Shown: in pieces, positions 1-64,000 of the stretch
Numbering within the stretch: the first letter of the stretch is position 1
Layout of the letters: the number at the start of each line of letters is the position of its first letter
DNA from: Deltaproteobacteria bacterium
GTDB lineage: Bacteria > Desulfobacterota > Desulfobacteria > Desulfobacterales > B30-G6
DNA: 64,000 nt
Reading direction: 5' to 3'
NCBI GenBank assembly: GCA_022340465.1
Contig: JAJDNW010000088.1
Coordinates: forward strand, 1 to 64,000
Notes under the pieces: model-generated
Told to the model about the DNA's origin: nothing
Seen by the model: only the letters and a program-made list of their open reading frames with translations
Databases searched by the model: none
Translations under genes and position numbers: made by a program

Positions 1-1
1 C

Positions 2-2071
2 CCCGGAAGCATCGCCCTGATCGGGGCCACAGCCAACAAACTCAAGGGAGGCTATCGCCTTCTGCAGAATCTTTCCACCGGCTTTAACGGCGACATCTAC
101 CCCGTCAACCCCCGCTATGAAGAGATCGGCGGGATCACCTGTTATCCTGCCGTCGACGCCATCCCGGGCCCGGTGGACCTGGCCATCGTCTTCGTCCCGG
201 CTGCAGCGGCGGTCCAGGCCGTCAGCGCCTGCGCCCAAAAGGGCATTGAAAGGGTGATGGTCCAGTCCGCCGGATTTGCGGAAACCGGTGCGGATGGCCG
301 GGCCCGGCAGGAAGAGCTGCTGCGCATCAAAGAGCAGTACGGCATCCGCATCTGGGGCCCCAACTGCATGGGAATCGTCGATGCCGTCAAGCGCCATGTC
401 TTTTCCTTCGCCCTTTCGAGTATCTGGGAAAACGGGCTGTTGCCCGGCAGGGTCTCTCTGATCGTGCAAAGCGGCCTGCTATCCGCCGGCTTCCTCATCG
501 ACACGGTCACCCACGGCACCATGGGTATCAGCAAGGCCTGTTCCATCGGCAACAAGGCCGACGTGCACGAGTGCGATATTTTGGAGTACCTGATAGACGA
601 TCCGGAAACCGACGTCATCGGCACCTACCTGGAATCGATTGCCGACGGTCGCCGCTTTCTTCAGGCCTGCCGCAGGAGTCCCAAGCCCGTTGTGGTGCTG
701 AAAGGCGGCAAAAGCGCCAAAGGCGCCGCGGCCGCCATGAGCCACACCGCCAGCCTGGCCGGAGACGGCGCCGTGGTCAGCGGCGCCCTGGCCCAGGCGG
801 GCGTTGTCGAAGCCGACGACTTCAAACAGATGCTGGACTTCTGCCGCACCCTCGCCATGGACCGCCCCCGATCGGCGGCGACCCAGGGACGGATCGCCGT
901 ACTCACCTACAGCGGCGGAGCCGGCATCGTTTCAGCCGACTTCATCGATGCGTCCGGTCTTGAAATAGCCGACCTGTCCCGGGACACCATCCAGGACCTC
1001 GCGACCGTGTTCCCGGACTGGATGCCGCCGGCCAATCCGGTCGATCTGTGGCCGGCCGTTGAAAAGAACGGATACGACAAAGCCTTCCTCACCGCCTTTG
1101 AAGCCGTCCTCAAAGACCCCAATGTCGATGCCGTGCTCTACCACGTCTTTATCAGCACGGAAGGCAATGCGGTGGACCTGGCACCCGCGGCCAAGCTCGC
1201 CGCGGCGGAAGGAAAACCGATCTTCTGCTGGCTTCTGGGCCACCGCGACAGGGCCCATGATTTCCAGGCGTACGTCCAGAGCCTGGGCATACCGGTTTTT
1301 CGAGAAATCCGGCGGACGTCGGAATGCATGGCTGTCTATTTCCAGTACCGGGGTGCAGCCGCCCTTCTCGAAAGCGCGGACCCTCCGGATCGAATCGATG
1401 CGCCGCCTTCATCCGGCCTGTTTACCAGCGTTCCCGACGTCGTTATGAACGAATATGACGCCAAGAAAATACTTTCAAGCGTCGGCGTTCCCACCGTGAA
1501 TGAACACCTTGTCGCCACCGCCGAAGAGGCGACTGCCTGCAGTGAAGCGCTGGGCTATCCCGTCGTCATGAAAGGGCTGGCCCGGGGAAGGGTGCACAAG
1601 ACCGAAGAGAACCTTGTCCGCCTCGGCATCGGCAGCGCCGACGCCGTTCAGAAAGCGTTTCTGTCCCTGCAAGCGGCGCTGGGCGATGAAGGCAACATTT
1701 TGGTACAGCGGCAGGTGGCGGGGGAACTCGAGCTGATCGCCGGCCTGCTGCGCGACCCCCAGTTCGGCCCCTGTGTCATGTGCGGGTTCGGCGGTGTCAT
1801 GGCCGAAGTGTTGAACGACACGGCATTTGCCGTCGCACCCCTTACCGTGGAAGACGCCCTGGCGCTTATCGGCAGGCTGAAAAACCAGAAACTGCTCGAC
1901 GGATTCCGCGGCAATCCGGCGCTCGACAAAAATGCCTTTGCCCGGATCCTGGTGCGTCTCGGCGACCTGGGGATGGACAATCCCCGTATCAGCGAAATCG
2001 ATATCAACCCGTTCATCGTTGTCGAGGGAAAACCCGTTACCGTCGATGCAACCATCATACTGGCAGATTGA
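2..2071 (+). CDS. Acyl-CoA synthetase, NDP-forming (5'-truncated by window)
   Basis: Fused alpha/beta ADP-forming acyl-CoA synthetase, which interconverts acyl-CoA + ADP + Pi and acid + CoA + ATP. The reading frame is open from base 2, so the true start lies upstream. The first visible residues (SIALIGAT) are the CoA-binding Rossmann motif. A succinyl-CoA-synthetase-like flavodoxin domain follows, and the C-terminal ~230 residues form an ATP-grasp domain (YPVVMKGLARGRVHKTEE, then EIDINPFIV near the end). The family usually has ~690-710 residues, so only a few N-terminal residues are missing. It could conserve energy by substrate-level phosphorylation from acyl-CoA made by the downstream oxidation genes (inference). 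Substrate cannot be told from sequence. Confidence 0.9.
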   Translation, partial: PGSIALIGATANKLKGGYRLLQNLSTGFNGDIYPVNPRYEEIGGITCYPAVDAIPGPVDLAIVFVPAAAAVQAVSACAQKGIERVMVQSAGFAETGADGRARQEELLRIKEQYGIRIWGPNCMGIVDAVKRHVFSFALSSIWENGLLPGRVSLIVQSGLLSAGFLIDTVTHGTMGISKACSIGNKADVHECDILEYLIDDPETDVIGTYLESIADGRRFLQACRRSPKPVVVLKGGKSAKGAAAAMSHTASLAGDGAVVSGALAQAGVVEADDFKQMLDFCRTLAMDRPRSAATQGRIAVLTYSGGAGIVSADFIDASGLEIADLSRDTIQDLATVFPDWMPPANPVDLWPAVEKNGYDKAFLTAFEAVLKDPNVDAVLYHVFISTEGNAVDLAPAAKLAAAEGKPIFCWLLGHRDRAHDFQAYVQSLGIPVFREIRRTSECMAVYFQYRGAAALLESADPPDRIDAPPSSGLFTSVPDVVMNEYDAKKILSSVGVPTVNEHLVATAEEATACSEALGYPVVMKGLARGRVHKTEENLVRLGIGSADAVQKAFLSLQAALGDEGNILVQRQVAGELELIAGLLRDPQFGPCVMCGFGGVMAEVLNDTAFAVAPLTVEDALALIGRLKNQKLLDGFRGNPALDKNAFARILVRLGDLGMDNPRISEIDINPFIVVEGKPVTVDATIILAD

Positions 2072-2241
2072 CCGGAACGACATGGTCAAATATTGGCACT
2101 TGTCAACTGCCCGTCAGGAAAACACGAAATTGAAAAAACGGGAGCAGGTTCCTTTCGTGCTTTCCTGTTGTCGTGCTTACGTGTTAAAAATTCCCGGCGT
2201 TATGGGAAGATCGTTTCCTGCTATCGAAAGACTCATTTGCC

Positions 2242-3138
2242 ATGGGTATCACATTGCACAAAAAATCGCTTTTTCAGCTTGACTCAACGCTGGCCGGCCC
2301 GGCCCTCATGCTGGGTGCCGCGCTGGTGTTTACCCTGCTCAATATTCTGATCAAGACGCTGCGCCCCGAATACACGGTCTGGCATATCGGCTTTTTCCGC
2401 TTTTTCGGCGGCGTGATCGTCCTGATCTCCATTTTCGGCTTCAGGGGCAACCCATACAGGGGCAACAATACCCGTCTGTTGATCATGCGCGGGTGTGTGG
2501 GCTCCATCGCCTTTATCTGCCTGATCACCGCTATCCGGCTGCTGCCCCTTTCCACGGCCATGGTAATCTTTTACGCCTATCCGGCTTTCTCGGCCATTTT
2601 TGCCTACCTGATCTACCGGGAACGCATCGGTGCGGCGGGCATCATCTGCATCGCCGGGATGGTGATCGGTGTTGCCGTCCTGTTCGACTTTCGACTGGGA
2701 GGCAACGCTGTCGGACAAGGCTTTGCGGTCATAGGCAGCATTTTCGCGGGATTGACGGTGACGCTCATCCGCAGCCTGCGCAAAAGCAACGGGCCGGTTA
2801 TCATCTACCTCTATTTTTGCACCATGGGCAGCCTGGTAACCTTTCCCGGATTCATCGCCGACCCCATATTTCCCGTGAGCATCGTGGAGGCGCTTATGGT
2901 CCTGGGCATCATCCTGGCCTCGGTATCCGCCCAGCTCCTGATGAATCAGGGCTTTTTCTACTGCACCGGCTGGGAGGGCGGTGTGTTCATGTCCACTGAA
3001 GTCATCTTTACCGCCATTGTGGGCATCATCTTTCTGAACGACCCGGCGACGCTGAAGTTCTGGATGGGAGGGATATTGATTTTCGGCAGCGGCCTGCTGC
3101 TGAACTACCGCAAATCGGCCGCAAAAGAAAGCCAATAG
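2242..3138 (+). CDS. DMT-superfamily permease (EamA family)
   Basis: A 298-residue inner-membrane protein with about ten hydrophobic segments arranged as two EamA repeats, the usual size for drug/metabolite transporters. The first repeat starts around residue 15 after a short polar N-terminus and the second around residue 150. Cargo in this family ranges from amino acids to nucleobases and cannot be inferred here. The gene is 170 bp downstream of the acyl-CoA synthetase and 90 bp upstream of a methyltransferase on the same strand. The first ATG of the frame is used; no strong Shine-Dalgarno is visible. Confidence 0.85.
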   Translation: MGITLHKKSLFQLDSTLAGPALMLGAALVFTLLNILIKTLRPEYTVWHIGFFRFFGGVIVLISIFGFRGNPYRGNNTRLLIMRGCVGSIAFICLITAIRLLPLSTAMVIFYAYPAFSAIFAYLIYRERIGAAGIICIAGMVIGVAVLFDFRLGGNAVGQGFAVIGSIFAGLTVTLIRSLRKSNGPVIIYLYFCTMGSLVTFPGFIADPIFPVSIVEALMVLGIILASVSAQLLMNQGFFYCTGWEGGVFMSTEVIFTAIVGIIFLNDPATLKFWMGGILIFGSGLLLNYRKSAAKESQ

Positions 3139-3229
3139 CCATTTCAAATGGCAGGCCGAAAAAAACGCGAGGCGATGGCTTCCACGTCTCGCAGGGCTTG
3201 TAACACACAACTGATTTTTTTAAATTCCG

Positions 3230-3841
3230 ATGAACGAATACAGCCTGTTCGCACCCTTATACGACTGGATACTCTACCCCTTCATGCGCGGTATCCGACG
3301 GGATGTGCTCGGGACCGTTCAGCGGCTGAAGCCCAAACGCATTCTGGACGTCTGCTGCGGCACCGGCGATCAACTGCGCCTTCTGCAGCAGGAGGGCATC
3401 GAGGCGCTTGGGATAGACCTCTCAAAAGCGATGCTAAAGGTCGCCGGCGGGGGCAAAACGCCGGTCAAATGCCTGGCTCAGGATGCCACGGCCATGGCCT
3501 TCCGGGACCAGAGCTTCGACCTGGCCATGGTGTCGTTCGCCCTGCACGAAACCGAGTGGGAAAGTGCCGGGCGGATTCTGCAGGAAATTCATCGCATATT
3601 AAAACCTGCCGGCATGCTTCTGATTGTGGACTACGCCCTGGCAGACAGCGCCGGCGCCGTAGCCCAGACGGTTATCCACGGCATCGAATTCATGGCCGGC
3701 AGACGCCACTTTTCAAACTTCCGCGCCTTCCGCCGCAAAGGCGGGTTGCAACGGCTGGTGGACCCTGAACGTTTCATGCCGATACAGGCACGTTATCACG
3801 GATACCGCAGTGTCGTTGTCGACCTGCTGCAAAAAATATAA
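3230..3841 (+). CDS. Class I SAM-dependent methyltransferase
   Basis: A 203-residue UbiE/type-11-like methyltransferase. Motif I (ILDVCCGTGDQ) starts near residue 37, the acidic motif II (ALGIDLSKAML) near residue 60, and the motif around DLAMVSFALHE near residue 98. The length and lack of membrane segments suggest a soluble small-molecule or quinone/lipid methylase; the substrate is not recognisable. It is the last plus-strand gene before the convergent MacAB-like operon. Confidence 0.85.
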   Translation: MNEYSLFAPLYDWILYPFMRGIRRDVLGTVQRLKPKRILDVCCGTGDQLRLLQQEGIEALGIDLSKAMLKVAGGGKTPVKCLAQDATAMAFRDQSFDLAMVSFALHETEWESAGRILQEIHRILKPAGMLLIVDYALADSAGAVAQTVIHGIEFMAGRRHFSNFRAFRRKGGLQRLVDPERFMPIQARYHGYRSVVVDLLQKI

Positions 3842-3975
3842 CCTTTCGATATGCCGCCTTGAACCGAGATAGCGAGGGCATTCCCTGCAGCTTGCTGCAG
3901 GGTAAGCGAACGAATCATAATTGATAGAATTCCTTACGGTGAAGATTCCCCTTACGCTTGCTGCGGGGAGTGCTC

Positions 3976-4030
3976 AAAATATCAGGGACAGCCTCTATTT
4001 CGAATTTCAACCGGAACATACTTATGGCAA
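3976..4030. repeat. 55-bp dispersed repeat, copy 1
   Basis: This 55-bp stretch matches 20979-21033 with three mismatches in the same orientation. It ends 16 bp beyond the stop codon of the minus-strand MacB-like gene, and copy 2 lies 19 bp beyond the stop of another minus-strand gene. The intergenic stretch around it (3842-4046) also holds a perfect 9-bp stem with a 2-nt loop at 3883-3902 and a weaker GC hairpin near 3951-3969, with no coding potential seen. It may be a 3'-UTR or interspersed element. Confidence 0.8.
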
Positions 4031-4046
4031 TAGGTATATCCCGAAA

Positions 4047-5279
4047 TCACTCATGCCTCAACGCTTCAATCGGATCCAGCAGGGACGCTTTGTGGGCTGG
4101 ATATATTCCGAAAAAAATACCGACAGCCGCCGAGAAGCTGAAAGCAAGGATTACCGACAGCGGATCGATTATCGCCTGCCATTGACTGAAAGCGGACATG
4201 GCCAGGGAACCGCCGACACCGAGAACCACACCAAGAACACCGCCGATCAGGGAAAGCACAATCGATTCGATCAGAAACTGGCTCATGATATCTTTCCCCT
4301 TGGCGCCTACGGCCATATGAAGACCGATTTCCTTGGTGCGCTCGGTGACGGACACCAGCATGATATTCATAATCCCGATGCCGCCGACGATGAGCGAAAT
4401 GGAGGCGACCGCCATCAAGAGCATTCCCATGGCTCTGGAGGAATCGGCCCTGGCATTGAGGAACTCAGCCATATTGCGGACCCTGAAATCGTCGTCTTGA
4501 TTGGGCGTAATACGGTGGCGCTGGCGTAGCAAAGCCGTTATCAGCTCCTCGGTCCGGCTCACCACATCGGCGCTTTTGGCTTTGATGAAAATATGACTGA
4601 CCAGATTGCCTGACAAACGGCGGCCTCCCAGCACCCTTTTTTTGGCTGTAGAAATGGGGATCAGCACCACATCGTCCTGGTCTCCTCCGAACCCCGATTG
4701 TCCCTTGACTTCCAGAACCGCTATGACGGTGAAGGGGACCCTGTTGATCCGCATTGACAATCCCACAGGATCCTGGCCGGGGAAGAGATTTTCAGCCACG
4801 GTTTCACCGAGCATGACAACCTTGGACGAAGCCTTCATCTCCCCGGCTTCAAAGAGCCTTCCCCGCGACAGCCCCCAATCTCTGGCACCTAGATATTCGT
4901 TGGTTATGCCATATACCGTTGTGGACCAGTTCAGGTTGCCGACAATGACCTGGGCGTTTCCCCGGACCACCGGTGCAACCAGCCGGACCGTGGGCACTTC
5001 ATTTTTAATGGCAAGGGCATCGTCTTCGGTGAGCGTGGGCAGCGACCCGGCATCCCCCACCGCGCCACGGCCAAAATGTCTGCCGGGCATCACCATCATA
5101 ACGTTGGCGCCCAGCTTGTCGATCATGGCGTTGATCTGGGCTTTTGCGCCGTTACCCACGGATACCATGATGATGACAGCCCCCACGCCGATGATGATGC
5201 CCAGGGTCGTGAGCACACTCCGCATTTTATTGCTTCTCAGGGAATGGAGGGAATCTATCAGGGGGTCGATGGCGTTCAA
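4047..5279 (-). CDS. MacB-like ABC transporter permease (FtsX family)
   Basis: A 410-residue membrane subunit of a tripartite MacAB-type exporter. An N-terminal transmembrane helix (about residues 17-40, LTTLGIIIGVGAVIIMVSVG) is followed by a ~230-residue periplasmic MacB core domain. Three C-terminal helices form the FtsX domain (from about residue 285; motif MNIMLVSVTERTKEIG). It corresponds to the membrane half of MacB; the ATPase half is a separate gene whose stop overlaps this start by 4 bp (ATGA), so the two are translationally coupled. Likely exports peptides, lipids or macrolide-like compounds across the periplasm; the cargo is unknown. Confidence 0.9.
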   Translation of the reverse strand: MNAIDPLIDSLHSLRSNKMRSVLTTLGIIIGVGAVIIMVSVGNGAKAQINAMIDKLGANVMMVMPGRHFGRGAVGDAGSLPTLTEDDALAIKNEVPTVRLVAPVVRGNAQVIVGNLNWSTTVYGITNEYLGARDWGLSRGRLFEAGEMKASSKVVMLGETVAENLFPGQDPVGLSMRINRVPFTVIAVLEVKGQSGFGGDQDDVVLIPISTAKKRVLGGRRLSGNLVSHIFIKAKSADVVSRTEELITALLRQRHRITPNQDDDFRVRNMAEFLNARADSSRAMGMLLMAVASISLIVGGIGIMNIMLVSVTERTKEIGLHMAVGAKGKDIMSQFLIESIVLSLIGGVLGVVLGVGGSLAMSAFSQWQAIIDPLSVILAFSFSAAVGIFFGIYPAHKASLLDPIEALRHE

Positions 5280-6046
5280 GCGAGGGCCTCCCCGTCCTCC
5301 CGATTGTAGCGGGATTCTTTCTTTAAGTCATTCAGCACCGCTTTTGCCTGAACCACTTGCTGGTTGGCTCTGTCGGTTAGGATGCGACCGTCCCTGAAAA
5401 GCAGTCGCCGCCTGGCGAATGCAGCGATTTCCAGTTCATGTGTCACGACAATGATGGTCATCCCCTGGCTGTTTAGATCCTGGAAAATCGACATGACTTC
5501 GACGCCGGTTTTGGTGTCCAGGGCCCCGGTGGGCTCGTCCGCAAGAATAATGACAGGGCGGCAAACCAGGGCGCGGGCGATGGCCACCCGCTGCTGCTGG
5601 CCGCCCGAAAGCTGTGAAGGCAGGTGATCCAATCGCTCGGCCAATCCAACCATGGCGAGGACCTCTTCGGCGCGCTGCAGCCGCAGACGCCTGGGAGACC
5701 CGTTGTAGCGCAGCGGCAAAGCCACGTTTTCAAGGGCACTGGCACGGGCCAACAAGTTGAAGCTCTGAAACACAAATCCGATGCGTCCGTTGCGAATGTC
5801 GGCACGTTCGTCTGGGGTGAGGGCGGAGATGTCTTCGTTTTCAAGCAGATATTTTCCCCCCGTGGGCGTATCCAGGCATCCCATGAGGTTCATAAAGGTG
5901 GATTTGCCGGACCCGGACGGCCCCATGACGGCCAGAAATTCACCTTGCTGCACTTTCATGCTAATGCCACGCAGGGCCGGCACGACCTGGCTGCCCATCC
6001 GGTAGTCTTTTTTGAGATCGATGGTTTCAATGAGATCGACGGTCAT
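5276..6046 (-). CDS. ABC transporter ATP-binding subunit (MacB/LolD type)
   Basis: ATPase partner of the adjacent FtsX-type permease. Walker A (GPSGSGKST), Q-loop, ABC signature (LSGGQQQR), Walker B with catalytic Glu (IILADEPTGALD) and the H-loop are all present in order. The reading frame is open to 6136, but the ATG at 6046 gives the normal LolD/MacB N-terminus (MTVDLIETIDL), has GGAG 8 nt upstream, and avoids overlap with the adaptor gene that stops at 6066; I therefore take 6046. Part of a three-gene adaptor-ATPase-permease operon. Confidence 0.92.
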   Translation of the reverse strand: MTVDLIETIDLKKDYRMGSQVVPALRGISMKVQQGEFLAVMGPSGSGKSTFMNLMGCLDTPTGGKYLLENEDISALTPDERADIRNGRIGFVFQSFNLLARASALENVALPLRYNGSPRRLRLQRAEEVLAMVGLAERLDHLPSQLSGGQQQRVAIARALVCRPVIILADEPTGALDTKTGVEVMSIFQDLNSQGMTIIVVTHELEIAAFARRRLLFRDGRILTDRANQQVVQAKAVLNDLKKESRYNREDGEALA

Positions 6047-6065
6047 CGGATAGGCTCCAGAGGCA

Positions 6066-7691
6066 TCATTCCATCCCGGTAACCACGACCAGCCCTTCCC
6101 GGACCCGGTCACCGGATACTTCCGTGTGGGTTGCATCGCTGACGCCCAGATTCACGCGGACAGGCGCCAGAAGACCGTCGTCGGTCAGGTGCCACAGGGT
6201 CCCCTGCCGGGAGCGGTTTTCGGCGATGAGCGCTTCAAACAATTCCCGTTGGTCTGCATTCAAAATGCCCAGAATAGCCGCCCGGGCTTCTTTGCGGGCC
6301 TTTTCTCTCAACCCTGACGCAGCCCTTGGGGAGGTTTGGCCGAGAGACAAATAGGCGGAGCGCGTTTTTTGCCTGATCTGTTGCAGTTTCTCCCTCAACT
6401 GGTCGGCTTGAGCAGTTGAAAGGTTCAGCCGTTCGGTATAGCGCCGGATCCTTTCTTCAAAATTGGCCTGCCCCCCGGATTCGCCGCCCCGTGCAATTGC
6501 TCCCCCGGGCGTCAGGCTGGACCCCTCTGTAGCGACAGGGGAATCACCCGTAGCGCCGTTTGTAGCCTGCGGGGTAAAGCGCAGGGCGGCATTGGCCACG
6601 GCCAGCACACCGGGCTTTCTGACAAGAATGATCTCCACGTCGGCCGTCATCCCCGGCATAAGGGTTAGATCCGGGTTGTCGGCCGATATGATTACTTCGT
6701 AGGTCACCACGTTTTGGAGGCTTTTACCCATTTTTCGGATTTGCGTCACGCTGCCGACATAGCGGCGTGCCCCGTAGGCATCCACCGTAAAACGAGCCGT
6801 TTGTTCGGGTCTGATCCGGCCGATATCGGCTTCATCCACGTAGGTGGACACCTGCATCTTTCTCAGGTCCTGGGCAATGGTAAACAAGGTGGGCGCCTGG
6901 AGGCTGGCGGCGACGGTCTGCCCCACATCCACGCGCCGGTCGATAACCACCCCGTTCACCGGCGAGCGGATGATGGTGTTATCCAGGTCAATGCGTCGCT
7001 TGTCCAGGGCCGCCATCCCCAGCTGTATCTGGGCTTCGACCTCCCTGATGGAGGCGCGGGCAATGGCTTCGTCGGCCTTCGCGGAAGCCACGCGACTTCC
7101 GGCCGCCCGTACTTGAGCGCGATACTGTTCCACTTGGGCAGCGGCCTCATTCAGGCTCGTAACGACTCTGTCAAAATCATTTTTAGCAACAAGCCCCCGT
7201 TGCGAAAGCGCCTTTTGGCGATCGAAATTTTGCTGGGCATTGTCATAAGATGCCTGCGCTTTTTTGGCCTGCGCCCGGGCGGCCGCAAGATTGGCCTCGG
7301 CATTTTCGATTTCAGCCTGGTAGCGGATAATTTCCACTTTTTTGGTTTCCAGCCGCGCTTTGGAGATGGCCAATTCCGCCTCAGCCTGGCGGAGCAGCGT
7401 TTGATAGCTTCTCGGATCGATTCTGGCGATAATTTGTCCGGCGTGCACCGGCGAATTGAAATCCACCAAGAGGTCTTTGATCTGCCCGGAGACCTCCGTC
7501 CCCACCTCGACGGTAATCACGGCACTCAGCGCGCCGATGGCCGACACACTGTTGATCATATCTCTCTTCTCAACGACCACCGTACGATAGCGCGCCTGTT
7601 TCTTCTTGGAAAAAGTCATCCAGTCGCTTTTCCAATAGAGTAAAGCCGTACCGGCGCAGGCAATCAGCAATAGGAAATAAACTTTTTTCAT
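6066..7691 (-). CDS. MacA/HlyD-family periplasmic adaptor with inserted CpxP/Spy-like segment
   Basis: Periplasmic adaptor of the MacAB-like pump. The start at 7691 has GAGG just upstream and yields an N-terminal signal anchor (residues 2-20). The lipoyl/barrel-sandwich half follows, then a long coiled-coil hairpin (about 100-230) and beta-barrel strands. At about residues 376-497 there is an insertion absent from ordinary MacA. It is a low-complexity Gly/Ala/Ser linker and two helical stretches with LNLSTAQADQ and LNADQRELF, resembling the LTxxQ repeats of CpxP/Spy. The final ~44 residues resume the membrane-proximal domain (VREGLVVVTGME). At ~541 residues it is much longer than typical MacA (~370-390). 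No TolC gene is next to it. Confidence 0.88.
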   Translation of the reverse strand: MKKVYFLLLIACAGTALLYWKSDWMTFSKKKQARYRTVVVEKRDMINSVSAIGALSAVITVEVGTEVSGQIKDLLVDFNSPVHAGQIIARIDPRSYQTLLRQAEAELAISKARLETKKVEIIRYQAEIENAEANLAAARAQAKKAQASYDNAQQNFDRQKALSQRGLVAKNDFDRVVTSLNEAAAQVEQYRAQVRAAGSRVASAKADEAIARASIREVEAQIQLGMAALDKRRIDLDNTIIRSPVNGVVIDRRVDVGQTVAASLQAPTLFTIAQDLRKMQVSTYVDEADIGRIRPEQTARFTVDAYGARRYVGSVTQIRKMGKSLQNVVTYEVIISADNPDLTLMPGMTADVEIILVRKPGVLAVANAALRFTPQATNGATGDSPVATEGSSLTPGGAIARGGESGGQANFEERIRRYTERLNLSTAQADQLREKLQQIRQKTRSAYLSLGQTSPRAASGLREKARKEARAAILGILNADQRELFEALIAENRSRQGTLWHLTDDGLLAPVRVNLGVSDATHTEVSGDRVREGLVVVTGME

Positions 7692-8105
7692 CTTTTCCTC
7701 TTCACAACCCAAGCTTCAACCCCAACCAGGCTCAAAAGATAGACATAATCTATTGCTTCAGCAAGATTAATTATGGCGCCGCCGCCATTTAATTGCATGG
7801 TTTCATCGGCATAGTGCACATCCGCTTCATAGTCATCGTCGGCACCGGTGTATTTGTGCACCGCCGTTTCGCCCGGCCCGATGCGTCTCTCAATAGCCGA
7901 TTTAATTGGCCTCAAGGTGACATGCAGGCTGCTCTTGACGGATGTTGCGGCTTTCTCATGGCACTCCCCGCAGGGAGCTGGGCATCGAGAAAAATACCCG
8001 CCGCCGAAAAATCAACCGCTTCAATTGATAGCGTTTGACAACATACCGTTCCGAAACTAAGTTGCCCATATATGACAACCGGTATAGAGACGGAGAAAAA
8101 AACAA
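7692..8105. other. Divergent intergenic region, no convincing gene
   Basis: About 414 bp between the minus-strand adaptor gene and the plus-strand HMG-CoA lyase. A 75-codon minus-strand frame (7688-7915) ends in a TGA overlapping the adaptor ATG, but its composition and lack of recognisable family do not convince me that it is translated. A short GC hairpin lies at 7964-7977, and a plausible promoter for the lyase at 8035-8063. Confidence 0.5.
8035..8063 (+). promoter_or_regulatory. Candidate sigma-70-type promoter for HMG-CoA lyase gene
   Basis: A consensus -35 box TTGACA (8035-8040) is followed after a 17-bp spacer by TAAGTT (8058-8063), a weak -10. It lies 43 bp upstream of the HMG-CoA lyase ATG. 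The -35 is exact but the -10 is poor, so this is tentative. Confidence 0.4.
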
Positions 8106-9023
8106 ATGACACCTTATCCGGAATTTGTCGTTATAGAGGAACAGGGACTGCGTGACGGTCTGCAGCCCGAAAAGGTTATCATACCCACTGAGAAGAAACT
8201 CGAACTGATCGATGCCGTCGCCAAGGCTGGTGTAAAAAAGATCCAGGTTACCGCCTTTGTAAACCCCACGCTCGTGCCTCAGATGGCCGATGCGGAGGAG
8301 GTATGCAAGCGATTGGATCATAGCAGGGACGTGGTTTACAGCGCCCTGGTGCTGAATGCAAAGGGGGTGCGGAGGGCTGCCGAAGCAGGCCTCAAACACA
8401 TTGGCGCCTCCATCTCCACCAGCGATACCCACAGCCGCAGGAACGCCAATGCCTCCCTGCCGGAGGCCCGCAAACGGATGGCGGAAATGGTCCGCCTGGG
8501 CAAGGAAAGAGGATTGATTATCCGTGGTGGGCTGCAATGTGTTTTCGGTTGCCGCTTCGAGGGCAGAATCGACCAAAACGTCGTCCTGGACATGGCCAAG
8601 GAACAGCTCGACCTGGGTGTTGACGAAATCGCGCTGGCCGATTCCACCGGCATGGCCAATCCGATCAGCATCCAGGAAATTTCAGGCAGGGTGGCCGAAC
8701 AGGCCGGTGGCGTTCCCGTGTACCTCCACCTGCACGACACCGAGGGCAAAGGGCTGGCCAATGCGCTCGCCGCCATGTCCGCGGGCATTGCTCATTTCGA
8801 GACCGCATTCGGCGGTATGGGCGGATGCCCCTTTATCAAGGGCGCTTCCGGCAACGTCGCCACCGAGGACTTGGTTTTCATGCTGGGGCAAATGGGTATC
8901 GCAACCGGAATCGATCCCTATCGACTGGCCGCGGTGAGCCGGGAACTCGAGGGCAGCATCGGCAAGCGGTTTGCCGGTAAAATGCACCATGTTCTCGATC
9001 GTGACGACATTAACATCTTGTAA
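8106..9023 (+). CDS. Hydroxymethylglutaryl-CoA lyase family protein
   Basis: A 305-residue TIM-barrel acyl-CoA lyase that cleaves HMG-CoA (or a close analogue) to acetyl-CoA and an acetoacetate-type product. The N-terminal catalytic motif EQGLRDGLQ (residues 11-19) carries the metal/substrate Arg-Asp pair. HLHDTEGKG near residue 210 carries the metal-binding histidines, and the HMGL signature loop GGMGGCPFIKGASGN near residue 237 includes the catalytic Cys. GGAG lies 11 nt before the ATG. The length matches the family. It fits leucine or branched-acid breakdown beside the oxidation genes, but it stands alone on its strand and a related aldolase role is possible. Confidence 0.9.
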   Translation: MTPYPEFVVIEEQGLRDGLQPEKVIIPTEKKLELIDAVAKAGVKKIQVTAFVNPTLVPQMADAEEVCKRLDHSRDVVYSALVLNAKGVRRAAEAGLKHIGASISTSDTHSRRNANASLPEARKRMAEMVRLGKERGLIIRGGLQCVFGCRFEGRIDQNVVLDMAKEQLDLGVDEIALADSTGMANPISIQEISGRVAEQAGGVPVYLHLHDTEGKGLANALAAMSAGIAHFETAFGGMGGCPFIKGASGNVATEDLVFMLGQMGIATGIDPYRLAAVSRELEGSIGKRFAGKMHHVLDRDDINIL

Positions 9024-9069
9024 ATAGTAAAGAATTCTGGCCCAGAGGACCAGGTTTTAAACGCTGGAA

Positions 9070-9189
9070 TCAAATAGGCCAAAACGGCTGGCCGGACTTG
9101 AGATAAAACCCCCGGTTGTCATCCTTCCCGACGGCGATATCCGTACGCACCACCAACTTTTCATCGTTTATCTGGCAACGCAATATCAA
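9070..9189 (-). CDS. Putative 39-residue ORF coupled to the MoeA-like gene
   Basis: Downstream of the MoeA-like stop, in a different frame, an open frame begins with TTG overlapping the stop codon (TTGA at 9189-9186). It encodes 39 residues with protein-like composition (central VVRTDIAVGKDDNRGFYL, ending QPFWPI) before a TGA at 9072-9070. It fits no family I know. It could be a tiny coupled protein or the remnant of a C-terminal extension of the upstream protein lost by frameshift. Support is composition and the coupled start only. Confidence 0.35.
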   Translation of the reverse strand: MILRCQINDEKLVVRTDIAVGKDDNRGFYLKSGQPFWPI

Positions 9190-10250
9190 CCGGCTTTGCC
9201 GAAAGTGCACTTGGGAAAACGGCAGGTGGGACAGTTGAGGCACATGCCGCCGTGGGACAGGGCGGCCAGGTCCCGCCTGCCCAGCCTTTCTCCGGCCAGC
9301 AGACGGGGCAACACGAGGTCGAAAATGGTGGCCTCATGGTAGAGGGCGCAGGCCGGAATGCCGACGATGGGAACGTCTTCCCTGTAGGCCAGTTGGAACA
9401 TGGCACCGGGCAGCACGCCGCTGCCGTAGTAGAACGCCTCGACACCGGCCTGCCTGATGCCATACCGGGTGACATCGTCCGGGTCCACGGACATGCCACC
9501 GGTGGTGATGATCATGTCCAGTCCACTGTCGAGGTAATCCCTGACCGTGGCGGCAATGCGTTCACCATCGTCCGGCAGGATGGCGACGTCCGCCAGTGTC
9601 GAGCCGTAGGAGGCCAGCTTTTTTTCGACGATCGCTTCGAACCTGTCTTCGATCAATCCGTCATATACCTCGCTGCCGGTAATGACCAACCCGGCCCGTA
9701 CCTTCATGAAACTTTGCACCGAAATCAATGGATAGCTCCCGCGCGCTATCGCCAGGGCCTGGTCCAGGGACTCCCTTTTAATAACCAGTGGTATGGCGCG
9801 CGTACCGGCCAGCGTCTGGCCCCTCGAAACCGGTGAATTGTTGTGAAGGGAGGCGCACATGACATCCGTCAGCATATTGAATTCCACCAGGGCCTCGACC
9901 TTTACCTTCAGCAGGCCGTCATAAGCCGCCTTGAGCTCCAATTTGCCCTCCCTGGGCTGATGACCGAAGATCGCCCCGGGTCCGGCAAGGGCGCCGGCCA
10001 GTTCCAAAACCGCCTGGTCTTCATGCACCTGTTCGTCGCTCAAATCGAGGATATAAAGATGGCGCTTTCCCAAGCGCATCAGCCGGCATAGATCACCCTG
10101 CTCGACCCTGTGCCCCTTGCGAAAGGAAGGACCCTTGTACTCGCCGGGCCTTATCTCGGTAATATCATGGGCCAGGGTCGTTCCAACCGCGTCCTCGACC
10201 TTGATTTTCCTGGAAACGAATTCTGGTAAATCCTTATTTTCAAGCTGCAT
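9186..10250 (-). CDS. Molybdopterin-binding (MoeA/MogA-like) protein with Cys-rich tail
   Basis: A 354-residue protein built on the MoCF (MoaB/Mog) fold. The core lies at about residues 165-310 and includes ITTGGMSVDPDDVTRYGI, the GGxS(x)DPDD motif that binds molybdopterin, and VPIVGIPACALY. It resembles the family of MoeA-like proteins that occur apart from the standard moeA and is shorter than MoeA (~410). The last 18 residues contain C-x2-C-x2-C-x4-C (CLNCPTCRFPKC), a possible metal or Fe-S site not found in ordinary MoeA. The ATG has GGGGAG 9-14 nt upstream. A role in cofactor insertion into a particular molybdo/tungsto-enzyme is inference. Confidence 0.82.
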   Translation of the reverse strand: MQLENKDLPEFVSRKIKVEDAVGTTLAHDITEIRPGEYKGPSFRKGHRVEQGDLCRLMRLGKRHLYILDLSDEQVHEDQAVLELAGALAGPGAIFGHQPREGKLELKAAYDGLLKVKVEALVEFNMLTDVMCASLHNNSPVSRGQTLAGTRAIPLVIKRESLDQALAIARGSYPLISVQSFMKVRAGLVITGSEVYDGLIEDRFEAIVEKKLASYGSTLADVAILPDDGERIAATVRDYLDSGLDMIITTGGMSVDPDDVTRYGIRQAGVEAFYYGSGVLPGAMFQLAYREDVPIVGIPACALYHEATIFDLVLPRLLAGERLGRRDLAALSHGGMCLNCPTCRFPKCTFGKAG

Positions 10251-10674
10251 GCTGAAAGTCTCCCCTGTTTCGGCGTCGATGGCGCCTATTGCCCTTTCCC
10301 TAATTTCAAGGTTGCATGGACAACATGGCGATTATAATAGCTTGTTGTTATGTTTAATACGATCACTCTGGTGCCATGCTCCGGATATCGTCCCCGGTGA
10401 CTTCCAAGGGTGACGGCCATGTGGTTCGCCCCCCAGTTATGTTAGGCTTAACATAACTGGGGGCAAAAAAAAAGCAACCCATTGCACTTGACCGCTAAAA
10501 GATCCGATCGGTCCGGTCCACCCTTGTGATCACCTGAGTGTACTTTCCACTAATCTGCCTGAATTTCAAGTGTTAATTGAAATCATCCTTTAAAATTGGC
10601 TCTATATGCACTATAGCGATTGATAACGGGTACGACAAACGACGTAATCTTCTACCATGAAAAGGGGAAACGTG
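10251..10674. other. Divergent intergenic region with palindrome
   Basis: About 424 bp separate the minus-strand MoeA-like gene from the plus-strand ThDP enzyme. It contains a perfect 15-bp stem palindrome (10430-10463), an ATTATAAT box at 10331-10338 that reads as a -10 element on either strand, and direct copies of GGTGAC near 10400-10413. No coding frame with recognisable content is seen. Confidence 0.5.
10430..10463. repeat. Perfect 15-bp palindrome, 4-bp loop
   Basis: CCCCCAGTTATGTTA at 10430-10444 is exactly complementary to 10449-10463 with loop GGCT. An A-run follows on the plus strand (10465-10474), so in neither direction is the stem followed by a T-run, and it is not a normal intrinsic terminator. 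It may be an operator, a transcript-stabilising hairpin or an interspersed palindromic element. Confidence 0.7.
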
Positions 10675-12252
10675 ATGAATGGGGCTGAAATATTACTGAA
10701 AACAGCCGCCAGGGCCGGCGTAACCGTTTGCTTCAGCAACCCGGGAACTACCGAGATGCCGATTGTGGCGGCGTTTGACGCCGTTACCGATATCCGGCCC
10801 GTCCTGGGGCTTTTCGAGGGATGCTGCTCGGGGGCCGCCGACGGTTACGGCCGGATGACGGGAACACCGGCCATGACGCTTTTTCATCTGGGACCTGGGT
10901 TCGGCAACGGCCTGGCCAACCTGCACAATGCCCGGCGAGCCGGCACGCCCGTTTTCAACGTTATCGGAGACCACGCCTCCTGGCATCGGGGCGCCGATGC
11001 GCCGCTCACCATGGACATTGAATCTCTCGCCCACACCGTATCCGGGTGGGTCAGGACGGCCGCATCTCCCGACTCCCTTTCTCAGGACACGGCCGACGCT
11101 CTTGCGGCCGCCGGAAAAGGAATGGGCGCCACCCTGATACTGCCTCAGGATGTCCAATGGTCGACGGTTGCCGCTCCGCAGATCGTACCGGCTGAAGCCG
11201 ATCCGGAAGCGCCCGATGCCGATGCCGTCCAAAAAGCGGCCCTGCTGCTGAAAAAGAAAGGCAACAAAAGCGCCATCATACTCGGGGGCTCGGGCCTGCA
11301 TGCAACCGGCCTTCGGCAAGCGTCCCGAATTGCGTCGGCTTCCGGCTGCAGCCTGCTGTCGGAAACCTTTCCGGCCCGCATGGAAAGAGGCAGGGGGCTC
11401 CCCGCCGTGGCCCGTCTTCCCTACGCGCCCGCATATGCCTTCGATCGGCTTGCAGCCTTCGACACCATCATCCTGGCCGGCACCAGGGAGCCCGTGGCCT
11501 TCTTCGGCTACAGAAACGGCCGCAGCCGGCTGACCACGGAAGCACAGCGGGTCATACGCATTGCAAAACGCCCGGACAACGCCGGCAGGGCCTTACAGCT
11601 CTTGGCTGAAGCGCTGGAAGCCCCGCCGTTTCGTTACCAGCCTGCGGAAAACGCAGGCACGGGCCCAAAAAGCGCACCGGCGTTTCCACAGGGAAAGCTG
11701 AATGCCAAAAAGGTCAGTATCGTTCTGGCCTCCATGCAGCCGGAAAACGCCATCATCGTGGATGAATCCATCACCTCGGCAGCAGGCTATTACAAATACA
11801 CCGCCGCCTCCCCCCCTTTCAGCCTGCTGACCTTGACCGGGGGCGCCATCGGCATGGGACTGCCGTGTTCCATCGGGGCGGCCCTGGCCTGTCCCGACAG
11901 ACCGGTCATCGTTTTTCAGGCCGACGGGAGCGCCATGTACACCCTGCAGGCTCTTTGGACCCAGGCCCGGGAGAGCCTCAATGTCACAACGCTGATCTGC
12001 GCCAATCAGGCCTATAACATTCTGAAAACGGAATTCAAACGTGCGGAAAACCGGATGGCGGGAAGTCATTCGGCGCGCCTGATGGAACTCGGCCGCCCCA
12101 ACCTTGACTGGGTGTCTATGAGCTGCGGCATGGGCGTGCCGGCCCGTGCGGTCGACACCGTGGAGGAACTGGTCACCGCCCTCGAGAGGGCCTTCACTGA
12201 ACCGGGCCCCAACCTGATCCAGGTCAATCTTATTACTCCGGCGATTAAATAG
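10675..12252 (+). CDS. Thiamine diphosphate-dependent enzyme (acetolactate synthase/benzoylformate decarboxylase-like)
   Basis: A ~525-residue member of the POX/ALS/BFD superfamily. The N-terminal PYR domain carries the cofactor-activating Glu in LGLFEGCCSGAADGYGR near residue 47-60. The central domain is of the DHS-like type, and the C-terminal PP domain has the metal-ThDP motif FQADGSAMYT...NQAYNI near residues 416-440. Starts at 10657 and 10675 are both in frame; the second has AAAAGGGG upstream and gives the usual MNGAEILL beginning. Substrate is undecided: 2-oxoacid decarboxylation or carboligation both fit. It stands alone, 115 bp ahead of a thioesterase. Confidence 0.85.
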   Translation: MNGAEILLKTAARAGVTVCFSNPGTTEMPIVAAFDAVTDIRPVLGLFEGCCSGAADGYGRMTGTPAMTLFHLGPGFGNGLANLHNARRAGTPVFNVIGDHASWHRGADAPLTMDIESLAHTVSGWVRTAASPDSLSQDTADALAAAGKGMGATLILPQDVQWSTVAAPQIVPAEADPEAPDADAVQKAALLLKKKGNKSAIILGGSGLHATGLRQASRIASASGCSLLSETFPARMERGRGLPAVARLPYAPAYAFDRLAAFDTIILAGTREPVAFFGYRNGRSRLTTEAQRVIRIAKRPDNAGRALQLLAEALEAPPFRYQPAENAGTGPKSAPAFPQGKLNAKKVSIVLASMQPENAIIVDESITSAAGYYKYTAASPPFSLLTLTGGAIGMGLPCSIGAALACPDRPVIVFQADGSAMYTLQALWTQARESLNVTTLICANQAYNILKTEFKRAENRMAGSHSARLMELGRPNLDWVSMSCGMGVPARAVDTVEELVTALERAFTEPGPNLIQVNLITPAIK

Positions 12253-12254
12253 CT

Positions 12255-12335
12255 CAATTCCGTCATTCCTGCGAAGGCAGGAATCCAGTAATAGGTACTG
12301 GATACCGGATCAAGTCCAGCATGACAGGGTAGGCT
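12255..12335. repeat. Interspersed CGTCATTCCTGC-type repeat
   Basis: The gap between the ThDP enzyme and thioesterase holds CGTCATTCCTGCGAAGGCAG with dyad symmetry (TTCCTGC / GCAGGAA), then CCGGATCAAGTCCAGCATGACA, and outer arms TAAATAG / CTATTTA. This is the widespread bacterial intergenic repeat seen in many proteobacterial genomes. A related copy is at 40050-40105. Confidence 0.7.
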
Positions 12336-12367
12336 ATTTAATTGCCAGGTCAAGATATGAGGACAAC

Positions 12368-12856
12368 ATGCTGACGTTAAACCCCGCACACCTGCAGTCG
12401 GTAATCGAAATCATTAATGACGGCCCCTTTTTCAAGCACATTTCAATGCGGGTGACGGAACTGGGCCTAGGCAGTTCGAAAGTTGTAGCCAAGATTACCA
12501 GAAAGCACATGAACCCGTTCGGCTCACTCCACGGCGGTGTTTATTCCTCTGTCATCGATACGGCCGCCTATTGGTCGGCCTACTGCGACCTCTCCGAAGA
12601 TCAGGGGTTGGTTTCGATCGACCTTAAGGTCGATTTCCTTGCGCCCGTTCTCGATCAGATGGTTATTGTCAAAGGAAAAAGGGTTAAACCGGGTAAGACG
12701 CTATTTCTCACCGAGGCTCAAATGTTCGACCGAAACGGAAAACTGCTGGCCCACGGAACATCCAAGCTCATGGTGATCAACAACAAACAGACAATCAGCG
12801 ATGTCGTCGACTATGTGTCCGCTGAAAGGGTGCCGCCCAAATTTGTAGAGGTCTGA
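12368..12856 (+). CDS. PaaI-family hotdog thioesterase
   Basis: A 162-residue single-domain hotdog protein of the acyl-CoA thioesterase/PaaI group. It hydrolyses acyl-CoA or aryl-CoA to the acid and CoA. The signature is the helix-capping segment KHMNPFGSLHGGVYSSVIDTA (catalytic region around residues 47-66), followed by the beta-strand SIDLKVDFLAP. Its length is normal. It probably releases CoA from stalled intermediates of the neighbouring oxidation genes, which are transcribed toward it from the opposite strand (inference). A 7-bp inverted repeat at 12868-12874/12910-12916 lies between the convergent genes. Confidence 0.85.
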   Translation: MLTLNPAHLQSVIEIINDGPFFKHISMRVTELGLGSSKVVAKITRKHMNPFGSLHGGVYSSVIDTAAYWSAYCDLSEDQGLVSIDLKVDFLAPVLDQMVIVKGKRVKPGKTLFLTEAQMFDRNGKLLAHGTSKLMVINNKQTISDVVDYVSAERVPPKFVEV

Positions 12857-12867
12857 CACACCGCATA

Positions 12868-12916
12868 AAACCATCGGTCCACTCGGTCGGTAGCAGTCCC
12901 GATCGGCTTATGGTTT
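12868..12916. other. Inverted repeat between convergent genes
   Basis: AAACCAT at 12868-12874 pairs with ATGGTTT at 12910-12916, enclosing a GC-rich loop containing further partial pairing. It sits between the stops of the plus-strand thioesterase and the minus-strand SDR, where a bidirectional terminator would be expected. There is no clear T-run, so the call is weak. Confidence 0.3.
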
Positions 12917-12961
12917 GAAACGCTCTGCAACGATTCCGGTGGATGCTCTCCCCGTCACGGT

Positions 12962-13720
12962 TCATGCCAGGTAGCCCCCATCGCAGGTGATGCAAATGCC
13001 TGTGGTAAAGGAAGCCGCTTCCGACACCAGGTAAAGCACGGCCCCGGACATTTCCTGCGGTTCGGCATGCCGCTGCATGGGGATTTCCTGGACCACGTGT
13101 TGATGAATCTCTTTGGATTCGAAAAGCGCCTTGGAAAAATCGGTTTTGGTCAGGCCGGGCAAAAGCGCGTTGACACGGATCCTCCTGGGCGCAAGTTCCT
13201 TGGCAAAGCCTTTGGTCATGGATATGATCCCGGCCTTGGTAATGGAATAGATGCCCTGCAGGGGTGCGGGCTTGACACCGTTTATCGAGGCCACGTTCAC
13301 GATGGCGCCGCCTCCGGCCGCATCCATCAGTTTGGCCGCTTCCTGGATGGCGAAAAAAGGCCCTTTCAGATTGACGGCCAGGGTTTTGTCCCAGGCCCAC
13401 TCCGGCGCCTCGGACATATTGCCGAAATAGGGGTTTGTGGCCGCGTTGTTGACCAGGATATCGAGTTTGCCGAATTTTTTCTCTGCAAACGCAAACAGAT
13501 CGGAAATCTGCGCCAGATCACCCATATTGGCGGCACATGCCCATGCCTTGCCTCCCAGGCCCTCGATTTTTTCAACGACCCTTTCGAGCGCCTCCGCTTT
13601 GCGGCTGGCCAGAATACATTCGGCGCCCTGCTCTGCAAAACACAGGGCAACGGCTTCCCCGATGCCACGGCTGGCGCCGGTAACCAGGGCAACCTTTCCT
13701 TCCAAAGAAAAAGTAGTCAT
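12962..13720 (-). CDS. Short-chain dehydrogenase/reductase (FabG-like)
   Basis: A 252-residue classical SDR. It has the N-terminal dinucleotide-binding TGASRGIG (residues 14-21), NNAA near residue 91, and the catalytic Tyr-Lys in YSITKAG near residue 158. It interconverts 3-hydroxyacyl and 3-oxoacyl thioesters or related alcohols with NAD(P)H. A 28-bp gap separates it from etfA upstream, so it is likely the distal gene of the oxidation block. In the levulinate (lva) pathway an SDR of this kind works with a 4-hydroxyacyl-CoA kinase and ACAD, and both are encoded upstream here (family knowledge plus inference). Confidence 0.88.
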   Translation of the reverse strand: MTTFSLEGKVALVTGASRGIGEAVALCFAEQGAECILASRKAEALERVVEKIEGLGGKAWACAANMGDLAQISDLFAFAEKKFGKLDILVNNAATNPYFGNMSEAPEWAWDKTLAVNLKGPFFAIQEAAKLMDAAGGGAIVNVASINGVKPAPLQGIYSITKAGIISMTKGFAKELAPRRIRVNALLPGLTKTDFSKALFESKEIHQHVVQEIPMQRHAEPQEMSGAVLYLVSEAASFTTGICITCDGGYLA

Positions 13721-13748
13721 TATTACCTCCCTTTCCTAACTGTAGGGT

Positions 13749-14723
13749 TTATTGTTCGTCGACCAGTTGGATGAACTGCGGGATGAACACCTTCAGATCT
13801 TCAACGATGCAGATGTCGGAAGCATTGAAAATGGCGGCACCGGGATCACTGTTGACGGACACCACGAACCCGGCCCCGCGCATGCCTGAAAGGTGCTGTA
13901 CAGCCCCGGAAATACCGCAGGCCACATACAGTTCCGGTGATACCGTGGCACCCGTCACCCCCACCTGCCGGCTGTAGGGCATCCAGCCCGCGTCGATAAT
14001 CGGCCGGGAACCGCAGATTGCCGATTGGGGAAACTGCTCGGCCAGTCGACGGACCAGCTCCAGATTTTCCTCTTCTCCGATCCCACGCCCGGCAGCGACA
14101 AGCACCTTCGCCTCGGTCAGATCGACCCCCGTCTTCTCAGCCGGCCTGGTCGTAAGCTCCCCCCACCGCCGATCGGCAACGGCCACGTCCAGGGTGTCGA
14201 CCTGCGCGTCGGCGGCTGCATCAGCTGTATGCGGCCGACAAGAACCGGGCTGCAGCGTCAGCACGGTCGTAGCCGCCTTGGGCCGGATGGCGGCCCGGAT
14301 CTTGCCGCCGAAAATCGGCCGGTAAAACAACATGCCGTCCTCGGCTGCATGATAGCCCTCCACACCGGTTATGCATGCAGCGCCCAATCGCAAAGCCAAT
14401 CCGGATGCGAAGTCCGCCCCCTGGGATGAATGCGGGACACACACGAACGACGGTTCCATGCGTTTCAGTACGTCGGCCAAAACGGCGGTGTAGAGCTCCG
14501 CACTGTAATCCCTTAGACGGGAATCTGATACCACAGCCACCGGCACGCCGCAGTCCGCCGAAAATTTTTCGGCGCATCCGCCGATATCATCCCCCAGAAT
14601 AACCGCCCTGATGTCGACCCTGCAGGCGGACTGCATCTTACCTGCTAGCGTGACCAGTTCGTAGGCCGCCGGCCGTACCACACCCCGAACATGTTCGACG
14701 ATGATGGTGATCGGACCTTTCAT
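13749..14723 (-). CDS. etfA: Electron transfer flavoprotein, alpha subunit
   Basis: FAD-binding large subunit of ETF, 324 residues, the normal size. The C-terminal FAD domain shows SPELYVACGISGAVQHLSGM (around residue 250) followed by VNSDPGAAIF. It takes electrons from acyl-CoA dehydrogenases and passes them to ETF:quinone or other oxidoreductases; such a partner is not encoded beside it, although an HdrD-like Fe-S protein lies ~15 kb away. It follows etfB by 13 bp, so the two form one transcription unit. Confidence 0.93.
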   Translation of the reverse strand: MKGPITIIVEHVRGVVRPAAYELVTLAGKMQSACRVDIRAVILGDDIGGCAEKFSADCGVPVAVVSDSRLRDYSAELYTAVLADVLKRMEPSFVCVPHSSQGADFASGLALRLGAACITGVEGYHAAEDGMLFYRPIFGGKIRAAIRPKAATTVLTLQPGSCRPHTADAAADAQVDTLDVAVADRRWGELTTRPAEKTGVDLTEAKVLVAAGRGIGEEENLELVRRLAEQFPQSAICGSRPIIDAGWMPYSRQVGVTGATVSPELYVACGISGAVQHLSGMRGAGFVVSVNSDPGAAIFNASDICIVEDLKVFIPQFIQLVDEQ

Positions 14724-14736
14724 CCGTTTCCTCGTT

Positions 14737-15516
14737 TCAAGTTATCAGCGATCGTTCCCTTAAAATGTTAAGCAGTTGACCGGCCTTCTGCGCAGTGCTT
14801 CCCTCCAGGAAAACGGCATCCCTGGTTTTCTCCGGCAGGGCGACCCCTTCCAACGCCTGGGGAGAGTCTCCAGGGTCGAACACGTCCAGATCCACGATCT
14901 CCAGCTCGCGGCTGTTGGCCCGCAGCAATTTCGACAAGGCAGGGTATCGGGGGGTGTTGATACCGGTCTGGATCGTAAGAAGTGCCGGCAGCCTTATATC
15001 GCCGACCTCCCTGCAACCGCCTTCCACTTCGCGCTCCACGTACACCCTGTCGGTGCCTGCGGACAGGTCGATGGCGATGGTGCTGGTAACACAGGCCATG
15101 CCGAGATGGGCGGCAACGAGAGGGCCCACCTGAGCCTGCATCAGGTCTTCGGACATGGCGCCGGTCAGTATCAGATCATACGGCTGTTTTCGGGCATAGG
15201 CGGCAATGGCCGCTGCGGTTTTGAAAGCATCCACATAGGTGTCGGCCGCGGTCAGAATGTGAGCGCCGTTGTCGGCCCCCATCCCCATGGCCCTCCTGAC
15301 GACGGCTTCCGCGCGCTCCGGACCGGCGGTAACGACGTCGATGACGGTATCCGGATAAGCCTCTTTGATACGTACGGCTTCTTCAACGGCGCACTCGTCG
15401 AAACGATTCATGGCATAGGTTGCCGCGCCCCCGAGGCTGACCCAGCCGGTTGCGTCATCGATGCTGACCGGCGCATCGGATTCGGGCACCTGCTTTACAC
15501 AAACAAGTATCTTCAT
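14737..15516 (-). CDS. etfB: Electron transfer flavoprotein, beta subunit
   Basis: Small ETF subunit, about 259 residues. The N-terminus MKILVCVKQVPESDAP is typical. The AMP-binding signature region VEREVEGGCREVGDIRLPALLTIQTGINTPRYP is near residues 164-196. The frame could start at 15528, but the ATG at 15516 (or 15519) gives the standard beginning. A strong hairpin lies in the leader at 15533-15576. Gene order thiolase-etfB-etfA supports electron transfer from the acyl-CoA dehydrogenases of the same block. Confidence 0.93.
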   Translation of the reverse strand: MKILVCVKQVPESDAPVSIDDATGWVSLGGAATYAMNRFDECAVEEAVRIKEAYPDTVIDVVTAGPERAEAVVRRAMGMGADNGAHILTAADTYVDAFKTAAAIAAYARKQPYDLILTGAMSEDLMQAQVGPLVAAHLGMACVTSTIAIDLSAGTDRVYVEREVEGGCREVGDIRLPALLTIQTGINTPRYPALSKLLRANSRELEIVDLDVFDPGDSPQALEGVALPEKTRDAVFLEGSTAQKAGQLLNILRERSLIT

Positions 15517-15532
15517 CATACTCAACACATGT

Positions 15533-15576
15533 CACGTTTGCGCGGGCCTCGGCAGCCCGCGGCCCGCACAAACGTG
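15533..15576 (-). promoter_or_regulatory. Large hairpin in the etfB leader
   Basis: CACGTTTGCGCGGGCC at 15533-15548 pairs with 15561-15576 with one mismatch (16-bp stem, 12-nt loop). On the minus-strand transcript it ends 16 nt before the etfB start, so it could limit ribosome access or transcription between thiolase and etfB. A T-rich stretch precedes rather than follows it on the transcript, so it is not a canonical terminator. Confidence 0.6.
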
Positions 15577-15581
15577 TTTCC

Positions 15582-15679
15582 AAAAATAAATTTCACTTAT
15601 TTAAGCGTACGCAGGAGCATATGGATTAAAATAGCAATTATATCCCCTGACGGACGCCCATGTATAGAAATTTATTTTT
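15582..15679. repeat. 13-bp perfect inverted repeat in thiolase-etfB spacer
   Basis: AAAAATAAATTTC (15582-15594) and its exact complement GAAATTTATTTTT (15667-15679) bracket 72 bp. The second arm includes part of the thiolase stop codon. Together with the neighbouring hairpin it makes this spacer strongly foldable. Confidence 0.6.
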
Positions 15680-16889
15680 ACCAGTCGTAATCCTCCCGCT
15701 CGATGATGGTGGCCACACCTTGGCCGCCGCCACAGCAGGCATTGGCACAACCGTAACGTCCGCCTTTTTCACTGAGAATGCGCGCCAGCGTTCCTGTGAG
15801 ACGAACGCCCGTGGCCCCCAGGGGATGGCCGATAGCGGTTCCGCCGCCCATGACGTTGACCTTGTCCGGATCGATACCCAGTTCCTTGATGCAGTTGAGG
15901 GCCACGATGCAGAAAGCCTCGTTGATCTCCCAAAAATCGATGTCGGAAGCCTTCAAACCGGCTTTCTCCAAGGCTTTTTTTGAAGCCGGGACAGGACCCT
16001 GCCCCATGATGGTGGGATCCACACCGGCAAAGCCGATGGACCGGATGGTGGCCAGCGGCTTGATGCCCTTTTTTTTGGCTGTTTCCTTGGACATCATGAT
16101 CATGGAGGTTGCCGCGGCGTTCAAGGGTGAAGATATGCCCGCCGTGATCACCCCGTCCTTTTTAAAGGCCGGCCGCAACTGGGAAATGCCCTCTAACGTC
16201 GTATCCGCCCTGACGGCCTGGTCCGTGTCGACGGTCATGACGGATCCATCGGCCTGTTCGGCCTCGATAGGCAAAATTTCATCCTTGAAAAAACCGGCCG
16301 CCTGCGCTTTGGCGGCCAGCTCGTGGGAGCGAACTCCCCACTTGTCCATGTCTTCCTTGGTAAAATCGGTCTGAGCAAACAGCTTTTCGGCCGTCAGGCC
16401 CATGTTCATGCTGGTCATCATGTCCCAGTGCTGATACTCGGGCGCCATGAACAGGCTCATGTTGGGTTTGATGGCACCCCGGTCGAGGAGGTCCCCGCCC
16501 ATGGGGACACGGGTCATATGCTCCATGCCACCCACCATGACGACGTCGGCAAAATCCATGGCGATCTCCATGAAGCCGATGTGAATGCCGGCCATGGCGG
16601 AGCCGCACTGCTGGTCGACCCCTTTGGCCGCAATGGTGTCCGGCAGGTTGGCCAAAAAGATGGGGTAACGGCCGCCAAAGGAAAACTGCTCGCTGACGCC
16701 GGTGGCACAGCCTACGATAAAATCGTCGATCTCCTTGGCATCGATCCCGGTCCTTTTGATGGTTTCGGGAAGCAGTTTTCCCAAAAGCTCATCCGCCCGC
16801 ATCTTACCGAACCAGTCCCGGGCGGGATCGTTGGGTCTCGACCTGGATTGGGCGGTTCTCAGATATCCCGCAATAACGACTTCTTTCAT
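15678..16889 (-). CDS. Acetyl-CoA acyltransferase (thiolase)
   Basis: A 403-residue thiolase II family enzyme performing the last beta-oxidation step (3-ketoacyl-CoA + CoA to acetyl-CoA + shortened acyl-CoA). The nucleophilic Cys is in DQQCGSAMAG (Cys95), the catalytic His in GGGTAIGHPLGATG near residue 350, and the second Cys in GCANACCGGGQG near the C-terminus. The length is typical. It lies just downstream of the FadJ-like gene with a 53-bp gap; together they would be the alpha and beta parts of a trifunctional-type complex. Confidence 0.93.
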   Translation of the reverse strand: MKEVVIAGYLRTAQSRSRPNDPARDWFGKMRADELLGKLLPETIKRTGIDAKEIDDFIVGCATGVSEQFSFGGRYPIFLANLPDTIAAKGVDQQCGSAMAGIHIGFMEIAMDFADVVMVGGMEHMTRVPMGGDLLDRGAIKPNMSLFMAPEYQHWDMMTSMNMGLTAEKLFAQTDFTKEDMDKWGVRSHELAAKAQAAGFFKDEILPIEAEQADGSVMTVDTDQAVRADTTLEGISQLRPAFKKDGVITAGISSPLNAAATSMIMMSKETAKKKGIKPLATIRSIGFAGVDPTIMGQGPVPASKKALEKAGLKASDIDFWEINEAFCIVALNCIKELGIDPDKVNVMGGGTAIGHPLGATGVRLTGTLARILSEKGGRYGCANACCGGGQGVATIIEREDYDW

Positions 16890-16942
16890 GTTGTACCTCC
16901 TGAATGTTGGTTACGATTCACGACACTGTCCGACACGTGGTT

Positions 16943-19078
16943 TTAATTATTATAAAATTTCTTACCCGATTCAGCCATCGTCTTGATCATGCCGGCGGGT
17001 TTGAAATGCACCCCGTAGGCTTTTTCCAGCGCCACGAGCTTTTCATAGACCTTGTCGAGGCCCCACCTGTCGGCATAGCGCAGGATGCCGCCGCGGTAGG
17101 GCGGAAACCCCGTGCCGTAGATCATGGCCAGGTCCATGTCCTGGGGCCGGTCGCAGATGCCCTCTTCCATCATGTAGGCCGCCTCGTTGATGCCGTTGGC
17201 CAGCATCAGATCCACAATCTCCTGCTCCGGCACCTCCCTGGGGGTTACGCCATTGTCCGCATAATACGTTTTAACCACGTCGACCACTCTGGGGTTGGGC
17301 ACGGGCGCATCACCACTGTAGTCCATGTAGCCGGCTCCTGTTTTGCGCCCATAGTCTCCGATCTGGTAGATCAACTCGGTCAACGGATGAACGGCGTAGC
17401 GTTCGCCCAGTTTTTTTTCGAAGGTTTTGTTGACGTGGTAGTTGATGTCGATGCCGGTGAGGTCGGCCAGGGTTGCCGGCCCCATGGGCATGCCGAAATT
17501 CAACATGGCCTGTTCCACGGCTGCGCCGTCCACGCCGTCGGCAATCAGATACACGCTGCCGCCCATCAGCCCGCCAAGCTGCCGGGAGACATAAAATCCC
17601 GGCCCGTCGTTGACGACGATGGGCACTTTCCTGATGGACCGGCCAAAGGCGACGCTGGTGGCAAGGGTGGCGTCCGACGTCTTATCGGCGCAAATGATTT
17701 CCAGAAGCTGCATGCGGTGGGCCGGATTGAAAAAATGCAGACCGATCATGCGTCCCGGATCGGCAAGAACCGACGCCAACTCCGTAATAGGCAGCGCGGA
17801 GGTGTTGGTCCCGAAAACGGTGTGTTGCGGGCAGATGCCCTCGAGCTGTTTCCAGATGTCCTGCTTGACCTGCATGTTTTCCAGGACCGCCTCGATGACC
17901 AGGTCCACGTCCTTGAGGTCCTCCAGATTCGTGGTCGTGCTGAGCTGGTTCGCCAACATGGCGTCGAGGTCCTGCGGCTTCATCTTCCTTTTCTTGATGG
18001 GGTAGGCAAACGTTTTTTTCACCGAGGCCACCCCTTTTTCGAGGGCTGCGTCGTTGATGTCCCAAAGCGTGGTCTGATAGCCGCCTTTCAGCAGCAGATT
18101 GACGATGCCCGAACCCATGACACCCCCGCCCAGCATGGCCACCTTCTTTATCTTCGCGGGTTTGACGTCTTTGATCCGCGGCAGCCTCCCGGCGGCACGC
18201 GTATTCAGGAAAATGCCGATGAGATTCTTGGCCACATCCGACACCGCGCAATCGGCGAACAGGTCCACCTCCCGTTCCAGATCGGTGTCGATGTCATAGC
18301 TCAATCCCCGGTCGATGGCCTCCACCGCCTTCATGGGGGCGATGTACCCCTTGGATTGGGCCGCGGTCATGGCCTTGGTAACATCCATCACGGCCTTTTT
18401 CTCGGCGGCACTGGGCAGCCAAAAGTGCTGGTTGCGGGTCATCCGGGCTTTGCGGTTCAATTCTCCGCTCAAAAAACGGCGCGCGGCGGCCACGGCCGTC
18501 TCCACCAGATTATCCGCACCCACAACCTGATCCACCAACCCCCACCGGTGGGCCTTCTCCGCCTTGATGGGCTTGCCCATGGTAATCATTTCCAGGGCAT
18601 AGCGCAGAGCGATCAGGCGCGGCAGCCGCTGGGTGCCGCCGCCACCGGGAATCAGGCCGATCTGCACTTCAGGCTGTCCCAGGTTGATGCCTTCCGCCGC
18701 AACCCTGTAGTGGCAGCCCATGGCGATCTCGAGTCCTCCGCCCAGGCAGTTGCCGTTGATAGCCGCCACCACCGGCTTGGGTCCGGTCTCGATGCTGCTG
18801 ATAAAACGCGTGCCTTCCAGACCCAGCCCCAGGAGGTCCTCCTTTTTCTTCACGGTCAGAATCTGGGTGATGTCCGCGCCGGCGATGAAGTTCTTGCCGG
18901 TACCTGTAATCACAATGGCCTTTATCGCATCGTCCTCGTAGGCTCCTGAAAAGGCCTGGGCCAGTTCCTCCATAAAGTGTGGGGAAAGTTGGTTGACCGG
19001 TGGGTTGTCCATGGTGAACACGGCAACCCCGTCATTGACCGCCACGGCAATGGTTTTAAAATCGGTTTTCATAATCAC
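16943..19078 (-). CDS. Enoyl-CoA hydratase/3-hydroxyacyl-CoA dehydrogenase (FadJ/FadB-like)
   Basis: A 711-residue bifunctional beta-oxidation enzyme. Residues ~1-200 are the crotonase domain, with oxyanion-hole segments FIAGADI (around 65) and NCLGGGLEIAMGCHYRVAAEG (around 110-130; the catalytic Glu is in the family position). From ~310 comes the NAD-binding domain (AMLGGGVMGSGI), then two 3-hydroxyacyl-CoA dehydrogenase C-terminal domains (ADPGRMIGLHFFNPAHRM). It converts trans-2-enoyl-CoA to 3-ketoacyl-CoA. The size matches FadJ/FadB. Enoyl-CoA would come from the adjacent dehydrogenases and from AbfD (crotonyl-CoA). Confidence 0.93.
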   Translation of the reverse strand: MIMKTDFKTIAVAVNDGVAVFTMDNPPVNQLSPHFMEELAQAFSGAYEDDAIKAIVITGTGKNFIAGADITQILTVKKKEDLLGLGLEGTRFISSIETGPKPVVAAINGNCLGGGLEIAMGCHYRVAAEGINLGQPEVQIGLIPGGGGTQRLPRLIALRYALEMITMGKPIKAEKAHRWGLVDQVVGADNLVETAVAAARRFLSGELNRKARMTRNQHFWLPSAAEKKAVMDVTKAMTAAQSKGYIAPMKAVEAIDRGLSYDIDTDLEREVDLFADCAVSDVAKNLIGIFLNTRAAGRLPRIKDVKPAKIKKVAMLGGGVMGSGIVNLLLKGGYQTTLWDINDAALEKGVASVKKTFAYPIKKRKMKPQDLDAMLANQLSTTTNLEDLKDVDLVIEAVLENMQVKQDIWKQLEGICPQHTVFGTNTSALPITELASVLADPGRMIGLHFFNPAHRMQLLEIICADKTSDATLATSVAFGRSIRKVPIVVNDGPGFYVSRQLGGLMGGSVYLIADGVDGAAVEQAMLNFGMPMGPATLADLTGIDINYHVNKTFEKKLGERYAVHPLTELIYQIGDYGRKTGAGYMDYSGDAPVPNPRVVDVVKTYYADNGVTPREVPEQEIVDLMLANGINEAAYMMEEGICDRPQDMDLAMIYGTGFPPYRGGILRYADRWGLDKVYEKLVALEKAYGVHFKPAGMIKTMAESGKKFYNN

Positions 19079-19163
19079 TCCTTTTTTTGTTGCCCGACAG
19101 GTTCGGTCCTGAATTAATCAAAAAAACGCCTTCATCCCGAAGTCGCGAAAACCTGATTCCGCT

Positions 19164-20831
19164 TTACTTCCCTGCAGACTTTTCCAGCTCTTCCTGTCGC
19201 AGCACCTTGCGCAGAATTTTACCGACAGCCGATTTGGGCAGCTCTTCACGGAACTCGACTATTTTGGGCGCCTTGTAGGCGGCCAGCTTTTCCCGGCAAA
19301 ACGTCATAATCTCCTCTTCGGTGGCGCTTTCGCCGGGTTTAACCACCACGAAGGCCTTGACCGTTTCCCCCCGGTAGTCATCCGGTACCCCCACGGACAC
19401 GGCATCGGCCACCTTGGGGTGTTCGAAGAGAACCTCGTCGATTTCCCGGGGGTAGATGTTGTAGCCGCCGGCAATGATCATGTCCTTCTTGCGGTCCACG
19501 ATGGCAAAGTAGTCGTCGTCATCCTGCACCGCTATGTCCCCGGTGTACAGCCAGCCGTCCTTGAGCTGCCCTGCGGTTTCCTCGGGGTTGTTCCAATAGC
19601 CTTGCATGACCAGAGGGCTCTTGATGATCAACTCGCCCCGTTCACCCCTGGAAACATCCTCGGTGCCATTTTCGATATCCACAATTCTCACGTCCGTGTC
19701 CGGAAAGGGAATGCCGATGCTGCCGGCCTTGCTCATGCCCATCAGTGGATTGGCGATTCCCAGCGACGTGGTTTCGCTCATGCCCCAGCCCTCCCCGTAA
19801 TTGACGCCCATGTCCTGAGCCTGTTCGATGAGCTCCAGGGGCATGGGGCCGCCGCCCGAATTGAAAAGGCCCAGCCTCTTGGCCAAATTGATCTCGGTCG
19901 CCTTGGGGTGGTTGATGATGGCGTTGATCATGGTGGGAACGGCCGGAAAGAAGGTAATCTGGTCGAAGCCTTCCAGGATCCCCATGATCTCGTCCAGCTC
20001 GAAGCGGGGGGCGATGATCTGGGTGGCGCAGTTGAACATGGCCCAGCTGAGGACGACGATGGTTCCGTACACGTGAAAGTACGGCAGAACCGCCATGACG
20101 CTCCTCTTTTCAGGCGGCGTGAGGCCGGTGGTGGCAGCCCCCCACAGACTGCACTGCATGGCGGCGGCCACCAGGTTGGCGTGGGTCAGTACGGCGCCCT
20201 TGGGCAGGCCGGTGGTCCCCCCGGTAAACTGGATCAGGGCCGGGTCGTCAACCGCTATGTCGATTCTGGGCAACGAGGTGCTGGTGGATGCCTCCAGCAT
20301 CGTCGAAAAATGGTACCAGCCCTCCTCCAGTTCCAGTTCCGCCGGTGTACTCTGGCCAAAGCCGTCGATGTAGTCCGTCACCCGGGTGACGACGACCCGT
20401 GCGATATCGACCTCTTGGCACAATGCCCGGACATTGGGCAGGACCATGTCAAAGGTAATCAGCGTCGACACACCGGTGTTGGCGGTGAGGCCTTTGAGTT
20501 CCTCCGCCGTGTACATGGGGTTCAGGTTCACCACGACGGCTCCCAGGTACAGGGCCGCATAGTAGGAAATGATGTACTGGGGGCTGTTGGGTAGATGGAC
20601 GCCGACACGATCGCCTTTCGCGACACCGGCCTCCCCCAGGGCATGGGCCATGCGCAGTATCTGCGAGCGCAGTTCCCAAAAGGTCAACACCGTCCCAAAA
20701 AAATTGGTGGCGGCCTTGTCGGGAAAGGAACTGGCCGGAAGTTTGAGCAAGTCATGGGCCAAAATACTCGGGTAGCGGATGGTCTCCGGAACATTCCAGT
20801 CATAGTGCCGTTGCCATGGTCTAGATTTCAT
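19164..20831 (-). CDS. Long-chain acyl-CoA synthetase (AMP-forming)
   Basis: A 555-residue ANL-superfamily ligase activating a carboxylic acid to acyl-CoA with ATP. It has the P-loop-like motif FTGGTTGLPKG (around residue 205), YGEGWGMSE (near 347), the hinge region with GWLYTGDIA (near 434) and the C-terminal catalytic Lys in PKSAVGKILRK (near 540). Length matches FadD. It sits 85 bp upstream of the FadJ-like gene on the same strand. In the lva-type pathway the corresponding ligase activates 4-hydroxy or 4-keto acids, so it may take hydroxy acids (inference). Confidence 0.92.
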   Translation of the reverse strand: MKSRPWQRHYDWNVPETIRYPSILAHDLLKLPASSFPDKAATNFFGTVLTFWELRSQILRMAHALGEAGVAKGDRVGVHLPNSPQYIISYYAALYLGAVVVNLNPMYTAEELKGLTANTGVSTLITFDMVLPNVRALCQEVDIARVVVTRVTDYIDGFGQSTPAELELEEGWYHFSTMLEASTSTSLPRIDIAVDDPALIQFTGGTTGLPKGAVLTHANLVAAAMQCSLWGAATTGLTPPEKRSVMAVLPYFHVYGTIVVLSWAMFNCATQIIAPRFELDEIMGILEGFDQITFFPAVPTMINAIINHPKATEINLAKRLGLFNSGGGPMPLELIEQAQDMGVNYGEGWGMSETTSLGIANPLMGMSKAGSIGIPFPDTDVRIVDIENGTEDVSRGERGELIIKSPLVMQGYWNNPEETAGQLKDGWLYTGDIAVQDDDDYFAIVDRKKDMIIAGGYNIYPREIDEVLFEHPKVADAVSVGVPDDYRGETVKAFVVVKPGESATEEEIMTFCREKLAAYKAPKIVEFREELPKSAVGKILRKVLRQEELEKSAGK

Positions 20832-20978
20832 ACGATTTCCTCCTTAGCTCTTCGCTTTCTCGGCTTCTAGCGTGGTTGCCAGAAAAACGTTCCGAATGGC
20901 GTGCATGGCCCTCCCTGAAATTTTCAAGGGGCACATCGTTAATATTCCGCATGGCCGTCGCTGTGCTCGGCCGGATTG

Positions 20979-21033
20979 AAAATATCAGGGACGGCCTCTA
21001 TTTCGACTTTCAATCGGAACATACTTATGGCAA
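20979..21033. repeat. 55-bp dispersed repeat, copy 2
   Basis: Second copy of the 55-bp element at 3976-4030 (three mismatches, same orientation). It lies in the spacer between the acyl-CoA dehydrogenase stop (19 bp away) and the ligase start. Here it also has flanking arms GATTGAAA/TTTCAATC that copy 1 only partly keeps. Both copies have GTGCTC shortly before them, with a ~10-bp insertion in this one. Confidence 0.8.
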
Positions 21034-21052
21034 GGGCTATAACCCGCGGCGA

Positions 21053-22870
21053 TTACAGCCCGCCGAAGGCTGCTTCCGATATCTCCACCGCGGCTCCGGA
21101 GCCTTCCAGGACGGCGTCCATCTTGCCGCCGGCTACAGGCAGCACCGTTTGGATGAAAAATTCGGCGGACTTGATCTGGCCTTCATAAAAATTGACGTCC
21201 TTTTTCTTGGCGCCCTTGCCCAGCTTGTCGGCTGCGATCGACGCGCGCCACAGCAGCATCCAGGCCATGATCACATCGCCCATGGCCTCCATAAAGGGGA
21301 AGGCGTGGGCAAAAGCGGTTTTGAACGCCGGCGATACGCCCATCTTCCCCAGGTGCATGGCGGTTTCACCCAGCCGGTTCAGGGCGTGTTCCACCTTAGC
21401 GGCCAGCGCTGCCGTCGCTTCCTGCTCCTTTGCAGCCGCAATGGCCTTTTGAACCTCGCCCATGAAGTTCATGAAGACTTTGCCCTCCTGCATGCCCAGC
21501 TTGCGGCCCAGCAGATCCATGGCCTGGATACCGTCCGTGCCCTCGTAAATAGAGGCAATCTTGCAGTCCCGGGCCAGTTGTTCGACAGGGTACTCGCGCG
21601 TGTAGCCGTACCCGCCGTAAACCTGCATGGCCTCGATGCAGACGTCGAAGCCGCGCTGGGCACAATAGGCCTTGACCAGGGGCGTCAAGAGATCGGCCAG
21701 GCCCTGGTAGAATGCCTTTTCCTCCTCGTTTTCAGTGGTTTCCAAAATGTCAAAGCACCGGCCCACGTAGTAGACGAAGCTGCGCATGCCCTCGACATGG
21801 GCCTTCATCCCCAACAGCATGCGCCGGACATCCGGGTGACGGATGATCGGCACCTGGGGGGCTTCCTTGTCGGCAAGGTTGTCCATATCACGCCCCTGAA
21901 GCCTTTCCCGCGCATAGTTCACCGCGTAGAGGTAAGCCGTCGTGGCGTGGTTGAAACCCTGGAATCCTACTCCCAGGCGAGCCTCGTTCATCATGTAAAA
22001 CATGATGTGCATGCCCTTGTTCTCCTCTCCGAGCAGAAAACCCCGGCAGCCGCCCTTGCTGCCCAGGGAGATGCTGCAGGTAGCGGAGGCGTGGATGCCC
22101 ATCTTTTCCTCGATCCCGGTACAGACCACGTCATTGGGCTCACCCAGGCTGCCGTCCGGGTTCACCCATATTTTGGGAACCAGAAAGATGGAGATGCCCT
22201 TGGTGCCGGCCGGCGCCCCTTCGATGCGGGCCAGAACGGGGTGGATGATGTTTTCGGCCAGGTCATGCTCACCGTTGGTGATGAAAATCTTGTCGCCTTT
22301 GATGGAATAGGTGCCGTCAGGGTTCTTTTCAGCCGTGGTTGTGAGGGCGCCAACGTCTGATCCCGCGTTCGATTCGGTGAGCAGCATGGTCCCTCCCCAG
22401 ACACCGGTGTACAGTTTTTTCAGGAACAGATTTTTCTGCTCCGCCGTCCCGAAAAGCTCCACCATTTTACCCGTCCCATGGCCCATGCGGGCGTAGTTGA
22501 CCAGGGCGTAGTTGCCGCCGGTGATGTATTCGCTGGCGGCAAGACTGATGAGATTGGGCAGCCCCTGCCCCCCCACTTCAGGGTCTTCGGTCAGAGACGT
22601 CCATTCATTTTCGATGACCAGTTCATGCGGACGGCGAAAGCACTCGGGCACCTTGACCTGCCCCTTTTCGAAGGTCAGGCCGATTTTGTCGCCTTCCGCA
22701 TATGTGGGCAGGAGTTCCTTGATCGCAAAGCTGCGGGCTTCTGAAATGATCATGTCGAACACCTTGCGGTTCAAATCCGCAAACTTGTCGTGTTTAAGCA
22801 GGGCTTCCGCGTCCAGCTGCTCGTAAAGTGCGAATTCAATATCGCGGCGATCTGCAATTACCTGTGCCAT
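21053..22870 (-). CDS. Acyl-CoA dehydrogenase, long form (~600 residues)
   Basis: A 605-residue acyl-CoA dehydrogenase with the extra C-terminal helical domain found in the long bacterial ACADs. It oxidises acyl-CoA to trans-2-enoyl-CoA with electrons to ETF. The FAD/substrate motif MLLTESNAGSDVGAL is near residue 155, and the catalytic Glu lies in IYEGTDGIQAMDLLGRK near residue 440. The remaining ~150 residues are the family-specific tail. It lies 221 bp ahead of the ligase gene and 53 bp downstream of the kinase-like gene, on the same strand. Confidence 0.92.
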   Translation of the reverse strand: MAQVIADRRDIEFALYEQLDAEALLKHDKFADLNRKVFDMIISEARSFAIKELLPTYAEGDKIGLTFEKGQVKVPECFRRPHELVIENEWTSLTEDPEVGGQGLPNLISLAASEYITGGNYALVNYARMGHGTGKMVELFGTAEQKNLFLKKLYTGVWGGTMLLTESNAGSDVGALTTTAEKNPDGTYSIKGDKIFITNGEHDLAENIIHPVLARIEGAPAGTKGISIFLVPKIWVNPDGSLGEPNDVVCTGIEEKMGIHASATCSISLGSKGGCRGFLLGEENKGMHIMFYMMNEARLGVGFQGFNHATTAYLYAVNYARERLQGRDMDNLADKEAPQVPIIRHPDVRRMLLGMKAHVEGMRSFVYYVGRCFDILETTENEEEKAFYQGLADLLTPLVKAYCAQRGFDVCIEAMQVYGGYGYTREYPVEQLARDCKIASIYEGTDGIQAMDLLGRKLGMQEGKVFMNFMGEVQKAIAAAKEQEATAALAAKVEHALNRLGETAMHLGKMGVSPAFKTAFAHAFPFMEAMGDVIMAWMLLWRASIAADKLGKGAKKKDVNFYEGQIKSAEFFIQTVLPVAGGKMDAVLEGSGAAVEISEAAFGGL

Positions 22871-22923
22871 TTTCTATCCTCCCGATTTAAATATTTTTTG
22901 CGTTTTTTAGACCCAAGGGCCGA

Positions 22924-23994
22924 TTATAGTTTCGACTTTTCGATAATGCGCATGGCGGCCCGCTCCAGAATACCGGTGACGCCGCCAAGCACCTTGAAAC
23001 GTTCGTCCTGCGTCTGGCCATGGTAGAAACGATAGTAAATCTGCTGGACGATGCCCGCCAGTTTGAACAGACCGAAGCAGTAGTAAAAATCATAGTGCCG
23101 CATGGATCGGCCGGAAAGGCTTTCGTAGCAGGCCACCAGTTCGCGGCGCGTCAGGGCACCCTGCGCATTGGTGGGAACCGTCCGGATAAGTTGCATCTCT
23201 TCAGGATCGCCTTCCTCCACCCAGTAGGCCAGGGTACCGCCCAGGTCCATCAGGGGATCGCCCAGGGTGGTCATTTCCCAATCCAGAACGCCGATGATAT
23301 TCAAAGGATTTTCCGGATCGAGCACCACGTTGTCAAATTTGTAGTCGTTGTGGATAATGCACGGCGAATCGGTATCCGGCGGCATTTTCTCCTGAAGCCA
23401 GGACATCACCGTCTCGGCGTCGGGCACGTCGGGCGTGCGGGCGGCCCGGAAGCGCCGGCTCCACCCGGTGACCTGGCGCTCCACATACCCCTCGGGTTTA
23501 CCGAAATCCCCCAGCCCGATCTTGTCGTAATTCACGTCGTGCAGCGCATAAAGCACCTGCATGAGGTTCCGACAAAGCTGCGTTACACCATAAGGCTCCA
23601 GGCCCAGCGAGGACGGGATCTCCTTTCTCAGAACAATTCCCTGAATCCGATCCATGACATAGAAGGGACACCCCATCACAGCAGGATCCTCGGTGTAAAC
23701 CAAGGGCTGAGGGCAGTATGGATATACCGGTGCAAGGGCTTTTAGCACCGTGTACTCCCGCTTCATGTCATGGCCCGATTTGGGTTTGGTGCCGAACGGG
23801 GGGCGGCGCAGCACCATTTCCCGGCCGCCCATGGTGATAAGATAGGTCAGATTCGACGCCCCGCCGGGAAACTGCTGGACGGTCATCTCCCCCGCAAGGC
23901 CGGGAACGGCCCCGCGCAGAAAGGCCTCGACCTTTACGGCGTCGAGCGCCTCGCCCTTTCTTACCGCGGCGGCTTGATCGATGTGCTCCATCAT
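22924..23994 (-). CDS. ACAD10/11-type phosphotransferase (LvaA-like 4-hydroxyacyl-CoA kinase)
   Basis: About 356 residues of the aminoglycoside-phosphotransferase fold. It has the Lys-containing nucleotide region REMVLRRPPFGTKPKSGHD (near residue 60), the catalytic loop IIHNDYKFDNVVLD (near 210) and the metal Asp in GVLDWEMTTLGDP (near 230). The N-terminal segment FPGGASNLTY is typical of the kinase domain of ACAD10/ACAD11 and of LvaA of the levulinate pathway, which phosphorylate the 4-hydroxyl of 4-hydroxyacyl-CoAs. The frame is open to a TTG at 24012, but ATG at 23994 has AAGGAAAG 8-15 nt upstream. An ACAD11-type dehydrogenase gene lies 288 bp upstream, supporting the assignment. Confidence 0.85.
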   Translation of the reverse strand: MMEHIDQAAAVRKGEALDAVKVEAFLRGAVPGLAGEMTVQQFPGGASNLTYLITMGGREMVLRRPPFGTKPKSGHDMKREYTVLKALAPVYPYCPQPLVYTEDPAVMGCPFYVMDRIQGIVLRKEIPSSLGLEPYGVTQLCRNLMQVLYALHDVNYDKIGLGDFGKPEGYVERQVTGWSRRFRAARTPDVPDAETVMSWLQEKMPPDTDSPCIIHNDYKFDNVVLDPENPLNIIGVLDWEMTTLGDPLMDLGGTLAYWVEEGDPEEMQLIRTVPTNAQGALTRRELVACYESLSGRSMRHYDFYYCFGLFKLAGIVQQIYYRFYHGQTQDERFKVLGGVTGILERAAMRIIEKSKL

Positions 23995-24282
23995 GGATAA
24001 GCTTTCCTTCAATTTTTAGCCGCTCAACTAAACACTACTTCCCATTCTATACTGCTTCTAGAAGGGACCAGGGGTCCAGGGTTCAAGGATTCGAGTGGAA
24101 AAGTAGCCCATAGCTGATGGCTGCCAAAAGCTAACAGCAAAGAGCATTCACCTGAATAACAACATCGCAAGTTTCTGGATAGAACCACCGGTACCTTCCA
24201 AGGATCTTCCCTATTTAGCCATGTTGTTTATGCAACCTCGGGGTTCACTTGGCCCCTCGGCCCCTGACCCCTCGAATCCTGC

Positions 24283-25488
24283 TTACTTGACCACCTTGCC
24301 TTCGTATTCCTTCAATATCCTGCGGGCCACCGATACCTTGTGGACCTCATCGGCGCCGTCGTAGATTCGGGATGCGCGTTCGTGGCGGTAAAAGAAGGAG
24401 ATGATCGTGTCGTCCGTCATGCCCAGCCCGCCGTGCACCTGAAGGGCCCTGTCAATCACCTTCTGCATGGTGTTGGCCACCACGAACTTGATCAGGGAAA
24501 TATCCTGGCGAGCTTCCTTGACGCCCACGTTTTCAATGGTCCACGCGGTGTGCAGCACCATCAGGCGGGCCGCCCTGATTTCGGCCGCACATTCGGCAAT
24601 CCATGACTGGATGATCTGCTTGCTCGCCAGGGTTTTCCCGGGGGCGATGATCCGTGTCATCGCCCTGTGGCACATCAAATCGAAGACCCTGTTGCAGATG
24701 CCGATCCAACGCATGCAGTGATGAATCCTGCCCGGGCCGAGCCGGTCCTGGGCAATGATGAAGGCCTGCCCTTCGGGGCCTAGCAGGTTTTCCTGCGGCA
24801 CACGGCACGACTGATAGAGAATTTCGCCATGACTGAAATAGTCATCCCCGGCATGGCCCATCACCGGAATGTTGCGCACCAAATTGAAGCCCGGTGTGTC
24901 CGTGGGGACGATGATCATGCTCGTACGCAAATAGGGGGCCTCATCGGGATTGGTCACCGCCATGACGATAGCAAATGCCGCTCCGTCGGCGGAAGATGTG
25001 TACCACTTGTGGCCGTTGATGACATAATCGTCCCCGTCTTTGATGGCGGTGGTATCCATCATAACCGGGTTCGAACCGGGAAGGTCCACCTCGGTCATGG
25101 AAAAACAGGAACGAATCTGTCCATCCACCAGCGGCTTGAGCCACCGCTTTTTCTGCTCCTCCGAACCGTATTTGTAAAGGATCTCGATATTGCCCGCGTC
25201 CGGCGCCTGGCAGCCGAACGCCAGAAATCCCAGGGGAGTCCCGCCCAGAACCTCCGAAACCAGGCCGTGTTCGACAAGGTTGAGCCCCATGCCCCCGTAC
25301 TCCTTGGGATGGTTGGGTGCCCACAGCTCCATCTTTTTAACCATGGCCTGCTTCTCCCTGATAACCGGTATCATACTGCTGGCGTCTTTGGTAAGAAACT
25401 CGGGCTCGAGGGGAATGAGTTCCTTTTCGACAAATTCTTTCATCATCCCTAAAATGGTCTGCATTTTCTCGGAAATAGTGAAATCCAT
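24283..25488 (-). CDS. ACAD10/11-type acyl-CoA dehydrogenase (LvaC-like)
   Basis: A 401-residue acyl-CoA dehydrogenase that most resembles the ACAD domain of ACAD10/11. It shares QAPDAGNIEILYKYGSEEQ near residue 95 and DRLGPGRIHHCMR near residue 248. The usual catalytic Glu segment (YEGT) is replaced by YDGADEVHK near residue 380, again as in ACAD11. In that family the enzyme eliminates phosphate from 4-phosphoacyl-CoA and isomerises to enoyl-CoA rather than doing simple dehydrogenation. With the kinase gene just downstream this forms a split LvaA/LvaC pair; in animals the two domains are fused. Confidence 0.87.
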   Translation of the reverse strand: MDFTISEKMQTILGMMKEFVEKELIPLEPEFLTKDASSMIPVIREKQAMVKKMELWAPNHPKEYGGMGLNLVEHGLVSEVLGGTPLGFLAFGCQAPDAGNIEILYKYGSEEQKKRWLKPLVDGQIRSCFSMTEVDLPGSNPVMMDTTAIKDGDDYVINGHKWYTSSADGAAFAIVMAVTNPDEAPYLRTSMIIVPTDTPGFNLVRNIPVMGHAGDDYFSHGEILYQSCRVPQENLLGPEGQAFIIAQDRLGPGRIHHCMRWIGICNRVFDLMCHRAMTRIIAPGKTLASKQIIQSWIAECAAEIRAARLMVLHTAWTIENVGVKEARQDISLIKFVVANTMQKVIDRALQVHGGLGMTDDTIISFFYRHERASRIYDGADEVHKVSVARRILKEYEGKVVK

Positions 25489-25649
25489 GTTACCTCCTCC
25501 TCGTTAGAAACAGTCGCTCGTTTTTCCAGACCGGATCAATCCCCCACCGGTTTGATCCGTGAGCCGATCGGGTACCGGCGACGGTTTCCAATGCAAATAA
25601 ATGTTCGTGTTCCGGGTTTATCTGAGTTCGCTGACATTCCAGCGGTTGC

Positions 25650-27131
25650 CTATATGTCTCCATCCGTTGCGTGAGGGTTGTCGTGAAAATCGATGCCGCA
25701 GAGTTTTTTGGCCGCCTTTTTCTTGGCCTCCATGTTCACCTTCCTTGAAATCATGATGCGCTGGGCCTGAGGCGAGCCGGCCCCGTGCATCGATTCCGTC
25801 AGGTAGCCTACCGCCGCCGTTCCCAGCGTCAGGTTTTCGATCAGCCGCAGGATGCGCGCGCGGTGTTCGGTGGGAACGTCAGGATGGGCCTTGTAGTATT
25901 TCTCGAGCCACGGCCCGACTTCCGGCGAATTGAAATCCTTTTCGCTCGGCAGCGTTACCATCAGACCGCCGGCGATATCCTGTGCCAGCCTGGAAATTTC
26001 ATAGGGAAAACGCGTGACGTTGTGCTTGTGGATGTTGGCCAACAGCGTGTTCACCGAAAAGGTGCCGCTGGGTTCGCGGTGACCTTCGGAGGCACAGGCG
26101 ATGCAGCCACAGTAGAGCGTTTCGTTCAGGTGGTTCATTTCGACGATTTTGTCCTTGATGTGGGAGGCATGGTCCGCCCGGTTGAACTCCGCGGCGGTCT
26201 GGGCGGCCCCGATGAGCACATCCCCCACACCAACCTTGCAGGCATAGCTCTGACGGTGGTAGCCGGCAAACACTTCCACCAGCTGACCGGCAAACGCATA
26301 TTCCCGGCACATGAACACCCGCTCCCAGGGAACAAACACATTTTCAAATACCACCAATGCCTCGTGCCCGCCAAAAAAGGGGTTGCCCCGATCGATGAGG
26401 CCCTCCTCCAGCTTGCGGGTGTCACAGGATTGGCGCCCCATGATGTAAGTGATCCCCTCGGCGTCGCTGGGAAGGGCAAACGAAACAGCGTAGTCCCTGT
26501 CCGCCTCTCTCAGCGCAATGGTGGGCATCACGATGACCTCGTGAGAGTTTAGAGCACCTGTCTGGTGCGCCTTGGCGCCTTTGACCACGATACCGTCTGG
26601 CCGCTCCTCCACGATATGCAGGTACAGGTCGGGGTCTGCCTGTTTGTGCGGTGGAAGACTCCTGTCTCCTTTGGGGTCCGTCATGGCGCCGTCACAGGTG
26701 AAATCATTGTCCTGTACATATTCCAGGTATTTCAAAAACCGTTGATTGTATTCCGTACCGTGTTTCCGGTCGATGTCGAACGTCACGATCGAGAGGGCGT
26801 TCAGGGCATCCATGCCGACACATCTCTGAAAACAACAACCCGTCTCCCTTCCCAGAAGGCGGCCCATTTTGCTTTTCTTCACGAGGTCCAGAAGGCTCTG
26901 GTGTATGTGGGTGAAGCGGTTGATCCGTTTACCGCTGAGGTGGGAAATCGCGGTCATGAGGTCTTCGTGTTCGGGCCTGTGGGCCAGTGCGTACGTCTTG
27001 GCAACCGCCTGCATGGACGGCCGGATGATGGGATGATCCACCACGTTCTCAATGCGTTCGCCGAACATGTAGACCACCAGGTTCAATTTCCGCAGGCTGT
27101 CTTCATATTGTTCCGCAGTCATCATGGCCAT
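25650..27131 (-). CDS. abfD: 4-hydroxybutyryl-CoA dehydratase / vinylacetyl-CoA isomerase
   Basis: A 493-residue FAD and [4Fe-4S] enzyme that dehydrates 4-hydroxybutyryl-CoA to crotonyl-CoA by a ketyl-radical mechanism. The HpaB-type fold is recognisable. Cys100 and Cys104 (GCCFQRCVG) and His292/Cys298 (YHRQSYACK) lie where the clostridial enzyme has its cluster ligands (C99, C103, H292, C299). Length matches the family (~490). The ATG at 27131 is preceded by AGGGGGTAGGCC. Its product enters the FadJ/thiolase steps encoded in the same block. It is followed upstream on the strand by an odd thioredoxin, 41 bp away. Confidence 0.9.
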   Translation of the reverse strand: MAMMTAEQYEDSLRKLNLVVYMFGERIENVVDHPIIRPSMQAVAKTYALAHRPEHEDLMTAISHLSGKRINRFTHIHQSLLDLVKKSKMGRLLGRETGCCFQRCVGMDALNALSIVTFDIDRKHGTEYNQRFLKYLEYVQDNDFTCDGAMTDPKGDRSLPPHKQADPDLYLHIVEERPDGIVVKGAKAHQTGALNSHEVIVMPTIALREADRDYAVSFALPSDAEGITYIMGRQSCDTRKLEEGLIDRGNPFFGGHEALVVFENVFVPWERVFMCREYAFAGQLVEVFAGYHRQSYACKVGVGDVLIGAAQTAAEFNRADHASHIKDKIVEMNHLNETLYCGCIACASEGHREPSGTFSVNTLLANIHKHNVTRFPYEISRLAQDIAGGLMVTLPSEKDFNSPEVGPWLEKYYKAHPDVPTEHRARILRLIENLTLGTAAVGYLTESMHGAGSPQAQRIMISRKVNMEAKKKAAKKLCGIDFHDNPHATDGDI

Positions 27132-27172
27132 GGCCTACCCCCTTTTGTTTCTGGTAGTGATAAAGTCGCCGA

Positions 27173-27538
27173 TTAACCTGGATTGGCTGACACCGGCGGA
27201 AGATGCTCTTCCAGAAAATCCCGCAGACGATCCTCGTCCGCCATACCCAGCAGGCGTCCAATTTCCCGTCCCCGGTGCAGCAGCAGGAATATGGGCGTCC
27301 CCTTTATGGTGTACATCTGCTTGAAACCGTTAATGAAGCCTTCCTCCAACCGGCACACTTCCACGGAATCCGGATATAACCGGGAAATCGCTTTTAGAAC
27401 CCCGGTCTGTTGTGTGCAGTCCCTCCCTCCGGGCGCACACATCAGCAATACCGGCTTTTCTGTTGAGAGAACCGCCGCTTCGAAATTGCTGTTGCTGATA
27501 ATGTTTACCGGATAAATGGATGCGATCGTCGTGTTCAT
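27173..27538 (-). CDS. Thioredoxin-like protein lacking the CxxC motif
   Basis: A 121-residue thioredoxin-fold protein. The fold is supported by the central strand VLLMCAP, the cis-Pro segment KGTPIFLLL (Pro82) and the C-terminal helix. The redox motif is not CxxC: Cys34 and Cys41 are six residues apart (CAPGGRDC), and Trp is absent. It is immediately upstream of abfD (41 bp between), so it may protect or assemble that oxygen-sensitive Fe-S enzyme; this is inference. GGGAA lies ~6 nt before the ATG. Function cannot be settled from sequence. Confidence 0.75.
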   Translation of the reverse strand: MNTTIASIYPVNIISNSNFEAAVLSTEKPVLLMCAPGGRDCTQQTGVLKAISRLYPDSVEVCRLEEGFINGFKQMYTIKGTPIFLLLHRGREIGRLLGMADEDRLRDFLEEHLPPVSANPG

Positions 27539-27680
27539 GAGATTCCCTGGAAATAATTGCCTTAAATATTTTCAAATACCATGCCAAGGGCCCCATTTTT
27601 CGCACAGAGAGCCAACAATCTGATTTTAAAAAATTATTTCTTACCCTCGTGGTTGCAACCTATGGTGATCCGTGCACTCA

Positions 27681-27728
27681 TGTGCCATTTTTGGCTCATG
27701 TGCCATACCAATAGTGTGCCATGGCACA
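27681..27728. promoter_or_regulatory. TGTGCCAT direct-repeat cluster with palindrome
   Basis: The 305-bp divergent spacer 27539-27843 contains TGTGCCAT three times (27681, 27699, 27715), spaced 18 and 16 bp. The third copy is half of a perfect 14-bp palindrome TGTGCCATGGCACA (27715-27728). Sites spaced near helical turns between divergent genes suggest an operator for the thioredoxin/abfD side, the ABM-fold gene, or both. The rest of the spacer shows no gene. Confidence 0.5.
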
Positions 27729-27843
27729 TAATTGGCATTTTAACAAGGTGATTGATTTCTGCGCACCAAACAGGTAGGGTTTCTGTGAATTCTTTGGAAG
27801 GTACCTGTCAAGAGACATAACACAGCAAGTCAACCAGGAGGTA

Positions 27844-28143
27844 ATGATGATCGTTGTCGCTAAATTGAAAGCCAAAAAGGGTTCTGAAAACGAAATGGAA
27901 AAAGTGCTTCGTGACGTCGTCCAAAAGGTGGCGGCCGAGGAAGGCACACTGGCCTATACCCTGCATCGCTCCCAGTCGGACCCGTGCACCTTCATGTTCT
28001 ATGAAAAATACACGGATGCAGGGGCGTTGAAAACCCACAGTGCAACCCCGTATTTCAAAGCCATGTTCGCCGCCCTGAAAGATCTGATTGAAAGCCCGGC
28101 CGAAATCGAAATGTACGAAGAGCTGGCCGCCTTGAACCGTTAA
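27844..28143 (+). CDS. Antibiotic biosynthesis monooxygenase (ABM) domain protein
   Basis: A 99-residue single ABM-fold (dimeric alpha/beta barrel) protein. It begins MMIVVAKLKAKKGSENEME and contains LAYTLHRSQSDPCTFMFYEKY. Such proteins act as small cofactor-free oxygenases or heme/quinone-binding proteins; here no substrate can be named. GGAGG lies just before tandem ATG codons at 27844 and 27847. Length is normal. It is divergent from the thioredoxin/abfD operon across a spacer with TGTGCCAT repeats. Confidence 0.82.
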   Translation: MMIVVAKLKAKKGSENEMEKVLRDVVQKVAAEEGTLAYTLHRSQSDPCTFMFYEKYTDAGALKTHSATPYFKAMFAALKDLIESPAEIEMYEELAALNR

Positions 28144-28235
28144 TCCCTAACAGGTAAAGGGACACCCAAGGCCGCTTATATGTGCATGCCGGGTTTGTCC
28201 CAATGTTGCCAACACCTGAGAGCAACCAACTCAAA

Positions 28236-28319
28236 CCTGAGTTGAGCGTTTCAAATTTTAAAAATGCTCAAAATAAACGGATATAACCCATCCCTAAGAG
28301 TCGAAACGCTCAACTTAGG
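28236..28319. repeat. 17-bp inverted repeat spanning the leader of the Omp gene
   Basis: CCTGAGTTGAGCGTTTC (28236-28252) and GAAACGCTCAACTTAGG (28303-28319) are complementary with one mismatch and are separated by 50 bp. The right arm ends inside the Shine-Dalgarno region (AGGAAG, 28317-28322), so a folded leader would hide the ribosome site of the gene starting at 28327. The right arm also resembles 42848-42863 (15 of 16 bases), just before the mttB-family gene. Confidence 0.65.
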
Positions 28320-28326
28320 AAGTACC

Positions 28327-29766
28327 ATGTTGTCGATACAACCATGGGGTTTGTTCAAGCACGCTGCCGGCTCGATGCAACAGGGGGCGACAGTGTGGGT
28401 CTTGCTGCTGGCCCTTTTCTGTTTGCAGGCGAGTCCCGTCTGCGGAGCGGACCAAGAGCCGGCCGCAACCCGCGACGGCTCGGGAGCACCGGCCGAAAAC
28501 CAAACGAAAAAAACCTACAGCCCCTTCGCCGGCATGGAAAGAAACGGCCTGATTCCCAAAAAGCAATTGCCCGGCGACATCAAGAACCCGGGCCGCTGGC
28601 GCTACGTTCCGGAAGGACGGATAAAGCCGGGGAATGTCCTGGAACGGCTTTTGGTCAGCAGCTTCATAGCGCCCATGGTCTTCTACTCTCAGGATGTCGG
28701 CCTCGGCGGAGGCGTCGCCCTGACGGATATCGATTTCCGGCAGCAGCGCCGGCGCGAGTTTGCCGGCATCTTCCTGTCCCACACCACCGAAGGTCAGCAG
28801 CACTATTCCATGGTGTGGCAGCGCTGGCTCAATCACCGCGAAATCGAGGGCGGTGGGGTTGCCTTCGAAGAAAGAAGCTGGGTCCGGGCAAGGGCCGGAT
28901 ACGCCCAGACCCTCACTGTCAGGTTTTTCGGCCTGGGACCGGACACGTCCGCCGACGACGAGACCAGCTACACAAACGAGGTGACTTACAGCGGCGTCCT
29001 GCTGCAGCAGTCATTCCCCGAACCAGGCGACAATCCCGTTTATCGCCTCGGCTTGAATGCCGAACGCCACAACCTTTCCAAGGGCTATGTCGGAGGCGCA
29101 CCCTCCACGGATGAAGCGTATCCCGGCCTCTTCAGCGATGGCGACCATTACGACATGGTCAGCTTGAACGCCATGTTGCGGTATGATTCCCGGGACAGCC
29201 AACATGCACCCTACAGGGGCGGACTCCTCGAGCTCAGCCTGGACGGCATTCCGTTCCAGAGCAATGAAAGCCCCGCCGCCGTCTCTCGGTTGGAGGGCAA
29301 CTGGGTTTTCAAAACCCCCGGCGTGTTCCATGACAACGGAAACGGCAACGAAGAAAACCCGCCCACCGATGTTATCGCCATCGGAGGATTCGTGAATGCC
29401 GTCCATGGAAACCTGCCCTTTTGGGCCCTGCCGAGTTTAGGGGGACGGGACACGCTGAGGGGATACATCCAAAACCGCTTCACGGACAAATCCGCCTGGC
29501 ATGCCACCGGCGAATACCGCTTCTGGGTGCTGCCGCGCGGATTCAACGTAACCAGGACGATCCGGGTCGAACGGGTGGGCCTTGCATTGTTTTACGACAT
29601 CGGCACGGTGGGCGGCAGCATAGAAGACGCCTTTGCCAGCACCATCCACGACAGCTACGGTGTCAGTTTCCGACTCTCTTTGGAACGAACGGCTCTCTTC
29701 CGCGCCGACCTGGGCTTTTCGGACGAAGGTATGAACTTCACCTTTGCCTACGGCCTGCCATTCTAG
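28327..29766 (+). CDS. Omp85/BamA-TamA-like outer membrane barrel protein
   Basis: About 479 residues. The chosen ATG at 28327 has AGGAAG 4-9 nt upstream and gives a signal peptide ending around CLQASPVCGAD (residue ~42). The mature protein has no evident POTRA repeats; after a ~70-residue linker it becomes alternating beta-strands typical of the surface-antigen D15 barrel. It contains LPSLGGRDTLRGYIQNRF, the conserved L6-loop-like (G)RGY region, and ends with aromatic FTFAYGLPF. It is a barrel-only family member, possibly for secretion of a lipoprotein or phospholipase-like partner. Earlier in-frame start at 28264 would add residues overlapping the inverted repeat. Confidence 0.85.
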   Translation: MLSIQPWGLFKHAAGSMQQGATVWVLLLALFCLQASPVCGADQEPAATRDGSGAPAENQTKKTYSPFAGMERNGLIPKKQLPGDIKNPGRWRYVPEGRIKPGNVLERLLVSSFIAPMVFYSQDVGLGGGVALTDIDFRQQRRREFAGIFLSHTTEGQQHYSMVWQRWLNHREIEGGGVAFEERSWVRARAGYAQTLTVRFFGLGPDTSADDETSYTNEVTYSGVLLQQSFPEPGDNPVYRLGLNAERHNLSKGYVGGAPSTDEAYPGLFSDGDHYDMVSLNAMLRYDSRDSQHAPYRGGLLELSLDGIPFQSNESPAAVSRLEGNWVFKTPGVFHDNGNGNEENPPTDVIAIGGFVNAVHGNLPFWALPSLGGRDTLRGYIQNRFTDKSAWHATGEYRFWVLPRGFNVTRTIRVERVGLALFYDIGTVGGSIEDAFASTIHDSYGVSFRLSLERTALFRADLGFSDEGMNFTFAYGLPF

Positions 29767-29823
29767 TGTTGGGTTTCATTAAAAACAAACCTACGGCAAT
29801 CCGTATGATAAGCCGTCACTTCC

Positions 29824-31017
29824 TCATCCGGCGAACGAAGCTTTCACCTTGTCGATAAAAAACTCGGTCTGCTTGGCCGCTCTTTCTTCCAGCGCAACCG
29901 GATAATCGTCGCCAAAAGCCCAGAGGATCTCCTCCAGGGCATAATGCGTCTTGATGTTGACCCCCCGTGAAGCACCGCGAAGCTGCATAAAACACCCGGG
30001 GCAGTAACAGGTGAGGTCGTTGACGCCTGTATTCAGCACCTGCGCTATTTTTTTCTTGGTCTCCTTGGCCCCCTCACCCAAATCGTAATTGTTTCTAAGG
30101 ATGGAAACCGTACCACAGGTCAGATTGTCGCCCCGATTGTTCTCGAGTTCTACCACCGTCATGCCAACGGCCCTGTGCAGACCTCTCACCGCATCCATGA
30201 ACCCTTCTCCCAGCTCGCTTCCGTAGCAAGCGTCGGTCAAGGCCACCCTCCGATCGATGGGACGCGCAACCTCGATGCTGCCGTTCGTATACTTTTCCCA
30301 AAGCCACTCCCACACCGATACGATTTCAAAAGGCAGTTTGACACCGTGATAATTCGGCCAGATATTCCCCAGATAATTGGCGCAGGATCCGCAGTAGCAC
30401 ACCAAACGCTCCGTATCGAGGCGTTCGAGCATTGCCCGTGTTCGTTCGACGGTCTCGGCAAAGGCCTGATAGTCGCCGTACCGGTACGCCAGTTCTCCGC
30501 AGCACGCATTGCGCGGAGCGTATTTGGGAACGTCCGCAAACACCTTCGAGTGTTCGATACCGTAAGGAATCTCCCGCCCGACGCAACCGATGAACAGCAC
30601 CTCACGGCTTTTTGAGGGAAGATGTTCCCATGTATCCAAAACGGCCTTCTCCTTTGCTGTCTCGGTAAGATAGACATCCCCGAACAGGGAGGCTTTCCCC
30701 TTGCCTGTCAAAAGGTAGTCCACATAGGGAGGGAGGCCCTTTTCCTTCACCTGGTTTTTCTCGGCCGCGCGCTCCATGATGAGGGCGTACGGCTTAAGGC
30801 CGTGGGGGCAGTATTGATTGCAGTTGAAGCAAAACGTGCACGCATTCAACACCCGTTCTGTTTCATGGCCCTTCAACAGCCGACCCATTTCCGCCCGGGA
30901 CGCCTCTTTTTCCATTTTCATAACCGGACATCTCTGTAAACAAAGGCCGCACGTTTCACAGGTACTCAGACTCTTTCCTTCGGGGTCGAAGGCATCGATG
31001 TAGGTCTTGGCAGTCAT
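29824..31017 (-). CDS. HdrD-like (Fe-S)/CCG-domain oxidoreductase subunit
   Basis: About 397 residues. Two ferredoxin-type clusters lie at the N-terminus: CETCGLCLQRCP (near residue 19) and CTFCFNCNQYCP (near 60). Two CCG cysteine-rich domains follow: ACCGELAYRYG...CYCGSCANYLG (around 170-235) and CGTVSI...CYCPGCFMQLRG (around 300-345). This arrangement matches heterodisulfide-reductase D/GlpC-type proteins that carry electrons to or from quinones or thiols. The start at 31017 has GGAG 6 nt upstream; the frame continues to 31080 without a better site. A natural role is electron output for nearby flavoenzymes or ETF, but no partner subunit is adjacent. Confidence 0.85.
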   Translation of the reverse strand: MTAKTYIDAFDPEGKSLSTCETCGLCLQRCPVMKMEKEASRAEMGRLLKGHETERVLNACTFCFNCNQYCPHGLKPYALIMERAAEKNQVKEKGLPPYVDYLLTGKGKASLFGDVYLTETAKEKAVLDTWEHLPSKSREVLFIGCVGREIPYGIEHSKVFADVPKYAPRNACCGELAYRYGDYQAFAETVERTRAMLERLDTERLVCYCGSCANYLGNIWPNYHGVKLPFEIVSVWEWLWEKYTNGSIEVARPIDRRVALTDACYGSELGEGFMDAVRGLHRAVGMTVVELENNRGDNLTCGTVSILRNNYDLGEGAKETKKKIAQVLNTGVNDLTCYCPGCFMQLRGASRGVNIKTHYALEEILWAFGDDYPVALEERAAKQTEFFIDKVKASFAG

Positions 31018-31203
31018 TGAGTCTCCTTCGTTTTTCACGGTGTAAATACCACCGCTTCGATTCATTATACCGGTTGTCACAAATATGTTCCGATACCAAT
31101 TGTGTTCATAAGCAAGGTATCATGATTGGAAACAACCCAATCCCGATTACGATTTCGATTCGCAGCAGGCTGCCGGAAATGCGCCCCCAATCGCGCTTCA
31201 ATT

Positions 31204-33324
31204 TTACCTTGGACGCGCGAGACCGTATTTATCGATACGGCGATAAATGGTGCGGCGGCTGATGCCCAGGTTCCGGGCGGCTTTGGCGACGTTCCAGTCG
31301 GTGTTGCCGAGAGCGCGTTCGACAGCGTGCCGGTCCTCCCGCTGCGATTTCATCTCAACCGGCCTCCCTCTGGGGGTGTGGTCGCGCATCTCCCTGGGCA
31401 GATGCCCGACGTCGATGGTGCTGTCGTGGCACAGAACGAACGCATGCTCCACCGTGTGTTCCAGTTCGCGCACGTTGCCCGGCCAGTTGTATCCCATAAA
31501 CACATTCAGGACTTCATCGGAAAAGGATTGGATCTCCTTATTAAAATCGCGGTTGAAGGAGCGGCGAAAGTGATCCACTAAAAGGGGAATGTCACCCAGA
31601 CGCTCCCGCAACGGTGGAAGGGCGATTTCCACGACCTTCAGCCGGTAGTAAAGATCCTCCCTGAAACTACCTGCGGCAACGGCGCTTTTGAGATCCCTAT
31701 TGGTGCAGGCGATTATCCTGACATCCGCCTTCATGGAGGTGGGATCGCCTACCCGTTCAAAGGTCTTCTCCTGCAGAAACCGGAGCAGCTTCAATTGAAT
31801 CAGGGGTGAAATATCGCCGATTTCGTCAAGGAAAATCGTACCGCCGTCCGCTGTTTCAAAGCGCCCCGGAGAACTTTTTACCGCCCCTGTAAAAGCGCCT
31901 TTGACGTGGCCGAACAGTTCGCTTTCCAAAAGGTTTTCCGCCAAAGCAGAGCAATTGACCGTAACAAACGGTTTGAACGCACGATTCCCGCCGTTGTGGA
32001 GCGCTTTGGCTACCAACTCCTTACCGGTCCCGCTTTCGCCTGTTACCAGCACCGTCGTCTCCAGATCGGCGAGGTCTTCGAGAAGCTTGTAAATCTCCTG
32101 CATCCGGCGATTTTTACCGATGATTCTTTGAAACCGATGCCGCTCTTCCAACTCCTTTTCCAGTTCGTTGATACGGGTGATATCCCGGATGACCAGCACG
32201 GCCCCCATAAAACGGCCCGCACTGTCCAAGAGAGGGGAACTGGAAACATCCACCTTTTGCATGGGATGCGAACCCCCGGCGCATTCGATCTGGTAGCCCT
32301 GCACCGTGGTTTTGCGATTCAGGGTTTCCTGAAGCACTTCGTGGCAGGCATGGCCGCACCCGACCGGGCATTCGGTGAACACTTTCCCGACGATACGACC
32401 CAAATCGAAACCGCAAATCGTTGCCGCCGCCTGGTTGGCCTCGATCACCTCGAGGTTGGTGTCTACCGTAATGATGGCGTCCCTGACACTGCGAAAAATG
32501 GCCTTGAGGCGGCTCCGCTGCCTGGCAACATCCTCTTCGGCCCGCTTTCGCTCGGTAATATCGCGCACGATGCTGCGAAAGCCGATGGGCATGCCGCGTG
32601 AATCTTTTTTCAGGGATATGGAATATTCCAGAATCTTTTTTCTGCCGGTGCCGGTAAGGGTTTCGAAAATGAACGAACGCTGGGGGACACCCGTGGAATA
32701 CACGTCGTTGAAGGCGATGTAACAGGCCTCGGCCGCCGTTTGATCGGTCATTTCACGATAGTTCAGGCCGATCAGCCTTTCCCGCGGGGCCTCGAATATC
32801 CTGGCGATGGCTTCGTTGATGAAAATGGTGTTTCCTGCCAGGTCGTTCTCAATGTAGCCGTCCTCGATACCATCGAGGACGGTTTTGTAGTTCTCTTCCG
32901 ATTCCTGCAAAGCCGCTTCACGGGCCTTGAGGGCACTTATGTCCTGAAGGGAGCCGATGGTCACGGGCGGGTCGTCGCCGGGGGTGAGAAGCGGCCAGGC
33001 GCCGGTTACCCACAAAAGCGTGCCGTTCCGACGGCGGACACGAAAAATCTCCGTTCCAGGAGGGTCTCCACCAGCCTGCAAACCCGCTTCCGGTTCAAAC
33101 GGCCGCCAATCGGCGGTATAAACGATGTCGATAAACGCACGACCGATCAGATCCCCGGGGTCATCGTATCCCAGCAGTGTCGCCATTGCCTGATTGACAT
33201 TCGTGAACACCGTGCCGGTCAGCACGTAGGCAGGCTCGACCAGGTGTTCGATTGCCTTTGCGGCGGCTTCCCAACCGCCTGCCGATCGCATGCGCTCCTC
33301 ATGCTTATCGGGAGCGTCCGCCAT
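31204..33324 (-). CDS. Sigma-54-dependent regulator with three PAS domains
   Basis: About 706 residues. Three PAS-type domains fill residues ~30-370; the third contains cysteines ([11 protein letters not shown] and [11 protein letters not shown]). The AAA+ domain has Walker [16 protein letters not shown], the sigma-54-binding GAFTGA loop (in [15 protein letters not shown]), Walker B FLDEIGD and arginine-finger region. The C-terminus is a Fis-type helix-turn-helix ([20 protein letters not shown]). The start at 33324 has AAGGGGGGAAG upstream and overlaps the end of the OYE gene by 20 bp, so it is likely co-transcribed with it and may regulate that reductase. Confidence 0.92.
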
Positions 33325-34426
33325 CTTCCCCCCTTTCCACGACGCAATAGATGCCCCGCCCGGCCATGGCCGGCCCGAAGCACTTGTTGTCCGACAGGCA
33401 AGTGGCTTTGGCATGGTCACCGGACTGCCAGCGTTTGACCAGTCCGGGTTCGCGGATAAACGGCCGGCTCATGGAAATGTAGTCTGCCACGCCCTCCGAC
33501 ACGATGCGCGCGGCGACCTCTAAGGAACGGTTGCCACCGACCAGGATCAGAGGTACACTGGTTTTCCCACGAATGGTTCCGGCTTCCGTCTCAAAATACG
33601 CCTCTTTATCGGCCGAGTGGATGCCCATCCTGCTGGGGCTCAGCTTTCTATTGATTATGAGGCCGCCGCTCACCTCGATGGCGTCGATGCCTCCCTGTTC
33701 CAACATCTCCGCCACACTGGCTGCGTCCTCAGCATGCAGGCCGCCTTCCCGAAAATCCCCGCTGTTCATTTTCACCAACACGGGATAATCGCTTCCCACA
33801 CGGTTGCGCACGGCCTCCAGCACCATGAGCAGCATCCGGGCCCGATTCTCGACAGTTCCGCCCAAATCATCCGTGCGCTGGTTGTACACGGGCGACAAAA
33901 ACTGGCTGAGCAGATAACCGTGGGCCGCATGTATCTGGACACCGTCAAAGCCCGCCTCACGGGCCCTGTACGCCGCGGCGGCAAAGGCGTCCACCACACG
34001 GGTGATGTCGTTATCATCCATTGCCCTGCATGGTGCCCGGGAAAGGCCTTCAACAGCGGAAGGCGCCAGCGGTGTCTGCCCCGTCAGCTTATGAAAGGCG
34101 TGCAGACCGGCATGGGCGATCTGGGCCACAATGCTGCCCTGGTTGTCGTGAACCGCGGCGGTCATTTTGGATAGCCCCGGAACAAGACCGTCATCGTAGA
34201 TGCCAAGCTGCCGCGATCCAGCCTGCCCCTCCCTGCTTACATAGGCATGACTGCTGATAATCAGCCCCACCCCCCCTTTGGCAAGCTCTACCATCAGGCT
34301 TGTCAGTTCTGGAGTTACGGAACCGTCGTCCCCGGCCAGGCCTTCCCACGTCGCCGAACGGACGAAACGATTGTTCAGTGTCATGCCGCTTATGTTTGTT
34401 TTTTCAAACAGTTGATCCGTGTTCAT
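33305..34426 (-). CDS. Old yellow enzyme family NADH:flavin oxidoreductase
   Basis: A 373-residue FMN-dependent TIM-barrel ene-reductase. Key segments are the N-terminal [15 protein letters not shown] and [27 protein letters not shown] around residues 172-198, which carry the His pair and the conserved Asn-Gln-Arg-Asp-Gly-Gly region, with [12 protein letters not shown] near the phosphate site. It lacks the C-terminal Fe-S/FAD extension of the larger neighbour. It would reduce activated C=C bonds such as enones or enoyl compounds. The stop lies 20 bp inside the following regulator gene. 75 bp separate it from the bigger reductase upstream. Confidence 0.9.
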
Positions 34427-34501
34427 TGTGCATCTCCCTTTGCAGGTGGGGATGTCCTTGACATAGCACCTCTATTGCCTTTCATTCCTCTTCGTTAACG
34501 A

Positions 34502-36502
34502 TTAGACCTTCCTCCCTGCCTCGAACCCACCGTGGACGGCGTCGAAAGCCAGGGCTATCTTGGCGGCGTCGCCCGCCACCCGACAGGGGATGCCCATCTT
34601 CTCGACGGGTTCCTGCAGCGGGTTGTGAGCCTCCGAACCCATCGCCAGGACCACGGAATCGGCAGGAATTTCCTCTGCCTTGCCGTCCTTTTCCACGACG
34701 ACCCCGGTTTCCGTTATTTCCAGAGCCCTGGTTGACACACTGGTTTTGACCCCGATGCGGGAGATCTCCTGCAGCATCCCCCAGCGGGTGGAAAGACCGA
34801 TGCCCTTGCCGATTCTTTTGAGCATTTCGATGAGCACGATCTCCTTGGTGCCGTGTGTGGCCATTGCCAGAAGGTCTTCGGGTGATTCGGCCCCGTTGAC
34901 CAGCAGAAACTTCACCGCGTCTCCCGAAAGGGTTCCTTTTTCCGCCAGGAAAAGTGCGGTTTCCACCCCCACGGCCCCGCCGCCGATGACGACGACCCGC
35001 TTCCCGGTATATACCTTGTCCTGCAGCACGTCCCAGGCCTGGACCACGTGGGGAAGGCCGACGCCCTTGACAGGCGGTTTGATGGGACGCGCGCCGGTTG
35101 CCAGAATAACGCTGTCCGGATCTTCACCGGCGATGAGCTTTTCATCGACGCCCGTGTTCAGCGACACCTTTATACCGTTGACCGCCACCTGAGCAGCCAG
35201 GTCCCGGGCCAGTTCCGCGAACTCATCCCTTCCCGGGGGAGCCGCCGCCAGAAAAAGCTGCCCGCCCAGTCGATCCGCCTGTTCGTAGATCGTGACCTCG
35301 TGGCCGCATTCGCGGGCGGCCAAGGCGGCACTCATGCCCGCCGGACCACCGCCGACAACCATCACTCTCTTCGGACTATCGGTAACCCCGGCGCGGCACT
35401 CCAATTCATGGCCGGCTTTGGGATTGCACAGGCACTCCACGGCCTTACCCCTGAATATATTGTCGAAGCATCCCTGGGCACAGGCGATGCAGTGTACGAT
35501 TTCGTTTTCCCGACCGCTCCTGGCCTTTTCAGGAAGAAAAGGATCGGCGATCAGGGAACGCCCCATGGCCACCATGTCACACACACCGTCGCCGATCATT
35601 TCCCTGGCAACAGCCGGGTCGTTGATCCGGTGGCTGGCGATCACGGGAATGTCCACCAGGTCCTTGATTCCCCTGGCCAAATAACCAAACACCCCGCGGG
35701 GAACGGAAGTGACGATCTGCGGTACCCTGGCTTCATGCCAGCCTACATTGATGCACAGGGCATCCACCCCCGCCTTAACCAGTGCCACGGCGTATTCCTG
35801 CAGTTCCCTGCGTCCCTGACCGCCCGGCATGAAATCATTGCCGTTCATACGCACGATCAGTGGGAAATCACCGCCCGTTGCGGCCTTGATTTTGCGCACG
35901 ATCGTAAGACCGAAACGCATTCTGTTTTCATAGGTTCCGCCGTATTCGTCACTGCGCTGATTGGTCAACGGTGAAAGAAACTCGGAAATGAGATACCCTG
36001 TTCCGCTCAACACCTCCACCGCATCGAAACCGGCCTTTTTTACGCGTGCAGCTGCAGCCGCAAAGCTATCGATGATGCTGCCGATCTCATCGTGCCGTAG
36101 TTCACGCGGCACCTCCTTGGTGAGCCGGGAGGCGATGGGTGAAGGCGCCACCGGCTTGTTGCCCCCCATCAGAAAAGAAAAATTGTACCGACCGGCATGA
36201 TTGATCTGCACGGCACTGCGCGCCCCGTTTTCCCTGATGCCGCCGGCAAGCTTCGAAAGGCCCGGTAGATAGGCATCATCATGCGCACCGATGTTCAAAG
36301 GAGACCCCGAGCGTTCATCGACGGTGGCAAAGCCCACACTGATCATGCCGACGCCCCCCCGCGCCCGTTCTGCATAAAATTCGACCATCCGGTCGGTCAC
36401 TTCGTAGTTTTGCGCCATGTTCAAGTGCATGGCCGGCAGATAGATCCTGTTTTTGACCTCCAGACGGTTGATTCTGATGGGGCTGAAAATCGGATCCTGC
36501 AT
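34502..36502 (-). CDS. 2,4-dienoyl-CoA reductase-like flavoenzyme (OYE + Fe-S + FAD/NAD)
   Basis: A 666-residue enzyme with the FadH/trimethylamine-dehydrogenase layout. It has an FMN TIM-barrel (1-~330), a [4Fe-4S] ligand set C-x2-C-x3-C-x11-C (CIACAQGC ... ECLC near 340-355), an FAD-binding Rossmann motif (VVGGGPAGMSAALAARECG, near 383) and an NAD-binding motif (VVIGGGAVGVETALF, near 505). It passes electrons from NAD(P)H through FAD and the cluster to FMN. A role in dienoyl-CoA or other unsaturated-acid reduction, or trimethylamine-type amine oxidation, fits; the substrate is uncertain. Flanked by two sigma-54 regulators. Confidence 0.9.
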   Translation of the reverse strand: MQDPIFSPIRINRLEVKNRIYLPAMHLNMAQNYEVTDRMVEFYAERARGGVGMISVGFATVDERSGSPLNIGAHDDAYLPGLSKLAGGIRENGARSAVQINHAGRYNFSFLMGGNKPVAPSPIASRLTKEVPRELRHDEIGSIIDSFAAAAARVKKAGFDAVEVLSGTGYLISEFLSPLTNQRSDEYGGTYENRMRFGLTIVRKIKAATGGDFPLIVRMNGNDFMPGGQGRRELQEYAVALVKAGVDALCINVGWHEARVPQIVTSVPRGVFGYLARGIKDLVDIPVIASHRINDPAVAREMIGDGVCDMVAMGRSLIADPFLPEKARSGRENEIVHCIACAQGCFDNIFRGKAVECLCNPKAGHELECRAGVTDSPKRVMVVGGGPAGMSAALAARECGHEVTIYEQADRLGGQLFLAAAPPGRDEFAELARDLAAQVAVNGIKVSLNTGVDEKLIAGEDPDSVILATGARPIKPPVKGVGLPHVVQAWDVLQDKVYTGKRVVVIGGGAVGVETALFLAEKGTLSGDAVKFLLVNGAESPEDLLAMATHGTKEIVLIEMLKRIGKGIGLSTRWGMLQEISRIGVKTSVSTRALEITETGVVVEKDGKAEEIPADSVVLAMGSEAHNPLQEPVEKMGIPCRVAGDAAKIALAFDAVHGGFEAGRKV

Positions 36503-36586
36503 GCGTCTCTCCTTTCCGGCCGTTCGACCGGCATTCCTAATCCTCGATCGATTTTTCCAACCCTTTGAAAAACCGGTCTATTTTTT

Positions 36587-36709
36587 TTAGACTGCTTTTG
36601 CGCCTTCCTCTATTTTCTTGCCGGCCTTATTCACGGCTTCTCCGCAGCAAACGGCGGGCGTCTTCACCATAAGACATCTGTCTGTTTTGACCCCAGCATT
36701 GGGGTTCAC
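36587..36709 (-). CDS. Putative 40-residue ORF coupled to the PAS/sigma-54 gene
   Basis: Immediately after the upstream regulator gene, GTG at 36709-36707 overlaps its TGA (GTGA). A 40-codon frame in a different register runs to TAA at 36589-36587. An internal ATG at 36670 gives a 27-residue form. The peptide looks protein-like: [18 protein letters not shown], then a Lys/Glu-rich amphipathic stretch [14 protein letters not shown]. No family is recognised and there is no strong Shine-Dalgarno for either start. The stop is followed by a 5-bp stem with a 7-A loop. Confidence 0.33.
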
Positions 36710-38112
36710 GACCCCGGTGACAAAGGGATATCCCACTTCTTCATATATTTCCATACAGCGGTTCGGCTAACTCCCAATTGCCTGGCAACCTCGGCTTTGT
36801 TCCAACCACACTGGTCGAGAAGTGCCAGCAAGCCGGTCCTGTCGACGGCCGTTCTCCTTTTTGGAAAGCCGGCAACGCCGCCGCCGGTATGGGTTGCGGC
36901 AGGTCTGTATTCTGCCCGCCGCAGTTCAACGGGGAGATCGAACAGGTCGATTTCACCTTTCCGACACAGGACAAAGGCATGCTCGATCGCATTTTCCAGC
37001 TCGCGCACATTTCCCAGCCAGGGGTAATCCAGGAACAGTCGCATGGCCATCGATGAAAGTCCGCGGATGTTTTTTCCCGTCTTCCCATTCAAGCGATCGA
37101 TAAAATAGGCCGTCAGCAGGGGTATATCCTCCTTGCGCTCCCTCAAAGGCGGCACGAAAATGGGAAACACCTTGAGACGATAATAAAGGTCCTCCCTAAA
37201 TTTTCCCTCTTTGACCAGCCGGAAAAGATCCTTGTTGGTCGAAGCAATAACCCGGATATCGATTTTTATTCTGCGGGACTCTCCCACCCGCTCGATTTCC
37301 CGCTCCTGGAGGACCCTGAGAAGCTTTACCTGAATAAAAGGGCTGATTTCGCCGATTTCATCCAAGAGTATCGTGCCGCCGGCAGCCTCTTCGAAACGGC
37401 CGGCTCTGTCGCGAACCGCGCCAGTGAAGGCGCCTTTCACGTGGCCGAAGAGCTCACTCTCCAGAAGGGACTCGGAAAGAGCGCTGCAGTTCACCGCCAC
37501 CATGGGTGCATCGGCCCGTCCCCCGTTGAAGTGAATGGCACCGGCCACGAGTTCCTTTCCTGTGCCGCTTTCTCCCTGGATAAGAATGGTTGCCTCGCTG
37601 GAAGCCGCCGCCCGTACGGCGGAAAAAACCTGCCGCATGGCATGACTTTTCCCGATAATTTTATCCAGGCGGTGCATCTCTGCCAAACGGAGACCGAACT
37701 CCTCCGCTTTCTTACGGGCTCGTTTCAGTTCGGTGAGGTCCGTAACCGTTTCTACGACCCCGATGACATCGCCGCTTTCATCTTTTACCAGGCGTGCGCT
37801 TTTCAAAACCGACACAGGGTAGCCGTTCTTGTGCCGCAGCACACACTCCTTGGCGTCCACCGCCCCCTTGTCGTAGATACCGCATTCCTTCACACCGGTC
37901 GGGCAAGTTTTTTCGATACAGAGATTGAAATTAAGCATGGCGCAGGAGCGCCCCTTGGCCTCGCCCTGCGTGTACCCCGATATTTTTTCCATGGATGGAT
38001 TCCACGTGGTGATCCTCCCCTGACCGTCCAAGGTGAACACGCCGTCCGCCATGGAATCCAGTAGATAACCGGCAAACCGGGAATCCAGCCTCTCCTCCGA
38101 TGTAGCGCCCAT
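36706..38112 (-). CDS. Sigma-54-dependent regulator with Cys-rich PAS domain
   Basis: About 468 residues from the ATG at 38112; a GTG at 38169 is an alternative start adding 19 residues, and neither has a strong ribosome site. An N-terminal PAS domain contains a cysteine cluster ([21 protein letters not shown] and, 14 residues on, another Cys near residue 90), suggesting a metal, Fe-S or redox sensor. The AAA+ domain follows ([35 protein letters not shown]). A Fis-type HTH ends the protein ([20 protein letters not shown]). It is upstream of the dienoyl-CoA-reductase-like gene by 203 bp on the same strand and probably controls it. Confidence 0.9.
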
Positions 38113-38402
38113 AAGCTCACTCTCGATACTGCACACGACGGTTCCCTGCCCGATTATATGCGGAAACACCGCAACATCAAACCGTTACGTAACGTTACCT
38201 CATAGCTATGCTCCCGTCGTGATGTTGTCAAATGCTTTTTATTGGCACAAAGATCGATATTTACGATTGAATGATCGTAACAGCGTGATTATCTTTTTCC
38301 AACAGACAGGATCACCTTGCTAAAAACCGGTGGGCCGTATACTGTCTCAGAATCGCAAGAGGTGCGTGCTGCGAAATAAAAATCGAACGAGGATACGGGG
38401 AT

Positions 38403-38600
38403 ATGCCGATTTACGAGTACAAATGTGAAAGCTGCGACAGCTGCTTTGAAAAGCTGGTTTTCAGCAGCGATGAAAAAGAGATTGTCTGCCCCTGCTGCGG
38501 GGGCGTCAAAACCAAAAAGCTGCTGAGTGCCGGAACGTTCGTGAGCGGGTCCGGCAGTGGGAGTGCCTGCGCTCCCAACGCATCCAGCGGCTTTTCATGA
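38403..38600 (+). CDS. FmdB-family zinc ribbon protein
   Basis: A 65-residue small protein beginning MPIYEYKCESCDSCFE. It has two Cys pairs (CESC at residues 8-11 and CPCC at residues 29-32) forming a zinc ribbon, and a Ser/Gly-rich tail. FmdB proteins were named as putative regulators near formamidase and recur beside many unrelated genes; the function is unproven. It is divergent from the sigma-54 PAS regulator (233-bp spacer) and convergent with the VWA gene. Confidence 0.85.
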   Translation: MPIYEYKCESCDSCFEKLVFSSDEKEIVCPCCGGVKTKKLLSAGTFVSGSGSGSACAPNASSGFS

Positions 38601-38613
38601 GCCGGTTGAAAAT

Positions 38614-38630
38614 TGCGGCGGTCCGCCGCA
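38614..38630. other. GC hairpin between convergent genes
   Basis: TGCGGCG (38614-38620) pairs perfectly with CGCCGCA (38624-38630) across a 3-nt loop, 13 bp after the zinc-ribbon stop. There is no T-run, so terminator function is only suggested by position. Confidence 0.3.
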
Positions 38631-38767
38631 TATGACTTATGGAAGATGAAAACCTCCGGTCCCTCTATAAAACAGGTATGAGAGCGGCGGAGTCGCGTTT
38701 CATAATTCCTTGATTCGGGCACAGACGGTCATGTTTTGGCTGAACCGGCGGTGCTCGGTTGAAGGAA

Positions 38768-39958
38768 TTATTTGGCCATGAGCTGGGTGATGGCCTTTTC
38801 CAGGCCGTCGATGGAAAGCTCGAACATGGGAAAAACGGTCCTGATGTGGTTAATCGTCTGGGTGTAGCGCCACATGTGTTCCTGAATCGGATTCAGCCAT
38901 ACGCTGTGGGAGAAGCTGTCCGCCAGCATCTGCAGACAGTCCATGCTCCTTTTGCTGCTGCGCTCTTCCAAATGGATGGATCCGTCGGCAGCCATCAATT
39001 CATAGGGAGCCATGCTGGCATCTCCGACAATGATCAGCCGCGTTTCCGGATCGTAGCGCAGGAATTCATCTATCCTGACAGGCAGCTTGTAGCGCGCCGG
39101 GTCTTTCCAGAGCGTGCCGTAGATGGTGTTGTGGAAGAAAAAGGTCTTGAGTTCCTTGAACTGGGCGCGGGCATAGTCGAAAAGCGTCTGCACCAGCTTC
39201 ACGTAAGGATCCATGGACCACCCGCCGTTGTCGATGGCAATGATGACTTTCAGCCTGTCGCGCAGGTCCCGGTCGAAAACGATCTCGATCTCACCACCGT
39301 TGCGCATGGTTCTATAGATGGTTTCGTCGATATTGACCCGATCCTTGGGCCCTGAAGGGATCATGTTGCGCAGGCGCTTCAACGCCTCGCCCATCATCGC
39401 CTGGGTGAGAGGACCCGAGAGGGAATAGTCCTTGTAGCGCCGGTCCATGGCGACCTTTACCGCAGACTTGTTCCGTGACACGCCACCCACGCGCATTCCG
39501 CCGGGATGAAACCCGGAATGCCCCACCGGGCTGGTGCCGCCGGTGCCGATCCATTTGTTGCCCCCGTGGTGCGCCTCGGTCTGCTCCTTGAGCCGCTCCT
39601 TGAAGTACTCGATCAACTCCTCGGGAGAGAGTTTTTTCAGCTTCTCCTCATCCAAATCCAGAGCATCGGCTACCGCCTTGGGGTCCTTGAGCCACTCCTC
39701 GAGCATGGCTCTGGCCATCGCATCGACCTCGAATCCCTCGTGGTCCGGAAGCTCCGCGCCCTGAAAATGGTGGGCGAACACCTGGTCGAACAAATCGAAA
39801 TAGCGCTCGCTCTTTACCAGAATCGAACGGGCCGATGTGTAGAAGTCCTCCAGGCTGCCGATCAGGTTCTTGTTCAACGCCCGATGGAGGGTCAGAAACG
39901 AGGTGGGGCTTACCGGCACCCCGGTTTCTTTCAATTTGTAAAAAAAATCGATAAACAT
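38768..39958 (-). CDS. VWA domain (CoxE-like) protein
   Basis: A 396-residue CoxE-type von Willebrand factor A protein. The N-terminal half is helical (residues 1-~180). The VWA domain follows, with a degenerate MIDAS (IAIDNGGWSMDP, where DxSxS would be expected) near residue 240. It pairs with the MoxR ATPase encoded 174 bp upstream on the same strand. MoxR/CoxE pairs act as chaperones for cofactor insertion or complex assembly (for example with CO dehydrogenase or methanol dehydrogenase). The client is not encoded nearby. Confidence 0.88.
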   Translation of the reverse strand: MFIDFFYKLKETGVPVSPTSFLTLHRALNKNLIGSLEDFYTSARSILVKSERYFDLFDQVFAHHFQGAELPDHEGFEVDAMARAMLEEWLKDPKAVADALDLDEEKLKKLSPEELIEYFKERLKEQTEAHHGGNKWIGTGGTSPVGHSGFHPGGMRVGGVSRNKSAVKVAMDRRYKDYSLSGPLTQAMMGEALKRLRNMIPSGPKDRVNIDETIYRTMRNGGEIEIVFDRDLRDRLKVIIAIDNGGWSMDPYVKLVQTLFDYARAQFKELKTFFFHNTIYGTLWKDPARYKLPVRIDEFLRYDPETRLIIVGDASMAPYELMAADGSIHLEERSSKRSMDCLQMLADSFSHSVWLNPIQEHMWRYTQTINHIRTVFPMFELSIDGLEKAITQLMAK

Positions 39959-40049
39959 AAAAAACCGCTTCGCGCTTTTTTAACAACCCACCTGCGCCGC
40001 TATATTATTCCCCTGGAAACTGAACTTCTGAGGGGTAGAGAAGTTTTAT

Positions 40050-40105
40050 CCGTCATCCCTGCGCAGGCCGGGACCCAGGGCTTTCGGCTAACTGCTTCCT
40101 GGATA
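40050..40105. repeat. Interspersed CGTCATCCCTGC-type repeat, second copy
   Basis: In the MoxR-VWA spacer, CGTCATCCCTGCGCAGGCCG begins a degenerate copy of the repeat seen at 12255-12335, ending near CTTCCTGGATAGC. The family is widely dispersed in proteobacterial genomes and marks non-coding DNA here. Confidence 0.6.
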
Positions 40106-40132
40106 GCATAATATAGTTTCTACCATCGTTGA

Positions 40133-40987
40133 TTAGAACAACCTTCGCCGTTCTGTCCGCTGCAGCGCCCTGTCGTAGTCCTGGCTCTTCTTAAAAAGTA
40201 CACCCAGAAAGGGGACATCGCCCTTGGACAGTCTCTTGGGCTTAAAATCCGGGTCTGCCTCCAGTGCCCGGATCCAGTTGATCAGCTCGCGCGTGGCCGG
40301 CCTTTTTTCGACGGCGTCTATTTCCCTCAGGCTGTAAAACGTACCGATGGCGTTTTCGATCAGTTCTTCGTCAAGATCCGGAAAATGAACCCGGATAATC
40401 TTGCGCATCATCTTGGGGTCCGGAAAGGCGATGTGGTGAAAGTTGCAGCGCCCCAAAAACGGATCGGACAGGTCCTTTTTAGCGTTTGAGGTAATAATGA
40501 TGACCGGACGGTTGCGGGCGGCGACGGTTTTATCGATTTCGATAATGTCGAATTCCATCTGATCGAGCACGTCCAGCATGTCGTCCTGAAAATCCGTGTC
40601 CGCCTTGTCGATCTCGTCGATCAGAAGGACCGTTCGATTCTCCGAAGTAAAGGCCTGGCCGATCTTGCCCATTTTGATGTACTCTTCTATGTTGCTGACA
40701 TCCCTTCCGGAGTCGCTGAAGCGGCTGTCGTTCAGTCTCGTCAGCGTATCATACTGATAGAGGGCATCCACCAGCTTCATGCTCGACTTCACATTGAGGA
40801 CAATGAGCGGCATCCTCAAGCTCTCGGCAATGGCATGGGCCAGCATGGTTTTGCCGGTTCCCGGTTCGCCCTTGAGAAGCAGCGGCATCTCCAGTGCCAT
40901 CGAAATGTTGACGATGTTGGCCAACTCTTCGTCCAGAACATAACGGGTCGCCCCTGTAAATGCGCTACCATTTTCAATCGCTACCAT
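40133..40987 (-). CDS. MoxR-family AAA+ ATPase
   Basis: A 284-residue MoxR ATPase. Walker A is GEPGTGKTML (near residue 41), Walker B LLIDEIDKAD (near 122), sensor 1 VIITSNAKKDLSD (near 165), and a C-terminal lid domain follows. It works with VWA proteins to remodel or load cofactors into enzyme complexes, and its partner is the CoxE-like gene downstream. Start at 40987 overlaps by 7 bp the end of the adjacent pseudogene, so the two were once an overlapping transcription unit. Confidence 0.9.
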   Translation of the reverse strand: MVAIENGSAFTGATRYVLDEELANIVNISMALEMPLLLKGEPGTGKTMLAHAIAESLRMPLIVLNVKSSMKLVDALYQYDTLTRLNDSRFSDSGRDVSNIEEYIKMGKIGQAFTSENRTVLLIDEIDKADTDFQDDMLDVLDQMEFDIIEIDKTVAARNRPVIIITSNAKKDLSDPFLGRCNFHHIAFPDPKMMRKIIRVHFPDLDEELIENAIGTFYSLREIDAVEKRPATRELINWIRALEADPDFKPKRLSKGDVPFLGVLFKKSQDYDRALQRTERRRLF

Positions 40988-41323
40988 GTATCAACCTCTT
41001 TTCTGATGATTTGTGAAATATCCCTGGTCAACATAAGCACCTTTTCCGCAAATTCAAGACTCAGGGTCCCGGCGCCGCAGCTCGGCGTTATCAGCGACTG
41101 GGACAGGATCGTCTCCCTTTCGATCCCCAGAGCCGCCATCGCATCGACTTTTGCATAAAACTGTTCTACCAGGGAGACGACCTGCCACCTGGTCTTCATG
41201 GCTATCAGCTTTACAGCGGTATTGCGGGTCTGGTCGTCGTAAAAAAGAGAGCGCCTCTGCGTCGTCCATGAAAGGCAGACTGCCAATGAGGACCGGTCGG
41301 CATTTGGCGTCGAAATATGTCAT
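40981..41323 (-). pseudogene. UROD/MetE-like (methionine synthase-type) gene remnant, internally deleted and frameshifted
   Basis: Two frames on the minus strand each carry part of one family. From 41323 the N-terminus reads MTYFDAKCRPVLIGSLPFMD, the usual start of small UROD/MetE-like methyltransferases (LIGSLPH/F.D). A second frame then takes over near 41250 and ends with LGIERETILSQSLITPSCGAG and EFAEKVLMLTR, the usual C-terminus of the same family, including the zinc-type SC motif. Intact members have ~340 residues; here only ~28 + ~85 remain. About two-thirds was deleted and the parts are out of frame, so this is a pseudogene. Confidence 0.75.
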
Positions 41324-41575
41324 GCAGCCACCCCTAACTGTCTTATTTTCATCTACATTGAGACGTTGGTCAAAACGGCAACCGCTTGATCTGCGTGGAT
41401 ATCCCTATCATCTCAAAACGCATTGTCAATGAATTTAATGGGGCCGCATGTTGCGTTGACAAGCCGAATGTGATTCTATACCTCAATCTTGCAACCTTGG
41501 GGTATACGCTACAAATACCGCGCCGGCAGGCCGATGAATGCGGCCGGTACCAACCTTTTAAACGTGAGGTAGTTT

Positions 41576-42802
41576 ATGACCGGAAACAAAAGCCGGATCG
41601 ACTACGCCTCGTTGTGCGTGCATGCCGGCGAGGGGGTAGATCCCGCAACCAAAGCGTTGCGCCGCCCGATTCACATGGCCAACTCTTACGAGCTCCCCAC
41701 TGAAATAGAAGACCTGTTGGAAGTATTCTCATGGGACCACCTTGACAAGTTCCAATACACCCGTGAACACAGCGCAACCCCCAGGCATCTCGAAGAGCGA
41801 CTGGCCGCTCTCGAAGGCGGTGAGGACTGTGTGGTGACCGCCAGCGGGATGGGAGCGGTGTCGGCGCTTTTGTTCACCCTGCTAAATGCCGGCGATCACC
41901 TGGTGGCCTCGGAGGTCTGCTACACCGGCACCCAAAAACTGATGAGCACCCACCTGCCCCGCTTCGGTGTAGAGGCGACACTCGTGGACACCACCGATGT
42001 GGAAGCCGTGGCTGCGGCTATTCGACCGGAAACGAAAGCCGTCCTGGTCGAAACACCCGGGAACCCCCTGGTTTTTCTCAGCGACATCGAAAAAATTGCA
42101 GCCAAGGCCCACGCAACCGGTGCCGTCCTGATCGTAGACAGCACCTGGTCGGGCTTGATCGGCCAGAGCCCTCTGCGGTGCGGCGCCGATATTGTCATCC
42201 ACAGTGCCACCAAGTATCTGAACGGTCATGGAGACGCTCTGGGCGGAGCCATCGTGGGACCCCGCAAGCTGCTTGCGGACGTCAGGGAATACGGAATCGT
42301 CCACCTCGGCGCCTGCATCAGCCCGTTCAATGCCTGGTTGATCATGAGAGGCCTGGTCACCTTACCCCTGAGAATGGAAAAGCATGCCGACAACGCCATC
42401 AAAGTCGCCGAATTCTTACAGACCCGCAAGGGCGTGACCCATGTCCGCTATCCCGGACTTGCCGACCATCCGCAACATGGTCTGGCCTGCAAGCAGATGG
42501 GCAACTTTTCCGGGATGCTCAATTTCAGCCTGGAGATCGAACTGCTGCGCAACTTCGAGTTCCTGAAGGCGCTGCAGATGATCAAACACGCCGTCTCCCT
42601 GGGCCACGACCAGAGCCTCATCCTTTTCATACCCACGGTCTTCTTTTTTGAAGACATGGTCAACTTCAATGAATCCCAGCAAAAAAAATATGCCAGGATC
42701 ATGGGCGACGGCATCTACCGCTTCAGCGTAGGCATCGAGGATGCCGACGCCATTATCGCCGATCTGGAACAGGCGTTCGACAGGGTGGGGTTGGCCGGTT
42801 GA
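41576..42802 (+). CDS. PLP-dependent trans-sulfuration enzyme (cystathionine gamma-synthase/lyase-like)
   Basis: A 408-residue Cys/Met-metabolism PLP enzyme. The PLP Lys sits in SATKYLNGHGDALGG (near residue 212). The N-terminal segment SLCVHAGEGVDPATKALRRPIH and YTREHSATPRHLEERLAALEGGED are typical of gamma-synthases and lyases. GAGG lies 7-10 nt before the ATG. Homologues include cystathionine gamma-synthase, gamma-lyase and methionine gamma-lyase; the natural reaction cannot be chosen from sequence. The 51-bp inverted repeat begins within its stop codon. Confidence 0.88.
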   Translation: MTGNKSRIDYASLCVHAGEGVDPATKALRRPIHMANSYELPTEIEDLLEVFSWDHLDKFQYTREHSATPRHLEERLAALEGGEDCVVTASGMGAVSALLFTLLNAGDHLVASEVCYTGTQKLMSTHLPRFGVEATLVDTTDVEAVAAAIRPETKAVLVETPGNPLVFLSDIEKIAAKAHATGAVLIVDSTWSGLIGQSPLRCGADIVIHSATKYLNGHGDALGGAIVGPRKLLADVREYGIVHLGACISPFNAWLIMRGLVTLPLRMEKHADNAIKVAEFLQTRKGVTHVRYPGLADHPQHGLACKQMGNFSGMLNFSLEIELLRNFEFLKALQMIKHAVSLGHDQSLILFIPTVFFFEDMVNFNESQQKKYARIMGDGIYRFSVGIEDADAIIADLEQAFDRVGLAG

Positions 42803-42851
42803 TATGGTGCTTTGAAAAACAAACCCGCCACCTGCCAATCCAATGTTGAAA
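42801..42851 (+). repeat. 51-bp inverted repeat, left copy
   Basis: This 51-bp segment matches the reverse complement of 51941-51991 with two mismatches. It starts inside the trans-sulfuration stop codon and ends 25 bp before the ATG of an mttB-family gene; the other copy stands before a class V aminotransferase-fold gene on the opposite strand. Both copies therefore face inward, each upstream of the outermost gene of a ~9-kb block. Confidence 0.85.
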
Positions 42852-42876
42852 CGCGCAACTTAGTTAAGGAGGTCGA

Positions 42877-44340
42877 ATGAAACCGGGACGCCTTGAATTC
42901 CTGAGTTCAGACGAAGTCGAAAGCATCCGAAGCCGGACCCTTGAAATCCTGAAAGATACCGGCATCAGGGTTACCCTGAAAAAGATGCGTGATCTTTTGT
43001 CTGACCACGGCTGTACGGTGAATGAAAGCAGCAGGATCGTCAAATTCCCGGCTGACCTGGTCGAGCAGTGCATACGAAAGGCGCCGTCCGATTTTGTGAT
43101 CTGCGGTGCCGACCCGGCGGTCCGCTTTCCCGTCGGTGCGGAAAAGCGGGTTTGGGCGGGCCTGGGAACCGCCTTCAGAATGCTGGATACAGAAACCGGC
43201 GAAACGGCTGAAGCCACCCATGGGGACGTTGAGAAACACCTGATCCTTTTCGACCACCTGGACAACGTATCCTGCAACCAGATGGACATCTGGGCCCAGG
43301 ACCTGCCCATGCACACCATCCACGTGGAGGCCATCCGCACATGGGCGCTGCAGTGCACGAAGTCCATCGGCATGGGCGCCTATGGCGTCATGGCCACCAC
43401 CGACATGATGGAAATGGTTTCCATGGTTATGGGCGGCCGGGACCGCCTGAAGGAAAATCATCCCTTCTGCGGCATCGTAAGCATCGAAAGCCCCCTGTCG
43501 AGCACACAGGCTCAGCTGGAGGGGCTCATGATCCTCGGTGAGCATCACATGCCCGCACTGGTATCGCCGGAAGCCATGGCCGGAACGACGGCTCCGGCCC
43601 CCCTGGCGGGCCTGTTGCTCCAGCACAATACCGAAATTATCGCCCATGTGGTCATGGCACAGGTTGCCAACCCGGGAGCCCCAGTCATGTACGGTACGGT
43701 GTCGACCATTGCCGATATGAAATCGGGCTTTCCCGCCCTCGGCTCCATCGAAACCGGCATGATCAGTGCCGCCTCCGCGCAGCTGGCAAGGTCCTACAAC
43801 CTTCCGGTGCGCACCGTGGCTGGGGCCACGGACGCCAAAATGCTGGATGTTCAGTGCGGGTTCGAAAGGGCTCAGTCCATGCTTTTGGCTGCCATGGGAG
43901 GCGCCGACTACATCACCTGCGTCGGCACGCTTGAATCCACCAACCTCGGCGCCCACGAAATGGCTGTGATCGACAATGAGATCATCGGCAGGATCGAAAG
44001 GGCCCTCGAAGGTATCGATGTCAACGAAACCCTGATGGCCGCTGCGGATATTCAGCGTGTGGGGCCCGGCGGCAACTACCTGCTGGAGCCCTTGACACTG
44101 GAAAAATTCAAAAGCGAACATTTTATCCCACGGGTGTCGGACCGGGACCCGATGGAAGCCTGGAAAACGGCGGGCAGCAAGGGAATCGCAGACCACGCCC
44201 GGGCCGAAGTTTCCCGGATACTTTTGGAACACACACCGGTGGGAATCGATCCCAAGCTGAAAAAGGCCCTGAACGAATATGTCGAATCCGTAAAAAAACG
44301 CACGGTCGACGATTTTGAAGCCGCCGAATGGGGCCCGTAA
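42877..44340 (+). CDS. MttB-family (trimethylamine/betaine-type) methyltransferase, no Pyl
   Basis: A 487-residue TIM-barrel protein of the trimethylamine:corrinoid methyltransferase superfamily. The frame has no internal amber codon, unlike archaeal MttB with pyrrolysine. Conserved segments include MGAYGVMATTDMMEMVSMVMGG (around 168-190) and DAKMLDVQCGFERAQSMLLAAMGGADY (near 323-349). Non-Pyl members such as MtgB demethylate quaternary amines (glycine betaine) and pass methyl to a corrinoid protein; none is visible here. GGAGG lies 4 nt before the ATG. Likely partner: the symporter downstream, for quaternary amine uptake (inference). Confidence 0.87.
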   Translation: MKPGRLEFLSSDEVESIRSRTLEILKDTGIRVTLKKMRDLLSDHGCTVNESSRIVKFPADLVEQCIRKAPSDFVICGADPAVRFPVGAEKRVWAGLGTAFRMLDTETGETAEATHGDVEKHLILFDHLDNVSCNQMDIWAQDLPMHTIHVEAIRTWALQCTKSIGMGAYGVMATTDMMEMVSMVMGGRDRLKENHPFCGIVSIESPLSSTQAQLEGLMILGEHHMPALVSPEAMAGTTAPAPLAGLLLQHNTEIIAHVVMAQVANPGAPVMYGTVSTIADMKSGFPALGSIETGMISAASAQLARSYNLPVRTVAGATDAKMLDVQCGFERAQSMLLAAMGGADYITCVGTLESTNLGAHEMAVIDNEIIGRIERALEGIDVNETLMAAADIQRVGPGGNYLLEPLTLEKFKSEHFIPRVSDRDPMEAWKTAGSKGIADHARAEVSRILLEHTPVGIDPKLKKALNEYVESVKKRTVDDFEAAEWGP

Positions 44341-44454
44341 TTAATTGAGGACCGATACAGCTTCGGACCCTCGATTTATTACTGAACCCTTGGACCCTAT
44401 TGGTGTAATTATTGGAAATAAAACCATCGCCGCTGAAAGTGCACTTAAAATAAT

Positions 44455-45813
44455 ATGGAAAACCAGCTTACCGAAGCACCCCTGACCTTCCGGGAAACCA
44501 TCCTTTACAACCTGGCCGGCTTTTCGCTCAATGTGTACGACACCGTCATTGCCACCTGGATCATGTTTTTCTACATGCCCCCGGAGGGCAGCCACCATAT
44601 CCGCTATATCCCCATGGCCCTGTTGGGCCTCATTCTAGCCGGGGGAAGGATCCTGGATGCGGTGACCGACCCGCTCGTCGGTTACCTGAGCGACCGCACC
44701 GTGTCCCGCTGGGGACGGCGCAAACCGTTTATTTTCATCTCCGCCCCTCTGCTGTTTATAGCCTTTGCCATGATTTGGCTGCCGCCCGAGGCCGATACCA
44801 GCTGGGTGAACGGATGTTACCTGGCCGCCATCTTGTTCGTCTACTACTGGGCGTATACCGGTGTCCTCATCCCCTGGTTTGCCGTGCTGCCCGAAATGCG
44901 GCAGGAAAACAGAAAGAGGGTCAAAATCGCCACCATCGGTGTCGCCATCGGCGTGCTGGGCGCACTGGCAGGGGGCGGTCTTTCCGGTCCTTTGCTGGAG
45001 AAAGCGGGCGCTTTCAAAATGGCGCTCATCCTGGGTGCGGCGGCCTTTATCGGCTCCGAACTCACCCTGCTTGGCATCCGGGAACACCCCTTGGAACGGC
45101 ACACGGGCATGGATGCAGACGCCGCCGGGTTTTTCCGGGTTCTCAAAGAGGTGTTTGCGGATCGTCAGGTGATCGCCTTCTCGATTACGATCATGCTGGT
45201 ACAACTGACCTACCAGCTGATGCTGATGAATGTGCCTTATTTCACTACCCTGGTCATGGGGCAGGATGAAGCGGCAGCCTCCATGTTGATGGGAAAAATC
45301 ATCATTATCATGGCGCTTTCCACCCCCCTGTGGTATTTATTGCTGAGCAAATTTCCAAAACGGCATGTCTTCAGGGTCATTATGCTGATCATGACGGCCG
45401 GATTCATCCTCAGTTTTTTCATCGGGGAATTGCCCGTGGTGCCGCTTTCGTTTCAGGCCGTCATCGTTTTCGCCCTCGTCGCCGTTCCGGTGGGAGGAAT
45501 GTTTGCCGTGGCCATCGGCCTGATTGCCGATCTGACCGATTACGACGAACTCAAGTCGGGCAGGAGAAGGGAAGCTGTTTACTACGGCATATACGGCATT
45601 GTCAGAAAAACCGGCTGGGCCTTCTGTTCCCTGATCATGATGGGTGTGTTTCGATGGTTCGGGTTCAGCGCCGAAAACCCCGCGGGCGTCAGGGTCATCT
45701 GGCTGGTGTGCGCCTTGGCCTGCCTGCTGGGCTTTGTTGCCTTCATCCCGTACAAGATCCGGGACAATCAGGAGGACACCCGGAAACAAATGGATCATGA
45801 CAGGGCCATTTAA
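44455..45813 (+). CDS. GPH-family/MFS cation symporter (MelB-like)
   Basis: A 452-residue transporter with about 12 hydrophobic segments. It has the glycoside-pentoside-hexuronide signature loops (DAVTDPLVGYLSDRTVSRWGRRKP near residue 68, and DLTDYDELKSGRRREAVYYG near residue 360). It imports a solute with H+ or Na+. The neighbouring mttB-family gene suggests a methylated amine or related osmolyte rather than a sugar (inference). The start at 44455 has no evident ribosome site; its stop overlaps the next gene by 17 bp, so the pair is coupled. Confidence 0.87.
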   Translation: MENQLTEAPLTFRETILYNLAGFSLNVYDTVIATWIMFFYMPPEGSHHIRYIPMALLGLILAGGRILDAVTDPLVGYLSDRTVSRWGRRKPFIFISAPLLFIAFAMIWLPPEADTSWVNGCYLAAILFVYYWAYTGVLIPWFAVLPEMRQENRKRVKIATIGVAIGVLGALAGGGLSGPLLEKAGAFKMALILGAAAFIGSELTLLGIREHPLERHTGMDADAAGFFRVLKEVFADRQVIAFSITIMLVQLTYQLMLMNVPYFTTLVMGQDEAAASMLMGKIIIIMALSTPLWYLLLSKFPKRHVFRVIMLIMTAGFILSFFIGELPVVPLSFQAVIVFALVAVPVGGMFAVAIGLIADLTDYDELKSGRRREAVYYGIYGIVRKTGWAFCSLIMMGVFRWFGFSAENPAGVRVIWLVCALACLLGFVAFIPYKIRDNQEDTRKQMDHDRAI

Positions 45814-47155
45814 ACATTGCCAGCTGATGATCGCATCCGTCTGCCTGCTGGCAGCCATCGACGCGGTCTGCGTGTGGGCAGGGACGCTTCCCGGCGCCGA
45901 TGCGGAAACCTTTTCTACAACGGCAAGGGGAAAAAAAGATGGCGGCTGGCGGGGGCCGGTCAGGGGGTGGCATTATTACCTGGAGGACGGCTACCTCGGC
46001 ATCGACAATTATGCGGAAAATATTGCCTTCAGAATCAACGGGCAGATCATCGGCGATGCCGGCCGTATCGATGCCGACGATCAACTGCAAACCGCGTTCC
46101 CGGGCCTTGACCAAAACAATTGGCTTTTTCGCAAATTGCATATCTCCGTCTACGCAAATTTTTACGACACGTTCGATTTCCGGGTGGGCATCGATTTTGC
46201 CAACACCAGAGACATACAGGATATCTGGATCCGTTACCTCGGTCACCCCTTTCTAAAAAAGATCAAGGTGGGCAACCTGAAGGAACCGTTTTCACTGGAG
46301 CATCTCACCAGCATCACCCGGACGACCTTCATGGAAAGAGCACTGCCGGAAGCGGCTTTCAGCGCCGGCCACAACATCGGGATACGTTACGACAGCCAGG
46401 AAACCCAGAGGAAATGGAACCTGGGGGCGGGTTTGTTTTTAAACACGGGATCCTTTTCCGACCTGGGAGATGCACAAAACCAAATCAGCGAGGCCAATGG
46501 CGTCGATGCGACCGTGCGTGTCTTCGGCACGCCGGCAGCCGATGGTTCAGGCGCAAGAATCCTGCATCTAGGCCTGGCCTACAGCTTCGGCCTGCGTGAC
46601 GACCGGCACGCAAGTTCGGCCATGGAATTCCGAACCAGGCCCGAGTCGAGGCTCACCGATGAACGCCTCGTGGACACGGGGGCATTGGCCGGCAAGGGAC
46701 TTGACAAAGCCAATGCCGAACTGGCACTGGTTTGGGGGTCCCTGTCCCTTCAAGGGCAGTTGCATTACGTAGACGTGGATGCAGATGCATATGGCGACCC
46801 GCAATTCTGGGGCTACTACACTTTCCTGAGTTATCTCCTTACCGGTGAGCACCGAAAATACAACCGGGCCCTCGGTATTTTTTCCGGGATCGACCCGCAG
46901 CCTTCCTTCCATCCGCTCAAGGGTGAATGGGGGGCGTGGGAAGTTGCCCTGCGTCACTCCCATGTCGATTTGAACGGCGGCGACGTCAGGGGAGGACGTG
47001 AAAGCGACGCCACCGCCGGGTTGAACTGGATTTACAACCGCAATGCCCGGCTGATGGTAAACTATGTCTATGCGCACGTGACCGATCGCGAAACGCCGAC
47101 CGTCGAGGACGGCATCACCCATATTTTTCAGGTCCGCTTTCAGTTCATCTGGTGA
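45797..47155 (+). CDS. Phosphate-selective porin-like outer membrane protein (OprO/OprP type)
   Basis: About 452 residues. From the ATG at 45797 a signal peptide ends near residue 28. The mature part is beta-rich with alternating aromatic residues and ends FQVRFQFIW, a typical C-terminal barrel strand. The family segment LKKIKVGNLKEPFSLEHLTS (near residue 152) and GHNIGIRYDS match OprP/OprO porins. The upstream frame from 45644 is an alternative register inside the symporter and is not used. It would pass the substrate of the adjacent symporter across the outer membrane. Confidence 0.82.
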   Translation: MTGPFKHCQLMIASVCLLAAIDAVCVWAGTLPGADAETFSTTARGKKDGGWRGPVRGWHYYLEDGYLGIDNYAENIAFRINGQIIGDAGRIDADDQLQTAFPGLDQNNWLFRKLHISVYANFYDTFDFRVGIDFANTRDIQDIWIRYLGHPFLKKIKVGNLKEPFSLEHLTSITRTTFMERALPEAAFSAGHNIGIRYDSQETQRKWNLGAGLFLNTGSFSDLGDAQNQISEANGVDATVRVFGTPAADGSGARILHLGLAYSFGLRDDRHASSAMEFRTRPESRLTDERLVDTGALAGKGLDKANAELALVWGSLSLQGQLHYVDVDADAYGDPQFWGYYTFLSYLLTGEHRKYNRALGIFSGIDPQPSFHPLKGEWGAWEVALRHSHVDLNGGDVRGGRESDATAGLNWIYNRNARLMVNYVYAHVTDRETPTVEDGITHIFQVRFQFIW

Positions 47156-47212
47156 AATCGGCAGTGAGTGCTTTATCCTTCATCTTCGATGAAGCTGTTT
47201 AAGGAGATCCCC

Positions 47213-47485
47213 ATGAGCCGAGAAGATGTTAAACGCAAATTAGCGGCCATCCTGAGTGCGGACGTCAAAGGCTACACCCGCCTCATGCGGGAGGACGAGC
47301 CGGCAACCATCAGAACCCTGACCGCATACCGTGAGGTGATGTCCGCCTTGATACAGCAGCATCACCGGCGCATCGTCGACACGGTCGGGGACAACCTGTT
47401 AGCCGAATTCGACAGTGTCGTCGATGCGGTACAGGGCGCCGTGGCCATACAAAAAGAAATAGCAACATATGGAGGTAGCCCATGA
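47213..47485 (+). pseudogene. N-terminal fragment of a class III adenylate/guanylate cyclase
   Basis: Starts with AAGGAG before ATG at 47213 and encodes MSREDVKRKLAAILSADVKG and GDNLLAEFDSVVDAVQGAVAIQKE, the standard beginning of TPR-linked class III cyclases. It then stops after ~90 residues, before the second metal-binding and substrate region. Intact family members have >500 residues. The frame ends over the start of the next gene (ATGA), and the last bases (GGAGG at 47471-47475) serve as that gene's ribosome site. A recombination or deletion is the likely cause. Confidence 0.7.
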
Positions 47486-48306
47486 ACTTGTTCGAAGTAA
47501 ACGAAGACACCTGTAACCAGGACGGCATCTGTGCCGCCGTCTGTCCAGCCGGCATCATCGACATTCAAAAAGGGGCCTATCCGGCGCCTGTCGACGGGGC
47601 GGAAGAGATATGTATCGAATGCGGCCATTGCGTCGCCGTATGCCCCACGGCCAGCTTCTCCCATCGTGATATGCCCAAGGAAAAATGCCCGCCGTTGAAT
47701 CCGGACCTTAATATCTCTTTAGAGCAATGCGAACAGTTCCTGCGATCCCGGCGATCCACGAGAAGGTACAGGAAGAGGCCGGTGTCACAAGAATTGCTTT
47801 CAAAATTGATACGCCTCGCAAGGTACGCCCCGACCGGACACAACTCCCAAGGCGTGGCGTGGCTTGTCATGGGGGACAGGGACGAGTTAAACCGTCTTGC
47901 CGGGGTCACCGTCGATTGGATGCGCTGGATGTTGAAGAACGCGCCCGAATTCGCCCAGTCCCTGCATATGGGCAGGACGATTCGTCGCTGGGAAGAGGGA
48001 AAAGACATCGTTTTTCGAGGCGCACCCGTCGTAATCGTCGCCCATGCCGCCAAACATGATCTTCAGGCCCAGACATCATGCACAATTGCATTGTCATACC
48101 TCGAATTGGCGGCAGCCGGTTTGGGGCTGGGGAGCTGCTGGGCAGGTTATTTCAATGCCGCTGCCAACAATTTCCCCCCGATGATGGAGGCCCTGCCTCT
48201 TCCGGATGGCCACCAATGCCGGGGTGCCATGATGGTGGGTTATCCAACATATACGTACCACCGGCTGCCGCTGCGCAAGCCGCCTGAAATAACGTGGCGC
48301 CTGTAA
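47482..48306 (+). CDS. Ferredoxin-nitroreductase fusion protein
   Basis: A 274-residue protein. An N-terminal two-cluster ferredoxin domain (CNQDGICAAVCP near residue 11; CIECGHCVAVCP near 46) is joined to a nitroreductase-fold FMN domain (RRSTRRYRKRPVSQELLSKLI near 90, then RYAPTGHNSQG). Such fusions reduce nitro groups, flavins or unsaturated substrates with ferredoxin electrons instead of NAD(P)H. GGAGG lies 6 nt before the ATG and is provided by the truncated cyclase fragment. Function is not further specified. Confidence 0.88.
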   Translation: MNLFEVNEDTCNQDGICAAVCPAGIIDIQKGAYPAPVDGAEEICIECGHCVAVCPTASFSHRDMPKEKCPPLNPDLNISLEQCEQFLRSRRSTRRYRKRPVSQELLSKLIRLARYAPTGHNSQGVAWLVMGDRDELNRLAGVTVDWMRWMLKNAPEFAQSLHMGRTIRRWEEGKDIVFRGAPVVIVAHAAKHDLQAQTSCTIALSYLELAAAGLGLGSCWAGYFNAAANNFPPMMEALPLPDGHQCRGAMMVGYPTYTYHRLPLRKPPEITWRL

Positions 48307-48362
48307 AAATGTAGATACCCGGTCCCGTAGGACCCGGCACCGGCACTGGTTTCACATCTATT

Positions 48363-49778
48363 TCAGGATTCGCTGCTGACAGCCAGCATGTAGCCCCGAA
48401 GATCCCTGGCGATGGAAGGATCCAGATCGGGCTTTTGGTAGGCATCGAAACGCTGTTTCAGCACCGCCGAAGCCCGTGTGTAAATATCCGGCGCGCCTTC
48501 AGCCTGCCAGCTGTCGAAGGGCAGGCGATTCATGACGCGCGTCGGCATGAACGCGCTGCGGCACAGTTCCAGGGTGCGTCGATGCGTCAGGTATTCGCCG
48601 CAGGCGCCCACCTCGCGGATGCTTTGCATATCGATGGTGTCGTCGTTGACTTCGATGGGGGCAAGCGTTTTGCGAACAACTTGAATAAGTTCTTCGTCGA
48701 CAATAAACTTTTCGTAACTCATGGCCATGTAAGCGGCTAGAATACCGCAGGCATGCAGGATAAAATCAATCCCGGCCTGCAAGGTGCACATGAGCGCCAT
48801 GGCCGCCTGGGCGCCTGCCTGAAAATCGAGGCCGTGGGCATCGTTGAGCCCTCCCCCCGAGCGGCAGGGCAAATGGTAGAAATGCGCCATGGCACCGGCG
48901 GTCAGAATGCCTTTCAGGCTTTCCGGCGAACCGTTGTAGTAGCTGCCGCTCTGCATGTCCAGCTGCGAGCCGCCCCCGCCGTAAACAACCGGGGAACCGG
49001 GTCTGACAAGTTGGGTCAGAACCAGACCGGCCAGAAAGCAGGCTGTCTGGACGACCAGATGTCCTGCGGGTATCATCGGGGAAGACGCACCCATGATACC
49101 CATACCGGCAATGATCACCGCCTGTCCGTTGCGGGCGGACACGATCATTGCATCGGCCATCTCTTCTGAAAACTGCAGCGGCGCCAGGCTGTTTATATTG
49201 GAAATCATTACCGTTTCAAAGGGGACTCTTTCATCGGGCGAACGCCCGAAAAGGATGCGGCCCATACGCACGGCATCTTCCATGGCTGTCATGGAAAGCG
49301 GACTGCCCATGAAGGGCTTGTCACAGAGGGTCATGACGTTGTGGAGCATGTCCAGGTGATAGGTTTTCCGGGGGAGGCCTTCGGGGTCGACGATCAGAAA
49401 GCCGGCAATATTGACCACTTCAGACGTATGTATCAACCGGCAGAAACGCCGGTAATCCTCCAGATTAGCGTTCCTCTTGTTGCAGGGCGGGTCCATTATG
49501 TTCGGGGCGCCGTACCCCGGGGCAATGGCGGTTTGTCCGGATCCGACGATGACGCTTTTGTCAGGGTTGCGGGCATGCAGCCTGAAAGTTGAAGGCGAGC
49601 TTTCCAGCGCTTTCTGAACCTGGTCCGATGTTATGAACACATGGTTTCCGTCGGTCCGGATACCGTGGCGCTTGAAAATGTCCACCGCCCTTTTTCCGTG
49701 AAAAACAATCCCCACCTCCTGAAGGATAGCCAGTGAAGCCTCGTGGACTTTAGCAGCGTCTAATGATTCCATGGTCAC
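48363..49778 (-). CDS. MttB-family methyltransferase, second copy, no Pyl
   Basis: A 471-residue trimethylamine-methyltransferase-superfamily protein, well diverged from the one at 42877. It shares HGIRTDGNHVFITSDQVQKAL near residue 50 and GGGLNDAHGLDFQAGAQAAMAL near residue 305. No in-frame amber codon. The product is the last gene of a minus-strand run that starts with the aminotransferase-fold protein. As for the first copy, no corrinoid protein or reductive activator is encoded nearby. Confidence 0.85.
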   Translation of the reverse strand: MTMESLDAAKVHEASLAILQEVGIVFHGKRAVDIFKRHGIRTDGNHVFITSDQVQKALESSPSTFRLHARNPDKSVIVGSGQTAIAPGYGAPNIMDPPCNKRNANLEDYRRFCRLIHTSEVVNIAGFLIVDPEGLPRKTYHLDMLHNVMTLCDKPFMGSPLSMTAMEDAVRMGRILFGRSPDERVPFETVMISNINSLAPLQFSEEMADAMIVSARNGQAVIIAGMGIMGASSPMIPAGHLVVQTACFLAGLVLTQLVRPGSPVVYGGGGSQLDMQSGSYYNGSPESLKGILTAGAMAHFYHLPCRSGGGLNDAHGLDFQAGAQAAMALMCTLQAGIDFILHACGILAAYMAMSYEKFIVDEELIQVVRKTLAPIEVNDDTIDMQSIREVGACGEYLTHRRTLELCRSAFMPTRVMNRLPFDSWQAEGAPDIYTRASAVLKQRFDAYQKPDLDPSIARDLRGYMLAVSSES

Positions 49779-49826
49779 CTCGTGAACCGTTTGAATTCCT
49801 AACGCTTTTTCATCAACCCAAACCGG

Positions 49827-50546
49827 CTAAACGGTGTTCGATAGCCGTGAAACCTGCCGCCTGAATTTCCCGGCACCGCCATTGGCCGGATGCCGCACCT
49901 TGCGGGCTTTGACCCCCAGTTTGTTCAAAGCCGCATGCGCTTTTTCGCCGACGGCAATAATGGTACCCGGTCGGGTCCGCTCGATCAAATCCATCAAAAT
50001 GGGCCCGCCCATATCGAGCTCTTCTTGCGTGGGTGTCCGGTTGGAAAGCGGGCCCGCATCCGGTTTAAAGGGATGCCAGGGGAAGGCATTCCACAGGATG
50101 AAGCGCCTGGTATCGAAACCGGCCTGTATCAAATGCCCCCAGACAATGGTCGCCGTTGGTTCTGAAAAACCGGCTGGCTTTATTTCCGTACGGCTGGTTC
50201 GCCGCGGCTCAAGGCCGGTAAAGACATGTTGCGGTAAAATACCTTTAGGGGCATGCCCACCAAGCAGAATTCTTTCCGAGGTCATGGGAATCCCGGTAAA
50301 ATGCCCCCCCTGGTATCCAAGCGCCTCACCCACGAAAAGGCAGGTGGCCCGGCCCACACGCTCTTGCAGGTATTGAAACAGCTGCCTGCGCCTAACGGAG
50401 GCACCGCTACAGTCGATATCGTTTACCCTGTCTGTCTGCCGCCAGGGGTTGAAGACCGGACCGTTTTCCGAAAATGCTTTCAACGCATCGATGAAATCCA
50501 TGCAATCCGTGAAACCCGTGTCTGAGAAAATATGCGCTCCCCTCAC
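49827..50546 (-). CDS. Uracil-DNA glycosylase-superfamily protein
   Basis: A 239-residue protein with UDG-superfamily motifs: FVGEALGYQGGHFTGIPMTSE (residues ~72-92, the region of motif 1) and VRHPANGGAGKFRRQ (near 218-231, motif-2-like His-Pro). It is not one of the standard UngA types and lacks the N-terminal Cys set of family 4 enzymes; substrate may be uracil or something else. Translation begins at GTG 50546, which overlaps the upstream TGA as GTGA after GGGGGA, so it is coupled to the aminotransferase-fold gene. An ATG at 50501 is an alternative start. Confidence 0.75.
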   Translation of the reverse strand: MRGAHIFSDTGFTDCMDFIDALKAFSENGPVFNPWRQTDRVNDIDCSGASVRRRQLFQYLQERVGRATCLFVGEALGYQGGHFTGIPMTSERILLGGHAPKGILPQHVFTGLEPRRTSRTEIKPAGFSEPTATIVWGHLIQAGFDTRRFILWNAFPWHPFKPDAGPLSNRTPTQEELDMGGPILMDLIERTRPGTIIAVGEKAHAALNKLGVKARKVRHPANGGAGKFRRQVSRLSNTV

Positions 50547-51778
50547 AGATCCCCCAGCGCCTCGACTAGCCGGTCCACGTCCCCTACGGAATTGTAGTGC
50601 ACCAAACTGATCCTGACGACACCGTCTTCGGTATCCTTTATCCCTAAACCTTCCAGGCAGCGCACAGCATAAAAATCGCCGTTGCGCACGGCAATCTTTC
50701 TTACGGTCAACCGCTTGACCACTTCCCGCGAAGTCATGCCTTCGACCGTGAAAGAGATGGTGGCCGCCCGGAATCCCGCCTGCGCCTGTTTGTGGCCGAT
50801 GATCCGTGATCCGGGTACGGCGGCGATCGCTTCCAGAATTCGATTGGCTTGTCTGGTTTCGTGCTCGCCGAACAGCCCGAACACCTTGAGGGCCCTGGCG
50901 TGAAGATTTGGCCCGGTTTCCGTGAAGTGGTGGTCGTAAACGGCGTCGATGTAGGCGGCAATCCCTGCAGCGGCAGCTATTTCTGCGTGCAGGGGACCTG
51001 CGGGGTTAAAATTGTAGTGGGGGATTCCCCGGTTGAAATAATGTCCCTGAGGTTCGAGGGTGTCCATCACATTTCCACGACACCACATGACACCCAGATG
51101 AGGACCGAACGTCTTGTACGTGCTGAAAAGATAGATATCCAGGCCGCTGGCCCCGCTGTTCAAAACCTGGTGCGGTGCGTAGGAAACACCGTCGCCGACG
51201 GTTAGGGCGCCGACGTCGTGGGCCATGTCACAAATGGTTTTGTAGTCGTTCATGCTTCCCACGATATTGGAGCAAAGCGGAAAACAAACCAGGCGGGTTT
51301 TTGCGTTGAGCAGCGTTGCCAGATCCGCGAGAGAAAGCTCACCGCTCTGAGGATCTATGCGCCACTCCCTGACGATCGCTCCAAACTCAGCCAACCTTCG
51401 CCAGCACCCGATATTGGCCTCGTGGTCCTGATTGGTGACCACGACCTCATCCCCGGGCCTCAGCGTCGGGCGGACGGCCTGCGCAAGAACATAGGTGTTC
51501 ATGGAAGTGGAGGGCCCCAGGGTCAACTCGGCCGAATCGCAGTCGATCAACTCGGCAATGGCCTGGTAGCCCTCGTCCATGGCCTCACCGGCCGCAATGG
51601 AGCTCTCGAAGGGACCATAGGGCTGCACCTTGGTGAATTGGAAAAAATCGTTCAAGCGTTTGATGACCTGCGTTGGAACGTAGGAACCACCGGCATTTTC
51701 GAACATGGCCCAGCCGGCCGTTTTCGGATTTGTGAAGACAGGATATTGGGAGCGGATAAAATCGAGGTCCAAAATCAT
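50543..51778 (-). CDS. Cysteine desulfurase-like (class V aminotransferase fold) protein
   Basis: About 411 residues of PLP-dependent fold type I. The PLP Lys is in LFSTYKTFGPHLGVMWCRG (near residue 225), preceded by the Asp-containing VGDGVSYAPHQ. The C-terminus reads KIAVRNGDFYAVRCLEGLG; the Cys of true SufS/CsdA desulfurases at the loop (GxHCA) is replaced by Phe, so cysteine desulfurase activity is doubtful. It matches the TIGR01976-type 'cysteine desulfurase-like' family. The start 51778 has AAGGAAG 6 nt upstream; the frame opens at 51793. A leader hairpin lies at 51802-51823. Confidence 0.82.
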   Translation of the reverse strand: MILDLDFIRSQYPVFTNPKTAGWAMFENAGGSYVPTQVIKRLNDFFQFTKVQPYGPFESSIAAGEAMDEGYQAIAELIDCDSAELTLGPSTSMNTYVLAQAVRPTLRPGDEVVVTNQDHEANIGCWRRLAEFGAIVREWRIDPQSGELSLADLATLLNAKTRLVCFPLCSNIVGSMNDYKTICDMAHDVGALTVGDGVSYAPHQVLNSGASGLDIYLFSTYKTFGPHLGVMWCRGNVMDTLEPQGHYFNRGIPHYNFNPAGPLHAEIAAAAGIAAYIDAVYDHHFTETGPNLHARALKVFGLFGEHETRQANRILEAIAAVPGSRIIGHKQAQAGFRAATISFTVEGMTSREVVKRLTVRKIAVRNGDFYAVRCLEGLGIKDTEDGVVRISLVHYNSVGDVDRLVEALGDL

Positions 51779-51801
51779 TGCTACTTCCTTCATGGCTGTA
51801 G

Positions 51802-51823
51802 CCTCAAGGTTACAGCCTTGAGG
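51802..51823 (-). promoter_or_regulatory. Leader hairpin of the aminotransferase-fold gene
   Basis: CCTCAAGG (51802-51809) pairs perfectly with CCTTGAGG (51816-51823) around a 6-nt loop; the sequence begins 23 bp upstream of the ATG at 51778. It may shape the 5' end of this message. Function is not proven. Confidence 0.4.
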
Positions 51824-51921
51824 TAATGTTGGGGTGCGTCATGCAATCCTTAATACGCTTCTCAACCTGGTGACAAGCTTTTTATGGCGGCCAGATGGGC
51901 CGCCTCAACACTTTAGAGCAT

Positions 51922-51940
51922 TTGCCATATGTATGTTCCG
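51922..51940. repeat. Partial copy of the 55-bp element beside the inverted repeat
   Basis: TTGCCATATGTATGTTCCG matches the start of the 55-bp element read on the minus strand at 3976-4030 and 20979-21033 (18 of 19 bases). It directly abuts the 51-bp inverted-repeat copy at 51941, so two dispersed elements meet here. The spacer 51794-52129 has no gene. Confidence 0.55.
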
Positions 51941-51991
51941 TTTCAACATTGGATTGGCGGGTGGCGGGTTTATTTTTCAAAGCACCATATC
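51941..51991 (-). repeat. 51-bp inverted repeat, right copy
   Basis: Reverse complement of the segment at 42801-51 (two mismatches over 51 bp). It lies 163 bp upstream of the ATG of the minus-strand aminotransferase-fold gene and 72 bp from the pilQ terminator. See the left copy for context. Confidence 0.85.
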
Positions 51992-52062
51992 ATCAATCAT
52001 CTGCACGGTCGTCGCAGTGCCCTGCAGGATTACGGAACGGTATTCTGACAAACACTATAAAT

Positions 52063-52107
52063 CCAAAAAACAAAGCCCCTTGCATTTTCATTCAAGAGGC
52101 TTTGTTT
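52063..52107 (-). terminator. Intrinsic terminator of the pil operon
   Basis: On the minus strand AAACAAAGCCTCTTG (52107-52093) pairs with CAAGGGGCTTTGTTT (52082-52068), with one internal mismatch and a 10-nt loop, followed by a T-rich stretch (TTTGTTTTTT). It starts 22 bp beyond the pilQ stop. This is the clearest terminator in the window. Confidence 0.85.
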
Positions 52108-52129
52108 CCAACCGATATTTTAAAAAAGG

Positions 52130-54550
52130 CTAGAGCGCTTCACGCTGTTCAAGCTGCACGATCCGCGGTGTGATGAATATCAGCAGCTCGTTATTTTCCC
52201 GACTTTCCGTTTCCGTCTTGAAAAACCAGCCCAGAACCGGGATTTTGGATAACCATGGGAATCCATCAACACCCGTGGTCCGTCTGGTTTTCATGATACC
52301 GCCGATGACGATGGTGTCCCCGTCATTGACCAGGAGCTCTGTTTGGGCTTCGTTGGTGGAAAGCGAAGGCACTCCCTGAAATAGGGAATCGATATCGTTC
52401 TTGGTGATTAAAATCTCCATGGACACCCGGTTGTCCGGCGTGACATGCGGCGTCACCTCCAGAAGCAAATCGATATCCTTGTAGGATACCGAAGACCCGC
52501 CGGCATCATCCCTTTCCAGATAAGGCCACTCGACACCCTGTTTGATCTTGGCCTTTTTGTTGTCCAGCGTCACAATTTTAGGTGAGGAGATGACTTTACC
52601 CTCCCCGTTGCTCTCCAGGGCATTCAGGCGGGCATTGAGCAGAAAAGGCGTTCCGCCGATCTTGTCGAAAACGAAACCGAGGCTGGAGGAAGCGCCCTCG
52701 GCCGGGAAGTTCATGACCATGTCTCCGGTCAAATTGGAATTCAGTCTTGAATTGTAGGCTGGCCCGGCCGTGGCCGTCCAGTCGAACCCGAGTTCCTGGG
52801 AGAAATCTGTACTGACCTCCGCGATTCTGGCTTCGATGATGACCTGCGGGGTCACCCGGTCGATCCGTTTGACGATTTCTCTGGCCTGTTTCAGCTTGGC
52901 GGCGACATCGGTGATGATGATCTGATTGTTGCGGGTGTCGACACTCACCGATCCCCTTTCAGGTGTCAGGATAGACTGAATGTGCGGCAGTATTTCTGTC
53001 TGCGCATTGGAATAATTGACCGCAATATACTCTGTCATCAAGGGTTCCAGCGCTTTTTCCTGCTCCATGGCCTCTTGAGCCGCCTTGATCTTGGCCGCTC
53101 GGAGGTCCTCCTCGCTTTTCAGAGTTTTCAGGGTGGCAATCCGGATAATGTTCCCTTCATCCACCATGCCCAGCTGATTCATACGCAAGACCAGGTCCAG
53201 AACCTGGTCCCAGGGTACCGGTTTGTCCAGGGTAAGGGTTACCCGTCCGGAAACGTCCTTATCGATGGCAAAGTTCTTGCCGCTGATCTCCTTCAGAATG
53301 CGAAATACGTTTTTAACGTCCGTCTCATAGAAATCGAGAGCGATCTTCTCACCCGTGTACACCTTGGGTTTCCCACGCAAAAGGCCCACTTCAGCGGTCT
53401 GGCGGGGCATGGAAGCGTCTGACTGCCTGGCAGCCCCCACTACCATCGCCTGCCCACCGGCTGCAGTCCCCGCGGTCTCCGCCGCCGCGGGTGTTGCCGC
53501 CATATCTTGCATGGAGGTTTCGGCAAAAACCTGTTGCCAGGGCGGCATGTTGGCCTGCTCGAGCGGTTTGGGCGGAATCGTGGACGCCTCGAAATGGATC
53601 ATGATCAGGTTGTCGATCTGCTCCACGGAATAGGGCACTGACTCACGCAGTTCGATGACAAACATGGTGTTGTTTTTCATTTCCGGCTTCTGGACCGGAA
53701 CGATTCTGTTAACGGCACTCTCAAACCGTGTGGTGATAAGGGGGAATCGTCTGTATTCCGGAAGGTTGGCATTCGTCAGTTTGAGAAGTATCTTGGTATC
53801 CGTTGATTTCTTGATGTCATACTTGACGGGACCCGTGGTTCCGATAATGATGGTGGACTTGCCGGCCTCTTCACTTGCAAAATCGATCCGGTTCACCCAT
53901 GCCGTATCGTCAGTTGTACCCGCCGCAACCGTTGTTTCACTGGCAACGGGCTCAACCCTTTGTACCGTCTGTTCGCTCTCAGCCGACGCACCCTGTACAG
54001 TGGCCACCACAACCGGTTCCACCGGCGTAGCATTGCCGGCGGCTGCCGCTTGATCGACAACCGGTTCCGCTTTTTCCGCATTCATGGTTGAGACGTCGGC
54101 AGCTGTTTTGCTGAAAGCGATATTGATGCCGTTGTCCCGTCGTACGACCTCGTAGCTCACATCGCTGTTCATCAGGATCTCAATCCTGGTTGCCGTACCC
54201 TCGGCAGTCAATTCCGTTGCCATTACCGAACCGATGACGGCATTGTCCAGCGTCAGATCACGCTGTACGTTATCCAGAACCGTTTCGGGAAAATATAAAA
54301 CAACGCTCAGGGGGACCGGTTTTTTCACAGATGTATAGGTCAACAGCCGGTTACCTTCAATATCCACATCGAAAGACTCGTCACTCTCCGTAACAGAAAT
54401 CGCCTTGATCGTCTTTGGCTCCAGAGGTTTTGTAATGTCGTTGTTCACCGGTTTCTCTTTACCCGCACACCCGAACATAACGGCCAGAAACACCGATAAA
54501 ACAATTAATATTACAACGCTTCTGCTAAATCTTTTGTTTGACGTAAACAT
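52130..54550 (-). CDS. pilQ: Type IV pilus secretin PilQ
   Basis: An 806-residue outer-membrane secretin that lets the pilus cross the outer membrane. The N-terminus has a hydrophobic signal and a lipobox-like LAVMFGC (Cys ~28), suggesting a lipoprotein. AMIN-type domains (~40-140 and ~225-335) precede a STN/N0 segment (GEKIALDFYETDVKNVFRILKE, near 400) and a secretin N1 domain. The secretin core (LGFDWTATAGPAY, then DGDTIVIGGIMKTRRT near 760) ends the protein. The length is normal for PilQ. Last gene of pilMNOPQ, starting one base after the pilP stop. Confidence 0.94.
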   Translation of the reverse strand: MFTSNKRFSRSVVILIVLSVFLAVMFGCAGKEKPVNNDITKPLEPKTIKAISVTESDESFDVDIEGNRLLTYTSVKKPVPLSVVLYFPETVLDNVQRDLTLDNAVIGSVMATELTAEGTATRIEILMNSDVSYEVVRRDNGINIAFSKTAADVSTMNAEKAEPVVDQAAAAGNATPVEPVVVATVQGASAESEQTVQRVEPVASETTVAAGTTDDTAWVNRIDFASEEAGKSTIIIGTTGPVKYDIKKSTDTKILLKLTNANLPEYRRFPLITTRFESAVNRIVPVQKPEMKNNTMFVIELRESVPYSVEQIDNLIMIHFEASTIPPKPLEQANMPPWQQVFAETSMQDMAATPAAAETAGTAAGGQAMVVGAARQSDASMPRQTAEVGLLRGKPKVYTGEKIALDFYETDVKNVFRILKEISGKNFAIDKDVSGRVTLTLDKPVPWDQVLDLVLRMNQLGMVDEGNIIRIATLKTLKSEEDLRAAKIKAAQEAMEQEKALEPLMTEYIAVNYSNAQTEILPHIQSILTPERGSVSVDTRNNQIIITDVAAKLKQAREIVKRIDRVTPQVIIEARIAEVSTDFSQELGFDWTATAGPAYNSRLNSNLTGDMVMNFPAEGASSSLGFVFDKIGGTPFLLNARLNALESNGEGKVISSPKIVTLDNKKAKIKQGVEWPYLERDDAGGSSVSYKDIDLLLEVTPHVTPDNRVSMEILITKNDIDSLFQGVPSLSTNEAQTELLVNDGDTIVIGGIMKTRRTTGVDGFPWLSKIPVLGWFFKTETESRENNELLIFITPRIVQLEQREAL

Positions 54551-54551
54551 G

Positions 54552-55232
54552 TTATTCCTCTCCGGAAGGTTTCGGAAGTCTTAGTTCTCTCGTTTTTAAG
54601 GTTACATCTCCCTGAATGCTCTCGACCTCTTCTTCTACGACAACTCTGTCCTTTTGAATATCGATGACGGTTCCCTGATTGACACCGATATACGTACCCT
54701 TGGTAATGATGTATCCTTTGCCGGACGCCTCCTCAACCAGGGCTTTATTACCTTCTGCCGATCTGATAATGGCCCTCAGGCTCAACTGGCTCAAATCGAT
54801 CCTTTCCAACGGCGTTGTCGGCTTCCGTTTCTTACGTTCAAGCGTTTTCGAAGCTTCCACGGCATTCTTTTTTTTCGGCGCCTCCTCCCTTATCAAAGGC
54901 ACAAACGGATCGATCTTTCCCTTGGGGTCGTAACCGGTAGCCGCTTTGGCCAGGATATTTTCCTGAACCAGATCCGGTGTTGCGGGTATCGACGGTTCGT
55001 CACTCCCTTCCGCATTTTGGCCGGCATCGGGTTTTACCGGAGCAATCGTTTCCGCCGCCTTTGCCGGTGCCTTGGGGATTTCCCCGCTTGTCTGCTGTTG
55101 AACGGCTATCTTCTTACTGACAACACTCGAGGACTGCTGGACGTCACTCTTTTTGTCCCCACAGCCGCAGACAAACAACAAGAAACATATCAAACAGGTG
55201 ATAACACGAATTTTATCTTTATGTTTTAACAT
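54552..55232 (-). CDS. pilP: Pilus assembly lipoprotein PilP
   Basis: A 226-residue inner-membrane lipoprotein. The N-terminal lipobox is FVCGCGDKK (lipid Cys ~24). A long Pro/Lys/Ala-rich linker leads to a C-terminal PilP/HR-domain (GKIDPFVPLIREEAPKK near 103; ALVEEASGKGYIITKGTYIG near 164). It joins the PilMNO complex to the secretin. Twenty-seven bp separate it from pilO, and pilQ follows directly. Slightly longer than the Pseudomonas protein because of the linker. Confidence 0.92.
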   Translation of the reverse strand: MLKHKDKIRVITCLICFLLFVCGCGDKKSDVQQSSSVVSKKIAVQQQTSGEIPKAPAKAAETIAPVKPDAGQNAEGSDEPSIPATPDLVQENILAKAATGYDPKGKIDPFVPLIREEAPKKKNAVEASKTLERKKRKPTTPLERIDLSQLSLRAIIRSAEGNKALVEEASGKGYIITKGTYIGVNQGTVIDIQKDRVVVEEEVESIQGDVTLKTRELRLPKPSGEE

Positions 55233-55259
55233 GGTTTCCGCTATCGTTCCCTGAGTTAA

Positions 55260-55895
55260 TTATTTCTTTTTCCTCTTCTTTTTCTTTCCGTTATCGCTTT
55301 TCGGCGCCGGTTCGACGAAGCGATATACCACAGCCGTGCAAGCCGTTGTCAATTCCTCATCGCCCTTCCCGGGCGTCATGGATATGTCGGTGACGTTCAC
55401 AATTCTCGGCAACCCGGCGATCATGTCAAAGAAAACAGCTACATTGTGATAATTTCCGGCCACCCTGATGGCGATGGGAACCTCCGCATAGAACTCTTTC
55501 GTGACCTCGCGCTGGGGCGTAAACACAAGTATGTCGAGTCCTGCGTCCTGGGCTGCTCGAGAAATGCCGTCGATCAGTGTTGGAATTTCTTCCTTGTCGG
55601 GCAGCGCCCGTTTGACGATCTTGAATTCGGTCTCGGCCGCCCTCATTCGGCTGCGGTAGAAATCGATCTGCTTGGCATTTTTTTTGGCTTTTACCAGCTT
55701 GGCGCTCAAATTCTTGTACTCGAGCTCCAGTCGGCCGATTTCTTTCAGCTTCGGCATATAGGAGAAGTAAACGAACGCACCGACCAGGACGACCACCATC
55801 CCTACATATATCAGTATCCTCTGCAGCCGGGATAGGCGCTCAATCTTTTCGATAACGGGTGCCAGTGATTTCAGAGAAAGATTCATTTTTTTCAT
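55260..55895 (-). CDS. pilO: Type IV pilus inner-membrane protein PilO
   Basis: A 211-residue protein: one transmembrane helix (about residues 25-47, RILIYVGMVVVLVGAFVYF), a coiled-coil (50-95) and a ferredoxin-like core with the typical ending VTDISMTPGKGDEELTTACT. A Lys-rich tail follows. It dimerises with PilN to form the inner-membrane platform. Its start overlaps the pilN stop by 4 bp (coupled). Confidence 0.92.
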   Translation of the reverse strand: MKKMNLSLKSLAPVIEKIERLSRLQRILIYVGMVVVLVGAFVYFSYMPKLKEIGRLELEYKNLSAKLVKAKKNAKQIDFYRSRMRAAETEFKIVKRALPDKEEIPTLIDGISRAAQDAGLDILVFTPQREVTKEFYAEVPIAIRVAGNYHNVAVFFDMIAGLPRIVNVTDISMTPGKGDEELTTACTAVVYRFVEPAPKSDNGKKKKRKKK

Positions 55896-56470
55896 GATTT
55901 TTCAGGCTTTTTATCCGAGTCCGTCTGCTTTTTCATTCTTGCCATTTCAAAACTGAAATCCTTCAGGTTCACGTCCCTGCCTTTGATCGTCTTGCGCTGG
56001 ATCGATTTCAGCGTGACATCCGCATAGGACCCTTCAAGGTTTTTCATGAAATCCGCAATCGTGCGTTCATCCATGGCGATCCCCTTCAGGGAAATTTTAT
56101 CGTCTCTCAACGTGAAGCTGGTGAACCACATCCTTTCGGGAATGATGAGACGGGTCATCGACTCCAACAGCACCACCGCTTCCGTACGGCCGCCGTCCAG
56201 CTGGTTGATCACTTCGATTTTCTGGTTGAGAACCGCCAGAGCCTTTTTCAGGGCAGCTATTTCCGAATTGATTTTGTTGTATTTTTTTAATTCAGCAAGG
56301 GTATCCTGGTTCCGCACTTTGTGCTGGCTGATCTGCCGGTTCAGGTTGATATTGTAATATACGACGACGACGACGAGAAGGACAAAGGAAAGCAGAAACA
56401 TGGAAATCTGGCGCCGCACATTCTCTTTCTTGCGTGCCGTACGAAAGGGCAGTAAATTGATGCGTATCAT
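55892..56470 (-). CDS. pilN: Type IV pilus inner-membrane protein PilN
   Basis: A 192-residue protein with the usual N-terminal MIRINLLPFR motif, which docks into PilM. It has a transmembrane helix near residues 23-43, a coiled-coil and a small alpha/beta domain (MWFTSFTLRDDKISLKGIA near 115-133). Overlaps pilM by 4 bp and pilO by 4 bp, so the order is tightly coupled. Confidence 0.93.
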   Translation of the reverse strand: MIRINLLPFRTARKKENVRRQISMFLLSFVLLVVVVVYYNINLNRQISQHKVRNQDTLAELKKYNKINSEIAALKKALAVLNQKIEVINQLDGGRTEAVVLLESMTRLIIPERMWFTSFTLRDDKISLKGIAMDERTIADFMKNLEGSYADVTLKSIQRKTIKGRDVNLKDFSFEMARMKKQTDSDKKPEKS

Positions 56471-57522
56471 TTGTCGTTTACCCTTCTGATGGCCAGGCCC
56501 ATGCAGATGGATGCCTGGGGTGCGATTTTTTCAATGAACCCGGGTTCAAATTTGGACTCGTTCACAAGAATGCCAGCAAAAGGGTTGATCGTCTGCACGT
56601 CCGCCGACGTTTCCACTGCCAGCAGCTCCCTGAACTCCTTGATAGTCCCTCCGCCACCGCTCAGAACGATTCTTTTAATCTGCTCGTCCGGATAGGTTGA
56701 ATAAAAGAAATCCAGTGCCCGGCGAATTTCCGTGCACCAATCCGCCACCACCGATGAAATAATGTCAGACAGGTCCTCCTGGGAAATTTTTTCCGCCTGG
56801 TTACCGAACTTGATCTCTTCGGCCTCTTCCAGCGTGCAGTCCGTGATAGAGGCGATCTTCTGGTTGATCTGCCCGCATCCTAAGGACACGTCGCGCATGA
56901 ATACGGACGTGTTGCCCTTGAGAATGTTCAATGACGTCTTGCTGGCCCCGATATCGATGAGGGCGACATTTTGCTCCCCGGCATCATAGTTGAGCTCGTA
57001 AATATTCTGCAGGGCGAAAGCATCCACATCTATTATACAGGGATTGAGGCCGGCCATCTGGGTCAGATTGATGTAATCATTGATCATTTCCTTCTTGGCC
57101 GCCACCAGGAGAACGCTCATCTGATTCGGATTGTGTTCATTTTCTCCCAATATCTGAAAATCGAGATTCACGTCGCTGATATCAAAGGGAATGTACTGTT
57201 CCGCTTCAAATTGAATGGATTCCTGCAGATGGTCCTCCGTCATTGTCTGCACGTTTATTTTTTTGACGATGACCGAGTATCCACCGATGGAAATGGCGAC
57301 ATTGTTCTCCCGAATACCATTGGAATGGTATAGTTGACGAATTGATTCGGCAATCGTCTCGGGGTCTTTTATGGAGCCGTCTTCAATGAGTCCGGAAGCG
57401 ATATCGATGGCACCGAATTTTTCCAGTACCTGCCCTTTTTTCGTGTCTCCAACCTCGGCGGCTTTTATCGTCCTGGAACCGATATCCAAACCGACGAGAT
57501 GGTCTTTTTTCCTAAAAACCAT
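56467..57522 (-). CDS. pilM: Pilus assembly ATPase-like protein PilM
   Basis: A 351-residue cytoplasmic actin/FtsA-like protein. Phosphate 1 motif: HLVGLDIGSRTIKAAEV (residues 8-24); phosphate 2/adenosine region: VALIDIGASKTSLNI (near 196) and IVLSGGGGTIKEF (near 291). It binds the PilN N-terminus and helps assemble the machine. Only 9 bp follow the HTH gene upstream. The operon lacks the motor ATPases and prepilin genes, so they are elsewhere. Confidence 0.93.
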   Translation of the reverse strand: MVFRKKDHLVGLDIGSRTIKAAEVGDTKKGQVLEKFGAIDIASGLIEDGSIKDPETIAESIRQLYHSNGIRENNVAISIGGYSVIVKKINVQTMTEDHLQESIQFEAEQYIPFDISDVNLDFQILGENEHNPNQMSVLLVAAKKEMINDYINLTQMAGLNPCIIDVDAFALQNIYELNYDAGEQNVALIDIGASKTSLNILKGNTSVFMRDVSLGCGQINQKIASITDCTLEEAEEIKFGNQAEKISQEDLSDIISSVVADWCTEIRRALDFFYSTYPDEQIKRIVLSGGGGTIKEFRELLAVETSADVQTINPFAGILVNESKFEPGFIEKIAPQASICMGLAIRRVNDK

Positions 57523-57531
57523 GATAATCTC

Positions 57532-57729
57532 TTACTCACCGAAAATTTTATCTTTTTCTGAAAGTTTAAATCCGAGAGCCAGAAGAATCTTTCTCTTCGT
57601 CTCCATGCGGCACGGCATACCCTGTTCGATACGTGTGATCGTGATGGGAGAAACATTGGCTTCCCGGGCAAGTTCAGACTTGCTCATTAGTAGAGACTCT
57701 CTTATTTTCTTAAGCGAATTTTTGCTCAT
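57532..57729 (-). CDS. Small XRE-type helix-turn-helix protein heading the pil operon
   Basis: A 65-residue HTH_XRE protein (KIRESLLMSKSELAREANVS, TITRIEQG, then RKILLALGFKLSEKDK). It is almost wholly a DNA-binding domain, so it likely acts as a dimeric repressor or activator. It is the first gene of the pil operon, 9 bp before pilM. Candidate targets are the 17-bp direct repeats in the spacer at 57883-57929. Regulating pil or mla is inference. Confidence 0.82.
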   Translation of the reverse strand: MSKNSLKKIRESLLMSKSELAREANVSPITITRIEQGMPCRMETKRKILLALGFKLSEKDKIFGE

Positions 57730-57818
57730 ACCGGTTATTTCTGATTGTGCAGTTCCCTGCGAAAAAAATGAATGACAACCAAATTGAATCGACCTACCTA
57801 GCCTTTTACCTTGATAGC

Positions 57819-57847
57819 ATAATCGTCTAAAACGGTTGCATTGTCAA
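57819..57847 (-). promoter_or_regulatory. Candidate promoter of the HTH-pil operon, overlapping a divergent -35
   Basis: On the minus strand TTGACA (57847-57842) is followed after 17 bp by GATTAT (57824-57819), about 90 bp upstream of the HTH start. On the plus strand the overlapping TTGTCA (57841-57846) with TTATAC at 57865-57870 (18-bp spacer) could drive mlaE. The two would share their -35 region back to back. The spacer 57730-58041 is otherwise AT-rich and without genes. Confidence 0.5.
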
Positions 57848-57882
57848 GTAAAATTATATATAAATTATACATAATTCTATTC

Positions 57883-57929
57883 AGTTACTGCATATTGTGC
57901 CTTTTTATTGAAAGTTACTACATATAGTG
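57883..57929. repeat. Two 17-bp direct repeats in the pil-mla spacer
   Basis: AGTTACTGCATATTGTG (57883-57899) and AGTTACTACATATAGTG (57913-57929) differ at two bases and start 30 bp apart, about three helical turns. They lie between the divergent pil and mla promoters and are good candidate operator sites for the adjacent small XRE-type protein. Confidence 0.55.
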
Positions 57930-58041
57930 GAATGCAAATCGGTCAATCCTGGCTTTCAAAAATGGACCCTTATCCCTTGCCAGGCCAGCTCCCGCACCTT
58001 GAGGTTGACTTTGCATCCGCGCATACCCTATAGGACATGGA

Positions 58042-58812
58042 ATGGTACGCTTTCTCGAATTTGCCGGGAAACCCTTTGTTCTGACCATCGAAGCATTCGG
58101 CAAGGTCATGCTGCTCCTGGTTTCCACCGTAACCTGGATGGTCAGACCACCTTTTCGGTTTCACGAAATATTCAAGCAAATGGAATTTGTGGGAGTCAAC
58201 TCCCTGCCTGTGGTCGTCATTACCGGCGCTTTCACCGGTATGGTACTGGCAATCCAGACATACTACGGATTCAGGATGTTCGGAGGTGAAAGCCTGGTGG
58301 GCACCACCGTTGCCCTTTCCATGACCCGCGAACTGGGGCCCGCCATCACCGCTCTGATGGTGACGGGCAGGGCCGGGTCGGCCATGGCAGCCGAGTTGGG
58401 TACCATGCGGGTAACAGAGCAGATCGATGCACTGCACACCATGTCGGTAAATCCGGTTCAGTATCTGGTGATGCCCCGGGTGATTGCCGGTACCGTGATG
58501 CTGCCCATACTGACGATTGTATCTGATTTCATCGGTATTGTTGGCGGGTATTTCGTCGGTGTGGGACTGCTGAAAATCAATTCGGGCATCTTCATGGCCA
58601 GAATTATTGAGTTTGTCGACCTCAACGACATCTTAAACGGCCTCGTCAAGGCCTCTGTTTTTGGTTTGATTCTGTCTCTGGTCGGCTGTTACAAGGGATT
58701 CAACACCACCGGTGGTGCCGCGGGTGTCGGACGGGCAACGACGCAATCCGTCGTGATTTCTTCCGTTTCCATTCTGATCAGCGATTATTTCTTGACGGCG
58801 GTCATGTTTTGA
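58042..58812 (+). CDS. mlaE: MlaE-type lipid transport permease
   Basis: A 256-residue ABC permease of the MlaE/YrbE family. It has the conserved glutamate segment SMTRELGPAITALMVTGRAGSAMAAELGTM (near residue 93-122) and IDALHTMSVNPVQYLVMPR (near 130), with about five to six hydrophobic segments. It forms the inner-membrane core of the Mla phospholipid transporter. AGGA lies 6 nt before the ATG. Its stop overlaps the next start by 4 bp. Confidence 0.93.
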   Translation: MVRFLEFAGKPFVLTIEAFGKVMLLLVSTVTWMVRPPFRFHEIFKQMEFVGVNSLPVVVITGAFTGMVLAIQTYYGFRMFGGESLVGTTVALSMTRELGPAITALMVTGRAGSAMAAELGTMRVTEQIDALHTMSVNPVQYLVMPRVIAGTVMLPILTIVSDFIGIVGGYFVGVGLLKINSGIFMARIIEFVDLNDILNGLVKASVFGLILSLVGCYKGFNTTGGAAGVGRATTQSVVISSVSILISDYFLTAVMF

Positions 58813-59549
58813 AAATCGAATTATTCAATGTCTGCAAACGCTTTGGGAAACAGATCGTCCTCGACGATCTGAACCTGACCGTGGAACCCAACAGGATTAC
58901 GGTCATTATCGGCAAAAGCGGGGGGGGGAAAAGTGTTCTGCTCAAGCATGTCATCGGACTCATCAGGCCCGACTCGGGTTCCGTCTTTATCGGCGAAGAT
59001 GAGATTTCCGCCCTCGATGATAAAAGACTTAATGAAGTCAGAAAAAATTTCGGCATGCTTTTTCAAGAGGCCGCCCTGTTCGATTCCATGACCGTGGGTG
59101 AAAACGTTGCCTTTCCCATAAAAGAGCATACCCGGCTCTCCCAAGAGGAAATAAGGACTATCGTGGAGGAAAAGCTCCTTCAGGTGGGGCTTACGAATGT
59201 TGCCGACAAAATGCCCGCACAACTTTCCGGAGGCATGCGGAAACGGGTCGGGCTTGCCAGGGCGATTGCGCTGGACCCCAAAATCATTCTGTTCGATGAA
59301 CCGACCACGGGATTAGATCCCATCATGCGTGGCGCCATCGACCAGCTTATTGTGGATACGCAGCGGCACACCAATGCAACTTGTCTGGTTATCAGCCATG
59401 ATATCGATTCCACCTTTAAAATTGCGCACAAGGTCGCGATGCTGTATGATGGTCGGATTATTGAATATGGCCCCCCCGATAAGGTGAAAGGGTCCGAAAA
59501 CCCATTCGTGAGGCGTTTTATCGAGGGCAAATCTTTTTCCGAACACTGA
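58809..59549 (+). CDS. mlaF: MlaF-type lipid transport ATPase (TTG start)
   Basis: A 246-residue ABC ATPase powering MlaE. Walker A GKSGGGKSVLLKH (near residue 36), signature LSGGMRKRVGLARAI (near 138), Walker B IILFDEPTTGLDP (near 159). It starts at TTG 58809 in the overlap TTGA with the mlaE stop; no ATG is available before the conserved N-terminus (KIELFNVCKRFG). Together with mlaE and the MCE gene 10 bp downstream it forms an operon. Confidence 0.92.
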   Translation: MKIELFNVCKRFGKQIVLDDLNLTVEPNRITVIIGKSGGGKSVLLKHVIGLIRPDSGSVFIGEDEISALDDKRLNEVRKNFGMLFQEAALFDSMTVGENVAFPIKEHTRLSQEEIRTIVEEKLLQVGLTNVADKMPAQLSGGMRKRVGLARAIALDPKIILFDEPTTGLDPIMRGAIDQLIVDTQRHTNATCLVISHDIDSTFKIAHKVAMLYDGRIIEYGPPDKVKGSENPFVRRFIEGKSFSEH

Positions 59550-59559
59550 CTGGGCGGTT

Positions 59560-61149
59560 ATGTCGAAGCTGAGTGTTGAAGCGAAAGTTGGCGTGGTTGT
59601 CGTCATCGGACTGGTTCTCCTGGGCTACATGTCCATGAAGGTCGGCAAGATCGGTTTCTCCAAAAATCAGGGATACCCGATCGAAGTCTTGTTCGATTCC
59701 GCCAGCGGCCTGGCCCGGGATGTCACTGTTGAACAGGCCGGGGTGGAAATCGGCCGGGTTCAGGACATTCGCCTCGAGGACGGCAAAGCCCTGGTTACGC
59801 TGCGTATCAAACCCGCCATCGACATAAAGAAAGACGCCAGGGCCATTATCAGGACCCGGGGCATCCTCGGGGATAAATATGTTGAGATCATGGCGGGCAC
59901 CGCCTCCGCTCCAACCCTCACGGCCGGGGAAAGGCTCGTGCGAACGGTTCCTGTCACCGATCTGGATACGCTCATGAATGTTCTGGGAGATGTGGCCTCC
60001 GACATCAAGAATCTCACCGGCGCTTTGTCCAACGTTCTCGGCGGAGCTGAAGGAGAAGCCTCGGTCCGTGCCATCGTCACAAACCTGCGTGAAGTGGTTA
60101 CGGGCCTCAATCAGACGTTGCAGAGAAACAGCGAGGACTTCGACCGCATCGTCGAAAACCTGGCGGGTTTTTCGGAATCCTTGAAATCAGTGGGCGATGC
60201 CAGCCGGGAGGACGTCAAAGAAATCATCGCCAGTGTCCGCCGGGTTACCGGCAATATGGAGTCTCTGGTCACGGACCTGGATGAGATCACCGGCAAAATA
60301 AAAAGCGGGGAAGGGAGTATCGGCAGGCTGATCTATGAAGAGGATACCATCGACGAGCTCAACGAAACGCTGGCGTCATTGAGGGAAATCACCCGCAGCA
60401 TCAACCGGGGCGAAGGAACCCTGGGCCGGCTGATCAAGGAAGACCAAACCATCGAAAGCCTCAACACGACCCTGGCCTCCCTGGACGAGATTACCGACAA
60501 AATCAACACCGGACAGGGCACTATCGGCAGACTGGTCAATGACGAGGAAACCGTCGATTCGCTCAACACCACCCTGGCGCAGCTCAACACCTACCTTGAA
60601 AAGCAGGAAACATTTCGCACCTATCTCGATTACCGCGGGGAATATCAATTCAACAGCGAAGCACTTAAATCATACGTGACCCTGCGTATCCAACCCCGCG
60701 AAGACAAGTACTATCTTCTACAAGTCATCGACGATCCCGAAGGCAAGGAAACGGTCACCGACACGACCACCGACATAAACGGGAATATCGTCGAATCCCA
60801 CGAAGTCAAGATCGAACGCGATGCCCTTAAATTTTCGGCCCAAGTCGCCAAACGGTATTACGACTTCGTCCTCAGGGGCGGGCTGCTCGAATCAACCGGC
60901 GGATTCGGCTTCGATTATTATTTCCTCGATGACAAGCTGCTCGTTTCTCTGGAAGCCTTCGACTTCAGCCTGGACCGCAACCCGCATCTCAAAACCAAAA
61001 TCGACTATACACCTTTTTCACATCTTTATATTACGACAGGGTATGACAATTTTATCAACGAAGATTCCCGTTCCTTTTTCATCGGGGGGGGAATCAGCTT
61101 TTCGGATGAAGATGTCAAAACCATTTTTTCAAGCCTTCCCATTCCCTGA
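59560..61149 (+). CDS. mlaD: MCE (MlaD-like) protein with helical repeats and barrel-like C-terminus
   Basis: A 529-residue MCE protein, far longer than E. coli MlaD (183). An N-terminal signal anchor (residues ~8-24) is followed by one MCE domain (about 36-130; IEVLFDSASGLARDVTVEQAGVEIG). A helical segment comes next, with three tandem 34-residue repeats (250-283, 284-317, 318-349; GEGSIGRLI / GEGTLGRLI / GQGTIGRLV). The C-terminal ~170 residues are beta-rich (FVLRGGLLESTGGFGFDYYFLDD, FFIGGGISFSDED). This could form a bridge from the inner to the outer membrane. Third gene of the mlaEF operon. Confidence 0.9.
   Translation: MSKLSVEAKVGVVVVIGLVLLGYMSMKVGKIGFSKNQGYPIEVLFDSASGLARDVTVEQAGVEIGRVQDIRLEDGKALVTLRIKPAIDIKKDARAIIRTRGILGDKYVEIMAGTASAPTLTAGERLVRTVPVTDLDTLMNVLGDVASDIKNLTGALSNVLGGAEGEASVRAIVTNLREVVTGLNQTLQRNSEDFDRIVENLAGFSESLKSVGDASREDVKEIIASVRRVTGNMESLVTDLDEITGKIKSGEGSIGRLIYEEDTIDELNETLASLREITRSINRGEGTLGRLIKEDQTIESLNTTLASLDEITDKINTGQGTIGRLVNDEETVDSLNTTLAQLNTYLEKQETFRTYLDYRGEYQFNSEALKSYVTLRIQPREDKYYLLQVIDDPEGKETVTDTTTDINGNIVESHEVKIERDALKFSAQVAKRYYDFVLRGGLLESTGGFGFDYYFLDDKLLVSLEAFDFSLDRNPHLKTKIDYTPFSHLYITTGYDNFINEDSRSFFIGGGISFSDEDVKTIFSSLPIP
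60307..60606 (+). repeat. 102-bp (34-codon) tandem repeat inside the MCE gene
   Basis: Three consecutive 102-bp units encode 34-residue repeats beginning G-E/Q-G-S/T-I/L-G-R-L and containing LN.TLA.L. Units start at residues 250, 284 and 318; the last is two residues short. They predict a helical rod between the MCE domain and the C-terminal beta domain. Confidence 0.8.
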
Positions 61150-61157
61150 CACATCGT

Positions 61158-62669
61158 ATGAACAAGCACATGAATACCCATGCACGCATTGAATATAAAA
61201 CCGGCATTCGACGAACGATGAATGACAAAGAGATCACCCCAAAGAGTCGGAATCCTGGCCAGATCGACGAAAAGGCCAAACCCTTCAGGCTTTACAAATT
61301 CTTCACGCTGACCAGTTTTGTGTTCATTTTTGTAGGGACCATTGTACTCTCTTCCCTCAACATGCACTGGGCCAGAAAGATGCAGTTCAGCAAAAGCGAA
61401 GATTACGCCCTTCTTTTGATATCCAATTTGAATCATCAGATCTTCAGGCAGTTCATGCTGCCCATGAAGCTTGCCGGTGAAAAAATCCGGCTGAGGGAGA
61501 AGCGCCAGTTTGAGAGGCTGGACACCATCGTCCGCGGCACCCTGCACGGCTTCAACGTGGAAAGGATCAAAATATACAACACAAACAACATCATTATTTA
61601 CAGTTTCGATGAAGAAATCATGGGGATAAAGGATATCGGCGGCTCGGGGTATCAGAACGCGGCTTTGGGCAACCACACCTCGGAGCTGGAACAAAATGGC
61701 AGCTTCTGGCAAATCCTGCTCGGGTTTCCAAAAGAAATCCGGATCACTACGTATGCCGCCCTGCATGCCGAAGAGTCGCTGGCCGTCACCACCGGGCCGA
61801 TCTTCGGCGTCGTCGAGATTGTTCAGGACATTACCGATGACTATCGCACCATATTCAAGTTTCAGGTGCTGGTCGTTCTGACTATCATGCTGGTAATGGG
61901 TATTCTTTTTATTGTGCTCATATCCGTGGTAAAGAGAGGCGAAGAAACCATCGAGGCACGGGCGCGGGAGCGGCTGAGGCTCATGGACCAGCTGAGCCGG
62001 GCGGAGCACCTGTCTTCGATCGGGGAAATGGTGGCCAGCGTTTCCCACGAAATCCGCAACCCGCTCGGCATCATCAGAAGTTCAGCCGAGCTGTTGAAAA
62101 AGAAAATCCGCACCCTGGACCGGACCAACACCATACCGGACGTCATCATCGAGGAAGCTGCGCGGCTGAACAACATCATCACCGATTTTCTGAATTTCGC
62201 CAAACCGCGGCGTCCCAGTTTGAGTGCATGCCGCATCGATGAAATTCTCGGAAAGAACATCGCCTATCTCTCTTCTGAAACGACGAAAAAGGGGTATGTC
62301 ATCGATCATCAGTGGAATGGACATGTGCCGGACGTCATCGCCGACAGCGACATGCTTTACCAGGCTTTTTTGAATGTTTTGATCAACGCCATGCAGTCCA
62401 TGCCGGACGGGGGCAAAATCGGAATCGAGATCACCGATGCCGAAGAACATGTTGTCGTCCATTTCAGGGACAGCGGTACCGGGATTGACGAAAAGATCAT
62501 CGACAAAATATGGTCGCCCTTTTTTACCACCAAAGAAAAGGGCACCGGCATGGGGCTGGGCATCGTGAAAAACATCATTGAAGCCCACGGCGGCAGCATA
62601 ACGATCGCCAATCGCAGTACACAAGGTGTCGACGTAGCCATCCGGCTGCCCGTAAATCAAGGAAGTTGA
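61158..62669 (+). CDS. Membrane-bound sensor histidine kinase
   Basis: A 503-residue kinase: transmembrane helix 1 (~residues 48-67), a ~170-residue periplasmic sensor region, transmembrane helix 2 (~235-258), then HisKA with H in ASVSHEIRNPLG (near residue 296) and an HATPase_c domain (N box EAARLNNIIT; GTGMGLGIVKNIIEAHGG near 462). Several starts are possible; 61158 is the first, and ATG 61218 gives a better start for a cytoplasmic leader, without a strong ribosome site for either. The response regulator follows 3 bp downstream. Confidence 0.9.
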   Translation: MNKHMNTHARIEYKTGIRRTMNDKEITPKSRNPGQIDEKAKPFRLYKFFTLTSFVFIFVGTIVLSSLNMHWARKMQFSKSEDYALLLISNLNHQIFRQFMLPMKLAGEKIRLREKRQFERLDTIVRGTLHGFNVERIKIYNTNNIIIYSFDEEIMGIKDIGGSGYQNAALGNHTSELEQNGSFWQILLGFPKEIRITTYAALHAEESLAVTTGPIFGVVEIVQDITDDYRTIFKFQVLVVLTIMLVMGILFIVLISVVKRGEETIEARARERLRLMDQLSRAEHLSSIGEMVASVSHEIRNPLGIIRSSAELLKKKIRTLDRTNTIPDVIIEEAARLNNIITDFLNFAKPRRPSLSACRIDEILGKNIAYLSSETTKKGYVIDHQWNGHVPDVIADSDMLYQAFLNVLINAMQSMPDGGKIGIEITDAEEHVVVHFRDSGTGIDEKIIDKIWSPFFTTKEKGTGMGLGIVKNIIEAHGGSITIANRSTQGVDVAIRLPVNQGS

Positions 62670-62671
62670 AA

Positions 62672-64000
62672 ATGGAGACGATACTGATAGTTGACGACGA
62701 AAAAAATTATCCGCCGATTCTGGCCGCCGTCATGGAGGAGGAAGGATATGAATCGTTGATGGCCAACAGTGGTGAAGAAGCCCTGAACATCCTGAAACAC
62801 TCGGATGTCGACCTTGTCCTCACCGACATGAAGATGCCCGCCATGGATGGCATCGCACTTTTGGAAAATGTCAAGAAAAAGGATCCGGAGCTCCCGGTAA
62901 TCATGATGACGGCATACGGCACCGTTGAAAAGGCGGTCGAAGCCATGCAGAAAGGTGCGTACAGTTACATCATGAAGCCCTTCGACAACGAAAGTCTCAT
63001 CGTCTACGTAAACAAGGCCATCTCCATGTACCGCGTGATCAAAGAGAACCGGCGGCTGAGGCAAACGGTGGAGTCGCAGTACAGTTTTGGAAATATTATC
63101 GGCAAAAGCAAAAAGATGCAGGCGGTGTTCGATACCATCCGGAAAATCGCACCGGCCAGTGCCACGGTGCTGATAGAGGGTGAGAGCGGCACAGGCAAAG
63201 ACCTCGTGGCCAAATCGATTCATTTCAACGGCCCCCGGCGGGATTACCCCTTTGTGGCTGTGAACTGTACCGCTCTTGCCGAAAGCCTCCTCGAAAGCGA
63301 ATTGTTCGGTCATGAAAGAGGGGCCTTTACAGGTGCGGTGTCATCTAAAAAGGGTCGCTTTGAACTGGCGGACGGCGGGACCCTTTTTCTGGATGAAATC
63401 GGTGAACTCTCACCTTCCCTACAGGTAAAACTGCTGCGTGTTCTCCAGGACAAAGTTTTCGAGCGGGTCGGCGGCATACGACAGGTTTCCGTCAATTTTC
63501 GGCTTATTGCGGCTACCAACAAACGGTTGAAGGAAGAGGTCGACAAAGGACGTTTCAGAGAGGATCTGTTCTACCGCTTGAATGTCGTCCATGTCAACCT
63601 GCCGCCCTTGAGGGAGCGCCAGGAAGATCTTCATCTCTTGGTGGACCATTTCATCGGCAAATACGCCGCTGAAAGAGAGCTGGCCCCCCCGGTAAGGGGC
63701 ATCGAAAGGGAGGTCGAATGGATGTTCTTCAATTATCACTGGCCTGGAAATGTGCGCGAGCTGGAAAATGTGATCGAACGGGCCATGATCCTTTGCCCCA
63801 ACGAGATACTCAAGATACAAGACTTACCCAGGGATTTCAGAAATTCCATATCCGATTCACAGCGGCTTGACAACATACCCGAAGACGCCCAGCTTTTCGA
63901 TACCCTCTATGATATCGAAAAAATGATGATATTGAGGGCGTTGAAGCTCACCAATAATGTTCAGAGCGATGCGGCCCATTTGCTGGGCATCAGTAAGGGC
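62672..64000 (+). CDS. NtrC-family sigma-54 response regulator (3'-truncated by window)
   Basis: First 443 residues of a two-component regulator whose end lies past the window. The receiver domain has D52 in VLTDMKMP, preceded by the acidic pocket DDE. The AAA+ domain has Walker A GESGTGKDLVAKSIH (near 170), the sigma-54 loop GAFTGAVSSKKG (near 222), Walker B LFLDEIGEL (near 239). The frame ends in the Fis-type HTH (DAAHLLGISKG). It is the partner of the kinase 2 bp upstream. Predicted to activate sigma-54 promoters; target genes are unknown. Confidence 0.93.
   Translation, partial: METILIVDDEKNYPPILAAVMEEEGYESLMANSGEEALNILKHSDVDLVLTDMKMPAMDGIALLENVKKKDPELPVIMMTAYGTVEKAVEAMQKGAYSYIMKPFDNESLIVYVNKAISMYRVIKENRRLRQTVESQYSFGNIIGKSKKMQAVFDTIRKIAPASATVLIEGESGTGKDLVAKSIHFNGPRRDYPFVAVNCTALAESLLESELFGHERGAFTGAVSSKKGRFELADGGTLFLDEIGELSPSLQVKLLRVLQDKVFERVGGIRQVSVNFRLIAATNKRLKEEVDKGRFREDLFYRLNVVHVNLPPLRERQEDLHLLVDHFIGKYAAERELAPPVRGIEREVEWMFFNYHWPGNVRELENVIERAMILCPNEILKIQDLPRDFRNSISDSQRLDNIPEDAQLFDTLYDIEKMMILRALKLTNNVQSDAAHLLGISKG

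Follow-up and report, generated by a model that had tools for sequence, protein, structure and literature searches.

A beta-oxidation gene block of a Desulfobacterales bacterium with two predicted entries for 4-hydroxyacyl-CoAs

Two kinds of enzymatic system are known for removing the hydroxyl group of 4-hydroxyacyl-CoAs. The 4-hydroxybutyryl-CoA dehydratase AbfD converts 4-hydroxybutyryl-CoA to crotonyl-CoA by a ketyl-radical mechanism. The other system phosphorylates the hydroxyl group and then eliminates the phosphate, as has been shown or proposed for ACAD10, ACAD11 and their bacterial homologues, including a Burkholderia pair (PMC11342911, PMC12440821). Five residues (R626, H634, C635, M636 and R637) and the catalytic D753 define the ACAD10/11 type of activity (PMC12440821). 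In the levulinate operon of Pseudomonas putida (LvaA-LvaB-LvaC-LvaD-LvaE), the kinase and an acyl-CoA dehydrogenase (ACAD) of the HCMR type are encoded by separate genes, and LvaC is 56–62% identical to ACAD10/11 (PMC11342911).

The window analysed here is a stretch of 64,000 nucleotides from contig JAJDNW010000088.1 (assembly GCA_022340465.1) of a member of the Desulfobacterales, and carries relatives of both systems in one block of genes on the minus strand. The genome includes dsrA (617 bits against a cut-off of 393), so its source is likely to be a sulfite-reducing anaerobe. In order of transcription, the block begins with a thioredoxin-fold protein (27173–27538; Pfam Thioredoxin, 30 bits) that has a C-x6-C sequence and no CxxC, followed by a 4-hydroxybutyryl-CoA dehydratase of the AbfD type (HBD, 25650–27131, 493 aa; Pfam HpaB_N and HpaB), a protein with the ACAD10/11-type dehydrogenase fold (ACADk, 24283–25488, 401 aa) and a predicted APH-fold 4-hydroxyacyl-CoA kinase (KIN, 22924–23994, 356 aa; Pfam APH, 164 bits). 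Next come a FadE-like acyl-CoA dehydrogenase (21053–22870, 605 aa; Pfam ACAD domains with a PF12806 C-terminus) with the ordinary catalytic Glu (YEGT), a FadD-like acyl-CoA ligase (19164–20831; Pfam AMP-binding, NCBIfam long-chain ligase models), a FadJ-type enoyl-CoA hydratase/3-hydroxyacyl-CoA dehydrogenase (16943–19078) and a thiolase (acetyl-CoA acyltransferase; 15678–16889; NCBIfam PRK06445 and TIGR01930 above cut-off). The block ends with EtfB (14737–15528; NCBIfam EtfB models), EtfA (13749–14723), which starts 13 bases after EtfB and recurs with it beside ACADk elsewhere, and a short-chain-type oxidoreductase (SDR, 12962–13720; Pfam adh_short_C2). The intergenic gaps inside the block, of 13–288 bases, would fit a single transcript or a small number of them.

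A preliminary description of this DNA had placed the genes for HBD, ACADk and KIN here, with HBD directly upstream of the other two and the FadJ, thiolase and Etf genes in the same block, and all of this holds. All three genes have uninterrupted reading frames, and the motifs that it quoted (FPGGASNLTY and IIHNDYKFDN in KIN, QAPDAGNIE and YDGADEVH in ACADk) are present. The start of KIN is placed at the ATG at 23994, which is preceded by AAGGA, and a TTG upstream at 24012 is a possible alternative. Elsewhere in the window, two proteins of the NADH:flavin oxidoreductase family are encoded at 33305–36502 and are possibly dienoyl-CoA reductases. An Rfam search of the window gave no match.

HBD is 65% identical to AbfD (1u8v; E 1.6e-206) and 59% identical to 6vjr (E 1.3e-186), and HpaB monooxygenases match it far less well. 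Its [4Fe-4S] ligands (Cys99, Cys103, His292 and Cys299) are identical in 1u8v and 6vjr and absent from the HpaB protein 2yyk. Seven further active-site positions are likewise identical to AbfD and differ in the HpaB monooxygenase. Between H292 and C299 HBD is one residue shorter than AbfD, as is 6vjr. Every cluster and active-site residue compared is kept, and HBD appears to be a good 4-hydroxybutyryl-CoA dehydratase for which the dehydration can be predicted; it differs from AbfD in being set in a beta-oxidation operon.

The nearest solved structures to ACADk are human ACAD11 (2wbi), a Mycobacterium abscessus protein (4hr3) and mouse ACAD11 (8v3u/8v3v), with E-values of about 1e-80, against 1e-46 for the best ordinary ACAD. 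In two trees, both from a quick tree search like that used for KIN, ACADk grouped with ACAD11 and 4hr3 (support 100), while Bcd from Clostridium and other ACADs encoded by this genome fell outside this clade. At the ACAD11 positions R626/H634/C635/M636/R637/D753 it carries RHCMRD, compared with TIAAQE in Bcd, and the HCMR motif together with Asp in place of the catalytic Glu occurs in nearly all of its relatives (about 120 of those counted). ACADk is thus predicted to eliminate phosphate from 4-phosphoacyl-CoAs to give 2-enoyl-CoAs. Most proteins of its subclade are from Desulfobacterota, and others are from Spirochaetes, Planctomycetes and Acidobacteriota.

Among solved structures, KIN is closest to 9o56, 3dxp and the kinase domain of ACAD11 (E 6e-96 to 1e-46). 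In the alignment, R86, R176, D220 and N225 of the ACAD11 kinase (numbered as reported for ACAD11; the PDB chain numbering is one lower) correspond to conserved R, R, D and N in KIN, which keeps the catalytic Asp/Asn pair, the DWE metal site and the CoA-contacting Arg residues of the APH fold. The E-values for HBD, ACADk and KIN exclude chance similarity in all three cases. The proposal that KIN and ACADk represent the two halves of ACAD10/11 is therefore borne out by the clade support of ACADk and the retention of key residues in both the kinase and the ACAD, and KIN is a standing neighbour of ACADk, lying within 2.5 kb downstream of it in 51 of the 65 loci in which this could be judged (80 ACADk loci were surveyed, and the judgeable subset, of 65, 50 or 30, differs with the neighbour considered). 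The pair differs from ACAD10/11 in consisting of two separate proteins with no HAD domain, in the 38–39% identity of ACADk to ACAD11 and its position in another subclade, and in KIN, which belongs to another kinase subclade and has HND in the catalytic loop where ACAD11 has HGD.

In having separate kinase and ACAD genes, an SDR, an acyl-CoA ligase and beta-oxidation genes, the block also resembles the lva operon, and the preliminary description had likened KIN and ACADk to LvaA and LvaC. In the strict sense this likeness fails, and a strict lva operon was rejected on the absence of DUF6285 and on sequence distance. LvaB, the DUF6285 protein, is missing, as PF19802 was not found anywhere in the genome (95% complete); in an operon of Thermus, DUF6285 lies beside the kinase. 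ACAD10 and ACAD11 work without LvaB. Given the much higher identity of LvaC than of ACADk to ACAD10/11, LvaC would sit on another branch; in this comparison, mouse ACAD11 and the Burkholderia and Thermus operons stood in as markers for LvaA and LvaC. The SDR is 55% identical to that of an ACAD-kinase operon of Azospirillum and 57% identical to one from Burkholderia, and 19 of 50 loci have an SDR at least 50% identical to it no more than 5 kb downstream of ACADk. As a recurring neighbour of ACADk present in the block together with FadD, it is a candidate 4-oxo/4-hydroxyacyl-CoA oxidoreductase with an LvaD-like role.

Taken together, the clade of ACADk, the residues of KIN and the intact HBD make it most likely that two chemically distinct 4-hydroxyacyl-CoA routes are encoded side by side, as had been proposed. 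We consider it probable that these genes form a beta-oxidation operon with two separable entries for such substrates, which stand next to each other here and do not make up an obligate pathway. At the first entry, HBD would dehydrate 4-hydroxybutyryl-CoA to crotonyl-CoA with its [4Fe-4S] cluster and FAD, by a ketyl-radical mechanism as in AbfD. At the second, KIN would use ATP to phosphorylate the 4-hydroxyl group of 4-hydroxyacyl-CoAs (in all probability secondary alcohols from C5 upwards), after which ACADk would eliminate the phosphate to give a trans-2-enoyl-CoA, as ACAD10/11 and LvaA/LvaC do; the use of FAD by ACADk would be redox-neutral, the cofactor being reduced and then re-oxidised on the substrate. 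Both products would pass to FadJ and the thiolase, FadE with EtfBA would handle the saturated rounds, and the SDR may interconvert 4-oxo- and 4-hydroxyacyl-CoAs. A few observations count against this reading: FadD is of a generic long-chain type that names no particular substrate, the identity of ACADk to ACAD11 is low, LvaB is missing, the catalytic loop of KIN has HND, and no biochemistry on any member of the ACADk or KIN subclades was found in the literature searched.

The preliminary description had gone further and suggested a dedicated pathway for 4-hydroxy and 4-oxo acids, split by chain length. In its strong form this would be a single pathway in which HBD takes C4 substrates and KIN-ACADk those of C5 and longer, the two being kept together by selection. 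That the modules share one strand and one beta-oxidation block is in keeping with this, as is the recurrence of the SDR beside ACADk. So is the joint occurrence of the two: in a survey of 291 genomes from the order, ACADk occurs in 97 and HBD in 91, and 59 have both where 30 would be expected; at genus level the figures are 36 and 21, and both comparisons are inflated by relatedness and a shared fatty-acid lifestyle. Part of the excess may stem from a general beta-oxidation lifestyle; a control with the window's thiolase, present in 25 of the 291 genomes, covered too few of them to correct for this. To have both routes is thus usual in the order, but adjacency is not: only two of 30 loci have HBD no more than 5 kb from ACADk, as do two of the 59 genomes with both, namely that of the window and G151. 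In the latter (locus L046), an independent case that speaks for the dedicated pathway, HBD comes after ACADk and a gene for a TetR regulator, at the spot where KIN often sits, and in G236 HBD and ACADk are 14 kb apart. EtfB is a more regular companion, found upstream of ACADk in 39 of 65 loci. Genes for TetR regulators and histidine phosphatases also recur near ACADk. Cultured relatives that have the pair include Desulfatibacillum alkenivorans and Desulfosarcina alkanivorans (loci L061 and L073).

The closest relatives show that the modules can separate. In G001, of the same genus as the window, the order is HBD-KIN-FadE-FadD-FadJ-thiolase-EtfB, with no ACADk between HBD and KIN. The KIN gene of this genome is cut short by a run of N in the scaffold, and its reading as a truncated remnant was rejected for that reason. 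In G002, of the same genus, HBD directly precedes FadE and neither ACADk nor KIN is present there; the only kinase found in this genome (81% complete) is of the ACAD11 type. Both genomes have another ACADk elsewhere, 64–65% identical. In G003, from a sister genus, ACADk and KIN precede genes for a carboxyltransferase, FadE, FadJ and thiolase, and HBD is on another contig. A FadE of the same kind adjoins HBD in G002, G012, G050 and G236. From these layouts ACADk-KIN and HBD-FadE emerge as the recurring units, which the window joins. An obligate partnership of HBD and ACADk is accordingly rejected by the sister genomes and the order survey, and since each module occurs without the other and the two are seldom joined, and not in the sister genomes, one dedicated pathway must be considered unlikely. 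Its division of substrates by chain length, with a primary C4 alcohol for HBD and secondary alcohols for KIN-ACADk, is plausible on chemical grounds; no test of ACAD10/11 on a C4 substrate was found in PMC11342911 or PMC12440821.

A somewhat less likely alternative is that KIN and ACADk apply the same phosphorylation-elimination chemistry to another hydroxylated acyl-CoA, for example a branched 4-hydroxyacyl-CoA or one with an aromatic side chain. Both proteins stand in separate subclades, and KIN, with its HND loop, is outside the ACAD11 kinase subclade: it groups (support 92) with 9o56 and kinases of Azospirillum, a Rhodobacteraceae plasmid, Deinococcus and Gemmatirosa, while a second clade (support 99) holds ACAD11, 3dxp, a Burkholderia kinase and another kinase of the same genome, on contig C106. 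However, kinases of the window's type adjoin ACAD11-type dehydrogenases in Azospirillum and on the Rhodobacteraceae plasmid, which argues that the two kinase subclades do the same job, and such pairing in other phyla points to the same class of substrate.

It is improbable that HBD acts mainly as an isomerase, converting 3-enoyl- to 2-enoyl-CoAs during degradation of unsaturated chains and leaving KIN-ACADk as the only 4-hydroxy route. 4-Hydroxybutyryl-CoA dehydratases do isomerise vinylacetyl-CoA as a side activity, 6vjr is named Vinylacetyl-CoA Delta-isomerase, and the possible dienoyl-CoA reductases elsewhere in the window would fit such a role; against this, none of the dehydratase residues compared, the Fe-S ligands among them, has changed in HBD, which is 65% identical to AbfD, and its sequence gives no sign that the dehydratase reaction has been lost. 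A reading of ACADk as an ordinary acyl-CoA dehydrogenase and of KIN as an unrelated phosphotransferase, which the Etf genes of the block might suggest, can be dismissed as very improbable, because the trees and residues reject an ordinary ACAD at 24283–25488, the Glu to Asp change and HCMR motif are shared by its relatives, KIN does not fall among unrelated phosphotransferases, and the block already contains FadE with the ordinary Glu.

The two-entry operon therefore remains the preferred reading: each system is of a known kind and common in the order, and their side-by-side arrangement is rare and is not kept in the closest relatives. By extension, it can be tentatively suggested that sulfate reducers of the Desulfobacterales have a two-route repertoire, a radical dehydratase for C4 substrates and a kinase-eliminase pair for longer ones, which some lineages carry in one operon. 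Searches of the open-access literature gave no account of ACAD10/11-type pairs in sulfate reducers, and, if true, this would be an anaerobic catabolism of 4-hydroxy acids (gamma-lactones, 4-oxo acids) that is undescribed in the literature searched. The removal of the 4-hydroxyl group at the expense of ATP is on record for mammals and for bacteria such as Pseudomonas and Burkholderia; among the genomes surveyed here, from an order of anaerobes, about one in three (97 of 291) has a divergent version that is complete in its residues. The ACAD10/11-like machinery often occurs there together with a radical dehydratase that needs no ATP, although such anaerobes are energy-limited.

The genome under study (G000) encodes a second 4-hydroxybutyryl-CoA dehydratase, besides that of the window (HBD, 25650..27131, minus strand), on contig C114 (locus L015, 168-5604). 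The two share 58% identity, with key residues intact in the alignment, and the neighbours of the second gene within 168-5604 are a distant APH kinase, the C-terminal part of a thiolase, a ChsH2-type zinc ribbon, an SDR and an enoyl-CoA hydratase. A similar HBD (57%), also with an APH kinase nearby, occurs in another genome of the survey (G030, contig C73, locus L164). In the window, HBD follows, after 41 bases, the gene of a thioredoxin-fold protein (27173-27538) in which C-x6-C replaces CxxC.

G000 likewise carries a second kinase gene, whose product belongs to the ACAD11 subclade, on contig C106 (locus L016, 8311-9408). It adjoins one gene for an enoyl-CoA hydratase and one for an AMP ligase, with no ACAD10/11-type dehydrogenase (ACADk) at the locus, and the same trio is found in G001 (L209) and G002 (L210). 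Kinases at about the identity of the L016 kinase are present in several genomes that lack the window-type APH-fold kinase (KIN).

At L046 (9989-13494) the order is ACADk-TetR-HBD, the HBD (51%) occupying the position often held by KIN, and no window-type KIN was seen in this single-contig genome (G151). Tandem KIN pairs lie 3' of ACADk in Desulfatibacillum alkenivorans (L061, 12003-14250) and in a Syntrophaceae MAG (L092, 11933-14129).

In the window, the 288-base gap from ACADk to KIN (23995-24282) contains GC-rich stretches that, judged by eye, appear inversely repeated (GGGGTCAGGGGCC... and ...CCTGGACCCCTGG). An intergenic 68-nt repeat occurs in two copies, 90% identical, at 3976-4043 and, between the beta-oxidation genes FadE and FadD, at 20979-21046. 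Separately, the two arms of a 54-nt inverted repeat pair (42800-42853 and 51939-51992) are 96% complementary and lie 9 kb apart. Just before the first 68-nt copy, positions 3879-3907 give a 29-nt match to sequence upstream of ACADk in locus L169.
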